A program made the translations under genes and the position numbers. A stretch of 64,000 bases of DNA from Chloranthus sessilifolius (Eukaryota; Streptophyta; Magnoliopsida; Chloranthales; Chloranthaceae), in contig CM037596.1 of the NCBI GenBank assembly GCA_021018995.1, forward strand, positions 89,101,184 through 89,165,183, read 5' to 3'. A model generated the notes under the pieces. It saw nothing but the letters and a program-made list of their open reading frames with translations, was not told the origin of the DNA and did not search any database. Shown here piece after piece: positions 1 to 64,000 of the stretch; position 1 is the stretch's first letter, and each line of letters opens with the position of its first letter.

Positions 1-3
1 GTA

Positions 4-50
4 GATTCGATAAAGCCTATAGGATGGTCTGTGACCATTAAAGTGGACAG
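4..50. repeat. 47-bp inverted copy of an Athila LTR segment
   Basis: The 47 bases at 4-50 are a perfect reverse complement of 6264-6310 inside the 5' LTR. The segment contains the small hairpin TGGTC-ACA-GACCA type core. It adjoins the Pro-rich aORF tail directly, so the 3' side of this element has been rearranged or an inverted copy has been joined there. Confidence 0.85.
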
Positions 51-208
51 GGATGAAGAGGAGGGGGTGGAAAGGTTCAGATCCTCCCATAGATCAGTTT
101 GGGTAGAGGCATCCTGAAAAATAGGGGGGAAAGACACAGGGAAATGGGTGGAGGGTACCTCAACAATTGCCAAAACAGGGGCAGGTGAGGATGAAGGTAT
201 TCCAGGTG

Positions 209-1931
209 CTAGGGGGGAGGTGGGGGTAAAAATGGGGTGGCTAACTCCACAAAAAGAATATCAGTAGGGATGGGGGAGGGCATAGGTGATAAGGGAGGAA
301 AGAAAATTAAAAGGGAGGGATCAGGGGAGGTAGGAGAAATGGGAAACGGATGGGAGACTAAAGTGGGGGGAGTGAGGGTGGATTGAATTGATTGGAGGCA
401 TGAGCTCATGAGGGCCTGGTGGTGAGTGTTAATGGCCACTTGGGCCTGAATGGAGTGAAGGAGGGAGAGGATTTGGGTGAAGGTATCAGGCAAGGTGGAA
501 GTAGAGGGGATGGGTGAATGAATGGGATGGAAAGGGGAGGACGGACAGAGCATGGGTAAAGTGAGGAGGAGTAGTGTGAGGAGAGTCAGGAAGTGGGGTG
601 TACTCATGAGCAACATTCTCCACAATTGAAGAAATGAGGGCAGAGAAACCAGTAGAAGTGAACTGGTCCACACCCTGTGTATGAGTAGGAAGTGGTGGAG
701 GGGGAAAATTAGGAAGGGGTTGGAGGGAGGGTGGGAAAGACAAGGTGGGGATAGGCTCAGAGAAGGTGGGGAGTTCCAAGATCCCAGGTGTAGGTGATGG
801 TGTAGGTAAAGTGGATGAAAAGGTGGGTGATGTAGGAGGAATGATGGGTGAGGGTATGTCAGCAGCAAGATCTACTGTTGAGGTATTGGCCACTTCCTTC
901 TCTGCTGCAACCAGCTTGGTTTTTTGAATCAGGGTTAAACTTGTAGACCATTCTCTCTTTCCAAAAACCTTGTGAGCCATTTTCTCCACTGGCTCAGCCA
1001 CCTTGATCCTATATTTTCCAGCTCTGAGCAGACAGGTGATAAGTCTGCTGAAAGGTAATCCTCCTCCCTTTGCAAAAGTCTGTCGTTTGAGCACCTTGTC
1101 ATTTATGTCCACCATAGTTTCAAAGATCAGCTTAGGTGCATTGACGAACTGTCCCTTGGAATAATAAAATATGGCATCCTCTAATGGGGACCTTCTTTCC
1201 TGCAAATGTCCTGTAACATAGACATTTTTTCTTAAGATGGTATCCATGAATCTGAGGCTAGGATGGAGGTCTCTTCTCATCAGGGATTCTCCAGAACCCA
1301 CAATCCCATTGGTTAGCTGCTTGGCCATATCTTTAAATGTAGCTCCAATAGGTGCTCCCTCAAAGCGGTTGGAATCAAATTGGTATGGGACCCCCAGAGC
1401 CATTCCTATGTCTCTATGATCGATAGTCAGTTGCCAATCATCAATCGAAATTTCTAATACATCATCCGTCCCCTGTGCCACCTTCTTCTTCAGATTTTGG
1501 TACCATAACTTCACCAACCTGGGATACACTGATTCCTTCAATGGCGATAGTAGGGGCAACAAGCCTTCTTTCTTCAAATCGCTTAGTGTTTCCTAGCACT
1601 CTCCAATGTTGGCAAAATGTGTCAGGTCAAATCCGGTCTCAGGGACAAGGTTTAACTTGTCAACAAATTCATTGGGGGTTGTTAGTGTAGCTGAAAGCTC
1701 TACAGCCATGGGCCTTTCAGGGGTAGCTCTCTCTAAGGGTGTTTCTATCACAAGTTCCTGGATTTCTACAGCTTTGGATTTCTTAGCTTTAGGACCCTTT
1801 TTGGATGTCCCCTCAGCAAGCTTCCTCTTTACTGGTGGCTTGGTAGTAGGGGGTACCTTCTTGGAGGATTTAGGGGAAGATGCAATTGATTTTCGGCGTA
1901 TGCTGGCTAGTGTTTCCTCAGGCTCATTCAT
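209..1931 (-). pseudogene. Athila-like extra ORF (aORF), plant transposon protein domain
   Basis: This is a broken ORF of about 570 codons, sense to the element. The ATG at 1931 opens a Lys/Ser/Pro-rich basic N-terminus (PVKRKLAEGTSKKGPKAKK) that looks like a nuclear localisation region. An in-frame TAG at 1593-1595 interrupts it. The domain follows with VYPRLVKLWYQNL, TNGIVGSGESLMRRDL and a C-terminal PFSRLI motif; the same landmarks occur in the aORFs of A, C and D. I assign it to the 'putative plant transposon protein' family (Pfam Transposase_32 type) from memory of that family. A Pro/Ser/Thr-rich tail then shifts frame near 490-560 and continues to about 209 with a possible coiled-coil stretch. 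Its biochemical function is unknown. Confidence 0.7.
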
Positions 1932-2245
1932 TGTAATCTCAGGGAATAATTTCTCACCACCTTGGAATGGGAGGGCTTAGAAAGACAACAGAGTGATAGT
2001 ATGAAGGTAACTCACCTCCCGGTACCTAGGGTTTCACAAAGCTAGCGATGCACCGTTCCAATTTCTCTAAAATTAGGGACAAAATGCTCCTTTACGCAGG
2101 CTGAATGTAATGACAGGATGGCACCCTAAATAGCAAAATATTTCGTGGGGATTTAGTAGAGAAAGAGGGAGGCGACAAACGGGGAAGGAAGCTAAGGTTT
2201 TTTTTTTTCAGCGGGAAGGAGTGAAGCCCAAATGACCTATCACCA

Positions 2246-2257
2246 GGTATATAAAGG
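2246..2257 (-). promoter_or_regulatory. Candidate TATA box for the Athila-like aORF
   Basis: On the minus strand CCTTTATATACC lies between the motif array and the aORF, about 310 bases before its ATG. This suggests a separate internal promoter, but only the TATA-like match and its position support it. Confidence 0.35.
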
Positions 2258-2289
2258 TACAAATGCGATTTCAATAGGATAACTGGAAT

Positions 2290-2592
2290 GGTTTTGATAG
2301 GTTGAGGCGTCCTATCGAAAGCTTAGACAACAAAGCTTTCGAAAGGGATTATTTTTTAGGATTCCAATAGGTGTGACCATCCTGTCGATAGGTTTAAACG
2401 GAAGAGACAACATTATTTTGATAGGTGTCCGATATGTACTCAGTACCTATCGAAACCTTTGTTTGCCCTTATTTAACCTATCAAGCAGTTGGTTTTACCT
2501 ATAGAAATATCAAGTTCCTATCGAAACCATTAGATATCCTGTCAAAATCAACATGACACCTAACGAAATGTAGATTAGGCCTACCGAAAGTT
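2290..2592 (-). repeat. Motif array TTTCGATAGG in the protease-aORF spacer
   Basis: The motif TTTCGATAGG/CCTATCGAAA and close variants recur at irregular spacing, in both orientations, over about 300 bases upstream of the aORF. The same motif forms the array inside this element's LTR. No other feature explains it. Confidence 0.8.
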
Positions 2593-2600
2593 TCAAAACC

Positions 2601-2850
2601 CAGATAAAACTTCCCTTGTGGGCACCCTTAGCTTCAGCACTTATCAGGCTCAGTTGTTGTGTGGCCCTATGATTGGATTCTTATGTGGATGAGCTCCTCT
2701 TATCTTAGGGCAGCTGGCAATTTTGAAAATTTGATTTACTAGAGAACATGGCATATTTATTTCAAAAGAATGCTACTAGAAATGCAATTTTAAAGCAAAA
2801 ACAAAAAAAAACAGAATATGCTACATATGATACATACTCAACTGCGGGTG
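2601..2850. other. Non-coding stretch between protease stop and spacer array
   Basis: I see no RT, RNase H or integrase remnant here, where an Athila element would normally have over 3 kb of pol. It looks like the scar of the pol deletion. Confidence 0.5.
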
Positions 2851-3625
2851 CTAATCTTGAGGATCTGGAAGGTTAACGGCCTCTTCATGTTCCTTGAACT
2901 TTTCATCCTTCTTGGATCCATTCTTCAGCAATTGTTCAGCCCCTGATTGCCATTTTATCTCTATGGGCCAATCATTATTTTGCAGCAGCTGTTGAGGATT
3001 ATCATGCAGAGCCTCCTCCAGCCCTGCAATGGAAAAACAGGTTTTGTCAAAAGGGTGTTGAGAGCTGGTGTTGTACACATGCAGTTTTACTTTCATTTTA
3101 CCAAAGGAGACCTCCATGATTCCTGATCGGCATTGAATGCCGGCATTTGCAGTGGCCAAGAAGGGCCTGCCCAGAATCACAGGGATGGAGGAATTACCTA
3201 TACTTGGCTCCATATCTAACACCACAAAGTCAGCAGGATAAAAGAAATTTTCAACACCCACCAGGACATCTTCAATGACTCTCACAGGTTTCCTTTCAGA
3301 CCTGTCAGCCAGTTGCAAGACGACAGGTGTGGGCTTCAAGTCTCCCAGGCCCAGTTTTTCATAGATTGCATAGGGCAGCAAGTTCACATTGGCTCCTAAG
3401 TCTAACAGGGCTTTCTCAATTTTATGATCCCCAATGATGCAGGGGATAGTGGGCACTCCAGGGTCTTGAAGTTTGGTAGGGGTTACAATGGAGAGAAAGT
3501 GTTTTACCTTTTCTGTTGAAAAGACTTTCTTGGACAAGTATGTCCTAGAATGTCTTTTATGGGTGCATAACTCCTTCAAAAATTTGGCGTAGGCTGAGGC
3601 TTGTTTAATGGCATCTATAAAGGTA
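2851..3625 (-). pseudogene. Athila-like protease region
   Basis: Aspartic protease of the gag-pol polyprotein. The active-site region reads LLDLGANVNLLP, with L-D-L-G in place of the commoner D-S/T-G, as is usual in Athila elements. VVLQLADRS and PVILGRPFLATANA follow in the expected order. The upstream gag frame joins through a one-base frameshift near 3620, just before the conserved KELCTHKR motif. The frame stops at 2851, directly after the protease, where an intact element would run on into reverse transcriptase. Confidence 0.8.
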
Positions 3626-5495
3626 GATTAATCTTTACTTGCTTGAAAGTCTCCATCATTTCCTCAATTTTGCCCTGCCCTTTGTCAAAAGGGGAGGGTC
3701 CTTGCAATGCCTTGGGAAATGGAAAGTGTGGGATTGCTCCTTCACTTGTAGCCTTAGCCAATGAGGCTTCTTTCTTTCTGATTTTTTCTTTTTCTTGAGG
3801 ATCCATGTCATCCTCTTTATTGACACTGATTGTTCCTGCAGGTCCACCACTGGTGACCTTTGTTGTGTTCTCGAAAAACTCCTTCCATTATCTTCCTTCA
3901 GACTTTTCACAGGCTCATAGCCCACTTGATTATCTACTAGCCTACCACTTCTCAACGTTGTAACAGATTTGGCTTCCTCATATGTGGAGGAAACTTCACC
4001 CACTACAAATTGTCTTCATTGATTATCTTGTGGTTAGCTAGGTAACCTTCCTCCTTCTCTCCTAATCAGAGCATCAGACGGTGACTCTATCTTTGATGCT
4101 CCATTGTGAGAATGCATGCGATTTAGGTCAAGGTGTTCAAGTTCTGTAATGAAGATAGAACTTGTTCCTCAAAAGATGGTGTTCTCACAGCTGAAGTAGG
4201 TGCAGCTTGCTGCACAGGAGGAGCTATAGGTTGGGTCATGGTTTGCTGATATTGAGGTCTTGGGACATAACCATCTCGATAGGAATGAGCATTTTTGTAG
4301 GGCATGGGCTGTTGGGGCTGCTGCTGCTGTTGACTGGGATATCCATCTTTTCTCCACCTCAAATTGGGGTGGTTTCTCCATTGATACCCAGCAGCAGGCT
4401 GCTACCCATAGGTTTGAGTTGCAGCCACCTGCTCTGTTATGAACTCAGGAAATTGGGCAGCTGAGGGGCATTCATCTAGGGAGTGAGTAGGAGACTGGCA
4501 TATAACACATGCTTCCACTATTCTAGCAGCCACAGGTGGCTGCATTGCTCCCATCAGCCTATCAAACTTCAGAGTTAAGTTGTCCACTTTCCTTTCCAAC
4601 TCACTTGGCACACTCACTTCATATATCTTTCCTCTTGAGGTATTTTCTTTCACCAGTTTAGACCGTTCTAAATCTCTTGCCAAGGTTTCCCTTTGCATAG
4701 AGCTCTCACTAATGATGTCAAAGAGCTCCCTTGCCTCCTCAGCAGTTTTATGAAGGTAAGTGCCTCCACAAGAGGCATCTATCATGTCCCTGCTCTTTGA
4801 ATCAATTCTCTAGTAAAAGTTTTGAACCAGTTGCCATTCAGGGATTTGATGGTGGGGGCATTTCTTGAGGAGTTCTTTGAATCTCTCCCAGGACTGATGA
4901 AAATCTTCAGTTGGATCTTGGGTAAAAGAAATAATACCCTTCCTCAACTGACTGGTCTTTGACATAGAAAAGAATTTGGCCAAAAACTGACATTGGAGAT
5001 CACTCCAAGACTGTATGTTGTTAGGTGGAAGCAGAGATAATCAGGTTCTGGCTCTGTCCTTTAATGAAAAAGGAAAGAGTCTCATCCTGGTGGCTTCCTC
5101 CCCCAAACCTGTGATGTTGAAGGTGGTGCACAGTCCTAAGAATTCATCTAATGCTTATAGGGATCCTCCTTGGTCAGGCCATGAAATGAAGGCAACATTT
5201 GAATGATAGACGATTTAATCTCATAATTTCCTTGAGCAGTAGGGAACTGAATGCAGAAAGAAGAATTGGAGACCCCTGGTGCATTGAATTCCTTGAGAGT
5301 TCGAGGCTACTGCTACTCACCCATTTCAACAGATTCAAATTCAACAGCTATGGATGTAGTTGGTTTGGTTCTAAGAAGTCTTTCAACCTCTGGATTTAGT
5401 GGAATAATCTCTGGTTGAAGCGTTCTCCTACCGAACATACAACTCCCACAACTGAAATCAGAGTAAAACTTCACACAACAAATAGGAACACACAA
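3626..5495 (-). pseudogene. Athila-like gag
   Basis: Capsid/nucleocapsid precursor that packages element RNA. Landmarks in order are DPYKHLDEFL, RLFPFSLKDRARTWL and WSDLQCQFLAKFF, then FHQSWERFKELL, IDASCGGTYLHKT and a knuckle-like CVICQSPTHSLDEC. These match the usual Athila gag order. In-frame stops occur near 5312 (in the N-terminal part) and near 4812 (before the RIDSKSRD-like stretch), and frameshifts break the region 4003-4402. The start codon is uncertain; the open frame begins at 5495, not far inside the primer site. Confidence 0.75.
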
Positions 5496-5721
5496 TTGAT
5501 TAACTAATCTAAAAAAACAGATCTGAAATAAACAGGGGAGAAGAGATGCAAACTATAGAGCAGCCTTCAGCACAGCTCTCCTCTCATTCTGTACTTAGAT
5601 CTGGTAAAATGGATACAAAGAATACTGAAAAACAGCAAAACTCACAAATGCAGTTAGTAAAATCAAACAAAAACTACAAATCTATGATAAAAACTTAGAT
5701 CTATCAATTTCTAATCTACCT

Positions 5722-5738
5722 CCCCGGCAGCGGCGCCA
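5722..5738 (-). other. Primer-binding site, tRNA-Asp type
   Basis: The minus strand reads TGGCGCCGCTGCCGGGG directly inside the LTR. This is complementary to the 3' end of plant tRNA-Asp with one difference from the usual form (TGGCGCCGTTGCCGGGG), and it is the standard primer site of Athila/Tat elements. Confidence 0.92.
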
Positions 5739-5747
5739 AAAACTTAT

Positions 5748-7767
5748 TGTGGATTTTCTAGTGTGCTGATTTATGGTGTAAAAATTAAGAGAAAATAGAG
5801 ATGGATTAAGCACAGCTAAAAGATCCTAGGCCTGCAAGATACAGGGTCCTTTGTAGCAAGCTTTAAAAGAATGGTAAGGGAATGTCCACAGGGAGGCCGT
5901 TTAGAAATAGGATAAATCTTCAGATCTATAAGAGATCTGACACCCTAGCTATCTCTACTTTAGTTAAAAGACAGGGGAGAGTTTTGAAATGAGTTGTCAC
6001 TTAAACTAAACTATAAATAAAATGCAGATTGTTTTGGATCAAATCTGGAGCTTCAGCTCTTGGAAATGGAAGGTTTAAAAACTCAGAAAAATGAAGAACA
6101 GCTTGGAGATTGTTTTCACTGCAATCAGGTCAAGCTAAGCATGTCATAGGGGTTCAAAAGCACATAAGTCCCTCAGCTGGCCACAGGCACTGTCCGCAAA
6201 CATAGCTGCAGGGCAAAACTTTCACTTCAAATCACAGGATCCACCTGGCCTTAAGGCCATGATCTGTCCACTTTAATGGTCACAGACCATCCTATAGGCT
6301 TTATCGAATCCATGGATTGCAGTAGATAAATTCAATTGAGGCCTGAGCTCAGATTTACCTTAAGGTTATGATCTGTCCACTTTAATGGTCACAGACCATC
6401 CTAGAGATCTCCTACAGAGCCAGGGCCTCAATTAGAACAATTAAAACCACTACAGATGCTGCAATTTCCAGGTCACAGACACAGAAAATTGCAGGGATAT
6501 CAGATCCAGGGAATTCAGATGACATCCAAGAAGTCTACCAGTTAAGTGGGTGAGCTGATCAAGCAACTCCTCTACACAAATCCGATCGAGCACCAAGAGG
6601 AGTCAAAAGAGCTTTAGATCTAATTAAAATATTAAAAACAACATTTACATTGCAAACTAGGTCACTCTTACAATGGAATGCTCTCAGCTCTGTAGTCTAT
6701 ACAACAATTAACCCCAGCAACACTCTTAACCTTACCCCATTACAGATCTAACTCACTCCTCGCTGCTCCAAGGGGTTTAGCCAAACATGGTTGGGCTAAA
6801 GGAGGAAAAAAGGAATCTCGCTACAAGCTCTAATCTCTAAAAAATTGCTCAGAAATTCGATGCCCCCTAATGGTAATTGGGGGTTCCAATCTATAGCTTT
6901 CCTTCTCTGTTTTTCTGCCAATAATCCCTTCTAAAAGGTTGACAGAGTTTGTTAGAGTTTTTTTAAAGCACGTGGGTCGGTTAGGGTTTCCTAGGGCATC
7001 TTCTAAAATGTTGCACCGGTCACTAAAGTGCCTTGATTTGCGTGCAATGGGTCACCAAGTTTCACTGTGTGCACAGCATGGTTTCTGAGAAGTTCAGCAC
7101 ACGATTTCGACAGGTTGAAGAGGCTTCTGACAGGTTGAAAGTAAGCTTGTAATTCCTTTCGATAGGTTCAGTGGTCTCTTCGATAGGTTCTGATAGGTTA
7201 GGTTTAGCTTCACTGCGCTTGCTCTGAGGCTTTCGACAGGTTGGAAGAGTGATTCGATAGGTTGAAAATTTACATTCTGTCGCTTCGATCGGATGACCTT
7301 TGTTCCTATCGAAAGGTTCAGATCATTCTGCGATAGGTGCTTTCTCAACATTTCTATTTCGATAGGTTCAGTGAACCGTTCAATAGGTTTCCTCTTTCCC
7401 TCAAATAGCTTTCGATAGGTTGAATTCTCTCTCTTTCAACTGCTCGATAGGGTCTTGGATCCTATCGAACTCTTCACTTCTGCACGAATTCTTCCTTTTA
7501 CTGCTTTCTGATCCGGTCGAACCCTTCAGATGACTAATCGATAGGACGTTATCAACCTATTCTCGCTTCCTTCACCTTATTCTGTTGCTGGGTCTGCATG
7601 ATGCTGAGAGCTGACTTCTTTGTGGCCATTTTTAAGTGGTTTGCTGCATTATTACCATATTTTCCTGCTAGCTACAAAATGCACTCAACAGAGTCTTATT
7701 AGTGTGCTTGCAGGTCCATGAAAGGTCAGGTTAAAGGGTGCAAAGTAGCATTTTTTACCACTTAACA
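5748..7767 (-). repeat. Athila-like 5' LTR
   Basis: On the minus strand the LTR begins TGTTAAGTGGTAAAAAATGC and ends ...AATCCACA, about nine bases before the primer site. It is about 2.0 kb. It carries the family motif array at its sense 5' side (7104-7560), a TATA-like CTTTAAAAAAACTC near 6960, and two direct copies of a 36-bp hairpin segment (6259-6294 and 6368-6403). The second LTR is not in the window, so the outer edge rests on TG...CA form alone. Confidence 0.82.
7104..7560 (-). repeat. Motif array TTTCGATAGGTT in the Athila-like LTR
   Basis: At least fifteen copies of TTCGATAGGTT, TTCGACAGGTT and the reverse complement CCTATCGAA occur at irregular distances. The same motif is clustered in the spacer before this element's aORF. 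Confidence 0.85.
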
Positions 7768-7772
7768 CCTAT

Positions 7773-8878
7773 GTATTATGATATCACTCTCATGCACTTT
7801 ATATATTCCATAATGATCTATATAATGCACAATCATGACACGTAAAATAGGATAAAATGTCAAGCTATGATCAACAAGCATTAGACCCAACATCTTGTAC
7901 ATGATGGAATCTAAGAAGGTATTAGACCCAACATCTTGTGCTTGATGGAGTCTAATAAAACACGATTAAGGAGCATATGACCCAACATCTTATACATGAT
8001 GGAGTCTAAGAAGGTATTAGACCCAACATCTTGTGTAAGATGGAGTCTAACTAAACAAGAGTATGATAAGCATGATTAAGCCCAACGTCTTGAGCGGGAT
8101 GGAGTTTGACATGCAATAAATGATATGATTCATTTGACCCAATGTCTTGAGCATGACGGAGTCTAACTAAACAAGTTATAAGCATGATTACGACCCAACG
8201 TCTTGAGCGGGACGGAGTCTAACGTGCATTAAATGACAAGAAAGATGAAATTAAAACATATGTTATATTTATGTAATATTGATATATATGTTTATGTTTA
8301 GTCCATTTCAGCTTATTGAGATTATACATGCCACATGCACGCACACTTGAAATATACCGAAATGTTCATATGGCCATGATTGATATTTTATGCTTTGAGG
8401 GATGACATGTTTGGTTCATACAAGTGTAAACTTACACCCCTTGTTGATGTGGGTGACCAGATGAGACAGGCATCACCGACGACAACGTATGGGTCTATGG
8501 CGATGAGACTGCACGTGGTACTCCGGAAACTGGACTAAATAGTGATGATGACTTCGTGGCCTAATTATCTATTTTCCTTTCTAGTTATTATTAGTGGTTT
8601 TAAATAAATGAGACATTGATAAGTTAATATTTTATCAAAACTGTTTAAGCTTTAATGATGTTGGACTTTTTATTAGAATAAGAACATTATCATGGGTTTT
8701 ATTTTGATTAATTAATATTTTAAACATATTGTATCTTCCATTATTTAAGGTGCTTTTATCGCCTTAATATGTTTCTATGGTTCACGATACGAAGGTACGG
8801 CCTAAGATTCTACAATCAAGAGGTTGTGAGATCTCGGGTCGCTATAGTCAGAGTGTAGACTGAAACAATAGTCTAATA
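7773..8878 (+). repeat. Rear part of an LTR of another family (F6)
   Basis: The Athila-like element appears to have inserted into this sequence. It resembles the rear half of the other LTRs here: a tandem hairpin block (7890-8225), then a short acidic reading frame ending DDDFVA-stop (about 8465-8564), an AT-rich tail and CGGGTCG near 8840, as at the end of LTR A. No primer site follows, so it is a solo LTR, a 3' LTR or a fragment. Both edges are uncertain. Confidence 0.5.
7890..8225 (+). repeat. Tandem hairpin repeat in F6
   Basis: Six or more imperfect units carry GACCCAACATCTTG followed by GATGGAGTCTAA. Within each unit AGACCC...CATC can pair with GATG...GAGTCT, so the transcript would form a series of short stem-loops. 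Unit spacing is about 45-90 bases and irregular. Confidence 0.8.
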
Positions 8879-11084
8879 TTTCACACCCGACCCGAACCCA
8901 GACATCCCCGAATTACGCGCTTAAAACTAAGCGCACAATTCGATCGCACGCCAAACCACACACGTGCAATCAGTCCCCCTTTCAGACTAGACTTCCTTTC
9001 CAAGACCACTTCAAAACTCAATCACGCGCCTCACACGAGATGGGCGATCAGATTGAACGCTCCACCACCAGCGCACAATTGGCCTACGCCCGACCTAGTC
9101 TTACAGTCCTTGACCCCCAAGCTTCCTCGATCAAGCGCTTCAAAAGTGACGCTTAATCGGATTGCGCACCTTACACCAAGTGCGCAATTAGTCCTAAAGT
9201 TGTCAGAAATAGGAAACTCACTGAGCAAGTTAGCCGGTCGCTCACTGAGTCAGTGACTGAATCAAAGCGATTAAGTACCGAGAGACCAGCGCACAATCCA
9301 GTTAAGCACTTGAAATAAGGAGTTTAATTGGAGAAAAACTTATAAAAGATTTTTTTCTAATTCGCCCCAAAGGGGGGCACACAACACGAGAGAACGGATT
9401 TTTTTGGGATTCTGAAATTAGAGAACTCCGAGAACAAACACATAGAGGAGCGTAGTCATGATTTCGAGATTCAAGCTTTGAATTTTTGAGATTCCTCTCT
9501 GCAGCCTCGGTCTTAAGTAAAAATCTTAGTTTTAAATTTAGGATTTCTCTTAGTTTCAATTATTAATATTAAATTTTTAGTCTTAGACCATAAACCCTTT
9601 TATTCAGACAGTAATTTTAATACCTGGTTCTAGTTCTCCAAATTTAAAACCAGTCCTTGATCTGACAGCCTAATTCACCGACCATAGACTTTAATTTTAT
9701 TCTAAAATCTTAATCTCCAGTCCTATCGTTAATCTCTGGTTCTAATTCTTAGTTTCTAGAATCAGTCCTTAATCATACGGCCTAATTTTCAGATTTCGGA
9801 CCCGAATTTAGTCCTTAAAATTTTAAATTCTAGTTTTAATCCCTTAGTTTAATATTTCTGAAACCCCAAATATTAATTTAGTTTTCTATAATCCTAGTTT
9901 CATAATTTAATTCATGATTATAATCCCAAAAATGACTCTAAAAATCTAAAAAAAATATTATTTTATAATCCAAAATTTAACTTACTTTAATCTCAACCAC
10001 CCGATTTGCCCAAGGAAGCTTACGGAGGGTACTTGGGAACGAGGCCAATCCTCCTTAGCATAGCGGGCCAAAACCTCTTTTTTTTAATTAGAATTTTAGT
10101 AAAATTAATTCATTGCTTCAGTTAGAATTTTAGTGTAATATAATTTATTGCTTTAATCAAAATTAGTAAAAAGGTAGTTCCTTTATCTCAATTAAAATCT
10201 AGTATAGTTAATTCATTACTTTAAATCGGATTTTCTTAGTAAAGTTAATTCCTCGACCTTATTAGAAAATTTGATAAAATTAGTTCCTTTATTTTAATTA
10301 GATGTTTGAGTATCGTTAATTTATTTGCTTTAATTAGATTTTAATAAAATTAGTTTATTTATTTTAATTAGATTTTAATAAAATTAATTCATTGCTTTAA
10401 TTAGAGTCCTAGTAAAATTAGTTCTCTATTTTAATTAGAATTGCAGTAGAATAATTATAATTACTTTACTTAGAATTCTAGTACAATCAGCATGCTTGAT
10501 TTAATTAGAGTTTTATCAGAATTGATATATCTGCATTCCTAGTACAAGTATGAGACTAATATTAATTGGACTTCTAGTAGCATTAGGAAATTAAATTAAT
10601 TAGAGTAAAACATTAAAATTAATTAGACTCGTAGTAGGATTAGGAGACTAAATTAATTAGACTTTCAATAGGATTAGAATATTAGACTAGATCACTATAA
10701 TAAATTCACACAATTAGACTCATAATGAATTAGGAAATCTAAACCAATCAGAATTACATTAATAACAGGGAAAGAAAAGGAAAACCAAACTACTTAAATT
10801 ATAAGAAGAGTCATAGCCGCTGACGTTCGCAGATGGATAATTTAGTAAAGAAGTAACCCACACCCACTTTAAAGCGTAATCACTAACATGTTACAGCGTC
10901 GTTAAATATCTGTAGCTGGTGATCACAACAAACTAGGAACCTTCCTAGAAAACTCTCACCTTTTTTATTTTATTTCTAACTTTCCAAACACCACATCGCT
11001 AGAGTCCACTTGGACAAAATTGGGCCACTGATTCAACAGGAACCGAGAAGAACCCAGAAAAAGTGCACACCAGCAGTCTGTATC
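8879..11084 (+). repeat. F4-type LTR fragment, copy 1
   Basis: Possible start TTTCACACCC, which could be a decayed TGTCACACCC. The fragment has several GCGCACAATT motifs (8931-9300), a TATA-like CTTATAAAAG near 9350, and blocks shared with F4 copy 2 at 13431-13915 and 28792-29090, such as GCTTACGGAGGGTAC and TTAAATATCTGTAG. It ends abruptly against the F5 fragment near 11085. There is no coding sequence. Confidence 0.6.
10080..10780 (+). repeat. AT-rich degenerate tandem array in F4 copy 1
   Basis: About 700 bases consist of variants of AATTAGAATTTTAGTAAAATTAATTC type units of roughly 40-50 bases. F4 copy 2 has almost none of this between the same flanking blocks, so the array has expanded or contracted between copies. 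Confidence 0.75.
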
Positions 11085-13425
11085 CTCCTCCTCAGCCTTA
11101 GGCTGATAGTCAGGATTGCTCTTTGTGCCTGGAGCCCTAGCTTCAGAACCTACGATATAAAATCAGGAGTGAGCTAACCATTTAAGCTCAATAGAAGAAA
11201 CTCAATTAAATTACATCTAGACTGTCAAACATGGTTTGAAGAATATATCTCATAACAGATGGTCAAGAATTGATAATATAGACAAAAATAATCAGATGAC
11301 AGATGTCAAGTTTTAAAGGATAGAACAGATGCAGAATATCAAAAAGCAGATTTTATTCTTAGAGTTTTAAGATGTTATGCATACAGTATTAAATTACTTA
11401 AATTCTATGCTTAAATAACTCCCGTGAATATAGCACGTGGTAGCCTGATATTTGCCGATGGGTAACTCCGACCATCATCGTTCAATGAATAATTGGAGGA
11501 ATTTGCAACAAGTCTCTTCAAAGGAGAGCAACTTGTGCTAGAGGGATTACAAATCTGATACACGGATATCTCATCGTGCTGGTCATGGAAATCCTGCCAC
11601 GTCAGGGGGATTCATCACATGAACTTTAAATCAAATGCATCTCACATAACATCGGGAATCAGATAGCAGATATCAAATAACAGGAATTAGAGCTGACAAA
11701 ACTTTTATTGATATGCAAGACATGCTTTTTAAAATAGAAATCAAAACATATATCAAAATACAGATGTTATGAGGTCATGCAGTTCGAATCAGATACAATT
11801 TAAGTTGAATTTCTCCTACCTTAACTCAGGGCTTTCTAAATAAATCCAAAGCTTTTTAAAGCATCTCTGTTTTAACCTAGACCAGACGTACAGTGTAATA
11901 AGTGTCAGATGTGTCAGAATACCAATTGGTACACTGTCCAATAGTGTCTTTCTCATAAAACCAAAATAGGCAAAACAAGGGAATTCAATCGATCATTTCC
12001 CTATTTGATCGATCGAATTCACTATTCATCGATCATTCACTTCATTTAATCGATCGAATCCCATAAACCAAAATAGACTGAACAAAGGAATTCGATCGAT
12101 CATTTCCCTATTTGATCGATCGGATTCACTATTTGGTCGATCAGATTCACTATTCGATCAATCATTCACTTCATTTGATCGATCGGATCCCATAAACTAA
12201 CATAGACTGAACAGAGGAATTCGATCAATCATTTCCCTATTTGATCCATCAGATTCTCAATTTGATCGATCATTTCCATAGTTTGATCGATCAGATCCCA
12301 AAAATTTATATATACAGAACATGGGAATTTGATCAATCAACTTCCTCATTTGATAGATCGGATTTCAAAGTTAAAATTCCATAATTTTAGAGCTCCTATT
12401 TTATAAGGTATTCATACAATTCGATCAATTATTTTCCCAAAATGATCGATCAATTTCTTACTTGATCGATCAGTTCTTCATTTGATCGATCAATTTATAA
12501 TTTGATCGATTAGTTCCAAATTTGATCGATCAAATCTCAAATTTGATCGATCGGATTTATCAAGCATCAACTTCCAGAAAAATACCCTTCTGTTACATAG
12601 GGTTCTATATAATTTGATCAATCAAATATCAAATTTGATCGATCAGATTACAATTTGATCAATCAAATTCTAAATTTGATCTATCGGAAATGGTAGTTTC
12701 TGTCATTAATGCAGTTTGTTGATTTTTAACCCTTTTCATCCTTAACTCTTTATGATTCATCAAATCATACAAGCACACGCATCTACCTATTTATTAGGTC
12801 TAAATTACTACAAATATATAGTAACTCACCTCTTTAATGTTGTCTCCGTGGTTCAAGGCATTCTCGACTCAAGGTGGGTTTCGGATTCGAAATTCGAGAG
12901 CTTGTCAAAATGAGCTCTCCAACGAAGAAGAAGTGCAGCTCTACTCTAACACACAAATGCGGCTAGCGTTCCTAAATACAATACGCCGTACAGATGTCGA
13001 TTCCTTCACGCTCTAATTTAGAGGATCAATAATCTAGGGTTTCTCTAGCCTCAGTTTCGCAGGGAGTTCTCTAGAACTTGAACTAGCTTGCAGGCAGAAT
13101 TTTTAGATCAAAGAAGAGAGATGTGGGTATTCTCTAACCTTCCTTCTCTTATAAGTTAACTTAGGAAATATCCTTGATATTTCCATTTCTAATTCTTTCA
13201 CTCCGGTGTTGAGCACATACATCATACTCAGTGTATAGCATTCCACCAAGTGTCTCCTCGGATCTCAAACTTGCGTAATACATGACCTATAGCTTTACAT
13301 ACTTATAGATTAATAATATTGACACTAATATTATTATTATAAAATTTTTAAGTTTGTCTCGATTTTCGTGTCAGGCACGTATACCAAAGCAGTCAAATAT
13401 GTCTCAAAATTTTAGGGTCATTACA
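11085..13425 (-). repeat. Partial LTR of family F5
   Basis: On the minus strand it begins TGTAATGACCC at 13425. TATA-like CTTATAAGAG near 13150 follows, then a GATCGATC array (11985-12690), then TTAGCTCAC...ATCGTAGGT and an acidic reading frame (NPDYQPKAEEED) that is cut off at 11085, where F4 sequence begins. Gag-pol is absent. It could be a truncated solo LTR or one side of a rearrangement; no target duplication was found. Confidence 0.6.
11985..12690 (-). repeat. Motif array TTTGATCGATCA in F5
   Basis: More than thirty copies of GATCGATC, GATCAATC and close variants, usually as TTTGATCGATC(A/G), sit about 15-30 bases apart. The motif is self-complementary. Position within the LTR matches the arrays of the other families. 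Confidence 0.88.
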
Positions 13426-13915
13426 ATCCCCTATCGGTGACCAACTTCCAGGCAGTTACATGCCTAAGACCAGGCGCACAATTGAATTGGGCGCCAGACT
13501 TCATATGTTTAATTGGATAATTGCACACATATCCCCATGCGCATAATTATTCGTATACCTATAAAAAGACCCCCTACCTGAAAGCAAAACTCACCAATTT
13601 TCTTCTACGAGTTTCATCTCTCAAGCTTATTCCTCTTGAAGATTCGAAAAACAACCTCCCCCTTATCCTTAGATATTTCCTTAGCCTTAGATATATCTTT
13701 TAGGAAATCTCTGCCCAAAATTCTCCCTCTAGAGCCAATTAGGTCCTTAGCCTTTTCAGATATTTCTAAAATAGCCTCGCCGATTTGTCCAAGGGAGCTT
13801 ACGGAGGGTACCCGGAAATAGGGTCAATCCTCCCAAGCATAGCGAGCCACTAACCATTTTTTTAGATCTCAGTAGGAATATGAACCCAAACTAGATAGAC
13901 TTTAGGCAACCAATA
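13426..13915 (+). repeat. F4-type LTR, copy 2, front part
   Basis: The sequence matches F4 copy 1 through the TATA-like CTATAAAAAGAC and the block GCTTACGGAGGGTAC. It is cut at 13915 by element A and continues at 28792. The true 5' edge is lost against F5. It ends with CAATA (13911-13915), the target duplication of element A. Confidence 0.6.
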
Positions 13916-14666
13916 TATAATATCCCTGATATTTTGGCCTATTTTTCATTTACCTCGGTAAGCGTGCCCGAAAATTATTACGGGAGATTTCTGAGTATTT
14001 GGTTAGCTAAGTATTTGATGAGAATAATGGCCAAAGGATTTTGTCTCGTGACTTGTGGAAGTCATGTGTGCCTTGACATACACTTTAAGTTGGGTGTTTG
14101 TGTTTAACGCCGGAAAGTAATGAAGTGGATAGGATTGCAAATAAGAAATCTAGCTATTTGGTTCTTTTTGTTTTTATATTATAAGAGAGAGGCTTTGAAG
14201 AGAAGTTACACTTCTCTCTCTCGGTTGAATCTAAAAATTACAACCTTTGCCCCTCACCTTGATATTAGATCTTAGATCTTGTGAGATTGTGAAATTCCCT
14301 CCCCATCCCAACCGTTGATACGCTTAGTATTAATTTTTTGATCGGTTTGAGTTATTGAAAGAGAAGGATAAGGGATAGGATGTTTCTGTGTGGATCTTAC
14401 CTGTGCATGTGAAGCAAGGTTTGAGTGGATTGATTGGAGGCTCCAAACCTATTAAATCTCAAAGTTTAGTTCCGATGCTTGAATTGGGTGCAACGGGATC
14501 AACAGATTAAACTTCAAGAGATAGGCTTTTAAAACATCCTTGAATTAAATACTGTTTGTTTTGCTTAAAATAGTTTTATATTGGTTTTTGTGAGAATAAG
14601 CAAACTGTGGTTGAATGAGCAAAAAGGGTCCGAAGATCCAAATTTAATAACCACAGACCTGGAGAA

Positions 14667-14742
14667 ATTCGAGGGTCGAATTCCAATTCGAGGGTCGAAT
14701 TTGGAATTCGACCATCGAATTGAAAATCGAGGGTCGAATTTT
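14667..14742 (+). repeat. Motif array GAGGGTCGAATT in LTR A (5')
   Basis: Four to five units alternate GAGGGTCGAATT with GACCATCGAATT. The 3' LTR of the same element holds roughly twice this length. Confidence 0.88.
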
Positions 14743-15589
14743 GCCCTATTTCAAGCCTTTAAATTTTTGTCGAAATTTTTTTCTTCGCAAGCTTTCGGGT
14801 TTGATTTTTAGACCAATATTAACACTAGGAGTGTTAATCTTTGTAGGTTTTGAAATGGTGAGTCCAGTGTGAGGACTGGCTTGCTTATTTTTGGACTGCT
14901 TTAAGTTAAGATAGGGGAACCCTAAACCTGATTTGCATTCTATTATAAGTATAGGTTATTTGATATAGAGCATGAATTCTGAAATATTTGTTTAACACAG
15001 CATGAATAAGAACTTTGAATTGTGACATAAATAAGAATTTTGAAAACTTTGATATGAATAAGAACTCAGAAAATTGAACTTCTGAACCTCATTTTTGAAT
15101 GTGAACTTCGAATCAGAACTCCAAAAATCCGTAAATGTATTATGTATACAAGCTTTAATATAAGTTAGCATTTGCATTCGATTTGAGGCACATACGAACG
15201 AAACCCTAGATTCTACCAATCGTGTTGACGGCATTTATTTTGGCTCAAGTTTCCCTCATAGCGTAGGGGCTTGTTGCACTTCAAAAAAAGGGTTCATGGA
15301 CGACAATGGTTAGTAGGGTTTCCCATCGGTGGCTTTTCCGCTCTCATGCTAGTTTGTAATTTGAGAGATTATGCTTATGTTATAATTTTAAGACAAGAAG
15401 CATGCTAATTCAGAAATTTTGACACATCAGATGAATTGTATTAGTTTTTGACTTCTTGATTAGAACTGGAGATTTAATTTGCAAGGCATCTTTTGAAAAC
15501 CATAATTGATCCGATTTCTATCTTTGAAAACCTTTACTGATAATGAAATGCAAATAGACATGTTTCCTCTATTGAGCTTCGATGTTAGC

Positions 15590-15713
15590 TCACCCTCGAC
15601 TATACGTCACAGGTGCTGAGACTGACCTAGGGTCTGAGGATCTGGATCTGGAGGACTCCGATTATATTCCTGAGGAGGAATTGGAGACGCCTACAGAGGA
15701 GTTTTTTCTCTGA
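15590..15713 (+). other. Conserved LTR acidic module, LTR A (5')
   Basis: TTAGCTCACCC and CTATACGTCACAG lead into GT and a 33-codon acidic frame (ending TPTEEFFL-stop at 15713). The AG|GT context resembles a 3' splice site. The same layout occurs in the LTRs of B, D, C, E and F4, and in a truncated form in F5. Whether it is spliced or translated is unknown. Confidence 0.6.
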
Positions 15714-16046
15714 TTTCTAGATTATCTTTTTAGTACTTTTGTTTAGAATTATTCTTTGAATATAAGGCCCTAGGCCATTATTTTGTCTTTTTTATATCAC
15801 TCGAGGAACCATGAGGAACCACTATTTTAGGTGTTGGATTGGCGATCACCGGTGGTTCTTCCTGGTTCCTCAGGGTGATATATTGTTTTGTTAAGCTTTT
15901 GTCTTTGCTTACTCTATGTCTTGCCTCTGTTTTATATCTATGTTATGCTGTCGACTTCTGTTTGTTATGGCTTATTGAGAAATCAATAAGTTGATGAACT
16001 GGCCTTTCCTATACCTTAGGGATTGGAAAAGCGGGGTCGTCACAGT

Positions 16047-16058
16047 TGGTATCAGAGC
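16047..16058 (+). other. Primer-binding site of element A, tRNA-iMet
   Basis: TGGTATCAGAGC lies two bases inside the 5' LTR and matches the 3' end complement of initiator methionine tRNA, the usual primer of plant chromoviruses. Confidence 0.95.
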
Positions 16059-16154
16059 GAGGCTCTAGATTCAGAGTCTTAGGACTAAGGGTTAGATTGT
16101 TTTAACGATCATTACTGATCTATTATTATTATTTTTCAACAATGACAGATCAGC

Positions 16155-17508
16155 ATGCCTCTGCAGTTCAGAGGCAGAGGCCGAGGTAGAGAAGGACCTC
16201 GCATGGCTCATCTTGTGGAGATTGATGAGGGCATAGGTACCTCACATGGCAAAGGGAGATTCGCATCTGGCCCGAATGCAAATCCTTTGGGAGCTGCTAG
16301 GCCTGAGGGAGGAAATGTTGATCAGGTGTTGGCTGCCTTGGCCAACAATATGGCTCAACAGACTGCGGCGAGAGATCAACAGACAGAGTTATTGGCAGCC
16401 AGACATCAGCCAGGGGGATTCATCGAGTTCAGGAGATGAGACCTCCTACTTTCTCAGGGCAAACGGATCCGATGGAAGCCGAAGCATGCCTTGATGAGAT
16501 GGAGAAGATTTTTGAGGTGTTACAGTATACAGATGTTGAGAAGGTACGCTGGGCAGAAGATTTTTGAGGTGTTACAGATGTTGAGATGGAGAAGATTTTT
16601 GAGGTGTTACAGTGTACAGCTGTTTGGTGAGGCCAGTCCGTGGTGGAAATCTGTCGACAGGATACGAGAGCAGGACTACCCCAATACTCCATGGACTTGG
16701 GCAGAGTTCGTGGATACGTTCAACGATCAGTATTGTCCAAAGATCGTGCGTAACTAGTGGGAAGTCCAATTTATTAAGCTGGAGCAGAACAAGATGTCGG
16801 TACGCGAGTATGGCACAGAGTTTGATCGACTTGCCCGATTTGCCCCATTACACATGGCCACTGAGTTGATGAGGGCTCAAAAATTTTAGAGAGGGTTGAG
16901 GCCGAATATTGAGGAGAGGGTGTCGATGTGGGAGATGGAGACGTATGCGGGCGTCATGGAAAAGGCTCTCATTGGAGAGGAAGACATCTAGAAACAGTAT
17001 CTGAGGTGAGAGCAGGGAAATAGAAATCGGTTTGGCCAAGGACAGTCGAGTGCGTCTGAGCAGGTGAACAAAAAGCCGAGGTTCTCTAAACCTCCTCACT
17101 ATCCTAGTCAGCCATCGTATTTCAGGCCGACTGTTGCTTCGAGGCCACTATCGTCTTCCTATCAGAGACTGCAGAGTTCTTCACCAAGGCAACCTTTCAG
17201 AGCCGGGAGCACTGCTGCGAGTCGAGCTTCTGTGGCTCAAGGTACATCATAGGGACCAACAGTTACTACTGTTCCTACTCCAGCATGTACACGATGTGAG
17301 AAACCACATAAGACGGAGGATTGCCGACGGAACACTAGAGGATGCTTCAGGGGCGGATAGATTGGTCATATGATCAAGGATTGTCCTACGACGGACAAGG
17401 GAAGGACTACGTCAGTCTCCACGCAGAAGTCGATGCAACCTACGGTTCAAGGTCAAGCTTATGCGGTGACTGCACAAGATGCCCAAACGTCGAATGACGT
17501 GATCCAAG
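16155..17508 (+). pseudogene. gag of element A
   Basis: The ATG at 16155 opens an Arg/Gly-rich N-terminus (FRGRGRGREGP). The capsid region has ASPWWKSV and NTPWTWAEFVDTFNDQY. Two knuckles follow: CTRCEKPHKTEDC, and a damaged one in which Cys is Gly and a stop follows (near 17350). A one-base deletion near 16436 shifts frame. A local repeat of GAGAAGATTTTTGAGGTGTT (16498-16615) disrupts the capsid part. Further stops lie near 16756, 16888, 16990 and 17250. The equivalent gag in element C lacks the local repeat. Confidence 0.85.
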
Positions 17509-17631
17509 GTATCATTAAAGTTGAGATGTCAATTCTTGCATTGGTTCTATTATTTAATGTTTAAATTCTTTAAAATAAATTTTGAACAACGTTGGAATCA
17601 TTGCATATAATTAACAAACTTTTTAATAAAG
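17509..17631 (+). other. Candidate spliceosomal intron 1 of element A (gag/protease)
   Basis: GTATCATTAAAG...TTTAATAAAG, 123 bases, AT-rich with in-frame stops. Removing it joins the gag end (DVIQ) to the protease start ([10 protein letters not shown]) in frame. Element C has a 122-base intron and D a 164-base intron at the same codon. Confidence 0.75.
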
Positions 17632-20600
17632 GTACCCTTATGATGAGTCGTAGAGGCGACTTGAGTATAATTGAAGTGCGAGTTTTGATAGACCCTGGGT
17701 CTACACACTTGTTTATTACTCTTCTTTTCTCCAAGAAGTTGGGTATTACTCCCGAACCCCTTACTTTCATTTTAGACGTGAAGATCCCTACGGAAAGTTC
17801 GGTGAGCACGGATACAGCATGTCAGTCAGTCATCATGATGATTGATGAGCACGAGACAGTGACCGACATGATTACGTTGAGCATGGAAGGGTTCGACGTT
17901 ATTCTTAGAATGGATTGGTTGGCAGCTTATCACGCAAGCGTGGACTGTCTACTGAAGATCGTGACCTTCCGACCACCAAAGTGAAAATCCTTCTGATTCT
18001 ATAGAGTCAAATCAAAGGTTGCGCTGTTGGTTTTAGCTATTAAGGTCAAGCGCATGATGAGGAATGGTTGCAGCGGGTATCTGGCTTACTTACAAGATTC
18101 TATAGAAAAGAAGAATGACTTGGATCTTATCACGGTGGTTTGTGAGTATCCTAATGTCTTTCTAGAGGACTTACCTGGATTACCACCTGATCGAGAGATT
18201 GAGTTAGCGATCGAGCTAGCGCCGGGTACAGAACTGTTGTCTAAAGCTCCATATCAAATGGCGCCTATGGAATTGAAAGAGCTCAAGGAACAGCTTCAGG
18301 AGCTGTTAGACAAGGGCTTTATTCGACCGAGTGTTTCTCCATGGCGCGCACCGGTTTTCTTTGTGAAAAAGAAGGATGGATCGATGCGTCTATGTATCGA
18401 TTATCGTCAGCTCAACAAGATGACGATTAAGAATCGTTATCCTCTTCCGCGAATAGATGACTTGTTTGATTAATTGCAAGGTGAAAAGTTCTTCTCGAAG
18501 ATTGATCTGAGGTCAGGCTATCACCAGCTCAAGATCAAGGCGGAAGATATATCCAAAACTACATTTCGTACGCGTTATGGCCACTATGAGTTCTTAGTGA
18601 TGCCTTTTGGGTTGATTAATGCACCTGCATCTTTTATGGACCTGATGAACCGCGTGTTCAAGCCACATCTTGATAAGTTTGTGATAGTTTTCGTAGATGA
18701 CATCCTCATCTATTAGAAAACCAGAGAGGAGCATGAGCAGCATCTACGAATGGCTCTTCAAACACTCAGGGACCATCAGCTGTATGTCAAACTCAATAAG
18801 TGTGAGTTTTGACTTGAACAGGTTAGTTTCTTAGGCCACGTCATCTCTGAAGCAGGTATATCTATGGATCCTACAAAGATCGATTATGTGCTGAACTGGG
18901 AATAGCCTACGACCATTACAGAGGTCCTAAGTTTCCTTGGTCTGGCAGGGTACTATCAGAGATTTGTCTAGGGTTTCTCAAAGATATCAGGTCCGCTTAT
19001 ACAGCTTACGAGAAAGAATGCAAAGTTCGATTGGACAGAGCAATGTGAGCAGAGCTTTCAGGAATTGAAGCATCGATTGACTATGGCACTCGTACTTGCT
19101 ATACCTTCCGACAGTAGAGGCTTCGCAGTATACAGTGATGCTTCTTATGGCGGATTAGGATGTGTGCTTAATTAACACGAGTGGGTCATTGCATATGGTT
19201 CTAGGCAGCTGAAGGACCATGAAAGAAACTATCCGACGCATGACTTAGAGTTAGCAGCAGTTATATTCGCCTTAAAGATCTGGAGACATTACCTCTATGG
19301 TGATATATTTGATATATTCACCGATCACAAGAGTCTCAAGTACCTATTCACTCAGAAGGACTTGAATATGAGGCAGCGACGATGGATGGAATTCTTGAAA
19401 GATTATGTTTGCTCGATTCAGTACCATTCGAGAAAGGCGAACGTCGTTACTGATGCTATTAGTAAAAGGTCTTCAGCGTAGTTGTCACATCTTGTCAGCC
19501 GAACACAGAGATGGAAGCTTTTGGAAGATATGGCTTTAGGCAGCTCACTGTTCGATGTGAAAGGCTCAAGGGCATTGATGGCTACACTTGTATTGTGCCC
19601 TACGCTCTTCGAGAATATCAGGAAGCTTCAGATGACCGATGATGAGCTAATGATGATCAGACGAGATGTGGAGAGTGGAAGCAAGAAGGATTTCTCCATT
19701 CGAGCATATGGGACCTTATTGTTTTGAGACCGTGTATGCGTACCGACAATTACTGAGCTTTAGGACACCATTCTGCAAGAGGCTCACAAATCTATGTATG
19801 CCATACATCCTGGTAGCACCAAGATGTATCAAGACTTGATGAAGAGTTTCTAGTGACGAGGATTGAAATGCGACGTCGCTGAGTACGTATCGCGATGCTT
19901 GGTTTGTCAGCAGGTTAGGTTGATCATCAGAATCCTGCGAGCTTATTGCAACCTTTTCCTATACCTGAGTGGAAATGGGAAGCTATTTCGATGGACTTTA
20001 TTCTAGGGTTGCCGAAAATACTGAGGAAGAACAATGCTATCTGGGTCATTGTTGATCGGTTAACCAAGTCTGCTCATTTCCTACAGTACAATACTATGTA
20101 CATACAGCTAGTAGACTTACAGAGTTATACCTTAAGGAGATTGTTCGACTGCATGAGATACCGGCTAGTATTGTGTCGGACAGAGATCCGTTGTTTACTT
20201 CATAGTTTTGGTAGTTGTTTAAAGAAGGAATGGGTTCTCATCTCGACTTCAGTTCAGCATTTCACCCACAGATGGATGGCCAGACTGAGTGAGTGAATCA
20301 GATCATAGAGGACATGCTAAGAGCTTGCATGTTGGATTTTCACAGGTCATTGGACCAATACTTACCTCTGATCAAGTTCGCTTACAACAATAGCTTCCAA
20401 GCTAGCATCGGTATGGCCCCGTTCGAAGCTTTATATGGAGACAGTGCAGATCGCCGTTGAACTAGGAAGAAGTGGGTGAGAAGATAATTATTGGACCTAA
20501 GATAGTCGAGCGTACGACCGAGATGGTTCGGTTGATTCGTGAGAGACTACGTGTAGCTCAGAGTCATTAAAAGAGCTACGCCGATCTCAATCGGAGACAC

Positions 20601-21112
20601 GTGGATTTTCAGGTAACCTTGAGTACGTTAATGTGCTTTTACTCACTTAATACGTATTCCGCGTTGAATTTATCGCTAACATAGATTTTCAGGTCGACGA
20701 TAATGTTTTTGTTCGAATTTCACCTACGAAAGGGGTTATGCGATTCGGCAAAAGAGGGAAGTTAAGTCCTCAGTACGTTGGGCCTTTTGAGATATTAGGT
20801 CGAGTCGGAGAGGTTGCATACCGAGTGGCGTTACCGCCGCAATTATCCAGCATGCACAACGTCTTCCATGTGTCAATGTTGCGTCGATACATACGCGACC
20901 CGACTCATGTGCTTGATTACCAACCCATCGAGCTTCAGGATGGTTTGATGGTGATTGAGGACACGGTTCAGATTTTGGATCGCAAGGAGTAGATCCTACG
21001 CACGAAGTGGATTCCTTTGGTTCTCGTCCATTGGAGGAATCATACACCAAAGGAAGCCACTTGGGAGCGAGAAGCTGAGCTCCGAGACCAATTTCCGAGC
21101 CTATTCGCTTAA
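17632..21112 (+). pseudogene. pol of element A: protease, RT, RNase H, integrase, chromodomain
   Basis: Domains follow the Ty3/gypsy order. Protease has VLIDPGSTH (about 17690). RT has [29 protein letters not shown] and the catalytic FVDDILIY (about 18690). RNase H has [10 protein letters not shown] and [11 protein letters not shown]. Integrase has a zinc-type region ([11 protein letters not shown]...CLVCQQV) and MDFILGLP / [13 protein letters not shown]-terminal chromodomain has LVLVHWRNHTPKEATWE. At least a dozen stops and frameshifts are present, for example at 18471, 18714, 18813, about 19850 and 19917. The stop is TAA at 21110-21112. Confidence 0.9.
20613..20692 (+). other. Candidate intron 2 of element A, in integrase
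   Basis: GTAACC...TTTTCAG, 80 bases, lies between the integrase core and its C-terminal part. Splicing joins HVDFQ to VDDNVFVRIS in frame. The sequence ATTTTCAGGT is repeated at both junctions. Element C has the same intron (82 bases); D does not. Confidence 0.7.
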
Positions 21113-21510
21113 TTTTGAGGAATTGTGTGCTGACTGTATGATATTTTTGGACCTTTTTCATGTACTTCTTATTTATATATATATATATATACACATTTGG
21201 AGGTACAATATGTTTTTTTTCTCTCTTTATAAAATTTCGATGTGCTATTTAATTTCCCTACTTTATGGCAACATGAAAATTTTGGGCGATATATCTATAT
21301 GTGGATGTTACTCCCTAATGGACATGTGAAATAAATTGGGCCATTTTTTTTTACGCTATTTCATTTAATTTTATAAGTTAAATTCGACTGTATTGCTGAC
21401 CGCCTAGTCAGGTTCCATTTTTCGGAATGAACTAGGCTCAAAGGAGGTCAGTTTGGACCCAAAGCAATGGACCCCATAGTAAAATTTTGAATTTTGGAGG
21501 AAAACAGAAC
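21113..21510 (+). other. Untranslated spacer after pol in element A
   Basis: No coding signal. It contains a short TA microsatellite (about 21174-21191) and AT-rich sequence resembling the region downstream of pol in element C. Confidence 0.6.
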
Positions 21511-21690
21511 TCGAGAAAATCGAGGGTCGAAAATGCAAATCGAGGGTCGAATTTTCATGAACAGTACCCAAGCTTTTTCAAACATTATTTTGGGCCTGGC
21601 AACATTTTGGGAATTCGAGGATTGATTTCAAAATTGAGGGTCGATTTGAAATTCGACCATCGAATTTAAAATCGAGGGTTGAATTTCTCG
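21511..21690 (+). repeat. Motif array GAGGGTCGAATT in the pol-aORF spacer of A
   Basis: Repeated GAGGGTCGAA(A/T), with GACCATCGAAT and partial units, the same motif as in this element's LTRs. It ends about 240 bases before the aORF ATG. A TATA-like CTATTTTTGG follows at about 21702. Confidence 0.85.
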
Positions 21691-23416
21691 ACTTAAGTGG
21701 GCTCTATTTTTGGGGTTTTGGCATTTCGGGCTTTGTAAACAAATTTGGATTTTCTTGGATTCTTTTGCAAATTTCCGGCCGAAATCAAGGGGGATTCAAC
21801 TGAGAATTGCAAGGACCTTGGATTGCTCGCTTTGGAAACCAATTTGGGGGCTTTTCTCTAGGTAAAACCCTTTCTAGTGGCTTACTTTTTCTGTTGTTTT
21901 CTTTATTTTTGGGTTGGTTTCTGCCATTTTATTATGGGACCAAAGAAGCATACCACCCCAAAGGTCCCTACATCAAAAAGACCAGCTTCTAAGGCTACGT
22001 CTTCAAGCCGACCTACACAGCCACCTTCACAGTCGACTCAGCCACCCCCACAACTGATTTCTTCACCTATTCCCCCTAAAATTAGAGAGCAACCCAATGA
22101 GTTTTGGAGTATTAAGGGATTCGCTACTGAGTGGGTTTTTCACCCCGAACTATTTGATCAACAAACGACCACTTAATCAACATCGGACTATTTAGAGAAA
22201 GCCTGTTTGACCTCACTCTATACAGCTTTTCGTGACCACTTCTATCCTCGATTGGTGTGCTTATTTTATCAACACATGCGCCGAGATGATGGGAAGAAAA
22301 TCTATACCACGATTGATAGGGGCGATTATGCCTTTGACCTTGAGGACATTATCGTGGCAATGCGCTGCCCTACCGCATATTCCGCGACTATGGAATTGGG
22401 TCCTCCTTTCCCTAAACCTGTCCCATTTCATGAGGTCATAGCACATATGACACAAGGTCGTCATGGGTCTGGTAAAGCAATCGCCCGTTCACACATGCCC
22501 GACTCCATGTGGATCTTGGACATGATCATCAAGGCAACCCTATACCCGTTTGGTCACAAATCTGAGCGCCGCTGCCCCATCCAGCAAATTTTATTCGCCG
22601 CTTTTAAAGAACGATGGTTTAGTGCCCCCAAAATAATATTTAAAGGAATCATTAAGGCTAGGGAGAAGATGGGCAAACAAGTCAAGACATCAAAAATGGG
22701 CATCCCATATGCTCGTTTAATTTCGGTAATGATTGAGATTTATCGAGCAGGCCCAGCTTATGAGATTCCCCCTACTGAGCTGAAGTCCACGGATGGTCTA
22801 AAACTATATAACCTCGTCAATTGGTGTAATAGCCCGAAAAATCACGCTAAACTATGACCTCGGGATCTGTGCCCGATTGGTCACAAGTTTGACCAATTAG
22901 GAGATCAAGAGTTAGTATAGGATGTAATGAACGAACGAGATGTGATAGTTTGAATTATTGCGTGGTGTGTGTTGTAAATATGAAGTCGCATACACCTATT
23001 GAGGTGCATGTGCTCAACACACAAACTTGGAGAGGGATAAAAGGGTTTGATAACCCTAAAATAGATGTTTGGTAGTTGAGAGAGAAGTAAAGAAGAGAGA
23101 GAGAGGAGTAAAGAGGGTGATTAAGCAAGGAGTTATTGTGGGTGATTGGAAGAAGGATTCAAGTATTAAAGAGGCTGATTCAACGCAAGGGATCCGTTAG
23201 AACAAAAGCTGGAAACCCTAGCCTTCCAACTGTTTGATAGAAATCAACTTGAGATCTATCCAAGGTAAAAAAATTTTGTAAATAAGATGCATAGATTATA
23301 GGGGTTAAGTTGTGGTTAAATGTGGGTTAAATCATAGGATAATGGCTTAGAAAAATAGAGGGAAAAGAATGGAAAAAGATTGGGAAGAACAGCTCGAAAG
23401 GGGTTGAATCTGACAA

Positions 23417-24020
23417 TTTCGATTAATCGAAATTGGGTTTCGATTAATCGAAATTGGCCAGGAAGTTGAAAGGTCAGAGGGCCCCGATTTCGATTAATCG
23501 AATTTGATTTCGATTAATCGATTTTGGATTTCGATTGATCGATTTGGTGATCGATTAATCGACTGAGAACCTCCAGTGGACCCCAGGGTTTGGAGGAAAT
23601 GACTTGAGGAAAAATCGACTAATCGAAATGGGATTTCGATTAATCGATTTTAGTTTTCGATTAATCGATTTGGGATCGATTAATCAACTTGTGAAACTCG
23701 ACTGTTCGAACTGAGAGTCTACTTTGTGAAAAGAAGAATTTCGATTAATCGAAATTGGATTCGATTAATCGAATGAAAACTCGACTGTTCGAACAGTGAA
23801 ATTACTTTGCGAAAAGAGGAATTTCGATTAATCGAAATTGGATTCGATTAATCGAATGAAAACTCGACTGTTTGAATAGTGAAATTACTTTGCGAAAAGG
23901 AGAATTTTGATTAATCAAAATTACTTCGATTAATCGATATTGACCTTCGATTGATCAATTTTGGAAATCGATTAATCGAATCAGATTCGATTAATCGATT
24001 TTGGAGTTCGATTAATCGAC
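23417..24020 (+). repeat. Motif array TCGATTAATCGA in solo LTR B
   Basis: Over twenty copies of the perfect palindrome TCGATTAATCGA and variants, most inside TTTCGATTAATCGAAATT, at irregular spacing, with a few CGACTGTTCGAAC variants. Parts of the array are themselves duplicated in blocks of about 95 bases (23735-23925). Confidence 0.92.
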
Positions 24021-24994
24021 TGAGATAAATTATGTTGACTTTTGGGTTTGACTTTAAGATTCTTGGAGGATCTTATACCTTCTTTATTGCATCCTTTGTG
24101 ATGTGTTTTACCTGTTATATGGTACCATAGGTGGTACGTGTGAGCTAGTGCACAAGGAGCCACGTGGGACCTTGATGCAATGATCGAATGAAGACTTGAG
24201 GTAGGGAACACCTTGAACATGTACCTTATTTTACAAGAGCATGTATGTAGTGATATAGAATTCAATTCAATTGTTATTTCTTAAGAATTTGTGGGAAGTG
24301 TGTGTGTGTGACATTCATAAGAGTAATCATAATGAGCCATCCCCAGGGGATGAAGAAGTAAAGAGATAAGAGCATCAAGTGTGATGCAAGTAAATGGATA
24401 CATCCCAGGGATGTATCCAAGGATTGAATCATGTTTGATAGGGCCTAACTGATATAAGATAGCACAATTACACGGTGAATAACTATATGTAAGGCACCGA
24501 TATTTTTGTTATTTGAGGTTTGATAGGGTACCCACCACGCGTGGCGGGATATCCACGATCGACGGCAGATATCCGTGACGATCGTGGCGGAAACCGTAGG
24601 CCGCTGCGGAGGCTTATCCAGACATAGTAAGCACACCCCGGGGTGTTGATTGAGACAAGTGAAACCCGCCACCAATCCCGGGGAAAGGGCTTGGGTACTA
24701 TTTGTATTCCAGGAATACGGTTAAAAGCTGTCTATATAGATGACGATGATGGGTATCTCATCGGGGCTCGATGCTATATTGCTCGGGGATTACTTAAGTT
24801 GAAAGTTTAAGTTTTGCTTTAGGCCTTCTCAGCATCATTCATGAGAAAATGAAAATCTAAGTAATCAACAGTAAAACGAAATGCTTTTAATCTGTTTCAT
24901 TAACAACTGCATAGATACATCATGCATGGCATATCATGGAATACATGTGAGTTATAATATATATGTTCAACCGTGTTTGTTCCCTATTGAGCTA

Positions 24995-25121
24995 GGATGT
25001 AGCTCACCCTATAGACTATACGTCGCAGGTCCATTACTAGCATGCCAGGCTTGAGGCGATCGGTGAGTCGGACCTTGCGGCCGGTGACGAGTTGGAGCCA
25101 CCTCCTGAGGACTTCTTCTAG
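24995..25121 (+). other. Conserved LTR acidic module, solo LTR B
   Basis: TGTAGCTCACCC and CTATACGTCGCAG precede GT and an acidic frame ending LEPPPEDFF-stop at 25121. A stop just after the AG|GT means the frame is open only in its second half here; in the LTRs of D it is fully open. Confidence 0.55.
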
Positions 25122-25938
25122 AGGACTCCGTTGTGCCACTTTGAGGGATTTTTGGAGAGAGTTTTGTACGGCTTGGTATGTCAAGCCTTGATTCTGATTT
25201 ACACCATGTATATATATATATAGATGGGATTATTCTTTTGGGGCGAACCATCCGTGATGATTGCTATCATCGATGGTTCGAATCGGTTCTCCATTCATGT
25301 AGAGGCATGAGGGTAGAATTGTCTTTTGGAGAGTTAATTAATATAGATTCAAATTCCGCAATTTCGTTTATTATTTTATTACAATGCTTGATACACCAGT
25401 GTTCTGTGCTTAGCTAAGGGGCACGGTCAAGACGATCGTGCTGATGGCACGGGTTTCGGGGTGCCGAAACCCGAGCTGTCACAATTGGGGTCAGACCTAC
25501 AATCGGCTTGTTAAAGCTCCCAAGGGCGTGGTGGTTCTCGATGAAGATGAGGAGGAGGATCCAGGGCACGACGCACCAGAGCCTGATGCTCTTGCACCCG
25601 ACCAGCCCCCACAGAGCGACATACTCATGCTCTCGGAGTTTACTCGCCAGATGACTGCCGTGAGCCAACAGATACAGGAGCTCACCCAGCATACCAGCTC
25701 CATGCATTGAGAGTTAGATGTTCATGGTGGGGCTCTCACCTACTTGATGCAGCATGCCTTCCCCACAAACTATGCCACTTATATGGCTGGCATCCGAGCC
25801 TCCGTTCACCACCCTTCGGCATCGAGCACCGGTCCCTACATGCCTACTAATGCCGGTGTTGATGGTTCGGACGACGATGCTGATGATGGGGACGGTGACC
25901 AAGTTCAGGTTGGTCCAACTGCTACGGGGGAGTTTTAG

Positions 25939-26546
25939 ATTTACTTTGGGCTATTATGTTGTTTTGTTTCTTTTTGGGGCATGTACTTATTTTATTTACT
26001 ACTTGGATTATCTTAGGAGCTGGGGGTTCTAAATTTTGCTCTTTCCTTATATTTTCTGTTTTGGGATATTGATATGCTCGTTTTTGTCTGTTTAGTTGTG
26101 TAAACTTTTGATATGGATCTTGTTACAGATCCTATTGGTTTTGTTTGGTTATGAGCATAGCCTTTATTGGTTTGCGTTGGACTTCTGGTTTTCTACTTTT
26201 GTGGGCATGTACCTTCCTTTCTGTTTCTACTTTTGTATGGTGGGATTCTGTTATTTTCTTCTGGATTCTGCTTTTGGTTCGGCTTTGCATTTTGATTTCA
26301 TCTTTGGTTGTTTTCATGCGTCACGGTGAGATGGTTTCCCGGCACGTGACACTCGGGGTGTCGGCATCCATGTACGGATGCAACCCACTATAGCCCTTCA
26401 GGTGCCACATGTAGTACATTCATGTTACTACGGATCACATCCCTTGACTTGCGTGCCCTGCGAGACCAGCGCACTGTGACCCATGTTTACTCTTGGTTTC
26501 ATTTTGTGGTGTGTGTTGTGTTATATTTTTGAAGACGAAAATTCCT
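25939..26546 (+). other. 3' untranslated region of element A
   Basis: No gene. It includes a stem-loop with GGCATCCATG/CGGATGC arms near 26360 and a block conserved with the 3' region of element C (41150-41400). The last part, GAAGACGAAAATTCC, is a sequence chromoviruses usually carry just before the polypurine tract. Confidence 0.6.
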
Positions 26547-26559
26547 AAGGAGGGGAGAA
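26547..26559 (+). other. Polypurine tract of element A
   Basis: AAGGAGGGGAGAA directly abuts the TGTAATA start of the 3' LTR and would prime plus-strand DNA synthesis. Confidence 0.93.
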
Positions 26560-28786
26560 TGTAATATCCCTGATATTTTGGCATGCTTTTCGTTTACCTC
26601 GGTAAGCATGCCCGAAAATTATTACGGGATATTTTTGAGTTTTTGGTTAGCTAAGTGTTTGATGAGAATAATAGCCAAAGGATTTTGTCTCGTGACTTGT
26701 GTAAATCATGCGTGCGTTGATATACACTTTAAGTTGGGTGTTTGTGTTTAACGCCGAAAAGTAATTCAATTTAAGTGGATAGGATTGCAAATAAGAAATC
26801 TAGATATTTGGTTCTTTTTGTTTTTGTATTATAAGAGAGAGGCTTTGAAGAGAAGTTATACTTCTCTCTGTCTCGGTTGAATCTAAAAATTGCAACCTTT
26901 GCCCCTCACCTTGATATTAGATCTTAAATCTTGTGAGATTGTGAAATTTCCTCCCCATCCCAACCGTTGATAAGCTTAGTATTAATTTTCTAATCGGTTT
27001 GAGTTATTAAAAGAGAAGGATAGGGGATAGGATGTTTCTGTGTGGATCTGACATGTGCATGTGAAGCAAGGTTTGAGTGGATTGATTGGAGGCTCCGGAC
27101 CTATTAAACCTCAAAGTTTAATTTCGATGCTTGAATTGGGTGCAATGGGATCAACGGATTAAACTTCAAGAGGTAGGCTTTTAAAACCTCCTTGAATTAA
27201 ATACTGTTTATTTTGCTTAAAATAGTTTTATATTGGTTTTTGTGAGAATAAGCAAACTGTGGTTGAATGAGCAAAAAGGGTCCGAAGATCCAAATTTAAT
27301 AACCACAGACCTAGAGAAATTCGAGGGTCGAATTTCAGTTCGAGGGTTGAATTTGGAATTCAACCATCGAATTGAAAATCGAGGGTCGAATTTGGAGTTT
27401 TTCAAACCTGATGAAGTTTTGGAAATTCGAGGGTCGAATTTGGAATTCGACCATCGAATTGAAAATCGAGGGTTGAATTTTTTCCTGTTTCAGGCCTTTA
27501 AATTTTTGTATGAATTTTTTTCTTGGCAAGCTTTCGGGTTTGATTTTTAGACCAATATTAACACTGGGAGTGTTAATCTTTGTAGGTTTTGAAATGGTGA
27601 GTCCAGTGTGAGGACTGGCTTGCTTGTTTTTGGACCGCTTTAAGTTAAGGTAGAGGAACCCTAAACCTGATTTGTATTCTATTATGAGTATAGGTTGTTT
27701 GATATAGAGCATGAATTCTGAAATATTTGTTTAACACAGCATGAATAAGAACTTTGAATTGTGACACAAATAAGAATTTTGAAAACTTTGATATGAATAA
27801 GAACTCAGAAAATTGAACTTCCAAACCTCATTTTTGAATGTGAACTTCGAATCAGAACTCCAAAAATCCGTAAATGTATTATGTATACAAGCTTTGATAT
27901 AAGTTAGCATTTGCATTCGATTTGAGGCACATACGAACAAAACCCTAGATTCTACCAACCGTGTTGACGGGATTTATTTTGGCGCCAATTTCCCTCATAG
28001 CGTAGGGGCTTGTTGCACTTCAGAAAAAGGGTTCATGGAAGACGATGGTCAGTAGAGTTTTCCATCGGTGACTTTTCCGCTCTCATGCTAGTATGTAATT
28101 TGAGAGATTATGCTTAAGATATAATTTTAAGACAAGAAGCATGCTAATTCAAAAATTTTGACACATCAAATGAATTGTATTAGTTTTTGACTTCATGATT
28201 AGAACTGGAGATTTAATTTGCAAGCCATCTTTTGAAAACCATAATTGATCCGATTTCTGTCTTTGAAAATCTTTACTGATAATGAAATGCAAATAGACAT
28301 GTTTCCTCTATTGAGCTTCGATGTTAGCTCACCCCCGACTATACGTCACAGGTGTTGAGACCGACCTCGGATCTGAGGATCTGGATCTGAAGGACTCCGA
28401 TTATATTCCTGAGGAGGAATTGGAGACGCCTGCAGAGGAGTTTTTACCCTAATTTCTGAATTATCTTTTTGGTACTTTTGTTTAGAATTATTCTTTGAAT
28501 ATTAGGCCCTAGGCCATTGTTTTGTCGTCTTGATATCACTCGAGGAACCATCATTAGGAACCACTATTTTAGGTGTTGGATTGGCCATCACTAGTGGTTC
28601 TTCTTGGTTCCTCAGGGTGATATATTATTTTGTTAAGCTTTTGTCTTTGCTTACTCTATGTCTTGCCTCTGTTTTAGATCTATGTTATGCTGCCAGCTTC
28701 TGTTTGTTACGGCTTATTGAGAAATCAATAAGTTAATGAACCGGCCTTTCCTATACTTTGGGAATTGGAAAAGCCGGGTCGTTACA
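26560..28786 (+). repeat. Element A 3' LTR
   Basis: Begins TGTAATATCCC and ends GGGTCGTTACA, 2,227 bases. It keeps the same order of parts as the 5' LTR: TATA-like box, array (27320-27480), acidic module (28322-28452, ending TPAEEFLP-stop) and terminal hairpin. It has an extra block of about 90 bases within the array. Confidence 0.95.
27320..27480 (+). repeat. Motif array GAGGGTCGAATT in LTR A (3')
   Basis: Two blocks of GAGGGTCGAATTTGGAATTC / GACCATCGAATTG, separated by about 30 bases beginning GGAGTTTTTC. The 5' LTR holds only one block. Confidence 0.9.
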
Positions 28787-28791
28787 CAATA

Positions 28792-31112
28792 GCTGCTGAA
28801 GTCAGCCGACCGACGCTTAGTAAAGGAGTCAACCCGCAACCCGCAAAGCGTGATCAGTGATGAGTTACAATGTCGATAAATATCTGTAGTTGGCAATCGC
28901 ATCAACCCAGGTATTCTCCATTTAAAATTCGCCTTCTTTTATTTTTCTGCATTTAAATATTGTTCTAGTATATCTCCCATCGCAATAGAGTCCACCCGGA
29001 CTGAATTGGGCCACTTATTTCGGAACCCGAAAGGGGCCCAGAAAAAGCGCGTACCAACAATCACGCAATCAAACACCACCTCTGATCCCCTAATGTGTTT
29101 GATCGAAGAGCCACAAGGCTCCCCTTAGTGCAACCATAAAAAAAAAAGTCACCACCAACAATCTTCCCTTGCGATGTTGAGACCCGAGGTAGAGGGAATT
29201 TAATTATTTATTTTTACTTTGACTCATTTGATTAATTTGTATGTTTGAACAATAAATTGTGCCTTAAACCCATCATTCCTTAGCTTCGGACCATTTATTT
29301 AATTAGTCATGTTTGAATGTGTAATGCCATTGATTGCTAATCTCCACTTTAAAATTTATTTAAATAATTAATTTCATGTATACTAGGACATGCATGTTAG
29401 TTCCTATTTATATGATGATTATACTCTTGAAAAAAATTATCTAGCATAAAAATTGGAGGTAGATGCTGAAATTTCATTTCGGACCAATTTGAGTTTTTCC
29501 CTAACTTGATGTAATCGTAAAAATTTCTATAGACCTCTAATGGATGTGCTGTCAAATGGGTGATGTAGAGGGCAATGCCCTATAATAAAACTATTCCAAT
29601 ATCTGAGAATAAATTAGACCCTAGTCACCTTGAAAATCGACCCCAAGACGCCTACTTTAAAATCTGCACAGAAAATTCCCGTATATGATTTCTAAGTATT
29701 CTCTAAATTCACATTTGACCTTTGATCAAATACCTATATGAGTAGAATCACGAAATTTTCTGTATGATCACCCCTCCAAACTTTTCATGATCTTCACATC
29801 TGACGGTTAGAATTCTCTGGTACTAACATGAATTATAAAAGTTAAATTTTTGACTAAGTAGGTCCTAATTCGATCGGATTGTATCATAACTACAGAATTG
29901 TTTTATACATGGGTAAGTCGCATTATTTTGTGGTCATGAATGATCAAACAAGTTAGTAAGATTTTGTTTATTCTTATTGTATTGTCTATCCACATAATTA
30001 TCAAGCATAACGTATGCGTCATGAAATAAGAAAAAGACGACATGAATTCACGATATGGATTTAAATAGACACGGATTTAAAAGTAATTTAACACAAATAA
30101 AAATAGACACGGCATGAATTTACAACAAGGAAAGTCAATGATTATAATTATATGTACGCTAAAGACAATCAATCGTTCTGCGTGTGTGATTTTCAATTTT
30201 AAATAGGATCCCATCATGTCATGTCAAGACATGGACCAAGCACGAGCTACCACGATGAATAGGAGCTATAGCTAATCATGAATATTGTTCCTAGGTGATG
30301 ATGGACGGGACCCCATCGGTATAATTATTACTTTAGTTTTAGCACCTAATATGTGCGAAAAGTACTTTAAGTTAGTATTTAAGTCATGCAATAACTACAA
30401 GACATGTGTCACTGTGATTAGTCTATTTCTCACGGGTTTGTTTCACGAAATATGAAAGCACTCAAATTTTGTCGTAAATAAATTATGTAAAATTTTAGAC
30501 ACATAGCCTTTGAAAATCTCTATCTCATAATCATAAATTTTGCTAGCTTTCCCATGTCTTATGATATATCTATCTCTAAATTATTGTCACATTAATTCGA
30601 TAGATTTTGTACATGTTGGTTAATTAAATGTTTCAAGTCATGGAGGGAAATTAACTCCTCCCTACTAAGCACCGTGAAAATTTTTGCTTACCCTCACACT
30701 AAGTGTCGCAGGTACAGACGTTGACAAGGATCTTGAGTTAGAAGAGGATCCTGATTTCATGCCTAAAGACGAGGAAGATCTCACACCTGAAGAATTTTAT
30801 CCTTAGTGAGAATTATTTGATTAAGATTTGATACGACTTAATAAACTTTTTTTAGAATATTTATTTATAATTTTTATTTATATTTGATTAAGATTTGATA
30901 CGACTTAATAAATTTTTTTTAGAATATTTATTGATATAAGTACCAATGTTTATGTGGCGTACGACCATCACCAATGGTATTTTTAGATTAGTATTTTCAT
31001 TTATGAATGTTAAAATTATTTATTTCAGTTTAGTAAGTAATTTGATTATTACTTTTATAATATTATTTAAAATAAATAAAAAAATTGGCTCATGTTTTCT
31101 GAAATAAATTAC
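28792..31112 (+). repeat. F4-type LTR, copy 2, rear part
   Basis: Continues the LTR interrupted by element A. The first 300 bases match F4 copy 1 (10810-11080). It has an acidic module near its end: TGTCGCAG|GT, then a frame with LEEDPDFMPKDEED and a TPEEFYP-stop end at 30806. The remainder is AT-rich with no coding signal. It stops where the LTR of element E begins (31113); ATTAC at 31108-31112 may be the target duplication of E. No primer site follows. Confidence 0.6.
30703..30806 (+). other. Conserved LTR acidic module, F4
   Basis: AGTGTCGCAG|GTACAG opens an uninterrupted acidic frame of about 31 codons (VDKDLELEEDPD ... EEFYP-stop). Same layout as the modules in LTRs A and B but clearly diverged, which argues that the peptide pattern, not only DNA, is kept. 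Confidence 0.55.
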
Positions 31113-31407
31113 TGTGATAGCCCGACTTTTACCCTTCTCGAAAATGGGAAAGGTCGCATCGTCGGATCACCTACAATGATCCTTTCTTACAAGTGCATCG
31201 TGTACAAAGTTTTACAATTGCAGAAGCAATAACTCTGATACGAAGAAATATGGCACAATTGATATCCATTCCTTTATTTAAAGCAGTAAACTGAACAGGA
31301 AATATAAATAGAAAACCTATACATGCAATAGTAAACTATCTCAAACCATACCATACTGCTGAATTATACATGTTTTAAAAAAATCTATCTATCACTCTCT
31401 CTCAAAT

Positions 31408-31530
31408 CTATTTAGGAAAGAATTCTTCCACATAATCTTTCTCTTCGTCTCCCTAGTCCTCCTCCACCTCAGGATGGTAGGTAGGATCAGCCTCGTGTTC
31501 AGGGTCCGGATTAATATCTGCAGCTAAGAC
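31408..31530 (-). other. Conserved LTR acidic module, element E 3' LTR
   Basis: The minus strand carries AAGATTATGTGGAAGAATTC-like coding for an acidic frame (NPDPEHEADPTYHPE ... EEFFPK-stop). One in-frame TAG interrupts it here; the 5' LTR copy at 51594-51712 has no such stop. Confidence 0.5.
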
Positions 31531-31834
31531 ATAAAGTAGTAGGATGAGCTATCATCAAAGCTCAGCAGGGAAATTTAAAGTGCTACTTTATTTGTTAGAT
31601 ATCCAATTCATTTCTAAATGCATAAATTACAAAACTAAACACATTATATCTTACCTTGTATCTATTCTAACAACATTTAGCATTTATTTTAGCAACATAT
31701 AGTATAACAAGCAATAAATCATGTAAATATTATATCATGCTGCACAAATACAAGGAATTATACTAACAAAGAATCATACTGGATAATTACAGAAATTATG
31801 CTGAAACAAGACCTATATAAGAAATAAGAAAATC

Positions 31835-32030
31835 AATCACCCGAGTTAGCGAGATCACTTGTCAAGATCCCGAGTTAGCTGAATTACTTGGACCGAGAAA
31901 ATCAAGCTCCCGATTTAGCAGGATCACTTGGACGAGATATCAAGCTCCCGAGTTAGTGGGATCACTTGATCCGAGAAAATTAAGCTCCTGAGTTAGCAGG
32001 ATTACTTATTTCAAGACGAGAATAAAGATG
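31835..32030 (-). repeat. Tandem hairpin repeat in LTR E
   Basis: About five units of roughly 40 bases each contain CAAGCTCCCG, AGTTA, then GCGGGATCACTTG. The arms CAAG..CCCG and CGGG..CTTG pair, so each unit is a stem-loop. The 5' LTR copy (51955-52110) has four units. Confidence 0.85.
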
Positions 32031-33135
32031 TGTATATGACCTCAAGGATAACAGTACGTGAATAATGCATGCTAACATGTATGCAAGAACATCATGAACA
32101 TATATGATATAGCAAAACCGAACTAGTATAACTGAGTTAGCATAGCTATTCATATTCATGCATTGAAACTGATCTTATCATCATTTGTACATAACTGATT
32201 GTATAATCATTTATAATCACACATCTAACTGAATTAGCATAATAGTCCTATGGCACAACTGCTTGGATCCTTATCATGCATATCTATTCATCAAACTTGA
32301 CACGAGTATAGTCATGCAAAGAAATTCATTTAAACTGAAATTAGCATAATCATTAATATTCATCTATGGAACTGAGCTAACAATTCATCAAAACTGGTCT
32401 AGCATATTCATTCATTAATCATACATCAAATCTGACCTATACTTTCATCATGATTCATAAACGCATCTATTATCTATGATTATTATACATGATTATACAT
32501 GAGCAATACATGATTATCATTAATTAGAATTATTCCTCTAAACTGATTTAGCATTATCCCGTTATCACTATATATGTTAGTATAATTCTTTAACCATAAA
32601 TTAACACTGATTTCATTAGTATCATATCCATCCCAACTGATATGAGTTCATTATAAAAACTAACATTATCACATGCATTTATCATCAACAAAACTTATTG
32701 GCATCCTTATAAATCCCTAATCATCATTTAAAGCTGCCTTTATAATCCACGACTATCATGCTGACATATATTCATAGAATAATCCTATGTCGAGTTGAGC
32801 TAGCATGGTTCGAGCATCAAAGTTCATGGTATAACCATATATGGCATTGATCTTACTATCATCATAGCTTAGTATACCTCAGTAGAACTAGAATAACTAG
32901 CATATTTATAACAACTGAAACTATTACTAGCATATGGATCAAACTAACATAGGCATAATTATAACTTGTTAATCAGGGATGAATTCAAAAATAAAATATC
33001 AATTAACAATGTAAACTCCCTACCTGATCACATATGTTTCCTTGAATCTGATTGGATGTGCGCTCATGCATCCGAGACCATCATTATCATCTAAATTTCT
33101 CAAAACTAGTTATGTGCACCATGTTGCACCTATCA

Positions 33136-33138
<3 letters not shown>

Positions 33139-33218
<80 letters not shown>
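33139..33218. repeat. (AT)n microsatellite, about 40 units
   Basis: An uninterrupted AT dinucleotide run inside LTR E. Tyr/Ile-repeat translations over it have no meaning. Confidence 0.98.
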
Positions 33219-33221
<3 letters not shown>

Positions 33222-33349
33222 TTTTAGTAGTGTAATGGGTTACCTGAGACCTTCATAGATGCGTGATCCATTAAAGGAGCTAGATGGTCACCATACAATA
33301 TCCATATATAGACCAAAGGTCATTGAAACACTTAAGGCAGCTAGGCATA

Positions 33350-33507
33350 GGCTTGCCTCGGCAGGCCATAGAGGTTGCCGCGGCAAGCAGCCCTACTGAA
33401 CACCTTGCTGCGACAAGCTCACATGCTTGCCGCTGCAAGTCTGGTGCCAGCTTGTCGTGGTGTTCTTCTTTGGTGCCTTTACTTTGGTGACCTTGCTGAT
33501 TATTTCT

Positions 33508-33556
<49 letters not shown>

Positions 33557-34062
33557 TATTATCTATCGATATCTCCTATATCTATTTATTTCAGTAGTAA
33601 ATTTGGCATGGATTATCCTATGCGGTTTGGCATGGAAACTCCGAAGTGCACCAAGTGGCACCTAGGATGAGTTTAATGGTTTTAGTCATGTACTTGGCTA
33701 CTTAGACTAGATAAGGGAGCACCAGACACATAGTGCATAACCAAAATGCAATGCCTAGTCATACGATCATAAAGACTTACACACATACCCCGCAAAAGCT
33801 TGCCTCGGCAAGCCATTATGGTTGTCGCGGTAAGTAGCCTAGCTGAGGACCTTGTTGTAACTTGTCACTAATTTTTAACCTTGTAAATGTTAGATTTAGG
33901 AATTTGTTACTTCATAAAAGTTGTAGGGGTCGTTGTCCCCTTTCTAACGCATTAAGAATCATGTCAATCAGAATTTGGGGTCAAATGTTATGACCAAAAT
34001 ACCAAACAGTAGTCTGAGCATAAGGTTGCGGCGGCAAGCCTGTCAGGCTTGGCTTGCCGGGG
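33350..34062 (-). repeat. Palindromic TTGCCGCGGCAAG motif cluster in LTR E
   Basis: Several copies of GCTTGCCTCGGCA, TTGCCGCGGCAAGC, TTGCCGCTGCAAG and GCGGCGGCAAGCC occur in two groups (33350-33460, 33795-34062). Each is nearly self-complementary around a GC core, unlike the AT-rich motifs of the other families. Confidence 0.75.
33510..33554. repeat. (AT)n microsatellite, about 22 units
   Basis: A second uninterrupted AT run in LTR E, adjoining the first palindrome group. Confidence 0.97.
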
Positions 34063-34789
34063 TGTTTTCTGCTCCACTTTGGATTCTTTTACTCAGGCAA
34101 TTGGCTGAGTCTTTGATATATATATAAAGCTTATATCTTTCATCTATATTGTGTATAAAAATTATATTTCTTTGTGTCGTCGTTTCATCAATCTTATGGA
34201 ATCGACACCACAGATTGTGATTCGATCATACATAATGAATGGAATGAACTTAGACTAGTCCGTGATTCGATTACGGCATACCTTTTGGTAAATTTATCGT
34301 TCCGATGGCGCCGAACGTTTGTCGGTGTCAAGTTCACTGAGCTCGTAAGTGTGTGACCACTTGGCTGGCAGTAAGAATCCTCCCGAGACCAGCGGTTTCC
34401 TTTGCAAATCTTGTGATTGAATCGCAGGTCACCTTCGTTGAATTTATGGGATTGGAAGTTGAGCATCGATGTTTCATGGTTGTCGTTTTACAACATTTGC
34501 AGCAAGGTTTGAAGGAGGAAGAAGAATGGTTGTTGGGGTTTCATCTCGTTTGCACTTGGCATGCATGGGATTAGAGGGTGACTCATAGCTATGTGGAGTC
34601 AAATGGTGAACTTAAAACAGCTTATAAGCTGTTAATGGCTGGGGCTTTGTGTAAAGCCGCTTTTGATTTGAATTTGTATAGGCATATAAGCCAAAAGGGA
34701 ATAATAGAAAATGGCATATAAATCCTATACACTCCTTAAGTGTATTAGTACTTTTAGACCTTTATTAATTTTGTGTATATGGTTGCCTC

Positions 34790-34875
34790 AAATGTTGAGG
34801 CAACATACATTACTTGCCTCAGGAGCTGAGGCAACCACTGGGCTTGCCTCAAATGCCGAGGCAACACTTTTGTTT
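34790..34875 (-). repeat. Three TTGCCTC/GAGGCAA hairpins in LTR E
   Basis: Three consecutive stem-loops with arms TTGCCTC and GAGGCAA and loops of 4-6 bases. They lie within 270 bases of the sense 5' edge of the LTR. Confidence 0.85.
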
Positions 34876-34949
34876 GCCTGATTTTGTTTAAATGGGTAAG
34901 AACATTATGTGTCACACATGCCGGTGCATTATTTCGACAATGTGTGATG

Positions 34950-34980
<31 letters not shown>

Positions 34981-35052
34981 ACAAATTTTCATTATTGGGT
35001 GACATAGATACTATAACTTATCAAGTGAAGTACAGTTTTGTCAACTGTTACA

Positions 35053-35065
35053 TTCTCCCCTACAG
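35053..35065 (-). other. Polypurine tract of element E
   Basis: The minus strand reads CTGTAGGGGAGAA directly before the LTR start TGTAAC, and the usual upstream CGAGGACGAAAAT is present. Confidence 0.88.
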
Positions 35066-35379
35066 AAGGGATTTTCGTCCTCGAAAATAAAAGAAGGCGG
35101 GGAAGTGAGATCAGTGAGATCAGATTCGGTTATATGTTAAGCATATCCCATTAGAAGGCAGGGTAAACATAATTAGGTATAACAGATTTAGAACAATAGA
35201 AAGTAAACTGAATCATGTGCAGTATCATGTGCCAGTATATAGTGTATCAAAATCGAATATCCATTGATTTCTCTACTACATAATTATGCGGGCAATGCAT
35301 ACGAAACTTTTATATATACCATATGCCGTAAGTTATTCTAAGAACTTCATAAATTATTTACCTTAAGGAAATAAATGGG

Positions 35380-38300
35380 GATACTGAGCATGACTATCAG
35401 CTTCACGTTCCCAGGTATCCTCATGAGAACTATGATTCGTCCATTAGACCACTACGAGTGGAATACATTTTGTTCTCAAGATTTGGTCTTGGTGAGCCAA
35501 ACTGGCTCATCAGTCACTTATCTAGGGGCTGATAATCCAACACGTGTGTTGGATCATTGACATATTTTCGTAGCATAGATACATGGAAGACGTCATGGAT
35601 AGTAGATAACTGTGGAGATAACACAACTCTATATGCAACCTCCCCAACTCTACCCAAAATTGGGAATGGTCCAATATAACGAGGACTCAATTTTCCTCAT
35701 TTCCCAAATCGCATCATGCCCATTTATCGAAGATATTTTGATAAAGACATGATCGCCAATTTGTACGGTATATGGTAGAGATCATCATAACTCCTCTATC
35801 GATTCTGGGTACTCTTCAGTCGCTCATGAATGACGTTTACAACTGCATTGGTATTTTCGATCAAGTCAGGGCCCAAAAGAAGATGTTTACCAGTGTCTTT
35901 CTAGTTAATCAGAGATTTACATCAGCATCCATACAGTGCCTCGAATGGTGCCATACCAATGCTCTACTGGAAGCTGTTATTATATGCGAATTCGATCAGG
36001 GATACGTGCTTATCCCATGATCCTTGGAAATCAAGCATGCAGGCCCTTTACCCTTCTGTCTGACTGTCGGTCTGAGGATGGACTGCAATACTGAATTCAA
36101 ACTTAGAACCCATACCTTCTTGGAAACTCTGCCAAATTCGCGAATTATATAAAGGATCATGATCTGCCACAATACTCATGGGTATCCCATGTAATCGTAT
36201 AATCTCCCTCAGATAAATTTTAGTCAATTTCGACGTTGTATATCGCGTACTATAGGATAAAAAATGCGCCGACTTGGTGAGATGATCAACAATCACCTAA
36301 ATTGCATTGTAACCCTTTTGCGTACAGAGCAAACTGAGAATGAAAATCCATTGAGATATTTTCCCATTTCCACTCTGGAATGGGCAGCGGCTGTAACAGA
36401 CCAACAAGGTGCTTGTGCTTGACCATTACTTGTTGACAAGTCAAACACTTCGCAGCATATTCCACTACATCGCATTTTACGCCATTCCAGCAAAATGTCT
36501 TCTTTAAATCTTGGTACATCTTTGTGCGACCAGGATGGATGACATATGCTGATTTGTGTGCTTCCATCTCACTATAGCCTCTATCTTTGCAAGATCTATG
36601 GTAATACCGGCTTCAGAAATGACATGACCAAGAAAACTAACTTGATTCAACCAAAAGTCACAGTTACTAAACTTCACATACAACTGCGAATTTCTCAATG
36701 TCTATAACGTAAACCGCAGATGACTTGCATGCTCTACTTTCGTCTTTGAGTAGAGGAGAATATCGTCGATGAATACTATGATACACTGATCTAAGAGTTG
36801 AAGACTCGATTCATTAAGTCCATAAAGGATGCAGGAGCATTGATCAACCCAAAGGGCTTGACGAGAACTCGTAATGACTATAATGTGTCCGAAGAGCTGT
36901 CTTCGAAATATCTTCAGCTTTCACTTTCATCTAATGATACCCCAATCGTAAGTCAATCTTTGAATACCATCGTGCTCCTTATAACTGCTCGAAGTGATCG
37001 TCAATTCTGAGGAGCGGATAATAATTTTTAATCGTCAGTTTATTTAATTGACGATAGTCAATGCGAAGATGCATTGACAATCTTTCTTCTTCACGAACAA
37101 TACCAGTGCGCCCCATAGAGACACACTCGGTCTGATAAACTCTTTATCAAGAAGCTCTTGCAACTGCTCTTTGAGCTCTTTCAATTCCGCTGGTGCCATT
37201 CGATAAGGCGCCTTTGATACCGGCTCGGTGCCCGGGGTTAAATCAATAGCGAATTCCACTTCCCTGACCAACAGAAATCCTGGCAACTCATCAGGAAAGA
37301 CATCAGGGAATTCATAGGCTATTGGCAATCTACTTCTACAATCAATGCTCTCATGATGATTGGATAGCCAGTCCATGCCAAGAATTACGGCGAATCCTTG
37401 CATATCGAGTAAATTGAGTACGATCAATCGGCTACTGCTTCATAGTCGTCGTGACCTTGGAGTACGACGATGACGACGATGATTGATCGACATACCATAT
37501 TAGTAGTGGTAGACTGTCTAGTTGGGACTGACACATCACAATAAAGTCGAGAGGTTCTGGAGTGGCTCCCAACTTTCCTAACTTTACAACAAATTGGGTG
37601 TAGCAAAGGAATGTGCCGATCCAAGATCTACCAAAACATGTACCTCATACAATAAGTAGGCATCCTTTGGATAAAATTATAAGGTATCTAATATATATAT
37701 ATACTAGTGTTAGCTAAATTGTGTCAACTTAACAAAATATAAATTTATCATTGCTAAAACTGATGAAAAGAAAATAATATACTAGATGCACACATATATA
37801 ACTAAATATAAATTTACCTAGATGCACGTTTCTCATAAACAATTTAAATAACTTATAACTAAATAGATAATATCATTGTTGGTTTGGGCATCTTGTGCCG
37901 TTTTTGATGTCGTTCCCACCATCTCTGGGCATTCCTTAATCCGATGTCCCATCATACCACAACGAAAGCACGCCCCAGGCGCTCTACGACATTCATCCAT
38001 GTTATGTATCTTTCCATATTTTCTACTAAATGCTAACAGAATGGATGAAGAGATGCGTAAAGTTTGTGGAACTCCGAATGCTCCTGTTATAGTAGGGTTC
38101 GAGTGACGGAATGACCCCGAAGGTGTATATATAGTCTATTTCGGATAAACACCTTGAGCAGGTTACTGAGATTCGGGTGTCGCCTTTTTTGTTTTTACCG
38201 TAGGAAAATCTTTTATCAGATGTCCTAGTCTGCCACATCTGAAGCACTCACCTGTGGCCCACCTACATTTTCCCGTCTTGTGTTGTATTCAGCACCATGA

Positions 38301-38480
38301 GCATGACCCAATGAGTGCGGGCGAAGAAGTGCGTGCAGTGGCCTGCACTAGAGTTGTAAGTAACTCAGTCTGCTAGGCCATGGTTCTAACCATTGCCTCC
38401 AATAGTTGCCGAGTTTGTTCATGATCATCCCTACCAGCATGCGCGGTCCTAGCTCTTTTGTGAGGTGCTATAGTGATCTG
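35380..38480 (-). pseudogene. Degenerate gag-pol of element E with internal deletion
   Basis: Remnants in sense order: a knuckle CFRCGRLGHLIKDF (about 38170-38240, last Cys lost), protease VHVLVDLGS (about 37620), [14 protein letters not shown] (about 37360), [33 protein letters not shown] (about 36750), and a thumb with [12 protein letters not shown]. At about 36575 the frame jumps from KIEAIVRW straight to [12 protein letters not shown], so the end of RT and all of RNase H are gone. Integrase keeps CLTCQQV, DHLTKSAHF and HPQTD, and remains of its C-terminal part extend to about 35440. AT-rich sequence at about 37690-37890 occupies the place of intron 1. Confidence 0.82.
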
Positions 38481-38769
38481 TCAAAATGAAACAAATGTTC
38501 CAATTAACAGTAATCATGATCCTCATGATCCCATGACTTGAAAACATTTACATCCTACCTCGAATCCTAAAGACATACTTCGATCACTATTGATCGATCA
38601 CTTCCGTCAAACGTGGTCATACAGATGCACAACCTATGCTTTAACAGAACCTACTGCCATATCCTTGAGTCCCTAGAAGACATAAAGCCTAGGCTCTAAT
38701 ACTGAACAAACATCAAAAGTCCTGCCATATATTTTTGCCAGAGTTAAGTCTCCAACGATTTAACGCCGA

Positions 38770-38781
38770 GCTTTGATACCA
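38770..38781 (-). other. Primer-binding site of element E
   Basis: Minus strand TGGTATCAAAGC, one base from the initiator-Met-tRNA form, two bases inside the 5' LTR. Confidence 0.88.
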
Positions 38782-38793
38782 CCTGTGACAGCC

Positions 38794-41141
38794 TATGATG
38801 ACCCGACTTTTCCAATCCCTAAGGTATAGGAAAGGCTTCATCAACTTATTGATTTCTCAATATGCCGTGACAAATAGAAGCCAGCAACATAACAATGATC
38901 TAAAGACAGAGGCAAAGCATAGAATAATCAACAACAAAAGCTTTTAACAACAAAAAAATATAGCGCTCTGAGGAACCAGGAAGAACCACCGGTGATGGTC
39001 AATCCAACACCTAAAATAGTGGTTCACAATAATGGTTCCTCGTGTGATATCAAAAGGATAAAACAATGGCCTAAGGCCCAATATTCAAATAATATTCTAA
39101 CAAAAGTACCAAAAGAAGAGATCTAGAATCAAGGGAAAAACTCCTCAGCAGGTGTATCCAATTCCTCCTCAGAAATGTAATCGGAGTCCTCCAGATCCTC
39201 TGATCCTAGGTCAGTCTCAGCACCTGTGACGTATAGTCGAGGGTGAGCTAACAACAAAGCCCAATAGAGGAAACATGTCTATTTGCATTTCATTATAAGT
39301 AAAGGTTTTCAAAGACAGAAATCGGATCAAGTATGGTTTTCAAATGATGCTTTGCAAACTAAATCTCCAGTTCTAATTATGAGTCAAAATTAATAACATT
39401 AATCTGATATTTTCAAAAACTTCCGAATTAGCATGCTTCTTGTCTTAAATTTATAACTTAATTTTATCTCTCAAATTTTCTATAGCATGAGAGCGGACTA
39501 CGTGACCGATGGGAAACCCTACTGACCATCGTCGTTCATGAATCCATCTTCTAAATAGCAACAAGCCCCTACACTATGAGGGAAACTTGCGCTAAAATAA
39601 ACACCGTCCACACGGTTGGTAGGATCTAGGGCATCTTTCGTATGTTCCTCAAATCGAATGCAAATGCTAACTTATATCAAAGCTTATTATTCATAACATA
39701 TTACAGATTTTTCCAAATTCTGAGTCGAAATTCTCATTCAAAAATTAACTGAGGTTCTGAGATTCAAATTTCAAAGTTCTTAGTCATAACAAAGTTTCCA
39801 AATTTCTGATTTGTATCATATTTCAAATTCTTATTCATGCTGTTTTCAAACAATTGTTCTCAAAATTTATGCTTCTTATCAAGCAGTCAAAACAGTCCCT
39901 ACTTATAATAGAATGCAAATAATGTGTAGGGTTCCCCTACCTCAACAATGACGATTCAAAAACAAGCATAAGCAGTTCGCACAAAGGACTCCCAATATTC
40001 AAAACCTACAAAGATTAACACTCTCAGTGTTAATATAGAACCAAAAGTCAAACCCAAAAGCTTGCCTATAAAATTTTTAACTAAAAATTCAAAGGACAGA
40101 AACAGAACAAAAATTGACCCTCAAATTTGAATTCGATGGTCGAATTTGAAATTCGATGCTCGAATTCAAATTCGACCCTCGAATTCTAAAAACTGCATCA
40201 GGCATAAAAATTAGAAAATCGACCCTCGATTTTCAATTCGATGGTCGAATTCCAAATTCGACCCTCGAATTTCAAAAAACTGCATCAGGCCTTAAAAATC
40301 AAATTTCGACCCTCGAATTTCAAATCGATGGTCGAATTCCAAATTCAACCCTCGATTTGAAAATCGACCCTCGAATTTCTTCAGGTCTGTGTTTGTCAAA
40401 CTTTTCATATCCGGACTCTTTTCTTTCTCATTCAACCATAGCCTGTGTAACTAAAATTCACACCAGTTTTCTACTCTATTCAAAACATAAATTCAAACAA
40501 CATAAGGAGGTTTTAAAGCCTACCTCTTGTCGTTTAATCCGTTGGTTCCCATTGCACCAAAATTAAGCAACGGAACCAAACATGAAGGTTTAATAGATCT
40601 AGAGCTTCCAATCAATTCATGATTATAATGAGGTTGCCTCTGCCTCAGCAACCAACAAAATCACACAACACTTACCACTCTCCCCCTATCTCTCTTTCAA
40701 TGCATCTAACTGATCATCACCACTTGGCAAGTCTTTCTAACGGTCGAGATGGGGAGAGGGAATTTCAAAACTCACAAGATCTAGGATCAAGATGAGGCAA
40801 TGTTTGTAGGCTTCCAAAAATCCAACGAGAGAGAGAAGTTACACTTCTCTTTAAAATCTCTCTCTTATAATACAAAACAAAGCAAAACAAATATCTAGAT
40901 TTTTTTCTATTTACCACTTATCCACTTAACTTGCAAAAGTTTTCGATGTTGAACACAAACACCTACCTTATTGTGTAAGTCATCGATTACATGACTTGCA
41001 CACATCTCGAGACAAAATCCTTTGGCCATTATTCTCATCAAACACATAGCTAATCAAAAATCCAGAAAAATCCCTCAATAATTTTTGGACACGCTTATCG
41101 AAGTAAACGAAAAATAGGCCAAAAATATTAGGGATATTACA
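38794..41141 (-). repeat. Element C 3' LTR
   Basis: On the minus strand it starts TGTAATATCCC and ends GGGTCATCATA, a decayed TCGTCACA. The motif array is at 40113-40380, the acidic module at 39129-39224 (ending TPAEEFFP-stop) and the GGAACCA/TGGTTCC hairpin at about 38970-39045. Confidence 0.95.
40113..40380 (-). repeat. Motif array GAGGGTCGAATT in LTR C (3')
   Basis: About ten copies of AATTCGAGGGTCGA(A/T)TT and GACCATCGAATT, interrupted by repeated CTGATGCAGTTTTT linkers. It is longer than either array of element A, so copy number differs inside one family. Confidence 0.9.
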
Positions 41142-41783
41142 TTCTCCCCTCCTTAGGAATTTTTGTCCTCGAAAATGTAATGCAACACACATCATAAAAT
41201 GAAACAAAAAAGAAAACATGGGCCTCCGAGCGTGGGTCTCGCAGGGCACGCGAGTCAAGGGATGGGATCCGTAGTAACCTGGATGTACTGGATGTGGCAC
41301 CCGAAGGGCCATAGTGGATGGCATCCGTACATGGATGCCTACACCCCAAGTGTCACATGTTGGGAAACCGTTGCATAATGAGTCATGAAAACAACCAATA
41401 TGAAAACAAAAACAAAATCCACTAGAATAAGATGATCCCACCATAGCAACAGAATATGAAAAACTAAATCCACATATATAGAGCAAAACAAGATCTCATG
41501 CACTCATGAGAGTACATGTCCACATAATAAAATCCAAAATGCAAAAAAACAAAGCCAAAGAGAATTAGGATCTAAACGTAAAACCCACATATAAATTAGA
41601 TGTAACAAGGTCTATAGCCAATATATACAAGACGAAGCAAAACAAACTATCAGATCAAAAGTCCAAAACAAAATATAAAAGATAGCAAAAGTAGGACCAC
41701 TAGGTCCTAAGATAATCCATGCAGGAAATATAAATACATGCCCCCATATAGCCAAAAAGAACATAACAACCCCCGATGCAACA
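41142..41783 (-). other. Polypurine tract and 3' untranslated region of element C
   Basis: AAGGAGGGGAGAA (41142-41154, minus strand) directly precedes the 3' LTR. The rest has no gene and matches the 3' region of element A, including the stem-loop around 41315-41340. Confidence 0.7.
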
Positions 41784-43157
41784 CTAAAACTCCCCCGCTA
41801 CAGATGGACCAGCCTGATCCTGATCACCATCCCCATCATCATCAGCGCCATCATCATCAGAGCCATCATCCGCACCAACAACACCCCCATTGGTATGCAT
41901 GCTAAGACCTGCTCCGTATGTGGAAGGGTGGTGAACGGACGCTCGGATGTCGGCCATATAAGTAGCATAATCGGTGGGGAAAGCATGCTGCATGAGGTAC
42001 GTCAGAACCCCGCCATGTATCTGCAACTCGTGGCTCATAGAGTGGGTATGCTGTGTGAGCTCCTGGATCTGCTGGCTCACAGCAGTCATCTGTCGGGTGA
42101 ACTCCTAGAGCGTGAGTATGTCACTCTGTGGAGGCTGAGTGGGTGCAGGAGCAGCAGTCTCTGGGGCAACATGTGTCGGGTCCTCGTCCTCATCTTCCTC
42201 ATCAGGAACTACCGCTTCCTTGGGAGTCTTAACAAGTCTACCGTAGGTCTGACCCCAATTGACGAGGTTATATAGTTTAAGACCGTCAATAGATTTCGGT
42301 TCTGTAGGGGGAATATCATACGCTAGGCCCGCTCGATAAATCTCTATCATAACAGAAATCAAACGAGCATAGGGAATGCCCTTTTCGGCTTCTTGATTTG
42401 CTTCCCCATTTTCTCTTGGGTTTTAATAATTCCCTTCAAAATTATTTCAGGGGCACTAAACCAACACTCCTTGTAAGCGGCAAAGAGGATCTGCTGGAGG
42501 GAAACAACACGCTCATATTTGTGACCAAACGGGTAGACGGTTGCCTTGAATATTTTGTCCAAAAGCCACATGGATTCGGGCATGTGTGTACGGACAATCG
42601 ATTTACCCGACCCATGACGACCCTTGGTCATTTGGGTAATAACCTCTTGAAAAGGGGCAGGTTTAGGGAAAGGAGGACCTAATCCCATTGTCTTAGAATG
42701 TGCCAAAGGGCAACACATTGCCACGGCAATGTCCTCTAGGTAAAAAGTATAGTCTCGTCCACCAATTGAAGTATATATTTTCTTACCATCCTCACGGCGC
42801 ATATGTTGATAAAATAAGCACACTAAATAAGGATAGAAATGATCACTAAAGGCGGTACAAAGCGAAGTTAATTGGGCTTTTTCCAAATATTCCGTTGCCG
42901 ACTGAGTGGTTATTTGTTGATCAAACAACTCTGGGTGAAATACATACTCAGTGGTGAAGCCCTTTGTGCCCCAAAATTCATTGGGTTGCTCCCGGATTGG
43001 AGGGGACACAGGTGGTGGAATTGGCTGTGGGGGTGGTGGAGCCGACTGAGAAGGTGTCTGATCGGGCTGTGGGGCTGGCTGTTTAGATTGCCTTGAAGAT
43101 GCAGCCTTTGAAGCTGGTCGTTTAGAGGTTGGATTTCGAATGGGAGCTTGCTTTTAA
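41784..43157 (-). pseudogene. aORF of element C
   Basis: The copy is colinear with the aORF of A. The expected start codon near 43157 reads ATA and a stop follows almost at once, so initiation is lost. The domain keeps FYPYLVCLFYQ, MTKGRHGSGKSIVRTHMP, MWLLDKIFKATVYPFGH and CWFSAPEII. A one-base shift near 42372 precedes the PYARLI motif, and a TAG lies near 42102. The C-terminus keeps an acidic linker, SQQIQELTQHTHS and an Asp/Gly tail ending GEF. It is uninterrupted by insertions, and so shows the full layout that is split in A. Confidence 0.78.
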
Positions 43158-43433
43158 GGTCCTATAGTATTACAAAAGCAAGAAAAAAAAAATGTGCAGA
43201 AAATGTAATTTAATCCACAATATAGAGGGTTTTTTTACCTTGAGAAAAGCCCCAATCCGGTTCTAATGGGTGAAATCCAAGGCCCTTGTAAAATGTAGAA
43301 GAATCCCCCTTGATTTCGGCCAAACGATTGCAAAAGAAGCTCCAAAAAATCCGAAAACCCTCAAGAACCCTAAGCCCTAACCTCTTTCTATCAAGCACAA
43401 AATGGCAAACCCTAAATAGAACCCCCACTTAAA

Positions 43434-43590
43434 TCGAGAAAATCGACCCTCGATTTCAAATTCGTGGGTCGAATTTCAAATCGACCCTCGATTTCTCCAT
43501 AAATTTCTCAAGCCGTATTTTGGCCTAAACTACCTAAGTACTATTCATCCAAAATCGACCCTCGAATTGGATTTTCGACCCTCGAATTTC
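43434..43590 (-). repeat. Motif array GAGGGTCGAATT in the pol-aORF spacer of C
   Basis: Five or six copies of AATTCGAGGGTCGATTTT-like units, the same motif as in the LTRs. It ends about 280 bases upstream of the aORF start position, as in element A. Confidence 0.85.
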
Positions 43591-43984
43591 TTTATACCTG
43601 TGGCCTTCAAAAAATGTCCAAAATTTTGACATTTTAAAGCATTCCTTTGGGTCCAAATGGACCGCCATTGAGCCCATTTCACTCCAATCACCGTATCTGA
43701 CTATGACATCAGTATCACAACGGAAATTTGCGTATAAAATTTAAAGAAAAAGCTTAAAAATTGCCCGAACTATTTCACATAGCCATTTGGAAAATAACAA
43801 GTCCGGGTTTGGTCGGACTAGCAAAATTTTCCGGTTTTCCATAAAGTAGGGACGTTGAAATAGGCATAAATTTAACATACTTTGGACTGCCAAAATTACT
43901 CGCCAAAATATACAAATATATATAAAACAAGTAAGTACATAAAAATTCAAAGTATCATACAGTCAACACACAATTTCTCAAAAA

Positions 43985-46900
43985 TTAAGCGAATAGGCCG
44001 GAAATTGGTGTCAGAGCTCAGCTTCTCGCTCCCAGGTGGCTTCCTCTGGTGTATGATTCTGCCATCAGACGAGAACCAAAGGAATCCTCTTAGTGCATAG
44101 GATCTGCTCCTTGCGATCTAAGATCTGAACCGGGTCCTCAATCACCGTCAAACCATCCTAAAGCTCGATGGGTTGGTAATCGAGTACGTGAGTCGGGTCA
44201 CGTATGTATCGTCGCAGCATCGACACATTGAAGACGTTGTGCATGCTTGACAATTGTGGCAGTAGCGCCACACGGTATGCAACCTCTCCGACTCGGCCTA
44301 ATATCTCAAAAGGCCCAACATACCGAGGACTCAGTTTCCCTCGTTTCCTGAATCGCATAACGCCCTTCGTAGGCGAAATCCGAACGAAAACATTCTCGTC
44401 GACCTGAAAAATCAAGTATTAGCGACAACTTCAACGTGGAATACTTATAAAGTGATTAAATACACATTAATGTACTCAAGGCTACCTTAAAATCCACGTG
44501 TCGCCTTTTGAGATCGGCGTAGCTCTTCTGACGACTTTGAGCTACTCGTAGTCGCTCATGAATCAACCGAACCGTCTCGGTCATGCGCTTGACTATCTCA
44601 GGGCCAATAATGAGCTTCTCACCCACTTCTTCCCAGTTCAACGGCGATCTACACTGTCATCCATATAAAGCCTCAAACGGAGCCATACCGATGCTAGCTT
44701 GGAAGCTATTGTTGTAAGCGAACTCAACCAGAGGTAAGTGTTGGTCCCATGACCCGTGAAAATCCAACATGCAAGCTCTCAGCATCTCCTCGATGATCTG
44801 CTTCACTTGCTTAGTCTAGCCGTCCGTCTGTGGGTGAAATGCTAAACTAAAGTCAAGACAAGAACCCATTCCTTCTTGAAATCGCTGCCAAAAGTGTGAA
44901 GTAAATAATGGGTCTCTGTCTGACACAATACTAGCTGGTATCCCATGCAGTCTAACAATCTCTTTCAGGTATAACTCTGCAAGTCTACTAGCTGTATACG
45001 TAGTATTGTAGGGTAGGAAATGAGCAGACTTGGTTAGCCGATCGACAATGACCCAAATGGCATTGTTCATTCTCAGTGTTTTCGGCAACCCGAGAATGAA
45101 GTTCATTGGAATAGCTTCCCATTTCCACTCAGGCACAGGTAAAGGTTGCAATAGGCCTACAAGATTCTGATGATCAACCTTAACCTGTTGACAAACCAAG
45201 CACCGCGATACATACTCTGCGACGTCACGTTTCAAACCTCGCCACCAGAAACTCTTCATCAAGTCCTGATACATCTTGGTGCTAGCAGGATGTATGGCAT
45301 ACATGAATTTGTGAGCCTCTTCCAGAATGGTGTCCCAAAGCTCAGTACTCGACGGTACTCATACACGGTCTTGAAACAACAAGGTCCCATCTGCTCGAAT
45401 GGAGAAATCCTTCTTGTTGCCACTCTCCACATCTCGTCTGATCGCCATCAGCTCATCATCGATCATCTAAAACTTCCTGATATTCTCGAAGAGTGTAAGG
45501 CACAATACAAGTGTAGCCATCAATGCTCCCGAGCCTTTTACATCGAACCGTGAGCTGCCCAAACCATATCTTCCAAAAGCTTCCATCTCTGAATCCGGCT
45601 TACAAGATGTGACAACTGCGCTGAAGACCTTCTACTAAGAGCATCAACAATGACGTTCGCCTTTCCTGGATGGTACTGAATTGAGCAATCGTAGTCCTTC
45701 AAGAACTCCATCCATCGTCACTACCTCTTATTCAAGTCCTTTTGAGTGAATAGGTACTTGAGACTCTTGTGATCGGTGAATATATCGAATATCTCACCGT
45801 AGAGGTAATGTCTCCAGATCTTCAAGGCGAATATAACTGCTACTAACTCTAGGTCATGCGTCGGATAGTTTCTTTCATGGTCCTTCAGCTGCCTAGAATC
45901 ATACGCAATGACCCGCTCATGTTGATTAAGCACACAGCCTAATCCGCCATAAGAAGCATCACTGTACGCTGCGAAGCCTCCACTACCGGAAGGTATAGCA
46001 AGTACTGGTGCCATAGTCAATCGACGCTTCAGCTCCTGAAAGCTCTGCTCGCACTGCTCTGTCTAATCAAACTATGCATTCTTTCTCGTGAGCTATGTAA
46101 GTGGACCCGATATCTTCGAGAAACCCTTGACAAATCTCCGATAGTACCCTGCCAGACCAAGGAATCTTTGGACCTCTGTAACTGTCGTAGGCTATTCTCA
46201 GTTCACCACGGAAACGATCTTGGTAAGATTCACTGAGATACCCGCTTCAGACACTACGTGGCCCAAGAAACTGACCTGCTCAAGCCAAAACTCACACTTA
46301 CTGTGTTTGGCATACAACTGATGATCCCGGAGTGTTTGAAGAGCCATCTTCAGATGCTGCACATGCTCCTCTCAGGTTTTCGAATAGATGAGGATGTCAT
46401 CTACGAAAACTACCACAGATTTATCAAGATGTGGTTTGAACACTCGGTTCATCAGATCCATGAAAGATGCAGGCGCATTCGTCAACCCAAACTGCATCAC
46501 TAAAAACTCATAGTGGCCATAACGCATCTGAAACGTAGTTTTGGATAGCCTGACCTCATATCAATCTTCAAGAAGAACTTTGCACCTTACAATTGATCAA
46601 ACAAGTCATCTATCCGCAGAAGAGGATAACAATTCTTAATCGTCATCTTGTTGAGCAGCCGATAATCGATACACACACGCATCGATCCATCCTTCTTTTT
46701 CACAAAAAGAACCGGTGCACCCCAAGGAGAAACACTCGATCGAATAAAGCCTCTGTCTAACAGCTCCTGAAGTTGTTCCTTGAGTTCTTTCAACTCAACA
46801 GGCGCCATCCGATATGGAGCTTTGGATAGCAGTTCTGTACCCGGCGCTAGCTCAATCGCGAACTCAATCTCTCGATCAGGTGGTAATCCAGGCAAGTCTT

Positions 46901-47434
46901 CTGGAAAGACATCAGGATACTCACAGACCACCGTGATAAGAGCCAAGTCATTCTTCTTTTCTGTAGAATCTTGTAAGTAGGCCAGATACCCGCTGCAACC
47001 ATTCCTCATCATGCGCTCAGCCTTAATAGCTGAAACCAACGGCGCAACCTTTGATTTGACTCCACAGAATCGGAAGGATTTTCTTTTTGGCAGTCGAAAG
47101 GTCACGATCTTCCATAGACAGTAAAAGCTCGTGTGATAAGCTGCCAACCAATTCATCCCGAGAATAACGTCGAACCCTTCCATGCTCAACGTAATCATGT
47201 TGGTCACTGTCTCGTTCTCATCAATCATCACAATGACTGACTGACATGCTGTATCCGTGCTCACTGAACTTCCCGTAGGGATCTTTATGTCTAAAATAAA
47301 GGCAAGGGCTTCGGGAGTGATACCCAACTTCTCTGAGAAAAGAGGAGTAATAAACGAGTGTGTAGACCCGGGGTCTATCAGTACTTGTGCTTTAATTTTA
47401 CTCATGTCGCCTCGACGACTCATCATAAGGTTAC
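43985..47434 (-). pseudogene. pol of element C: protease to chromodomain
   Basis: The first 290 codons (47434 to 46587) are open: protease [11 protein letters not shown] and [19 protein letters not shown]. The catalytic [11 protein letters not shown] lies at about 46375-46410. RNase [11 protein letters not shown] and DHKSLKYLF, integrase [21 protein letters not shown] and AFHPQTDG, and a chromodomain with EEATWE follow. There are several stops and frameshifts, including near 46585, 46060, 45720, 44816 and 44110. Intron 2 splits integrase. It is less decayed than the copy in A. Confidence 0.9.
44404..44485 (-). other. Candidate intron 2 of element C, in integrase
   Basis: 82 bases, GTAGCC...TTTTTCAG on the minus strand, at the same codon as in element A. 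Splicing joins HVDFK to VDENVFVRIS in frame. Confidence 0.7.
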
Positions 47435-47556
47435 CTTTATTAAAAAGTTTGTTAATTATATGCAATGATTCCAATGTTATTTAGAATTTACTTAAATGAA
47501 TTTAAACTTTAAATAATAGAATCAATGCAGAATTGAAATCTCAACTTTAATGATAC
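47435..47556 (-). other. Candidate intron 1 of element C (gag/protease)
   Basis: 122 bases, GTATCATTAAAG...TTAATAAAG on the minus strand. Splicing joins DVIQ to [10 protein letters not shown] in frame. It aligns base for base with intron 1 of A. Confidence 0.75.
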
Positions 47557-48840
47557 CTTGGATTACATCATTCGACGTTTGGGCACCCTGTGCAGTCACC
47601 GCATAAGCTCGACCTTGAATTATAGGTCATGTTGACTTCTGCGTAGAGATTGTCATAGTCCTTCCCTTTTCCGTTGTAGGACAATCCTTGATCATATGAC
47701 CAATCTGTCAACACCTTAAGCATCCTCCAGTATTCCGTCGGCAATCCTCCGTCTTATGTGGTTTCCCATATCTTGCACAAGCTGGAGTAGAAACAGGAGT
47801 AACAGCTGATCCCCGTACTGAACCCTAAGCCATAGAAGCTCCACTCGCAGTAGTGCGCCCGGCTCTGAAAGGTCGCCTTGGTGAAGAACTCTGCGGTCTC
47901 TGATAGGAAGACGATACTGGTCCTGAAGCAGCAACCGGTCTGGAATACGATGGCTGACTAGGATAGGGAGGAGGTTTAGAGAACCTCGACTTTTTGTTCA
48001 CCTGCTCTAACGCAGTCAACTGTCCCTGGCTAAATCGATTTTTATTTCCCTGTTCTCGCCTCAGGTACTATTTCTGGATGTCTTCCTCTGCAATGAGGGC
48101 CTTTGCCATGACGCCCGCATACATCTCCATCTCCCACATCGACACCCTCTCCTGAATATTCGGCCTCAGTCCTCTCTGAAATTTCTGAGCCCTCATCAGC
48201 ACAGTGGCCACGTGTAAGGGTGAAAATCGGGAAAGTCTATCAAACTCTGCGCTATACTCGTGCACCGACATCTCATTCTGTTTCAGCTCAATAAATTGGA
48301 CTTCCCACTAGTTACGCATGATCTTTGGAAAATACTAATCGTTGAACGTCTCCACGAACTCTGCCCAAGTCCATGGTGTATTGGGGTAGTCCTGCTCTCT
48401 CATCCTGGAAACAAACTTCCACCATGGACTAGCCTCGCCTAAAAGTTTTAAGGATGCCCAGCGTACCTTCTCAACATCTGTACACTGTAACACCTCAAAA
48501 ATGTTTTCTATCTCATCAACCCATGCCTCGGCTTCCATCAAATCCGTCTGCCCTGAGAATGTAGGAGGTCACATCCTCCTGAACTCGGCGAATCCTCCTG
48601 GCTGATGTCTGTCCGTCATCTCGATCTCTGGGTCTATGGTCGCATGTTGTTGGCCAAGGCTGCCAACACTTGGTCAACATTTCCCCCTTCAGGCCTAGCA
48701 GCTCTCAAAGGATCTGCATTAGGGTTAGATACGAATCTCTCTCGGCCATGTGAGGTGCCTACGCCCTCACCAATCTCCTCTATACGTGTCATGCGAGGTC
48801 CTTCTCTACCTCGGCCTCTGCCTCTAAACCGCGGAGGCAT
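47557..48840 (-). pseudogene. gag of element C
   Basis: The ATG at 48840 opens the Arg/Gly-rich FRGRGRGREGP N-terminus. The capsid has FEVLQCTDVEKVRWASLKLLGEA and ASPWWKF, then NTPWTWAEFVETF. The spacing shows the ancestral arrangement without the local repeat seen in A. A first knuckle CARYGKPHKTEDC-like motif is partly damaged and the second is interrupted. Stops or shifts lie near 48634, 48570, 48335, 48066 and 47825. Confidence 0.85.
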
Positions 48841-48936
48841 GTTGATCTGTCATTGTTGAAAAACAATAACAATTTATCAGCATTGATTGTTAAAACAATC
48901 CAACCCTTAGTCCTAAGACTCTGATCCTAGAGCCTC

Positions 48937-48948
48937 GCTCTAATACCA
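48937..48948 (-). other. Primer-binding site of element C
   Basis: Minus strand TGGTATTAGAGC, one transition from the initiator-Met-tRNA primer site, two bases inside the 5' LTR. Confidence 0.92.
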
Positions 48949-48950
48949 AC

Positions 48951-51300
48951 TGTGACGACCCGACTTTTCCAATCCCTAAGGTATAGGAAAGGTCAGTTCA
49001 TCAACTTATTGATTTCTTAATAAGCCGCAACAAACAGAAACTGGCAACATAACAATGATCTAAAGACAGAGGCAAAGCATAGAATAATCAAAAACAAAAG
49101 CTTTTAACAATAAAAAAATATATCGCTCTGAGGAACCAGGAAGAACCACCGGTGATGGCCAATCCAACACCTAAAATAGTGGTTCACAATAATGGTTCCT
49201 CGTGTGATATCAAAAGGACAAAACAATGGCCTAAGGCCCAATATTCAAATAATATTCTAACAAAAGTACCAAAAGAAGTGATCTAGAATCAAGGGAAAAA
49301 CTCCTCAGCAGGTGTATCCAATTCCTCGTCAGGAATGTAATCGGAGTCCTCCAGATCCTTTGATCCTAGGTCAGTCTCAGCACCTGTGACGAATAGTCGA
49401 GGGTGAGCTAACAACAAAGCCCAATAGAGGAAACATGTCTATTTGCATTTCATTATAAGTAAAGGTTTTCAAAGACAGAAATCGGATCAAGTATGGTTTT
49501 CAAATGATGCTTTGCAAACTAAATCTCCAGTTCTAATTATGAGTCAAAACTGATAACATTAATCTGATGTGTTCAAAAACTTCTGAATTAGCATGCTTCT
49601 TGTCTTAAATTTATAACTTAATTTTATCTCCCAAATTTCCTATAGCATGAGAGCGGACTACGTGACCGATGGAAAACCCTATTGACCATCGTCGTTCATG
49701 AACCCATTTTCTACATAGCAACAAGCCCCTACGCTATGAGGGAAACTTACACCAAAATAAATACCGTCAACACTGTTGGTAGAATCTAGGGCATCGTTCG
49801 TATGTACCTCAAATCGAATGCAAATGCTAACTTATATCAAAGCTTATTATTCATAACATATTACTGATTTTTCAGAATTCTGAGTTGAAATTCTCATTCA
49901 AAAATTAACTGAGGTTCTGAGATTCAAATTCAAAGTTTTTAGTCATAACAAAGTTTCCAAATTTCTTATTTGTATCATATTTTCAGATTCTTATTCATGT
50001 TATTTTCAAACAATTGTTCTCAAAATTTATGCTTCTTATCAAGTAGTCAAAACAGTCCCTACTTATAATAGAATGCAAATAATGTGTAGGATTCCCCTAC
50101 CTCAACAAAGACGATTCAAAAACAAGCATAAGCAGTTCGCTCAAAGGACTCCCAATATTCAAAACCTACAAAGATTAACACTCTCAGTGTTAATATAGGA
50201 CCAAAAGTCAAACCCAAAAGCTTGCCTATAAAAATTTTAACCAAAAATTCGAAGGACAGAAATAGAACAAAAATCGACCCTCGAATTTGAATTCGATGGT
50301 CGAATTCAAATTCGACCCTCGAATTCCAAAATCTGCAACAGGCATAAAAATTAGAAAATCGACCCTCGATTTTCAATTGGATGGTCGAATTCCAAATTCG
50401 ACCCTCGAATTGGAAATCGACCCTCGAATTTCAAAAAACTGCATCAGGCCTTAAAAATCAAATTTCGACCCTCGAATTTCAAATCGATGGTCGAATTCCA
50501 AATTCGACCCTCGATTTGAAAATCAACCCTCGAATTTCTTCAGGTCTGTGTTTGTCAAACTTTTCATCTCCGGACTCTTTTCTTTCTCATTCAACCATAG
50601 CCTGTGTAACTAAAATTTACACCAGTTTTCTACTCTATTCAAAACATAAATTCAAACAATATAAGGAGGTTTAAAAGCCATCCTCTTGTCGTTTAATCCG
50701 TTGGTTCCCATTGCACCGAAATTAAGCACCGAAACCAAACATGAAGGTTTAATAAATCTAGAGCTTCCAATCAATTCATGATTATAATGAGGTTGCCTTT
50801 GCCTCAGCAACCAACAAAATCACACAACACTTACCACTCTCCCCTATCTCTCTTTTCAATGCATCTAACCGATCATCACCACTTGACAAGTCTTTCCAAC
50901 GGTCGAGATGGGGAGAGGGAATTTCAAAACTCCCAAGATCTAGGATCAAGATGAGGCAATGTTTGTAAGCTTCCAAAAATCCAACGAGAGAGAGAAGTTA
51001 CAATTCTCTTTAAAATCTCTCTCTTATAATACAAAACAAAGAAAAATAAATATCTAGATTTTTTTCTATTTACCACTTATCCACTTAACTTGCAAAAGTT
51101 TTCGATGCTAAACACAAACACCTACCTTATTGTGTAAGTCATAGATTACATGACTTACACACATCTCGAGACAAAATCCTTTAGCCATTATTCTCATCAA
51201 ACACGTAGCTAACCAAAAATCTAGAAAAATCCCTCAATAATTTTTAGACACGCTTATCGAGGTAAACGAAAAATAGGCCAAAAATATCAGGGATATTACA
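48951..51300 (-). repeat. Element C 5' LTR
   Basis: 2,350 bases, TGTAATATCCC to GGGTCGTCACA on the minus strand. The array is at 50273-50539 and the acidic module at 49289-49384. Visible differences from the 3' LTR are mostly single substitutions plus a small array indel, consistent with an older insertion than D. Confidence 0.95.
50273..50539 (-). repeat. Motif array GAGGGTCGAATT in LTR C (5')
   Basis: Same unit and linkers as the 3' LTR array, with one unit gained and one lost relative to it (around 50300 and 50415). Confidence 0.88.
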
Positions 51301-51305
51301 CAGCC

Positions 51306-52215
51306 CGACTTTTCCACTTCTCAAAAATGGGAAAGGTCGCGCCGTCAGATCACCTACCATGATCCTTTCTTACAAGTGTATTGTGTACAAAGTTTTACAA
51401 TTGTGGAAGTAATAACTCTGATACGAAGAAATATGACACAATTGATATCCATTCCTTTATCTAAAGCAGTAAACTAAACAGGAAATATAAACTAGAAAAC
51501 CTATACATGCAGTAGTAAACTATCTCAAACCATACCATACTGCTGAATTATACATGTTTTAAAACAATCTATCTATCACTCTCTCTCAAACCTATTTCGG
51601 AAAAAATTCTTCTGTAGAATCTTTCTCTTCATCTCCCTCGTCCTCCTCCTCCTCAGGATGGTAGGTATGATCAGCCTTGTGCTCAAGGTCCTGATTAATA
51701 TCTCCAGCTAAGATTTTCAATTCACTTTTAAATGCATAAATTACAAAACTAAACAAATTATATCTTATCTTGTATCTATTCTAGCAACATTTAGCATTTA
51801 TTCTAGCAACATGTAGTATAACAAGTAATGAATCATACAAATATTGTATCATGCTGCCAAATTCATACTGCACAAATACGACGTATTTTACTAACAAGGA
51901 ATCATGCTGAATAATTATAGAAATTATACTGAAATAAGATATATACAAGAAATAAGAAAATCAAGCTCCCGAGTTAGCGGGATCACTTGAATGAGATATT
52001 AAGCTCCCGAGTTAGCGGGATCACTTAGACGAGATATCAAGCTCCTGAATTAGCAGGATCACTTGGACCGAGAAAATCAAGCTCCTGAGTTAGCGGGATC
52101 ACTTGTTTCAAGACGAGAATAAAGACGTGTACATGACATCAAGGATCACAGTACATGAACAATGCATGCTAACATGTATGTAAGAACATCATGAATAGAT
52201 ATGATATAGTAAAAC
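51306..52215 (-). repeat. Element E 5' LTR, continuation
   Basis: After the CAGCC duplication the LTR of E resumes and matches 31121-32120: AGTCGGG edge, acidic module (51594-51712, open, ending EEFFPK-stop) and hairpin units (51955-52110). It lacks the segment equal to about 31530-31590. Similarity stops near 52215, where other sequence begins; the rest of this LTR is not found in the window. Confidence 0.85.
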
Positions 52216-52675
52216 TTGATGAGTACCATTATTCACACTCCACGAGCTGCTTTCTCACCCCAGTAAAGAAAATAAAACAAAAATAAAGTGGGATTGTGAG
52301 TTTTAAAAAAGTCCTTTCCCGGCACCTAATATGTGCCGGCAATTTCTTTGTCGCCGTTACTATTGCCCGCAGATTTTGAGCTTTTTGCCGGTGGGAGAAC
52401 CTCGCCTGTAATATTTTCCCAACAGTCACTAACTGTATGATTTACCGGTAGCATATATGTTTTGCCAACGGATAATGCGGCTGCCGGTAATAATTTTTTT
52501 TTTTGCCGGCGGGCAGTCTGAGCGCCGGCAATACTTCTATGTTTTTTTTGCCGGCAAACAGGGTGAGTGCCAGCAATTCTACTATTTTTTTTTTGTGGGC
52601 GGATAGTGTGACTGCTGGGAATAAACCTTTTTTTTTTTTTTTTTGATAGGTAAGCTTGATGTTGTAGGCTCCTCA
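52216..52675. other. Unassigned sequence with TGCCGGC repeats
   Basis: Between 52310 and 52645 there are four or five loose units with GCCGGCAA or TTTTGCCGGC, separated by T-tracts, each able to form a hairpin. It ends in an 18-base T-run and GATAGGTAAG. CTTGATG occurs at both sides (52215-52221 and 52655-52661), which might be a 7-bp target duplication. It could be the subterminal part of a CACTA-like DNA transposon, a retroposon, or another LTR fragment. I see no coding sequence. Confidence 0.4.
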
Positions 52676-53029
52676 TGTGACAGCCCGGATTTTGGCATCC
52701 CGAAACCCGTGCCATCAACACGATCATCTTGACCGTGCCCCTTAGCTAAGCACAGAACATTGGTATATCAAGCAACATAAAGTAGTAAATGAAACTACGG
52801 AATTTAAATCTATATAAAAGCATTTCTCAAAAGACAGTTCTACCCTCATGCCTCTGCATGAATGGAGAACCGATCCGAACCATCGATGATAGCAATTATC
52901 ACGGATGGTTCGCCCCAAAAGAATAATCCCAAAACCCAATATATACATTGTTCAATCAAAACAAGGCTTGACATACCAAGCCGTACAAATCTCTATCAAA
53001 AAGCCCTCAAAGCGGCACAACGGAGTCCT

Positions 53030-53133
53030 CTAGAAGAAGTCCTCAGGAGGTGGCTCCAACTCTTCGCCGGCCGCAAGGTCCGACTCACCGAGGTCAACGT
53101 CTCCTGAAGCCTCGGCAGCTGCTAGTAGTGGAC
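53030..53133 (-). other. Conserved LTR acidic module, LTR D
   Basis: GTAGCTCACCC and CTATACGTCGCAG lead into GT and an uninterrupted frame of about 35 codons (AAAEASGDVDLGESD ... PPPEDFF-stop). The 5' LTR copy (63655-63758) is also open. Confidence 0.6.
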
Positions 53134-54140
53134 CTGCGACGTATAGTCTATAGGGTGAGCTACATCCTAGCTCAATAGGGAACAAAACACCGTTGAACAT
53201 ATAAATTATTACTCACATATATTCCATGATATGCCATGCATGATGTGTCTATGCAGTTATTGATGAAAACAGTTAAAAAGCATTACATTTTACTGGTAAT
53301 TACTTATATTTTCATTTATTCATGAATGATGCTGAAAAGGCTTAAAACAAAACTTAAACTTTCAACTTAAGTAATCCCCGAGCAATATAGCATCGAGCCC
53401 CGATGAGATACCCATCATTGTCATCTATATAGACACTTTTAACGTATTCCCTGGGAATACAATATAGTACCCAAGCCCCTTTCCCCTGGGGATTGGTGGC
53501 GGGGTTTCACTTGTCTCAAATCAACACCCCTGGGGTGTGCTTACTGTGTACGGATAAGCCTCCGCACTGGCCTACGGTTTCGCCGCCGTATCGGTCACGG
53601 ATATCCTGCCGTGTCAGTCGTGGATATCCCGCCACGTCGGTGGGGTACCCTATCAAACCTCAAATAACAAAAATATCGGTGCCTTAAATATAGTTATTCA
53701 CCGTGTAAGTGTGCTATCTTCTATCAGTTAGGCCCTATCAAACATGATTCAATCTTGGATACAGCCCTGGGATGTATCCATTCACTTGCATCACACCTGA
53801 TGCTCTTATCTCTTTACTTCTTCATCCCCTGGGGATGGCTCATTATAATTACTCTTATGGATGTCACACACACACACTTTTCACAATTCTTAAGCAATAA
53901 AACATTTTGAATTTGAATTCTATATCACTACATACATGCTCTTTCAAAATAAAGTACATGTTCAAGGTGTTCCCTACCTCAAGTCTTTGTTTGATCAACG
54001 CATCAAGGTCCCACGTGGCTCCTTGTGTACTAGCTCACACGTACCACCTATGGTACCACATAACAGGTGAAACACATCACTAAGGATGCAATAAACATGA
54101 AGCTTAAAGTCAAACTCAAAAGTCAACAAAATTTAGCCCA

Positions 54141-54620
54141 GTCGATTAATCAAACACCAAAATCGATTAATCGATTCTCATTCGATTAATCAAATTCCAA
54201 AATCGATTAATCGAAAGTCAATATCGATTAATCGATTCTTAAATTGATTAATCGAGATTTTCATTCGATTAGTCAAATCCCAATTCGATTAATCGAAATT
54301 CTCTGCACTGCCAAGTCGATTCTCAATTCGAGTCATCGAGTTCCCAAAATCGATTAATCGATCCCAAATCGATTAATCAAAATTTGAAATCGATTAATCG
54401 AAATCCCATTTCGATTAGTCGATTTTCCCCAAGTCATTTCCTCCAGCCCCCTGGGGTCCACTGGAGGTCCCCAGTCGATTAATCGATATTCAAATCAATT
54501 AATCGAAATCCAAAGTCGATTAATCGAAATTCAGTTCGATTAATCGAACTCGGGTTCCTTGACTTTTCAACTTCTTGGCGAATTTTGATTAATCGAACCT
54601 CAATTTCGATTAATCGAAAT
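54141..54620 (-). repeat. Motif array TCGATTAATCGA in LTR D
   Basis: About twenty copies of TCGATTAATCGA and one-base variants, usually followed by AAAT or preceded by ATTT. Copy order differs from the solo LTR although flanking sequence aligns. Confidence 0.92.
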
Positions 54621-55182
54621 TGCCAGATTCAGCCTTTGAGCCGCCTTTTTTCCACTCTTTTTCCTCTATTTCTCTACACTTTTATCCGACATTTTACACA
54701 TATTTCTAACCACTATTTACCCTTACAATCCATGCATTTAAACTACATAACTCTTACCTTCAATCAATTTCAAATTGATTTCAAATCCATGGTTGGAAAG
54801 GCTAGGGTTCCAGCTTTAGCTTGAACGGATTCTCCTCGCTAAATCAGCCTCTTTAATGCTAGAATCCCCCTTCCAATCCCTCACAATAATGCTTGCTCAA
54901 ACTCTTACTCCTCTCTCTCTCTTCTTTACTCCTTCAACAACCAATTTCCAGAATTTTAGGGTTATTAAACCCTTTTATCTTTCCCTTTCCCTGTGTGTTG
55001 AACACATACACCGCAAAGAGGTGTGCATTTTCCATCATACACCACATAAACACTCAACTCATCACATCTCATCCGTTCATCACACCCCTTACTAACTATT
55101 TGACTTCTATTTGGTCAAACCTATGACCGTTCGGGCACGGATCCCGAGGTCACAGTTTAGCATGATTTTTCGGGCTATTACA

Positions 55183-55553
55183 TCCTCCCCACCTTGGGAA
55201 TTTTCGTCCTCGAAAATAACCCAAGGTTCGTCGGTCTGGGTCTCTCCCCCCCCCCCTCACACTCTCAGGTGAGGTGGTCCAGTTGACTCAGACGTATTTA
55301 GATATTCACAATTACAAGCATGGAATTAAATTTTACAAAATTGAACTATTTACACAAAAAGTTTGATTTGTATTAAAAATTGAATTTTACAATGCCAGAT
55401 AAGTTGGCGTACAAAATAATTTACAGGTATACAATCACAACTCAAAATACATAGAAGAGTCAGGCAGTCCCCTCGTAAGGCTGGTGCATCGAGCAGTGCC
55501 CCATCCTGATCACGGTGCTCTGAGGCTGGTGGGTCTCTGGGAGCTGGTTGTGG
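55183..55553 (-). other. Polypurine tract and 3' untranslated region of element D
   Basis: AAGGTGGGGAGGA (55183-55195, minus strand) abuts the 3' LTR, preceded by CGAGGACGAAAATTCCC. The rest holds no gene; a C-run lies near 55247. Confidence 0.75.
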
Positions 55554-57050
55554 TCAAGTGGTGGTGGACTGTGGTGAGCAATGGAGGTAGCGGCGGTTGT
55601 GGTGGAAGCGTCTCAGTCGGCGGAGCGGATGTGGATGTGGAAGGAGCCGCGTTGGTAGTGGCTGTGGTAGGATGGAAGACGGGTCCTCGATGGAAGGTGG
55701 TGCGTCATTGTCACTCCTCTTCTGGCGAGGCGGTGAGTCGGTAGGGTAGATGTGGCGGAGGGTATGGAATAGAAGGAAGTCCATCTTCCGGTTCATCCTT
55801 TCATTGTTGGCCTCCATACGGGCCAACACCTCCTCGATGGTCGGCCCTGATGAAGCGGCGCGCCGGCGGTAGGATGAGGTGGGTGTCACGGGCGCGGAGT
55901 GGGCTGGCGGTGTCGGTGAGGCTGCTGTGTGAGAGGTGGCCCTCTCCCCTGAAGGCTCGGCTGGGTGTGCCCCACCCATGGGTGGGTCCTGCTGTGGTGG
56001 TGGGGGTGGTGGCGGTGCTACTCCTGCTGCTGCTGCGGCTGGAGCGGGACCCGGAGCCGGTAGGGTCTGCTTTAGCAAATTGTAGCTACGGTTCCATGAA
56101 GACATGGAGAATGTCTTCACGCAGTCCGTAGCCCTCTCTTCATGAGGAGAGACAGCGTACGATGGATCGTTGGAGTAGCACTCCAACATGCTCGATATAA
56201 GACGAGCGTAAGGCATCTTCTCCTTGGGCCGGAGGTTGCCCTTCATTAGCTTCCCTTTGATATACCTCATCCCCTCGAGGATGAGCAGGGTGGCATCAAA
56301 CCACCGGCCACAGAAGGCCGAGTAAAGTGCTTGTTGCACTTTTTCCACGCGCTCGGTGTCGTGGCGCATAGGGTATAGGTTGCACTTGACCACCGAGTCA
56401 AGCATCCACATATAGTAGGGAAGGTCAACCCTCTTTATGGAGGAGCCCGACCCCTTTTTACCATTGGTCATGCGGGTCATGACCTCCTCGAAGCGAGGTT
56501 CCTCCTCGAAGGGTGGGAATAGGGTGGTCTCAGGGGTAAAGTCGAGGTAGCACTCAAGCACCTCGTGTATGTGACGATGTGTGATCGTGTAGTCTCGACC
56601 CTCTATGGTGGTCTTGATCACATCGTCGGTCGGGCCGTCCACAAGCCCTTGGTAGAATAATCTCACCAATCTAGGGTAGTAAGAACCCTGGATTGGTTTG
56701 AGAAGGTTGTCGAGACCTGCGTTGTTGAGGTAGTTTCGAGCCCATTGGGTCTCGCCCGGTACATCGGGATTTGTGAATAGGGTTGGGTCAATAATGTATT
56801 CGACCTCGAAGGTCTTGGCCGCCCACCACTAGTTTGGTTGCACCACGTTAGTGGGTGGTGGGGGCATTGGGGTCGATTCGCAGGAAGACTCGCGCGAGGA
56901 TGCGCTCGTCGAACCGGAGGTGGTCTCCGATGCTGACGGTGATGGAGTCCTCACCGGCGATGGGGTAGGTGGTGGTGGCGCGGCGTTCTTATGCCGAACC
57001 AGGAGCTTAGAGGTTGCCTTCTTTGAAGACAATCAGGTCTTTGGCGGCAT
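55554..57050 (-). pseudogene. aORF of element D, nearly intact
   Basis: About 499 codons. I place the start at ATG 57050 (MPPKT, like MGPKK of A); codon 6 is TGA, and a second stop, TAG, is at 56826-56828. Otherwise one frame runs to 55554. A basic Ser/Pro-rich N-terminus is followed by the domain: YYPRLVRLFYQ, MTNGKKGSGSSIKRVDLP, MWMLDSVVKCNLYP, FCGRWFDATLLILEGM and MPYARLI. A Pro/Ala-rich linker, a short coiled-coil-like segment (IEEVLARMEANNERMNRKM) and a basic Pro/His-rich end complete it. It contains the best evidence that this ORF was under protein-coding constraint until recently. Role unknown. Confidence 0.8.
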
Positions 57051-57280
57051 GGTGGGTGAAATAGCAAAATCTAGGGCTTATTTAGTTCAAATTGAAGGAA
57101 AAAGTACGAATCTAGGGTTTACCTTAGGTTTCGATCTGAAATGGAGCGATCTTGGTCGAAAATCGACGGATAATGTTCAAAACCCTAGTACGGATGGATG
57201 GCCGGAGAGGAAAAAGAAAGGGCGCTCAAAAAAACTCAAGTGCAAATGATTCGAATGGGAAGAAAAATCCCCAAATTTCA

Positions 57281-57287
57281 ATATATA
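57281..57287 (-). promoter_or_regulatory. Candidate TATA box for the aORF of D
   Basis: The minus strand reads GCCTATATATTGAAA between the motif array and the aORF, about 230 bases before the ATG. Same position as the TATA-like site in the Athila-like element. Confidence 0.4.
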
Positions 57288-57295
57288 GGCCCCGG

Positions 57296-58041
57296 CTCGA
57301 TTAATCGAAATCCAGAATCGATTAATCGAGATTTCAAATTAAGTTAAGCCGTGTAAAATTGATTAATCGATTTCCCAATTCGACTAATCGAAAGTCAAAT
57401 TCGATTAATCGAAACCATTTCGATTAATCGAAATCTTATCTGTTTAAAATTTTAAGTTTTTGAGCTCACTGGCGCGAGCCAGTCGATTAATCGAAATCCA
57501 TTTCGATTAATCGAAATTTCAAAATCGATTAATTGAAATTCACTTCGATTAATCGAAATCGTGCAATAACTTCCAAAATTTCAGGATTGCTTAAGTTATT
57601 CGATTAATCGAACTTCGGTTCGACTAATCGAAATTTCAAATCGATTAATCGAATTCCACTTCGATTAATCGAAATCATTCTTCTGACTTCATATTTCTTT
57701 CAAGTCCCTTCAGTAATTCGATTAATCGAAACCTCCTCGATTAATCAAAATTTCATTATTTCCTTCCTAATTTCTTTTAACATTCTTAGTTTGTTCGATT
57801 AATCGAACATGTGGTTCGATTAATCGAATACTTAATTCGATTAATCGAATTTCCAAAATCGATCAATCGATCCCAAATCGATTAATCGAATTTATAAATC
57901 AATCAATCGAAATTGCATTCTATGTCTGTTCTAACTCTCATTCCAATTTCCAGTCACTGGCAGATGCCAGTCGACTAATCGAACAAAATCGATTAATCGA
58001 AATCCCAAATCGACTAATCGATTTGAAATTTGATTAATCGG
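57296..58041 (-). repeat. Motif array TCGATTAATCGA in the pol-aORF spacer of D
   Basis: About thirty copies of TCGATTAATCGA or one-base variants fill most of the spacer between the pol stop and the aORF. The motif is the one in this family's LTRs. The array ends about 245 bases before the aORF ATG. Confidence 0.93.
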
Positions 58042-58255
58042 TTTTGCCCAATTTCTGCAAATTTTCAAGTTCTTTGGTTCTTTGATTTCTTTTGGTATTT
58101 TATGACATCAAGTGGTTCATAGTCCCATAGAAACACATACACTTAGTCAAGTACATACTAAATCCATTCCTTAACTCATAGTTTGATCAAAACTTCCACT
58201 GAATTACAAGTATCGTGGAGGTTCCACAAACATGCTTGTGGTTTACATTGGATTC
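58042..58255 (-). other. Short spacer between pol stop and array in D
   Basis: AT-rich, no gene or repeat seen. Confidence 0.6.
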
Positions 58256-61200
58256 TCACGTCGTTGGAAACAAGGCTGGATATTGTTCTTTCACATCGGC
58301 CTCTCGTTCCCAAGTAGCCTCTTCTTTTGGATGATTGTTCCACCGAACAAGCACTAACGGAATCACTTTAGTGTGCAGTACTTGTTCCTTTCGATCCAAG
58401 ATTTCCACCGGTTCCTCTATCATGCTCATGTCCTCACACATCTCCATAGGTTGTTTTCCTAACACGTGAGATGGATCATTTACATACTTTCTGAGCATTG
58501 ATATGTGGAAAACGTTATGTACCCGATCAAACAGCGGTGGTAAGCCAATGCGATACGCAACTTCACCTACGCGTCCCAAAATTTCAAATGGTCCAACATA
58601 ATGTGGGCTTAACTTCCCTCTCTTGCCAAATCTCATTACGCCTTTCATAGGTGACACTTTCACAAACACGTGCTCACCCACATTATAGTCGACACTAGTC
58701 CACTTCATGTCGGCGTAACTTTTTTGTCTACTCTGTGCTGACTTCAGCCTTTCTCTGATGATTCAAACAACGGTGGCGTTGTCTTCAAGTAGATTTGGCC
58801 CTAAAACAAATTTCTCACCTGTTTCCTCCCAATTGAGGGGTGATTTGCATCGTCGTCCATACAGAGCTTCATACGGTGCCATGCCAATGCTCGTTTGGAA
58901 GCTGTTGTTGTATGCGAATTCGAGCAACGGTAGATACTCATCCCAGTATCCTTGCATATCTAGCATGCACGCTCTGAGCATGTCTTCTATTACTTGGTTC
59001 ACTCGCTCTGTCTGCCCATCAGTTTGAGGATGGAAAGCTGAACTAAAGTCTAGTCATGTTCCCATTCCTTCTTGAAATTTCTTCCAAAACTTGGATGTAT
59101 ATAGTGGATCACGATCTGAAACTATGCTGCTTGGAATCCCATGTAATCTTACAATCTCCTTCATGTATAAGTCGCGGTCTTCTCAGTATACGTAGTATTG
59201 TACGGCAAAAAGTGTGCTGATTTGGTCAATCGGTCTACGACGACCCAAATGGCATTGTGTCTCTTGGCAGTACGGGGCAATCCAACAATGAAATCCATCA
59301 AGATTGATTCCCATTTCCATTCTGGGATTGGTAAAGGCTGCAATAGTCCAACAGGATGTCTATGATCAATCTTCACTTGCTGACAAGTCAAACACCGTGA
59401 CACGTATTCGGCCACGTCTTGCTTCAGTCCTCTCCACCAGTAGTTCTTTTTCAAGTCTTGGTACATTTTGGTGCTACCAGGGTGGATAGCATAATTTGAC
59501 TTATGGGCCTCATCAAGAATCGTTCGCCTTAGATCGGCATTGTCCGGAATGCATAGACGGCCCTTAAACAATAAAGAACCATCTTCTTTAACTGAGAAGT
59601 CTGACCTGATGCCTTCACTCACGTCTTGATGAATCTTTGTTAATGCCGGATCTTTCATCTGTAGGTCGTGGATATGCTCAAATATCACTGGCTTTACTGA
59701 TATGTTAGCCAAAAAGGATCCGGTGGCTTTTGACTCAATGTTTGCATCGTAGAATGCCAGGTCTTCCAATAATTTCCATCGGTGCATACCCAAAACCAAA
59801 CAAGCTAACTGAGCTGAACCTTTCCGACTCAATGCGTCGGCTACTACATTCGCCTTGCCTGGATGGTATTGTATGGAGCAATCATAATCCTTGAGGAATT
59901 CCATCCACCTGTGTTGTCTCATGTTGAGCTCTTTCTGTGTAAACAGGTATCGGAGGCTCTTATGATTGGTGAAAATTTAAAAAGTCCCACCATACAAGTA
60001 ATGTCTCCAAATCTTCAGCGCAAAAATAACTACTGCTAGTTCCAAGTCGTGAGTCGGGTAATTTTTCTCGTGTTCTTTCAGCTGTCTTGATCCGTAAGCT
60101 ATCACCTTCTTGTGTTGATTGAGCACACAACCCAAACCGTTGTATGACGCGTCGCTGTACACGGCGTATCCTCCACTGCCTGAAGGAATCGCTAACACTG
60201 GAGCAGAAGTGAGTCTCGTTTTGAGTTCTTGAAAACTCTTCTCGCATGCCTCACTCCACTCAAATCTTGAATCTTTTCGTGTCAGCTTTGTGAGAGGTCC
60301 TGATATCTTTGAAAACCCCTCGACGAAACGTCGATAATAGCCTGCTAAGCCTAGAAAACTTCGGACATCGGTCACTGTCTTTGGTTGCTCCCATTTAACC
60401 ACTGCTTCTATCTTTGTTGGATCTACAGTGACACCATGCTTTGAGACGATATGTCCCAAAAAGCTAACCTCTTCCAACCAAAACTCACATTTGCTGAGTT
60501 TGGCATACAATTGGTGTTCTCGTAGCGTCTGTAGAACAATCCTCAAATGTTCTTCGTGTTCCGTCTTGGATTTGGAGTATATCAATATATCATCAACGAA
60601 TACTACGACGCAGGAGTCCAAATGTGATTTAAACACTCGACTCATCAGATCCATAAACGACGCCGGAGCATTCGTCAATCCAAACGGCATCACAAGGAAT
60701 TCATAGTGTCCATACCGTGTCCGGAAAGCTGTCTTCTGGATGTCCTCTGCCTTGACTCGCAACTGATGATATCCAGATCTCAGGTCGATCTTGGAAAAAT
60801 ACCTTACTCCTTGCAGTTGGTCGAATAGATCATCAATTCTAGGCAAAAGGTAGCGGTTCTTCACAGTGAGTTTGTTCAATTGTCGATAGTCAATGCATAG
60901 CCGCATTGACCCATCCTTCTTCTTGACAAACAAGACCGGTGCTCCCCATGGAGACACGCTCGGTCTAACAAACCCCTTGTCCATAAGTTCTTGCAGTTGT
61001 TCCTTTAACTCCTTTAACTCAGCAGGAGCCATTCTATAAGGCGCTTTCGAAATAGGCTCCGTTCTCGGTGCTAAGTCAATGGAGAATTCCACCTCTCTCT
61101 CAGGAGGTAATCCAGGCAATTCCTCTGGAAACACGTCGGCGAAGTCTCGCACAACTGCTATCTCCGAAATGACATTCTTTTCTTCCTTGTCCTCCTTTAA

Positions 61201-61663
61201 GAAAGCCAAGTATCCACTGCAACCCTTTCTGATCATTTTCTCGGCCTTTAATGCTGAGATCAGTGGCACAGATGACGACCTCACTCCTTGAAACCGAAAT
61301 GATCTTCTTGTGTTGGGTCTGAAAATGACTACCTTGTTCTTGCAATCGGTTGCATAGCTGTCATCAACCAGTCCATGCCAAGGATCACATCGAACCCTTG
61401 CATGTCTAACAGTATCAACTTTGCTTCCAATTCGTGCACCTCTAGGTCTCGAACTGCTACAATGATGGATTTGCATGCTAACTCTGTGTCTACTAACTCT
61501 CCAGTCGGAATAGACACAGATAGGACGAAGTCCAACACCTCTGGAACAATCTTCATCTTCTTGGCGAAACGTGGAGTGACGAATGAGTGGGTAGACCCTG
61601 GGTCTATCAACACTCTAGCGTCATATCCAACAAAGCATCCTTTTTCATATATAGTTAAAGTAC
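58256..61663 (-). pseudogene. pol of element D: protease to chromodomain, few breaks
   Basis: Protease [12 protein letters not shown] is followed by a frameshift at about 61350-61380. RT is intact with [29 protein letters not shown] and [12 protein letters not shown]. RNase H has [10 protein letters not shown], then an in-frame TAA at 59977-59979, and continues DALSRKG. Integrase has [30 protein letters not shown] and [11 protein letters not shown], a small indel near 59165, a TAG near 59055, then HPQTDGQTERVNQVIEDML and GPFEILGRVGEVAYR. The chromodomain reads ILDRKEQVLHTKVIPLVLVRW with EEATWE. There is no intron 2: KSYADMKW runs straight into the DYNVGEHVFVKVSP region. Confidence 0.92.
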
Positions 61664-61827
61664 CTATAGTATACATACATACAATAATTTACACATCAAA
61701 ATACACCCTTAATTCACATATAGATTTAGTATTGAGAAAAGGAATCTATACCATTCCTAATGCATGCACCTTCTCTATCTAAAATTTTAATGAAACGGGA
61801 TTTTCTTTAATTTAAAAAGGGTCTCAC
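61664..61827 (-). other. Candidate intron 1 of element D (gag/protease)
   Basis: 164 bases, GTGAGACCC...TATACTATAG on the minus strand. Splicing joins DVIQ to GTLTIYEKG in frame. It is at the same codon as intron 1 of A and C, with an unrelated sequence and length. Confidence 0.75.
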
Positions 61828-63210
61828 CTTGGATGACGTCATGCACGTTCCCTGCTTCCTGAGCAGTGACTGCATAGGCTCTCCCCTGAACGATCGGCTT
61901 CCTTGCTTGAATGGGTCGTGGTGCTGCAACTGAAGCCGTCTTTCTTTTATCCGTCTCGGGGCAATCCTTGATCAAGTGGCCCACCTTGCCACATCGGAAA
62001 CAACCCCTAGTTCCCGTTCTGCAATCCACTGTCCTATGAGGCTTGCCACACTTGGCGCAAATCTCTCGAGGCACGGAAGAAACAGTACGAGAACCCTGTG
62101 TGATAGTGGCGCCAGTAGACATGGCAGAGCTCTCATAGCGTAAAGGTCTCCCCGATGCAAGTAGTGGAAACCTTTGTTGGTGTTGTTGTTGCGCCGGTCT
62201 TCTAAAACTTTCCTGAAACTGTGATCTCTGATTTTGGGCCATGAACGTCGGCTTTTTGTTCACCGGTTCATAGGTCCCCGTCCTTCCTTGTTCATTTCCT
62301 CCTCGCTGCTGCTCTCTCTGTCTATATCTATTTGTATTTTCTTCTTCCACAACTAGTGCCTTACTCATGACCTCTTCATAGGTCCTCAGCTGAAATGGAG
62401 CTACGCCTCCCCTAACCTCAAGCTTCAAACCTTGCTGAAACCTCTTGGATTTCATCACTTCGGTAGCGACGTAATCCGGAGCAAAACGGGCAAGTCGTAG
62501 AAACTCCACCCCATATTCTCTCACTGTCATTCTCCCTTGCACTAATTGTAGAAATTATATTTCAAGCTGATTCCTCACCACTTCCGGAAAATATTGTTTG
62601 TTGAACTCCTCAACAAACTCCTCCCAAGTCCAAGGCAACTCTGGGGTCTCCTGAGCCCGAGTCTGTATCACGAACTTCCACCAAGGCCCAGCCTCCCCAT
62701 CCAACATATAAGCTGCCCATCTCACACTCTCATCTTCCGTGCATGTCAGCACGCTAAAGACTTTCTCCATCTCCATAAGCCAGTTCTCAGCGGCCATTGT
62801 GTCTGCCTGCCCAGAAAATGAAGGAGGTCTCATCCTCCTAAACTCTGTAAAAGATGAGGGCACAGGCAGCGCAGGTCCTACAAGTGGTGTAGGTGGTCTT
62901 TGTTCTCTTCTGACGCATGAGTGGCTTGTTGTGCCATGGCAGCTGCTATAGTCTCCATAGTGTGCATCATCCTTTGTCGCTCCTCTCTATCTTCTTGTCT
63001 TTCTCTCACTCTCTCTTGTTCTCTTAGATCTTGATCCTGATGATCTCGATCCTCTTCATCATGCTGTCTACTACTACTGCCCCCTGGGGCCTCAGTACCT
63101 CCTAAAGGCACTCTATTAGTAGGAGAGATGTAATCATCTCCACTACGTAGACTCCTCTGTTGGCCTCCCCTTGGTCGGCCTCTTCCTCTAGATGACATTT
63201 GCGGCTGCAT
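61828..63210 (-). pseudogene. gag of element D
   Basis: The ATG at 63210 starts MQPQMSSRGRGRPRGG, then an acidic/Arg-rich coiled-coil-like stretch (REQERVRERQEDREERQRM). Capsid: FRRMRPPSFSGQAD, GEAGPWWKF, ELPWTWEEFVEEFNKQYFP and RMTVREYGVEFLRLARFAP. Both knuckles are intact: CAKCGKPHRTVDC and CFRCGKVGHLIKDC. Only two breaks are seen: a frame change near 62870 and a stop at 62555, where LEI is followed by TAA. Confidence 0.9.
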
Positions 63211-63287
63211 TTGAAACTAAAGTTTCGTCAGCAGAAGTCCCTATGTTCCGACCAAAAGAACGATTGTCAGAATTTCTAAAAGAAAGG

Positions 63288-63299
63288 CTTTGATTCCAA
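63288..63299 (-). other. Primer-binding site of element D
   Basis: The minus strand reads TGGAATCAAAGC just inside the 5' LTR, two or three differences from the initiator-Met-tRNA form. Confidence 0.8.
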
Positions 63300-63300
63300 C

Positions 63301-64000
63301 TGTGACAGCCCGGATTTTGGAATCCCGAAACCCGTGCCATCAACACGATCATCTTGACCGTGCCCCTTAGCTAAGCACAGAACATTGGTATATCAAGCAA
63401 CATAAAGTAGTAAATGAAACTACGGAATTTAAATCTATATAAAAGCATTTCTCAAAAGACAGTTCTACCCTCATGCCTCTGCATGAATGGAGAACCGATC
63501 CGAACCATCGATGATAGCAATTATCACGGATGGTTCGCCCTAAAAGAATAATCCCAAAACCCAATATATACATTGTTCAACCAAAACAAGGCTTGACATA
63601 CCAAGTCGTACAAATCTCTATCAAAAAGCCCTCAAAGCGGCACAACGGAGTCCTCTAGAAGAAGTCCTCAGGAGGTGGCTCCAACTCTTCGCCGGCCGCA
63701 AGGTCCGACTCACCGGGGACAACGTCTCCTGAAGCCTCGGCAGCTGCTAGTAGTGGACCTGCGACGTATAGTCTATAGGGTGAGCTACATCCTAGCTCAA
63801 TAGGGAACAAAATACCGTTGAACATATAAATTATTACTCACATATATTCCATGATATGCCATGCATGATGTGTCTATGCAGTTATTGATGAAAACAGTTA
63901 AAAACCATTGCATTTTACTGGTAATTACTTATATTTTCATTTATTCATGAATGATGCTGAAAAGGCTTAAAACAAAACTTAAACTTTCAACTTAAGTAAT
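63301..64000 (-). repeat. Element D 5' LTR (partial)
   Basis: The 700 bases match 52676-53375 with about nine substitutions and no indel. It includes the terminal hairpin and the acidic module (63655-63758). The LTR continues beyond the window. Confidence 0.95.

What the first reader, a model, noticed from the sequence alone, without database searches (positions are those of the whole stretch)
55554..58041. Family-specific motif arrays paired with a family-specific extra ORF: a possible anti-silencing system
Seen: in every element that carries the aORF, one short motif is repeated both in the LTR and in the spacer just 5' of the aORF. It is TTTCGATAGG in the Athila-like element (7104-7560 and 2290-2592), GAGGGTCGAATT in A and C (LTR arrays; spacers 21511-21690 and 43434-43590), and TCGATTAATCGA in D (54141-54620 and 57296-58041). 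The motif differs between families but is shared by the two sites of each element. Known: in VANDAL DNA transposons, VANC proteins bind family-specific short motif arrays in their own elements and remove silencing. Inference: the aORF product may recognise its own family's array and regulate LTR and aORF transcription or chromatin. All motifs contain CG sites, so methylation could be the target.
Basis: partly seen in the sequence, partly recalled or inferred. Interest (0 to 1): 0.92.

Follow-up and report, generated by a model that had tools for sequence, protein, structure and literature searches.

The report
Retrotransposon protein with own DNA-site arrays
Several families of plant jumping genes appear to carry a private switch: an extra protein that looks built to bind DNA, plus clusters of a short family-specific DNA word in the element's promoter region and in front of the protein's own gene, so each family may control, or un-silence, only itself.

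The parts
52676..55182 (-). 3' LTR of element D (chromovirus, Tekay-like)
   Evidence: 98.7% identical over 700 bp to 63301-64000; ends read
54142..54617 (.). D LTR array, 19 sites of TCGATTAATCGA (<=2 mismatches)
55557..57050 (-). D aORF (PF20167-like domain, Pro-rich linker, C-terminal helix); this copy has in-frame stops
   Evidence: ATG read from the sequence
57282..57287 (-). TATA box 9 bp after the last spacer motif
   Evidence: present in family D, 26 of 30 loci
57297..58041 (.). D spacer array, 26 sites
58259..58762 (-). D pol C-terminus: SH3-like domain and chromodomain
63301..64000 (-). D 5' LTR, cut by window end
22825..25490 (+). D-family solo LTR inserted in A's aORF; array 23419-24019, 20 sites
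13918..16044 (+). A 5' LTR; array 14671-14740
   Evidence: target-site duplication CAATA
26560..28786 (+). A 3' LTR; array 27323-27479
21522..21685 (.). A spacer array, 5 sites of the A/C motif
21862..22854 (+). A aORF, broken by the D solo LTR
38793..41141 (-). C 3' LTR; array 40111-40372, 12 sites
48950..51300 (-). C 5' LTR; array 50271-50531, 11 sites
43440..43583 (.). C spacer array, 5 sites
42108..43153 (-). C aORF (two overlapping frames)
5770..8260 (-). Athila-like 5' LTR (high end approximate); array 7105-7470, 9 sites
   Evidence: primer site sequence at the low end; LTR copies flank the same kind of aORF elsewhere
2269..2589 (.). Athila-like spacer array, 11 sites of TTTCGATAGG (<=1 mismatch), both orientations; TATA box at about 2248-2253
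489..1592 (-). Athila-like aORF (368-aa stop-free stretch)
   Evidence: first 250 residues modelled
12005..12666 (.). X LTR array, 20 sites of TTGATCGATCAA; used for blind test 1

Best explanation
The aORF encodes a DNA-binding regulator with a VANC-like fold that recognises its own family's motif array. It probably binds as a dimer, since most motifs are palindromes and the D protein ends in a predicted helix. Sites sit every two helical turns in the LTR and in the spacer 5' of the aORF. The spacer looks like an internal promoter for the aORF; the LTR array serves the genomic RNA promoter. The protein would thus switch both promoters of its own family only, a closed self-recognition loop. The likeliest sign is positive: activation or VANC-like removal of silencing. 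Shown: motif-aORF covariation, selective conservation of motif cores, TATA placement in some families, structural resemblance to VANC21. Inferred: binding, dimerisation, internal promoter activity, sign of the effect.
Confidence: 0.72

Rival explanations
1. Autoregulatory repressor: the protein binds the arrays next to the TATA boxes and shuts down LTR and aORF transcription, limiting damage to the host.
For: Last motif lies 9-12 bp from TATA in most D spacers and E LTRs, compatible with an operator as well as an activator site; covariation fits equally.
Against: High copy numbers (110, 150, 111 and 123 candidates scored out of 42,712 to 65,615 first-look candidates for the D, A/C, Athila-like and F aORFs) do not suggest strong self-limitation; the fold match is to an anti-silencing factor.
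Confidence: 0.15
2. Host transcription factors or nucleosome phasing: arrays are ordinary promoter elements read by host proteins, and the aORF has an unrelated role such as an env-like protein.
For: 3' aORFs of Athila have been discussed as env-like (passages of PMC7264820 and PMC11728184); G's decayed motif resembles a W-box core (recalled).
Against: Motif identity follows the aORF clade and an array predicted an aORF in 3 of 3 loci; eight different motifs for one function are not expected of a host factor; the aORF fold resembles VANC21.
Confidence: 0.1
3. Tandem-repeat drift: short repeats arose by slippage and were copied between LTR and spacer by recombination, with no binding function.
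For: TRF sees tandem structure; A's LTR and spacer share a short stretch including linkers; a family-F copy (L068) joins sequence like that downstream of F aORFs to a spacer array, so exchange may happen.
Against: In D and E, LTR and spacer share the core but hardly the outer flanks; cores are conserved over linkers; the E-G difference is symmetric and concerted.
Confidence: 0.05
4. RNA-level element: palindromes form hairpins in the transcript, for example to help aORF translation.
For: Most motifs are palindromes with a possible short stem-loop (sequence).
Against: The Athila-like motif is not palindromic and occurs in both orientations in both arrays; the E LTR array lies upstream of its TATA box, so presumably not in the 5' part of the transcript.
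Confidence: 0.03

Closest known systems
VANC anti-silencing proteins of VANDAL (Mutator-like) DNA transposons, Arabidopsis
   Same: Element-encoded protein; short motifs in dense arrays in the element's own noncoding DNA; motif differs between families (passages of PMC5735166). VANC21 is the top structural match of the aORF domain (PDB 9lnj).
   Different: Here in Ty3-type LTR retrotransposons, arrays in LTR and in front of the aORF, mostly palindromic and CG-containing. VANC21 and VANC6 motifs as printed have no CG, and VANC21 sites are arrayed in one orientation. No sequence similarity seen; demethylation untested here.
Foamy virus Tas (Bel1) with LTR and internal promoter
   Same: Accessory protein that acts on the element's LTR promoter and on an internal promoter (starts of abstracts of PMC4929722 and PMC8670036 in a search listing); that its gene lies 3' of pol is recalled.
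   Different: Vertebrate retrovirus; no homology tested; many short family-specific repeats here.
Retand aORF with Transposase_28 domain and family-specific tandem repeats
   Same: Extra ORF between pol and 3' LTR, predicted DNA binding, tandem arrays in that region (passages of PMC11963269).
   Different: Antisense ORF, other Pfam domain; in the passages read, no pairing of LTR and internal motifs and no motif-ORF covariation.
Sunflower Athila 3' aORF with Transposase_32 (PF20167) and Tekay 5' aORF
   Same: PF20167 in an Athila aORF; VANC analogy raised as an open question (passages of PMC11728184 and PMC12844716).
   Different: No paired arrays described in the passages read; their Tekay aORF is 5' and had no known domain.

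Membership tests
VANC anti-silencing family | Fold of the VANC21 DNA-binding protein | tested here: inconclusive
VANC anti-silencing family | Detectable sequence homology to VANC | tested here: inconclusive
   Profile A3 against PDB chain sequences listed 3 chance-level hits, no VANC21
VANC anti-silencing family | Element carries arrays of a family-specific short motif in noncoding DNA | tested here: met
VANC anti-silencing family | Encoded by a VANDAL/Mutator-like DNA transposon | tested here: not met
   LTR pairs, RT, integrase zinc-binding domain and chromodomain in D
VANC anti-silencing family | Protein binds the motif | not testable with these tools
   needs EMSA or DAP-seq
VANC anti-silencing family | Protein causes loss of DNA methylation | not testable with these tools
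   only indirect CpG-decay data, no effect seen
Pfam PF20167 (Transposase_32) | Score over the curated cut-off (45 bits) | tested here: inconclusive
   Window aORF stretches 16.6 to 34.9 bits, and none for one C stretch at E <= 0.01, below cut-off; the 150 places scored, family E and others, are over it; all align in A3
Chromovirus (Tekay-like) for D | Chromodomain after integrase | tested here: met
   PF00385 25.4 bits, cut-off 25.1; the Tekay name itself is recalled, not tested
Athila for the left element | Gag-protease and Asp-tRNA-like primer site | tested here: inconclusive
   Protease domain and TTGGCGCCGCTGCCGGGGA after the LTR; assignment to tRNA-Asp is recalled; gag, RT and integrase not identified in this copy

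The most novel reading that the evidence does not exclude
PF20167-type aORFs are a retrotransposon branch of a VANC-like superfamily. Tekay-like, Athila-like and a third kind of LTR retrotransposon each carry a homodimeric, CG-motif-reading anti-silencing factor whose specificity co-diversifies with arrays at two promoters, giving every family a private escape channel from DNA methylation and making such systems far more common in plants than known from DNA transposons.
Probability: 0.42. Interest if true: 0.94.

Novelty: new variant of a known kind. Interest (0 to 1): 0.88.

Why it matters
Extra ORFs of plant LTR retrotransposons have been known for years with unclear function (passages of PMC7264820), and PF20167 is named only 'putative plant transposon protein'. 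If right, this gives one such ORF family a function, moves sequence-specific self-recognition from DNA transposons into an abundant class of plant repeats, and supplies eight motif-protein pairs to test. Because related families differ by symmetric changes in the motif, specificity switching becomes directly testable. In my searches (listings, plus passages of six papers) I saw no paper describing such paired arrays or a VANC-like fold in an LTR retrotransposon; the library lacks most subscription papers, among them the 2011 survey of extra ORFs cited.

Tried and rejected
Methylation escape by CpG decay: deaminated fraction of spacer motif CpGs vs other spacer CpGs 0.080/0.073, 0.107/0.098, 0.071/0.082 in three sets (16 and 10 of the 30 D loci, 30 E loci); downstream-side motif CpGs are less decayed overall (0.078/0.145, 0.093/0.142, 0.060/0.119) but singleton rates do not differ consistently. 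So no support for protection of silent copies. L015, L016, L017 and L025 were left out of the D sets.

Protein searches for relatives: D aORF found one protein, from Camellia sinensis, 29% identity; E aORF and alignment A2 found none. Solved-structure sequence searches gave chance hits. Foldseek against PDB for the Athila-like model: no E <= 0.001, VANC21 not in the 50 of 222 rows shown. Foldseek for the D model and the viral library never ran.

Weak or contrary points. Family F: the downstream array (L075) recurs about 4-5.5 kb past several F aORFs, but I could not show it is an LTR. Of 8 further F loci, 5 gave the CTCGCGAG array as a top motif, L068 a decayed one by eye, L071 none, L073 an inserted D-like array. 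Family G rests on one locus; its downstream side scored 0 for its own motif; its motif for the Mantel test was idealised and missing protein pairs were set to 20%. At <=3 mismatches, D spacer sites are absent in 1 of 30 loci, E spacer sites in 1 of 30 and E downstream sites in 2 of 30. 8 divergent A/C copies: 7 keep the motif, the eighth is interrupted by a Y LTR. Negative control is thin: one chromovirus fragment in the window (35352-37439) has neither aORF nor such an array. Loci of D and E are the best-scoring protein matches of very many candidates, so dN/dS is biased downwards, and only stop-free cores entered (22 and 17 of 30). Motif columns were chosen by motif match, which biases towards low variation; the shared-versus-singleton contrast only partly offsets this. 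The 5-20 bp TATA window was set. Regions for searches were drawn by me around known arrays. Families are related, so permutation counts are not strict probabilities.

Full report
What was claimed and what is there. The window is a plant chromosome stretch (C13:89101184-89165183 of a 2.17-Gb assembly) packed with nested Ty3-type LTR retrotransposons. Self-alignment gives LTR pairs for A (13918-16044 / 26560-28786, 90% identical), C (38793-41141 / 48950-51300, 94%) and D (52676-55182 / 63301 to the end, 98.7% over 700 bp), and a D-family solo LTR inside A's aORF. D's pol carries RT, RNase H, integrase zinc-binding domain and a chromodomain. A profile of the aORF finds aORF pieces at four places in the window: A, C, D and the Athila-like element. 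All four elements hold one motif clustered in the LTR and again 5' of the aORF, far above shuffled expectation.

The motif arrays. Position counts over family loci give D TTCGATTAATCGAA and E CACGGACGTCCGTG, inner core positions mostly over 90%. The A/C motif is TTCGA with a 3-bp centre and TCGAA; the Athila-like motif is TTTCGATAGG, not palindromic, present in both orientations. Neighbouring D sites are mostly 18-22 bp apart with a peak at 21, then 41-43; E peaks at 20-22, then 40-42: two and four helical turns. Arrays have a CpG observed/expected ratio of 1.68 against 0.66 in the rest of the window.

More families. The genome search with Pfam PF20167 brought family E (L031-L060, the best 30 of 150 places scored); six further hits gave four more E-type loci and families F (CCTCGCGAGG) and G (CGGTTGACCG and variants), all six with a CG-containing array upstream of the aORF. 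For E the downstream array of L039 lies about 100-175 bp inside the LTR: 9 of 41 matches of that region begin only at its position ~141-148, and 6 of these 9 pair with a full-length match 8.4-8.8 kb away on the same strand. The Athila-like array region likewise flanks aORFs, 10.3-10.8 kb apart, in at least three elements. Of 30 family D loci, 29 have spacer sites and 30 downstream sites; of 30 E loci, 29 and 28.

Blind tests. The X array in the window (12005-12666) sits in an LTR without an aORF in the window. Its sequence found LTR pairs 9.7-10.3 kb apart elsewhere. The stretch before the 3' LTR of two such elements (L084, L085) showed, in order, the end of pol, seven X-motif sites, and a PF20167-like aORF (best profile E-values 8e-17 and 4e-30). 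An LTR inserted in a fetched A/C copy carried GGTGATCGATCACC; one element of that family (Y, L086) again had pol end, seven sites, aORF (9e-45) and an array of 18 sites in its 3' LTR. Three of three loci fetched for this purpose agreed; a second Y stretch was asked for and not granted.

Covariation. Motifs taken de novo from the LTR side and from the spacer of eight families pair by family; 2 of 40,320 permutations do as well, and the X and Y rows are alike. Motif similarity follows aORF similarity (Mantel r 0.55, 92 of 40,320, with the caveats under Tried and rejected). A telling case is E against G: paired sites at matching places with about 22-bp spacing, while the motif differs in concert, ACGGACGTCCGT against ACGGTCGACCGT-like words (one G locus). 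X and Y share TGATCGATCA with outer bases changed on both sides. Seven of eight A/C copies with 74-78% aORF identity keep the A/C motif.

Selection. Shared variants, which passed through transposition, are 5 to 17 times rarer in non-CpG motif columns than in linkers, while singletons are reduced less or not at all. LTR and spacer sites agree in the core but hardly in the outer flanks, against simple copying. aORF dN/dS is 0.069 (D, 22 of 30 loci) and 0.20 (E, 17 of 30), biased downwards because the loci were picked as best protein matches.

Promoter position. In D the last spacer site is usually followed 9 bp later by a TATA box (26 of 30 loci with TATAWA at 5-20 bp; background 0.014); in E the LTR array is followed by one in 26 of 27 and the spacer array in 11 of 29. 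The Athila-like spacer (15 bp) and six F spacers examined (14-62 bp) have one; A/C, X, Y and G spacers and the D, A, C, X and Athila-like LTR arrays do not by the strict pattern. The aORF ATG follows the last site by a median of 238 bp (D, n 25) and 97 bp (E, n 26). I infer an internal promoter for the aORF, as in foamy viruses (starts of abstracts only).

Mechanism and limits. Best reading: a VANC-like, family-specific DNA-binding regulator acting on the element's LTR and on the aORF's own promoter. VANC21 binds YAGTATTAY arrays and VANC causes methylation loss (passages of PMC5735166). Whether the aORF products demethylate, activate or repress is open: CpG decay shows no protection of arrays in these copies. 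Literature seen: passages of PMC7264820, PMC11963269, PMC11728184, PMC12844716, PMC5735166 and PMC12859917; search listings otherwise. PMC12844716 raises the question whether retrotransposon aORFs modulate their epigenetic state; none of the passages describes paired arrays.

Noticed in passing
window 486-4809 (-): The Athila-like element runs from protease to spacer array to aORF with no RT or integrase between; possibly a non-autonomous or deleted copy.
   Followed up: no
L068 2-776: A family-F copy joins sequence like that downstream of F aORFs directly to the spacer array, as if two arrays had recombined and removed the middle of the element.
   Followed up: partly
window 22825-25490; L079 1-1515 (match orientation): LTRs of D and Y families are inserted inside aORFs of A/C elements.
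   Followed up: no
window 31862-32007 and 51958-52105: A 38-40-bp tandem repeat shared by two otherwise separate stretches (31080-32118 and 51269-52215, 79% identical); family unknown.
   Followed up: no
window 35352-37439: Chromovirus pol fragment without aORF or palindromic array; a single in-window negative control.
   Followed up: partly
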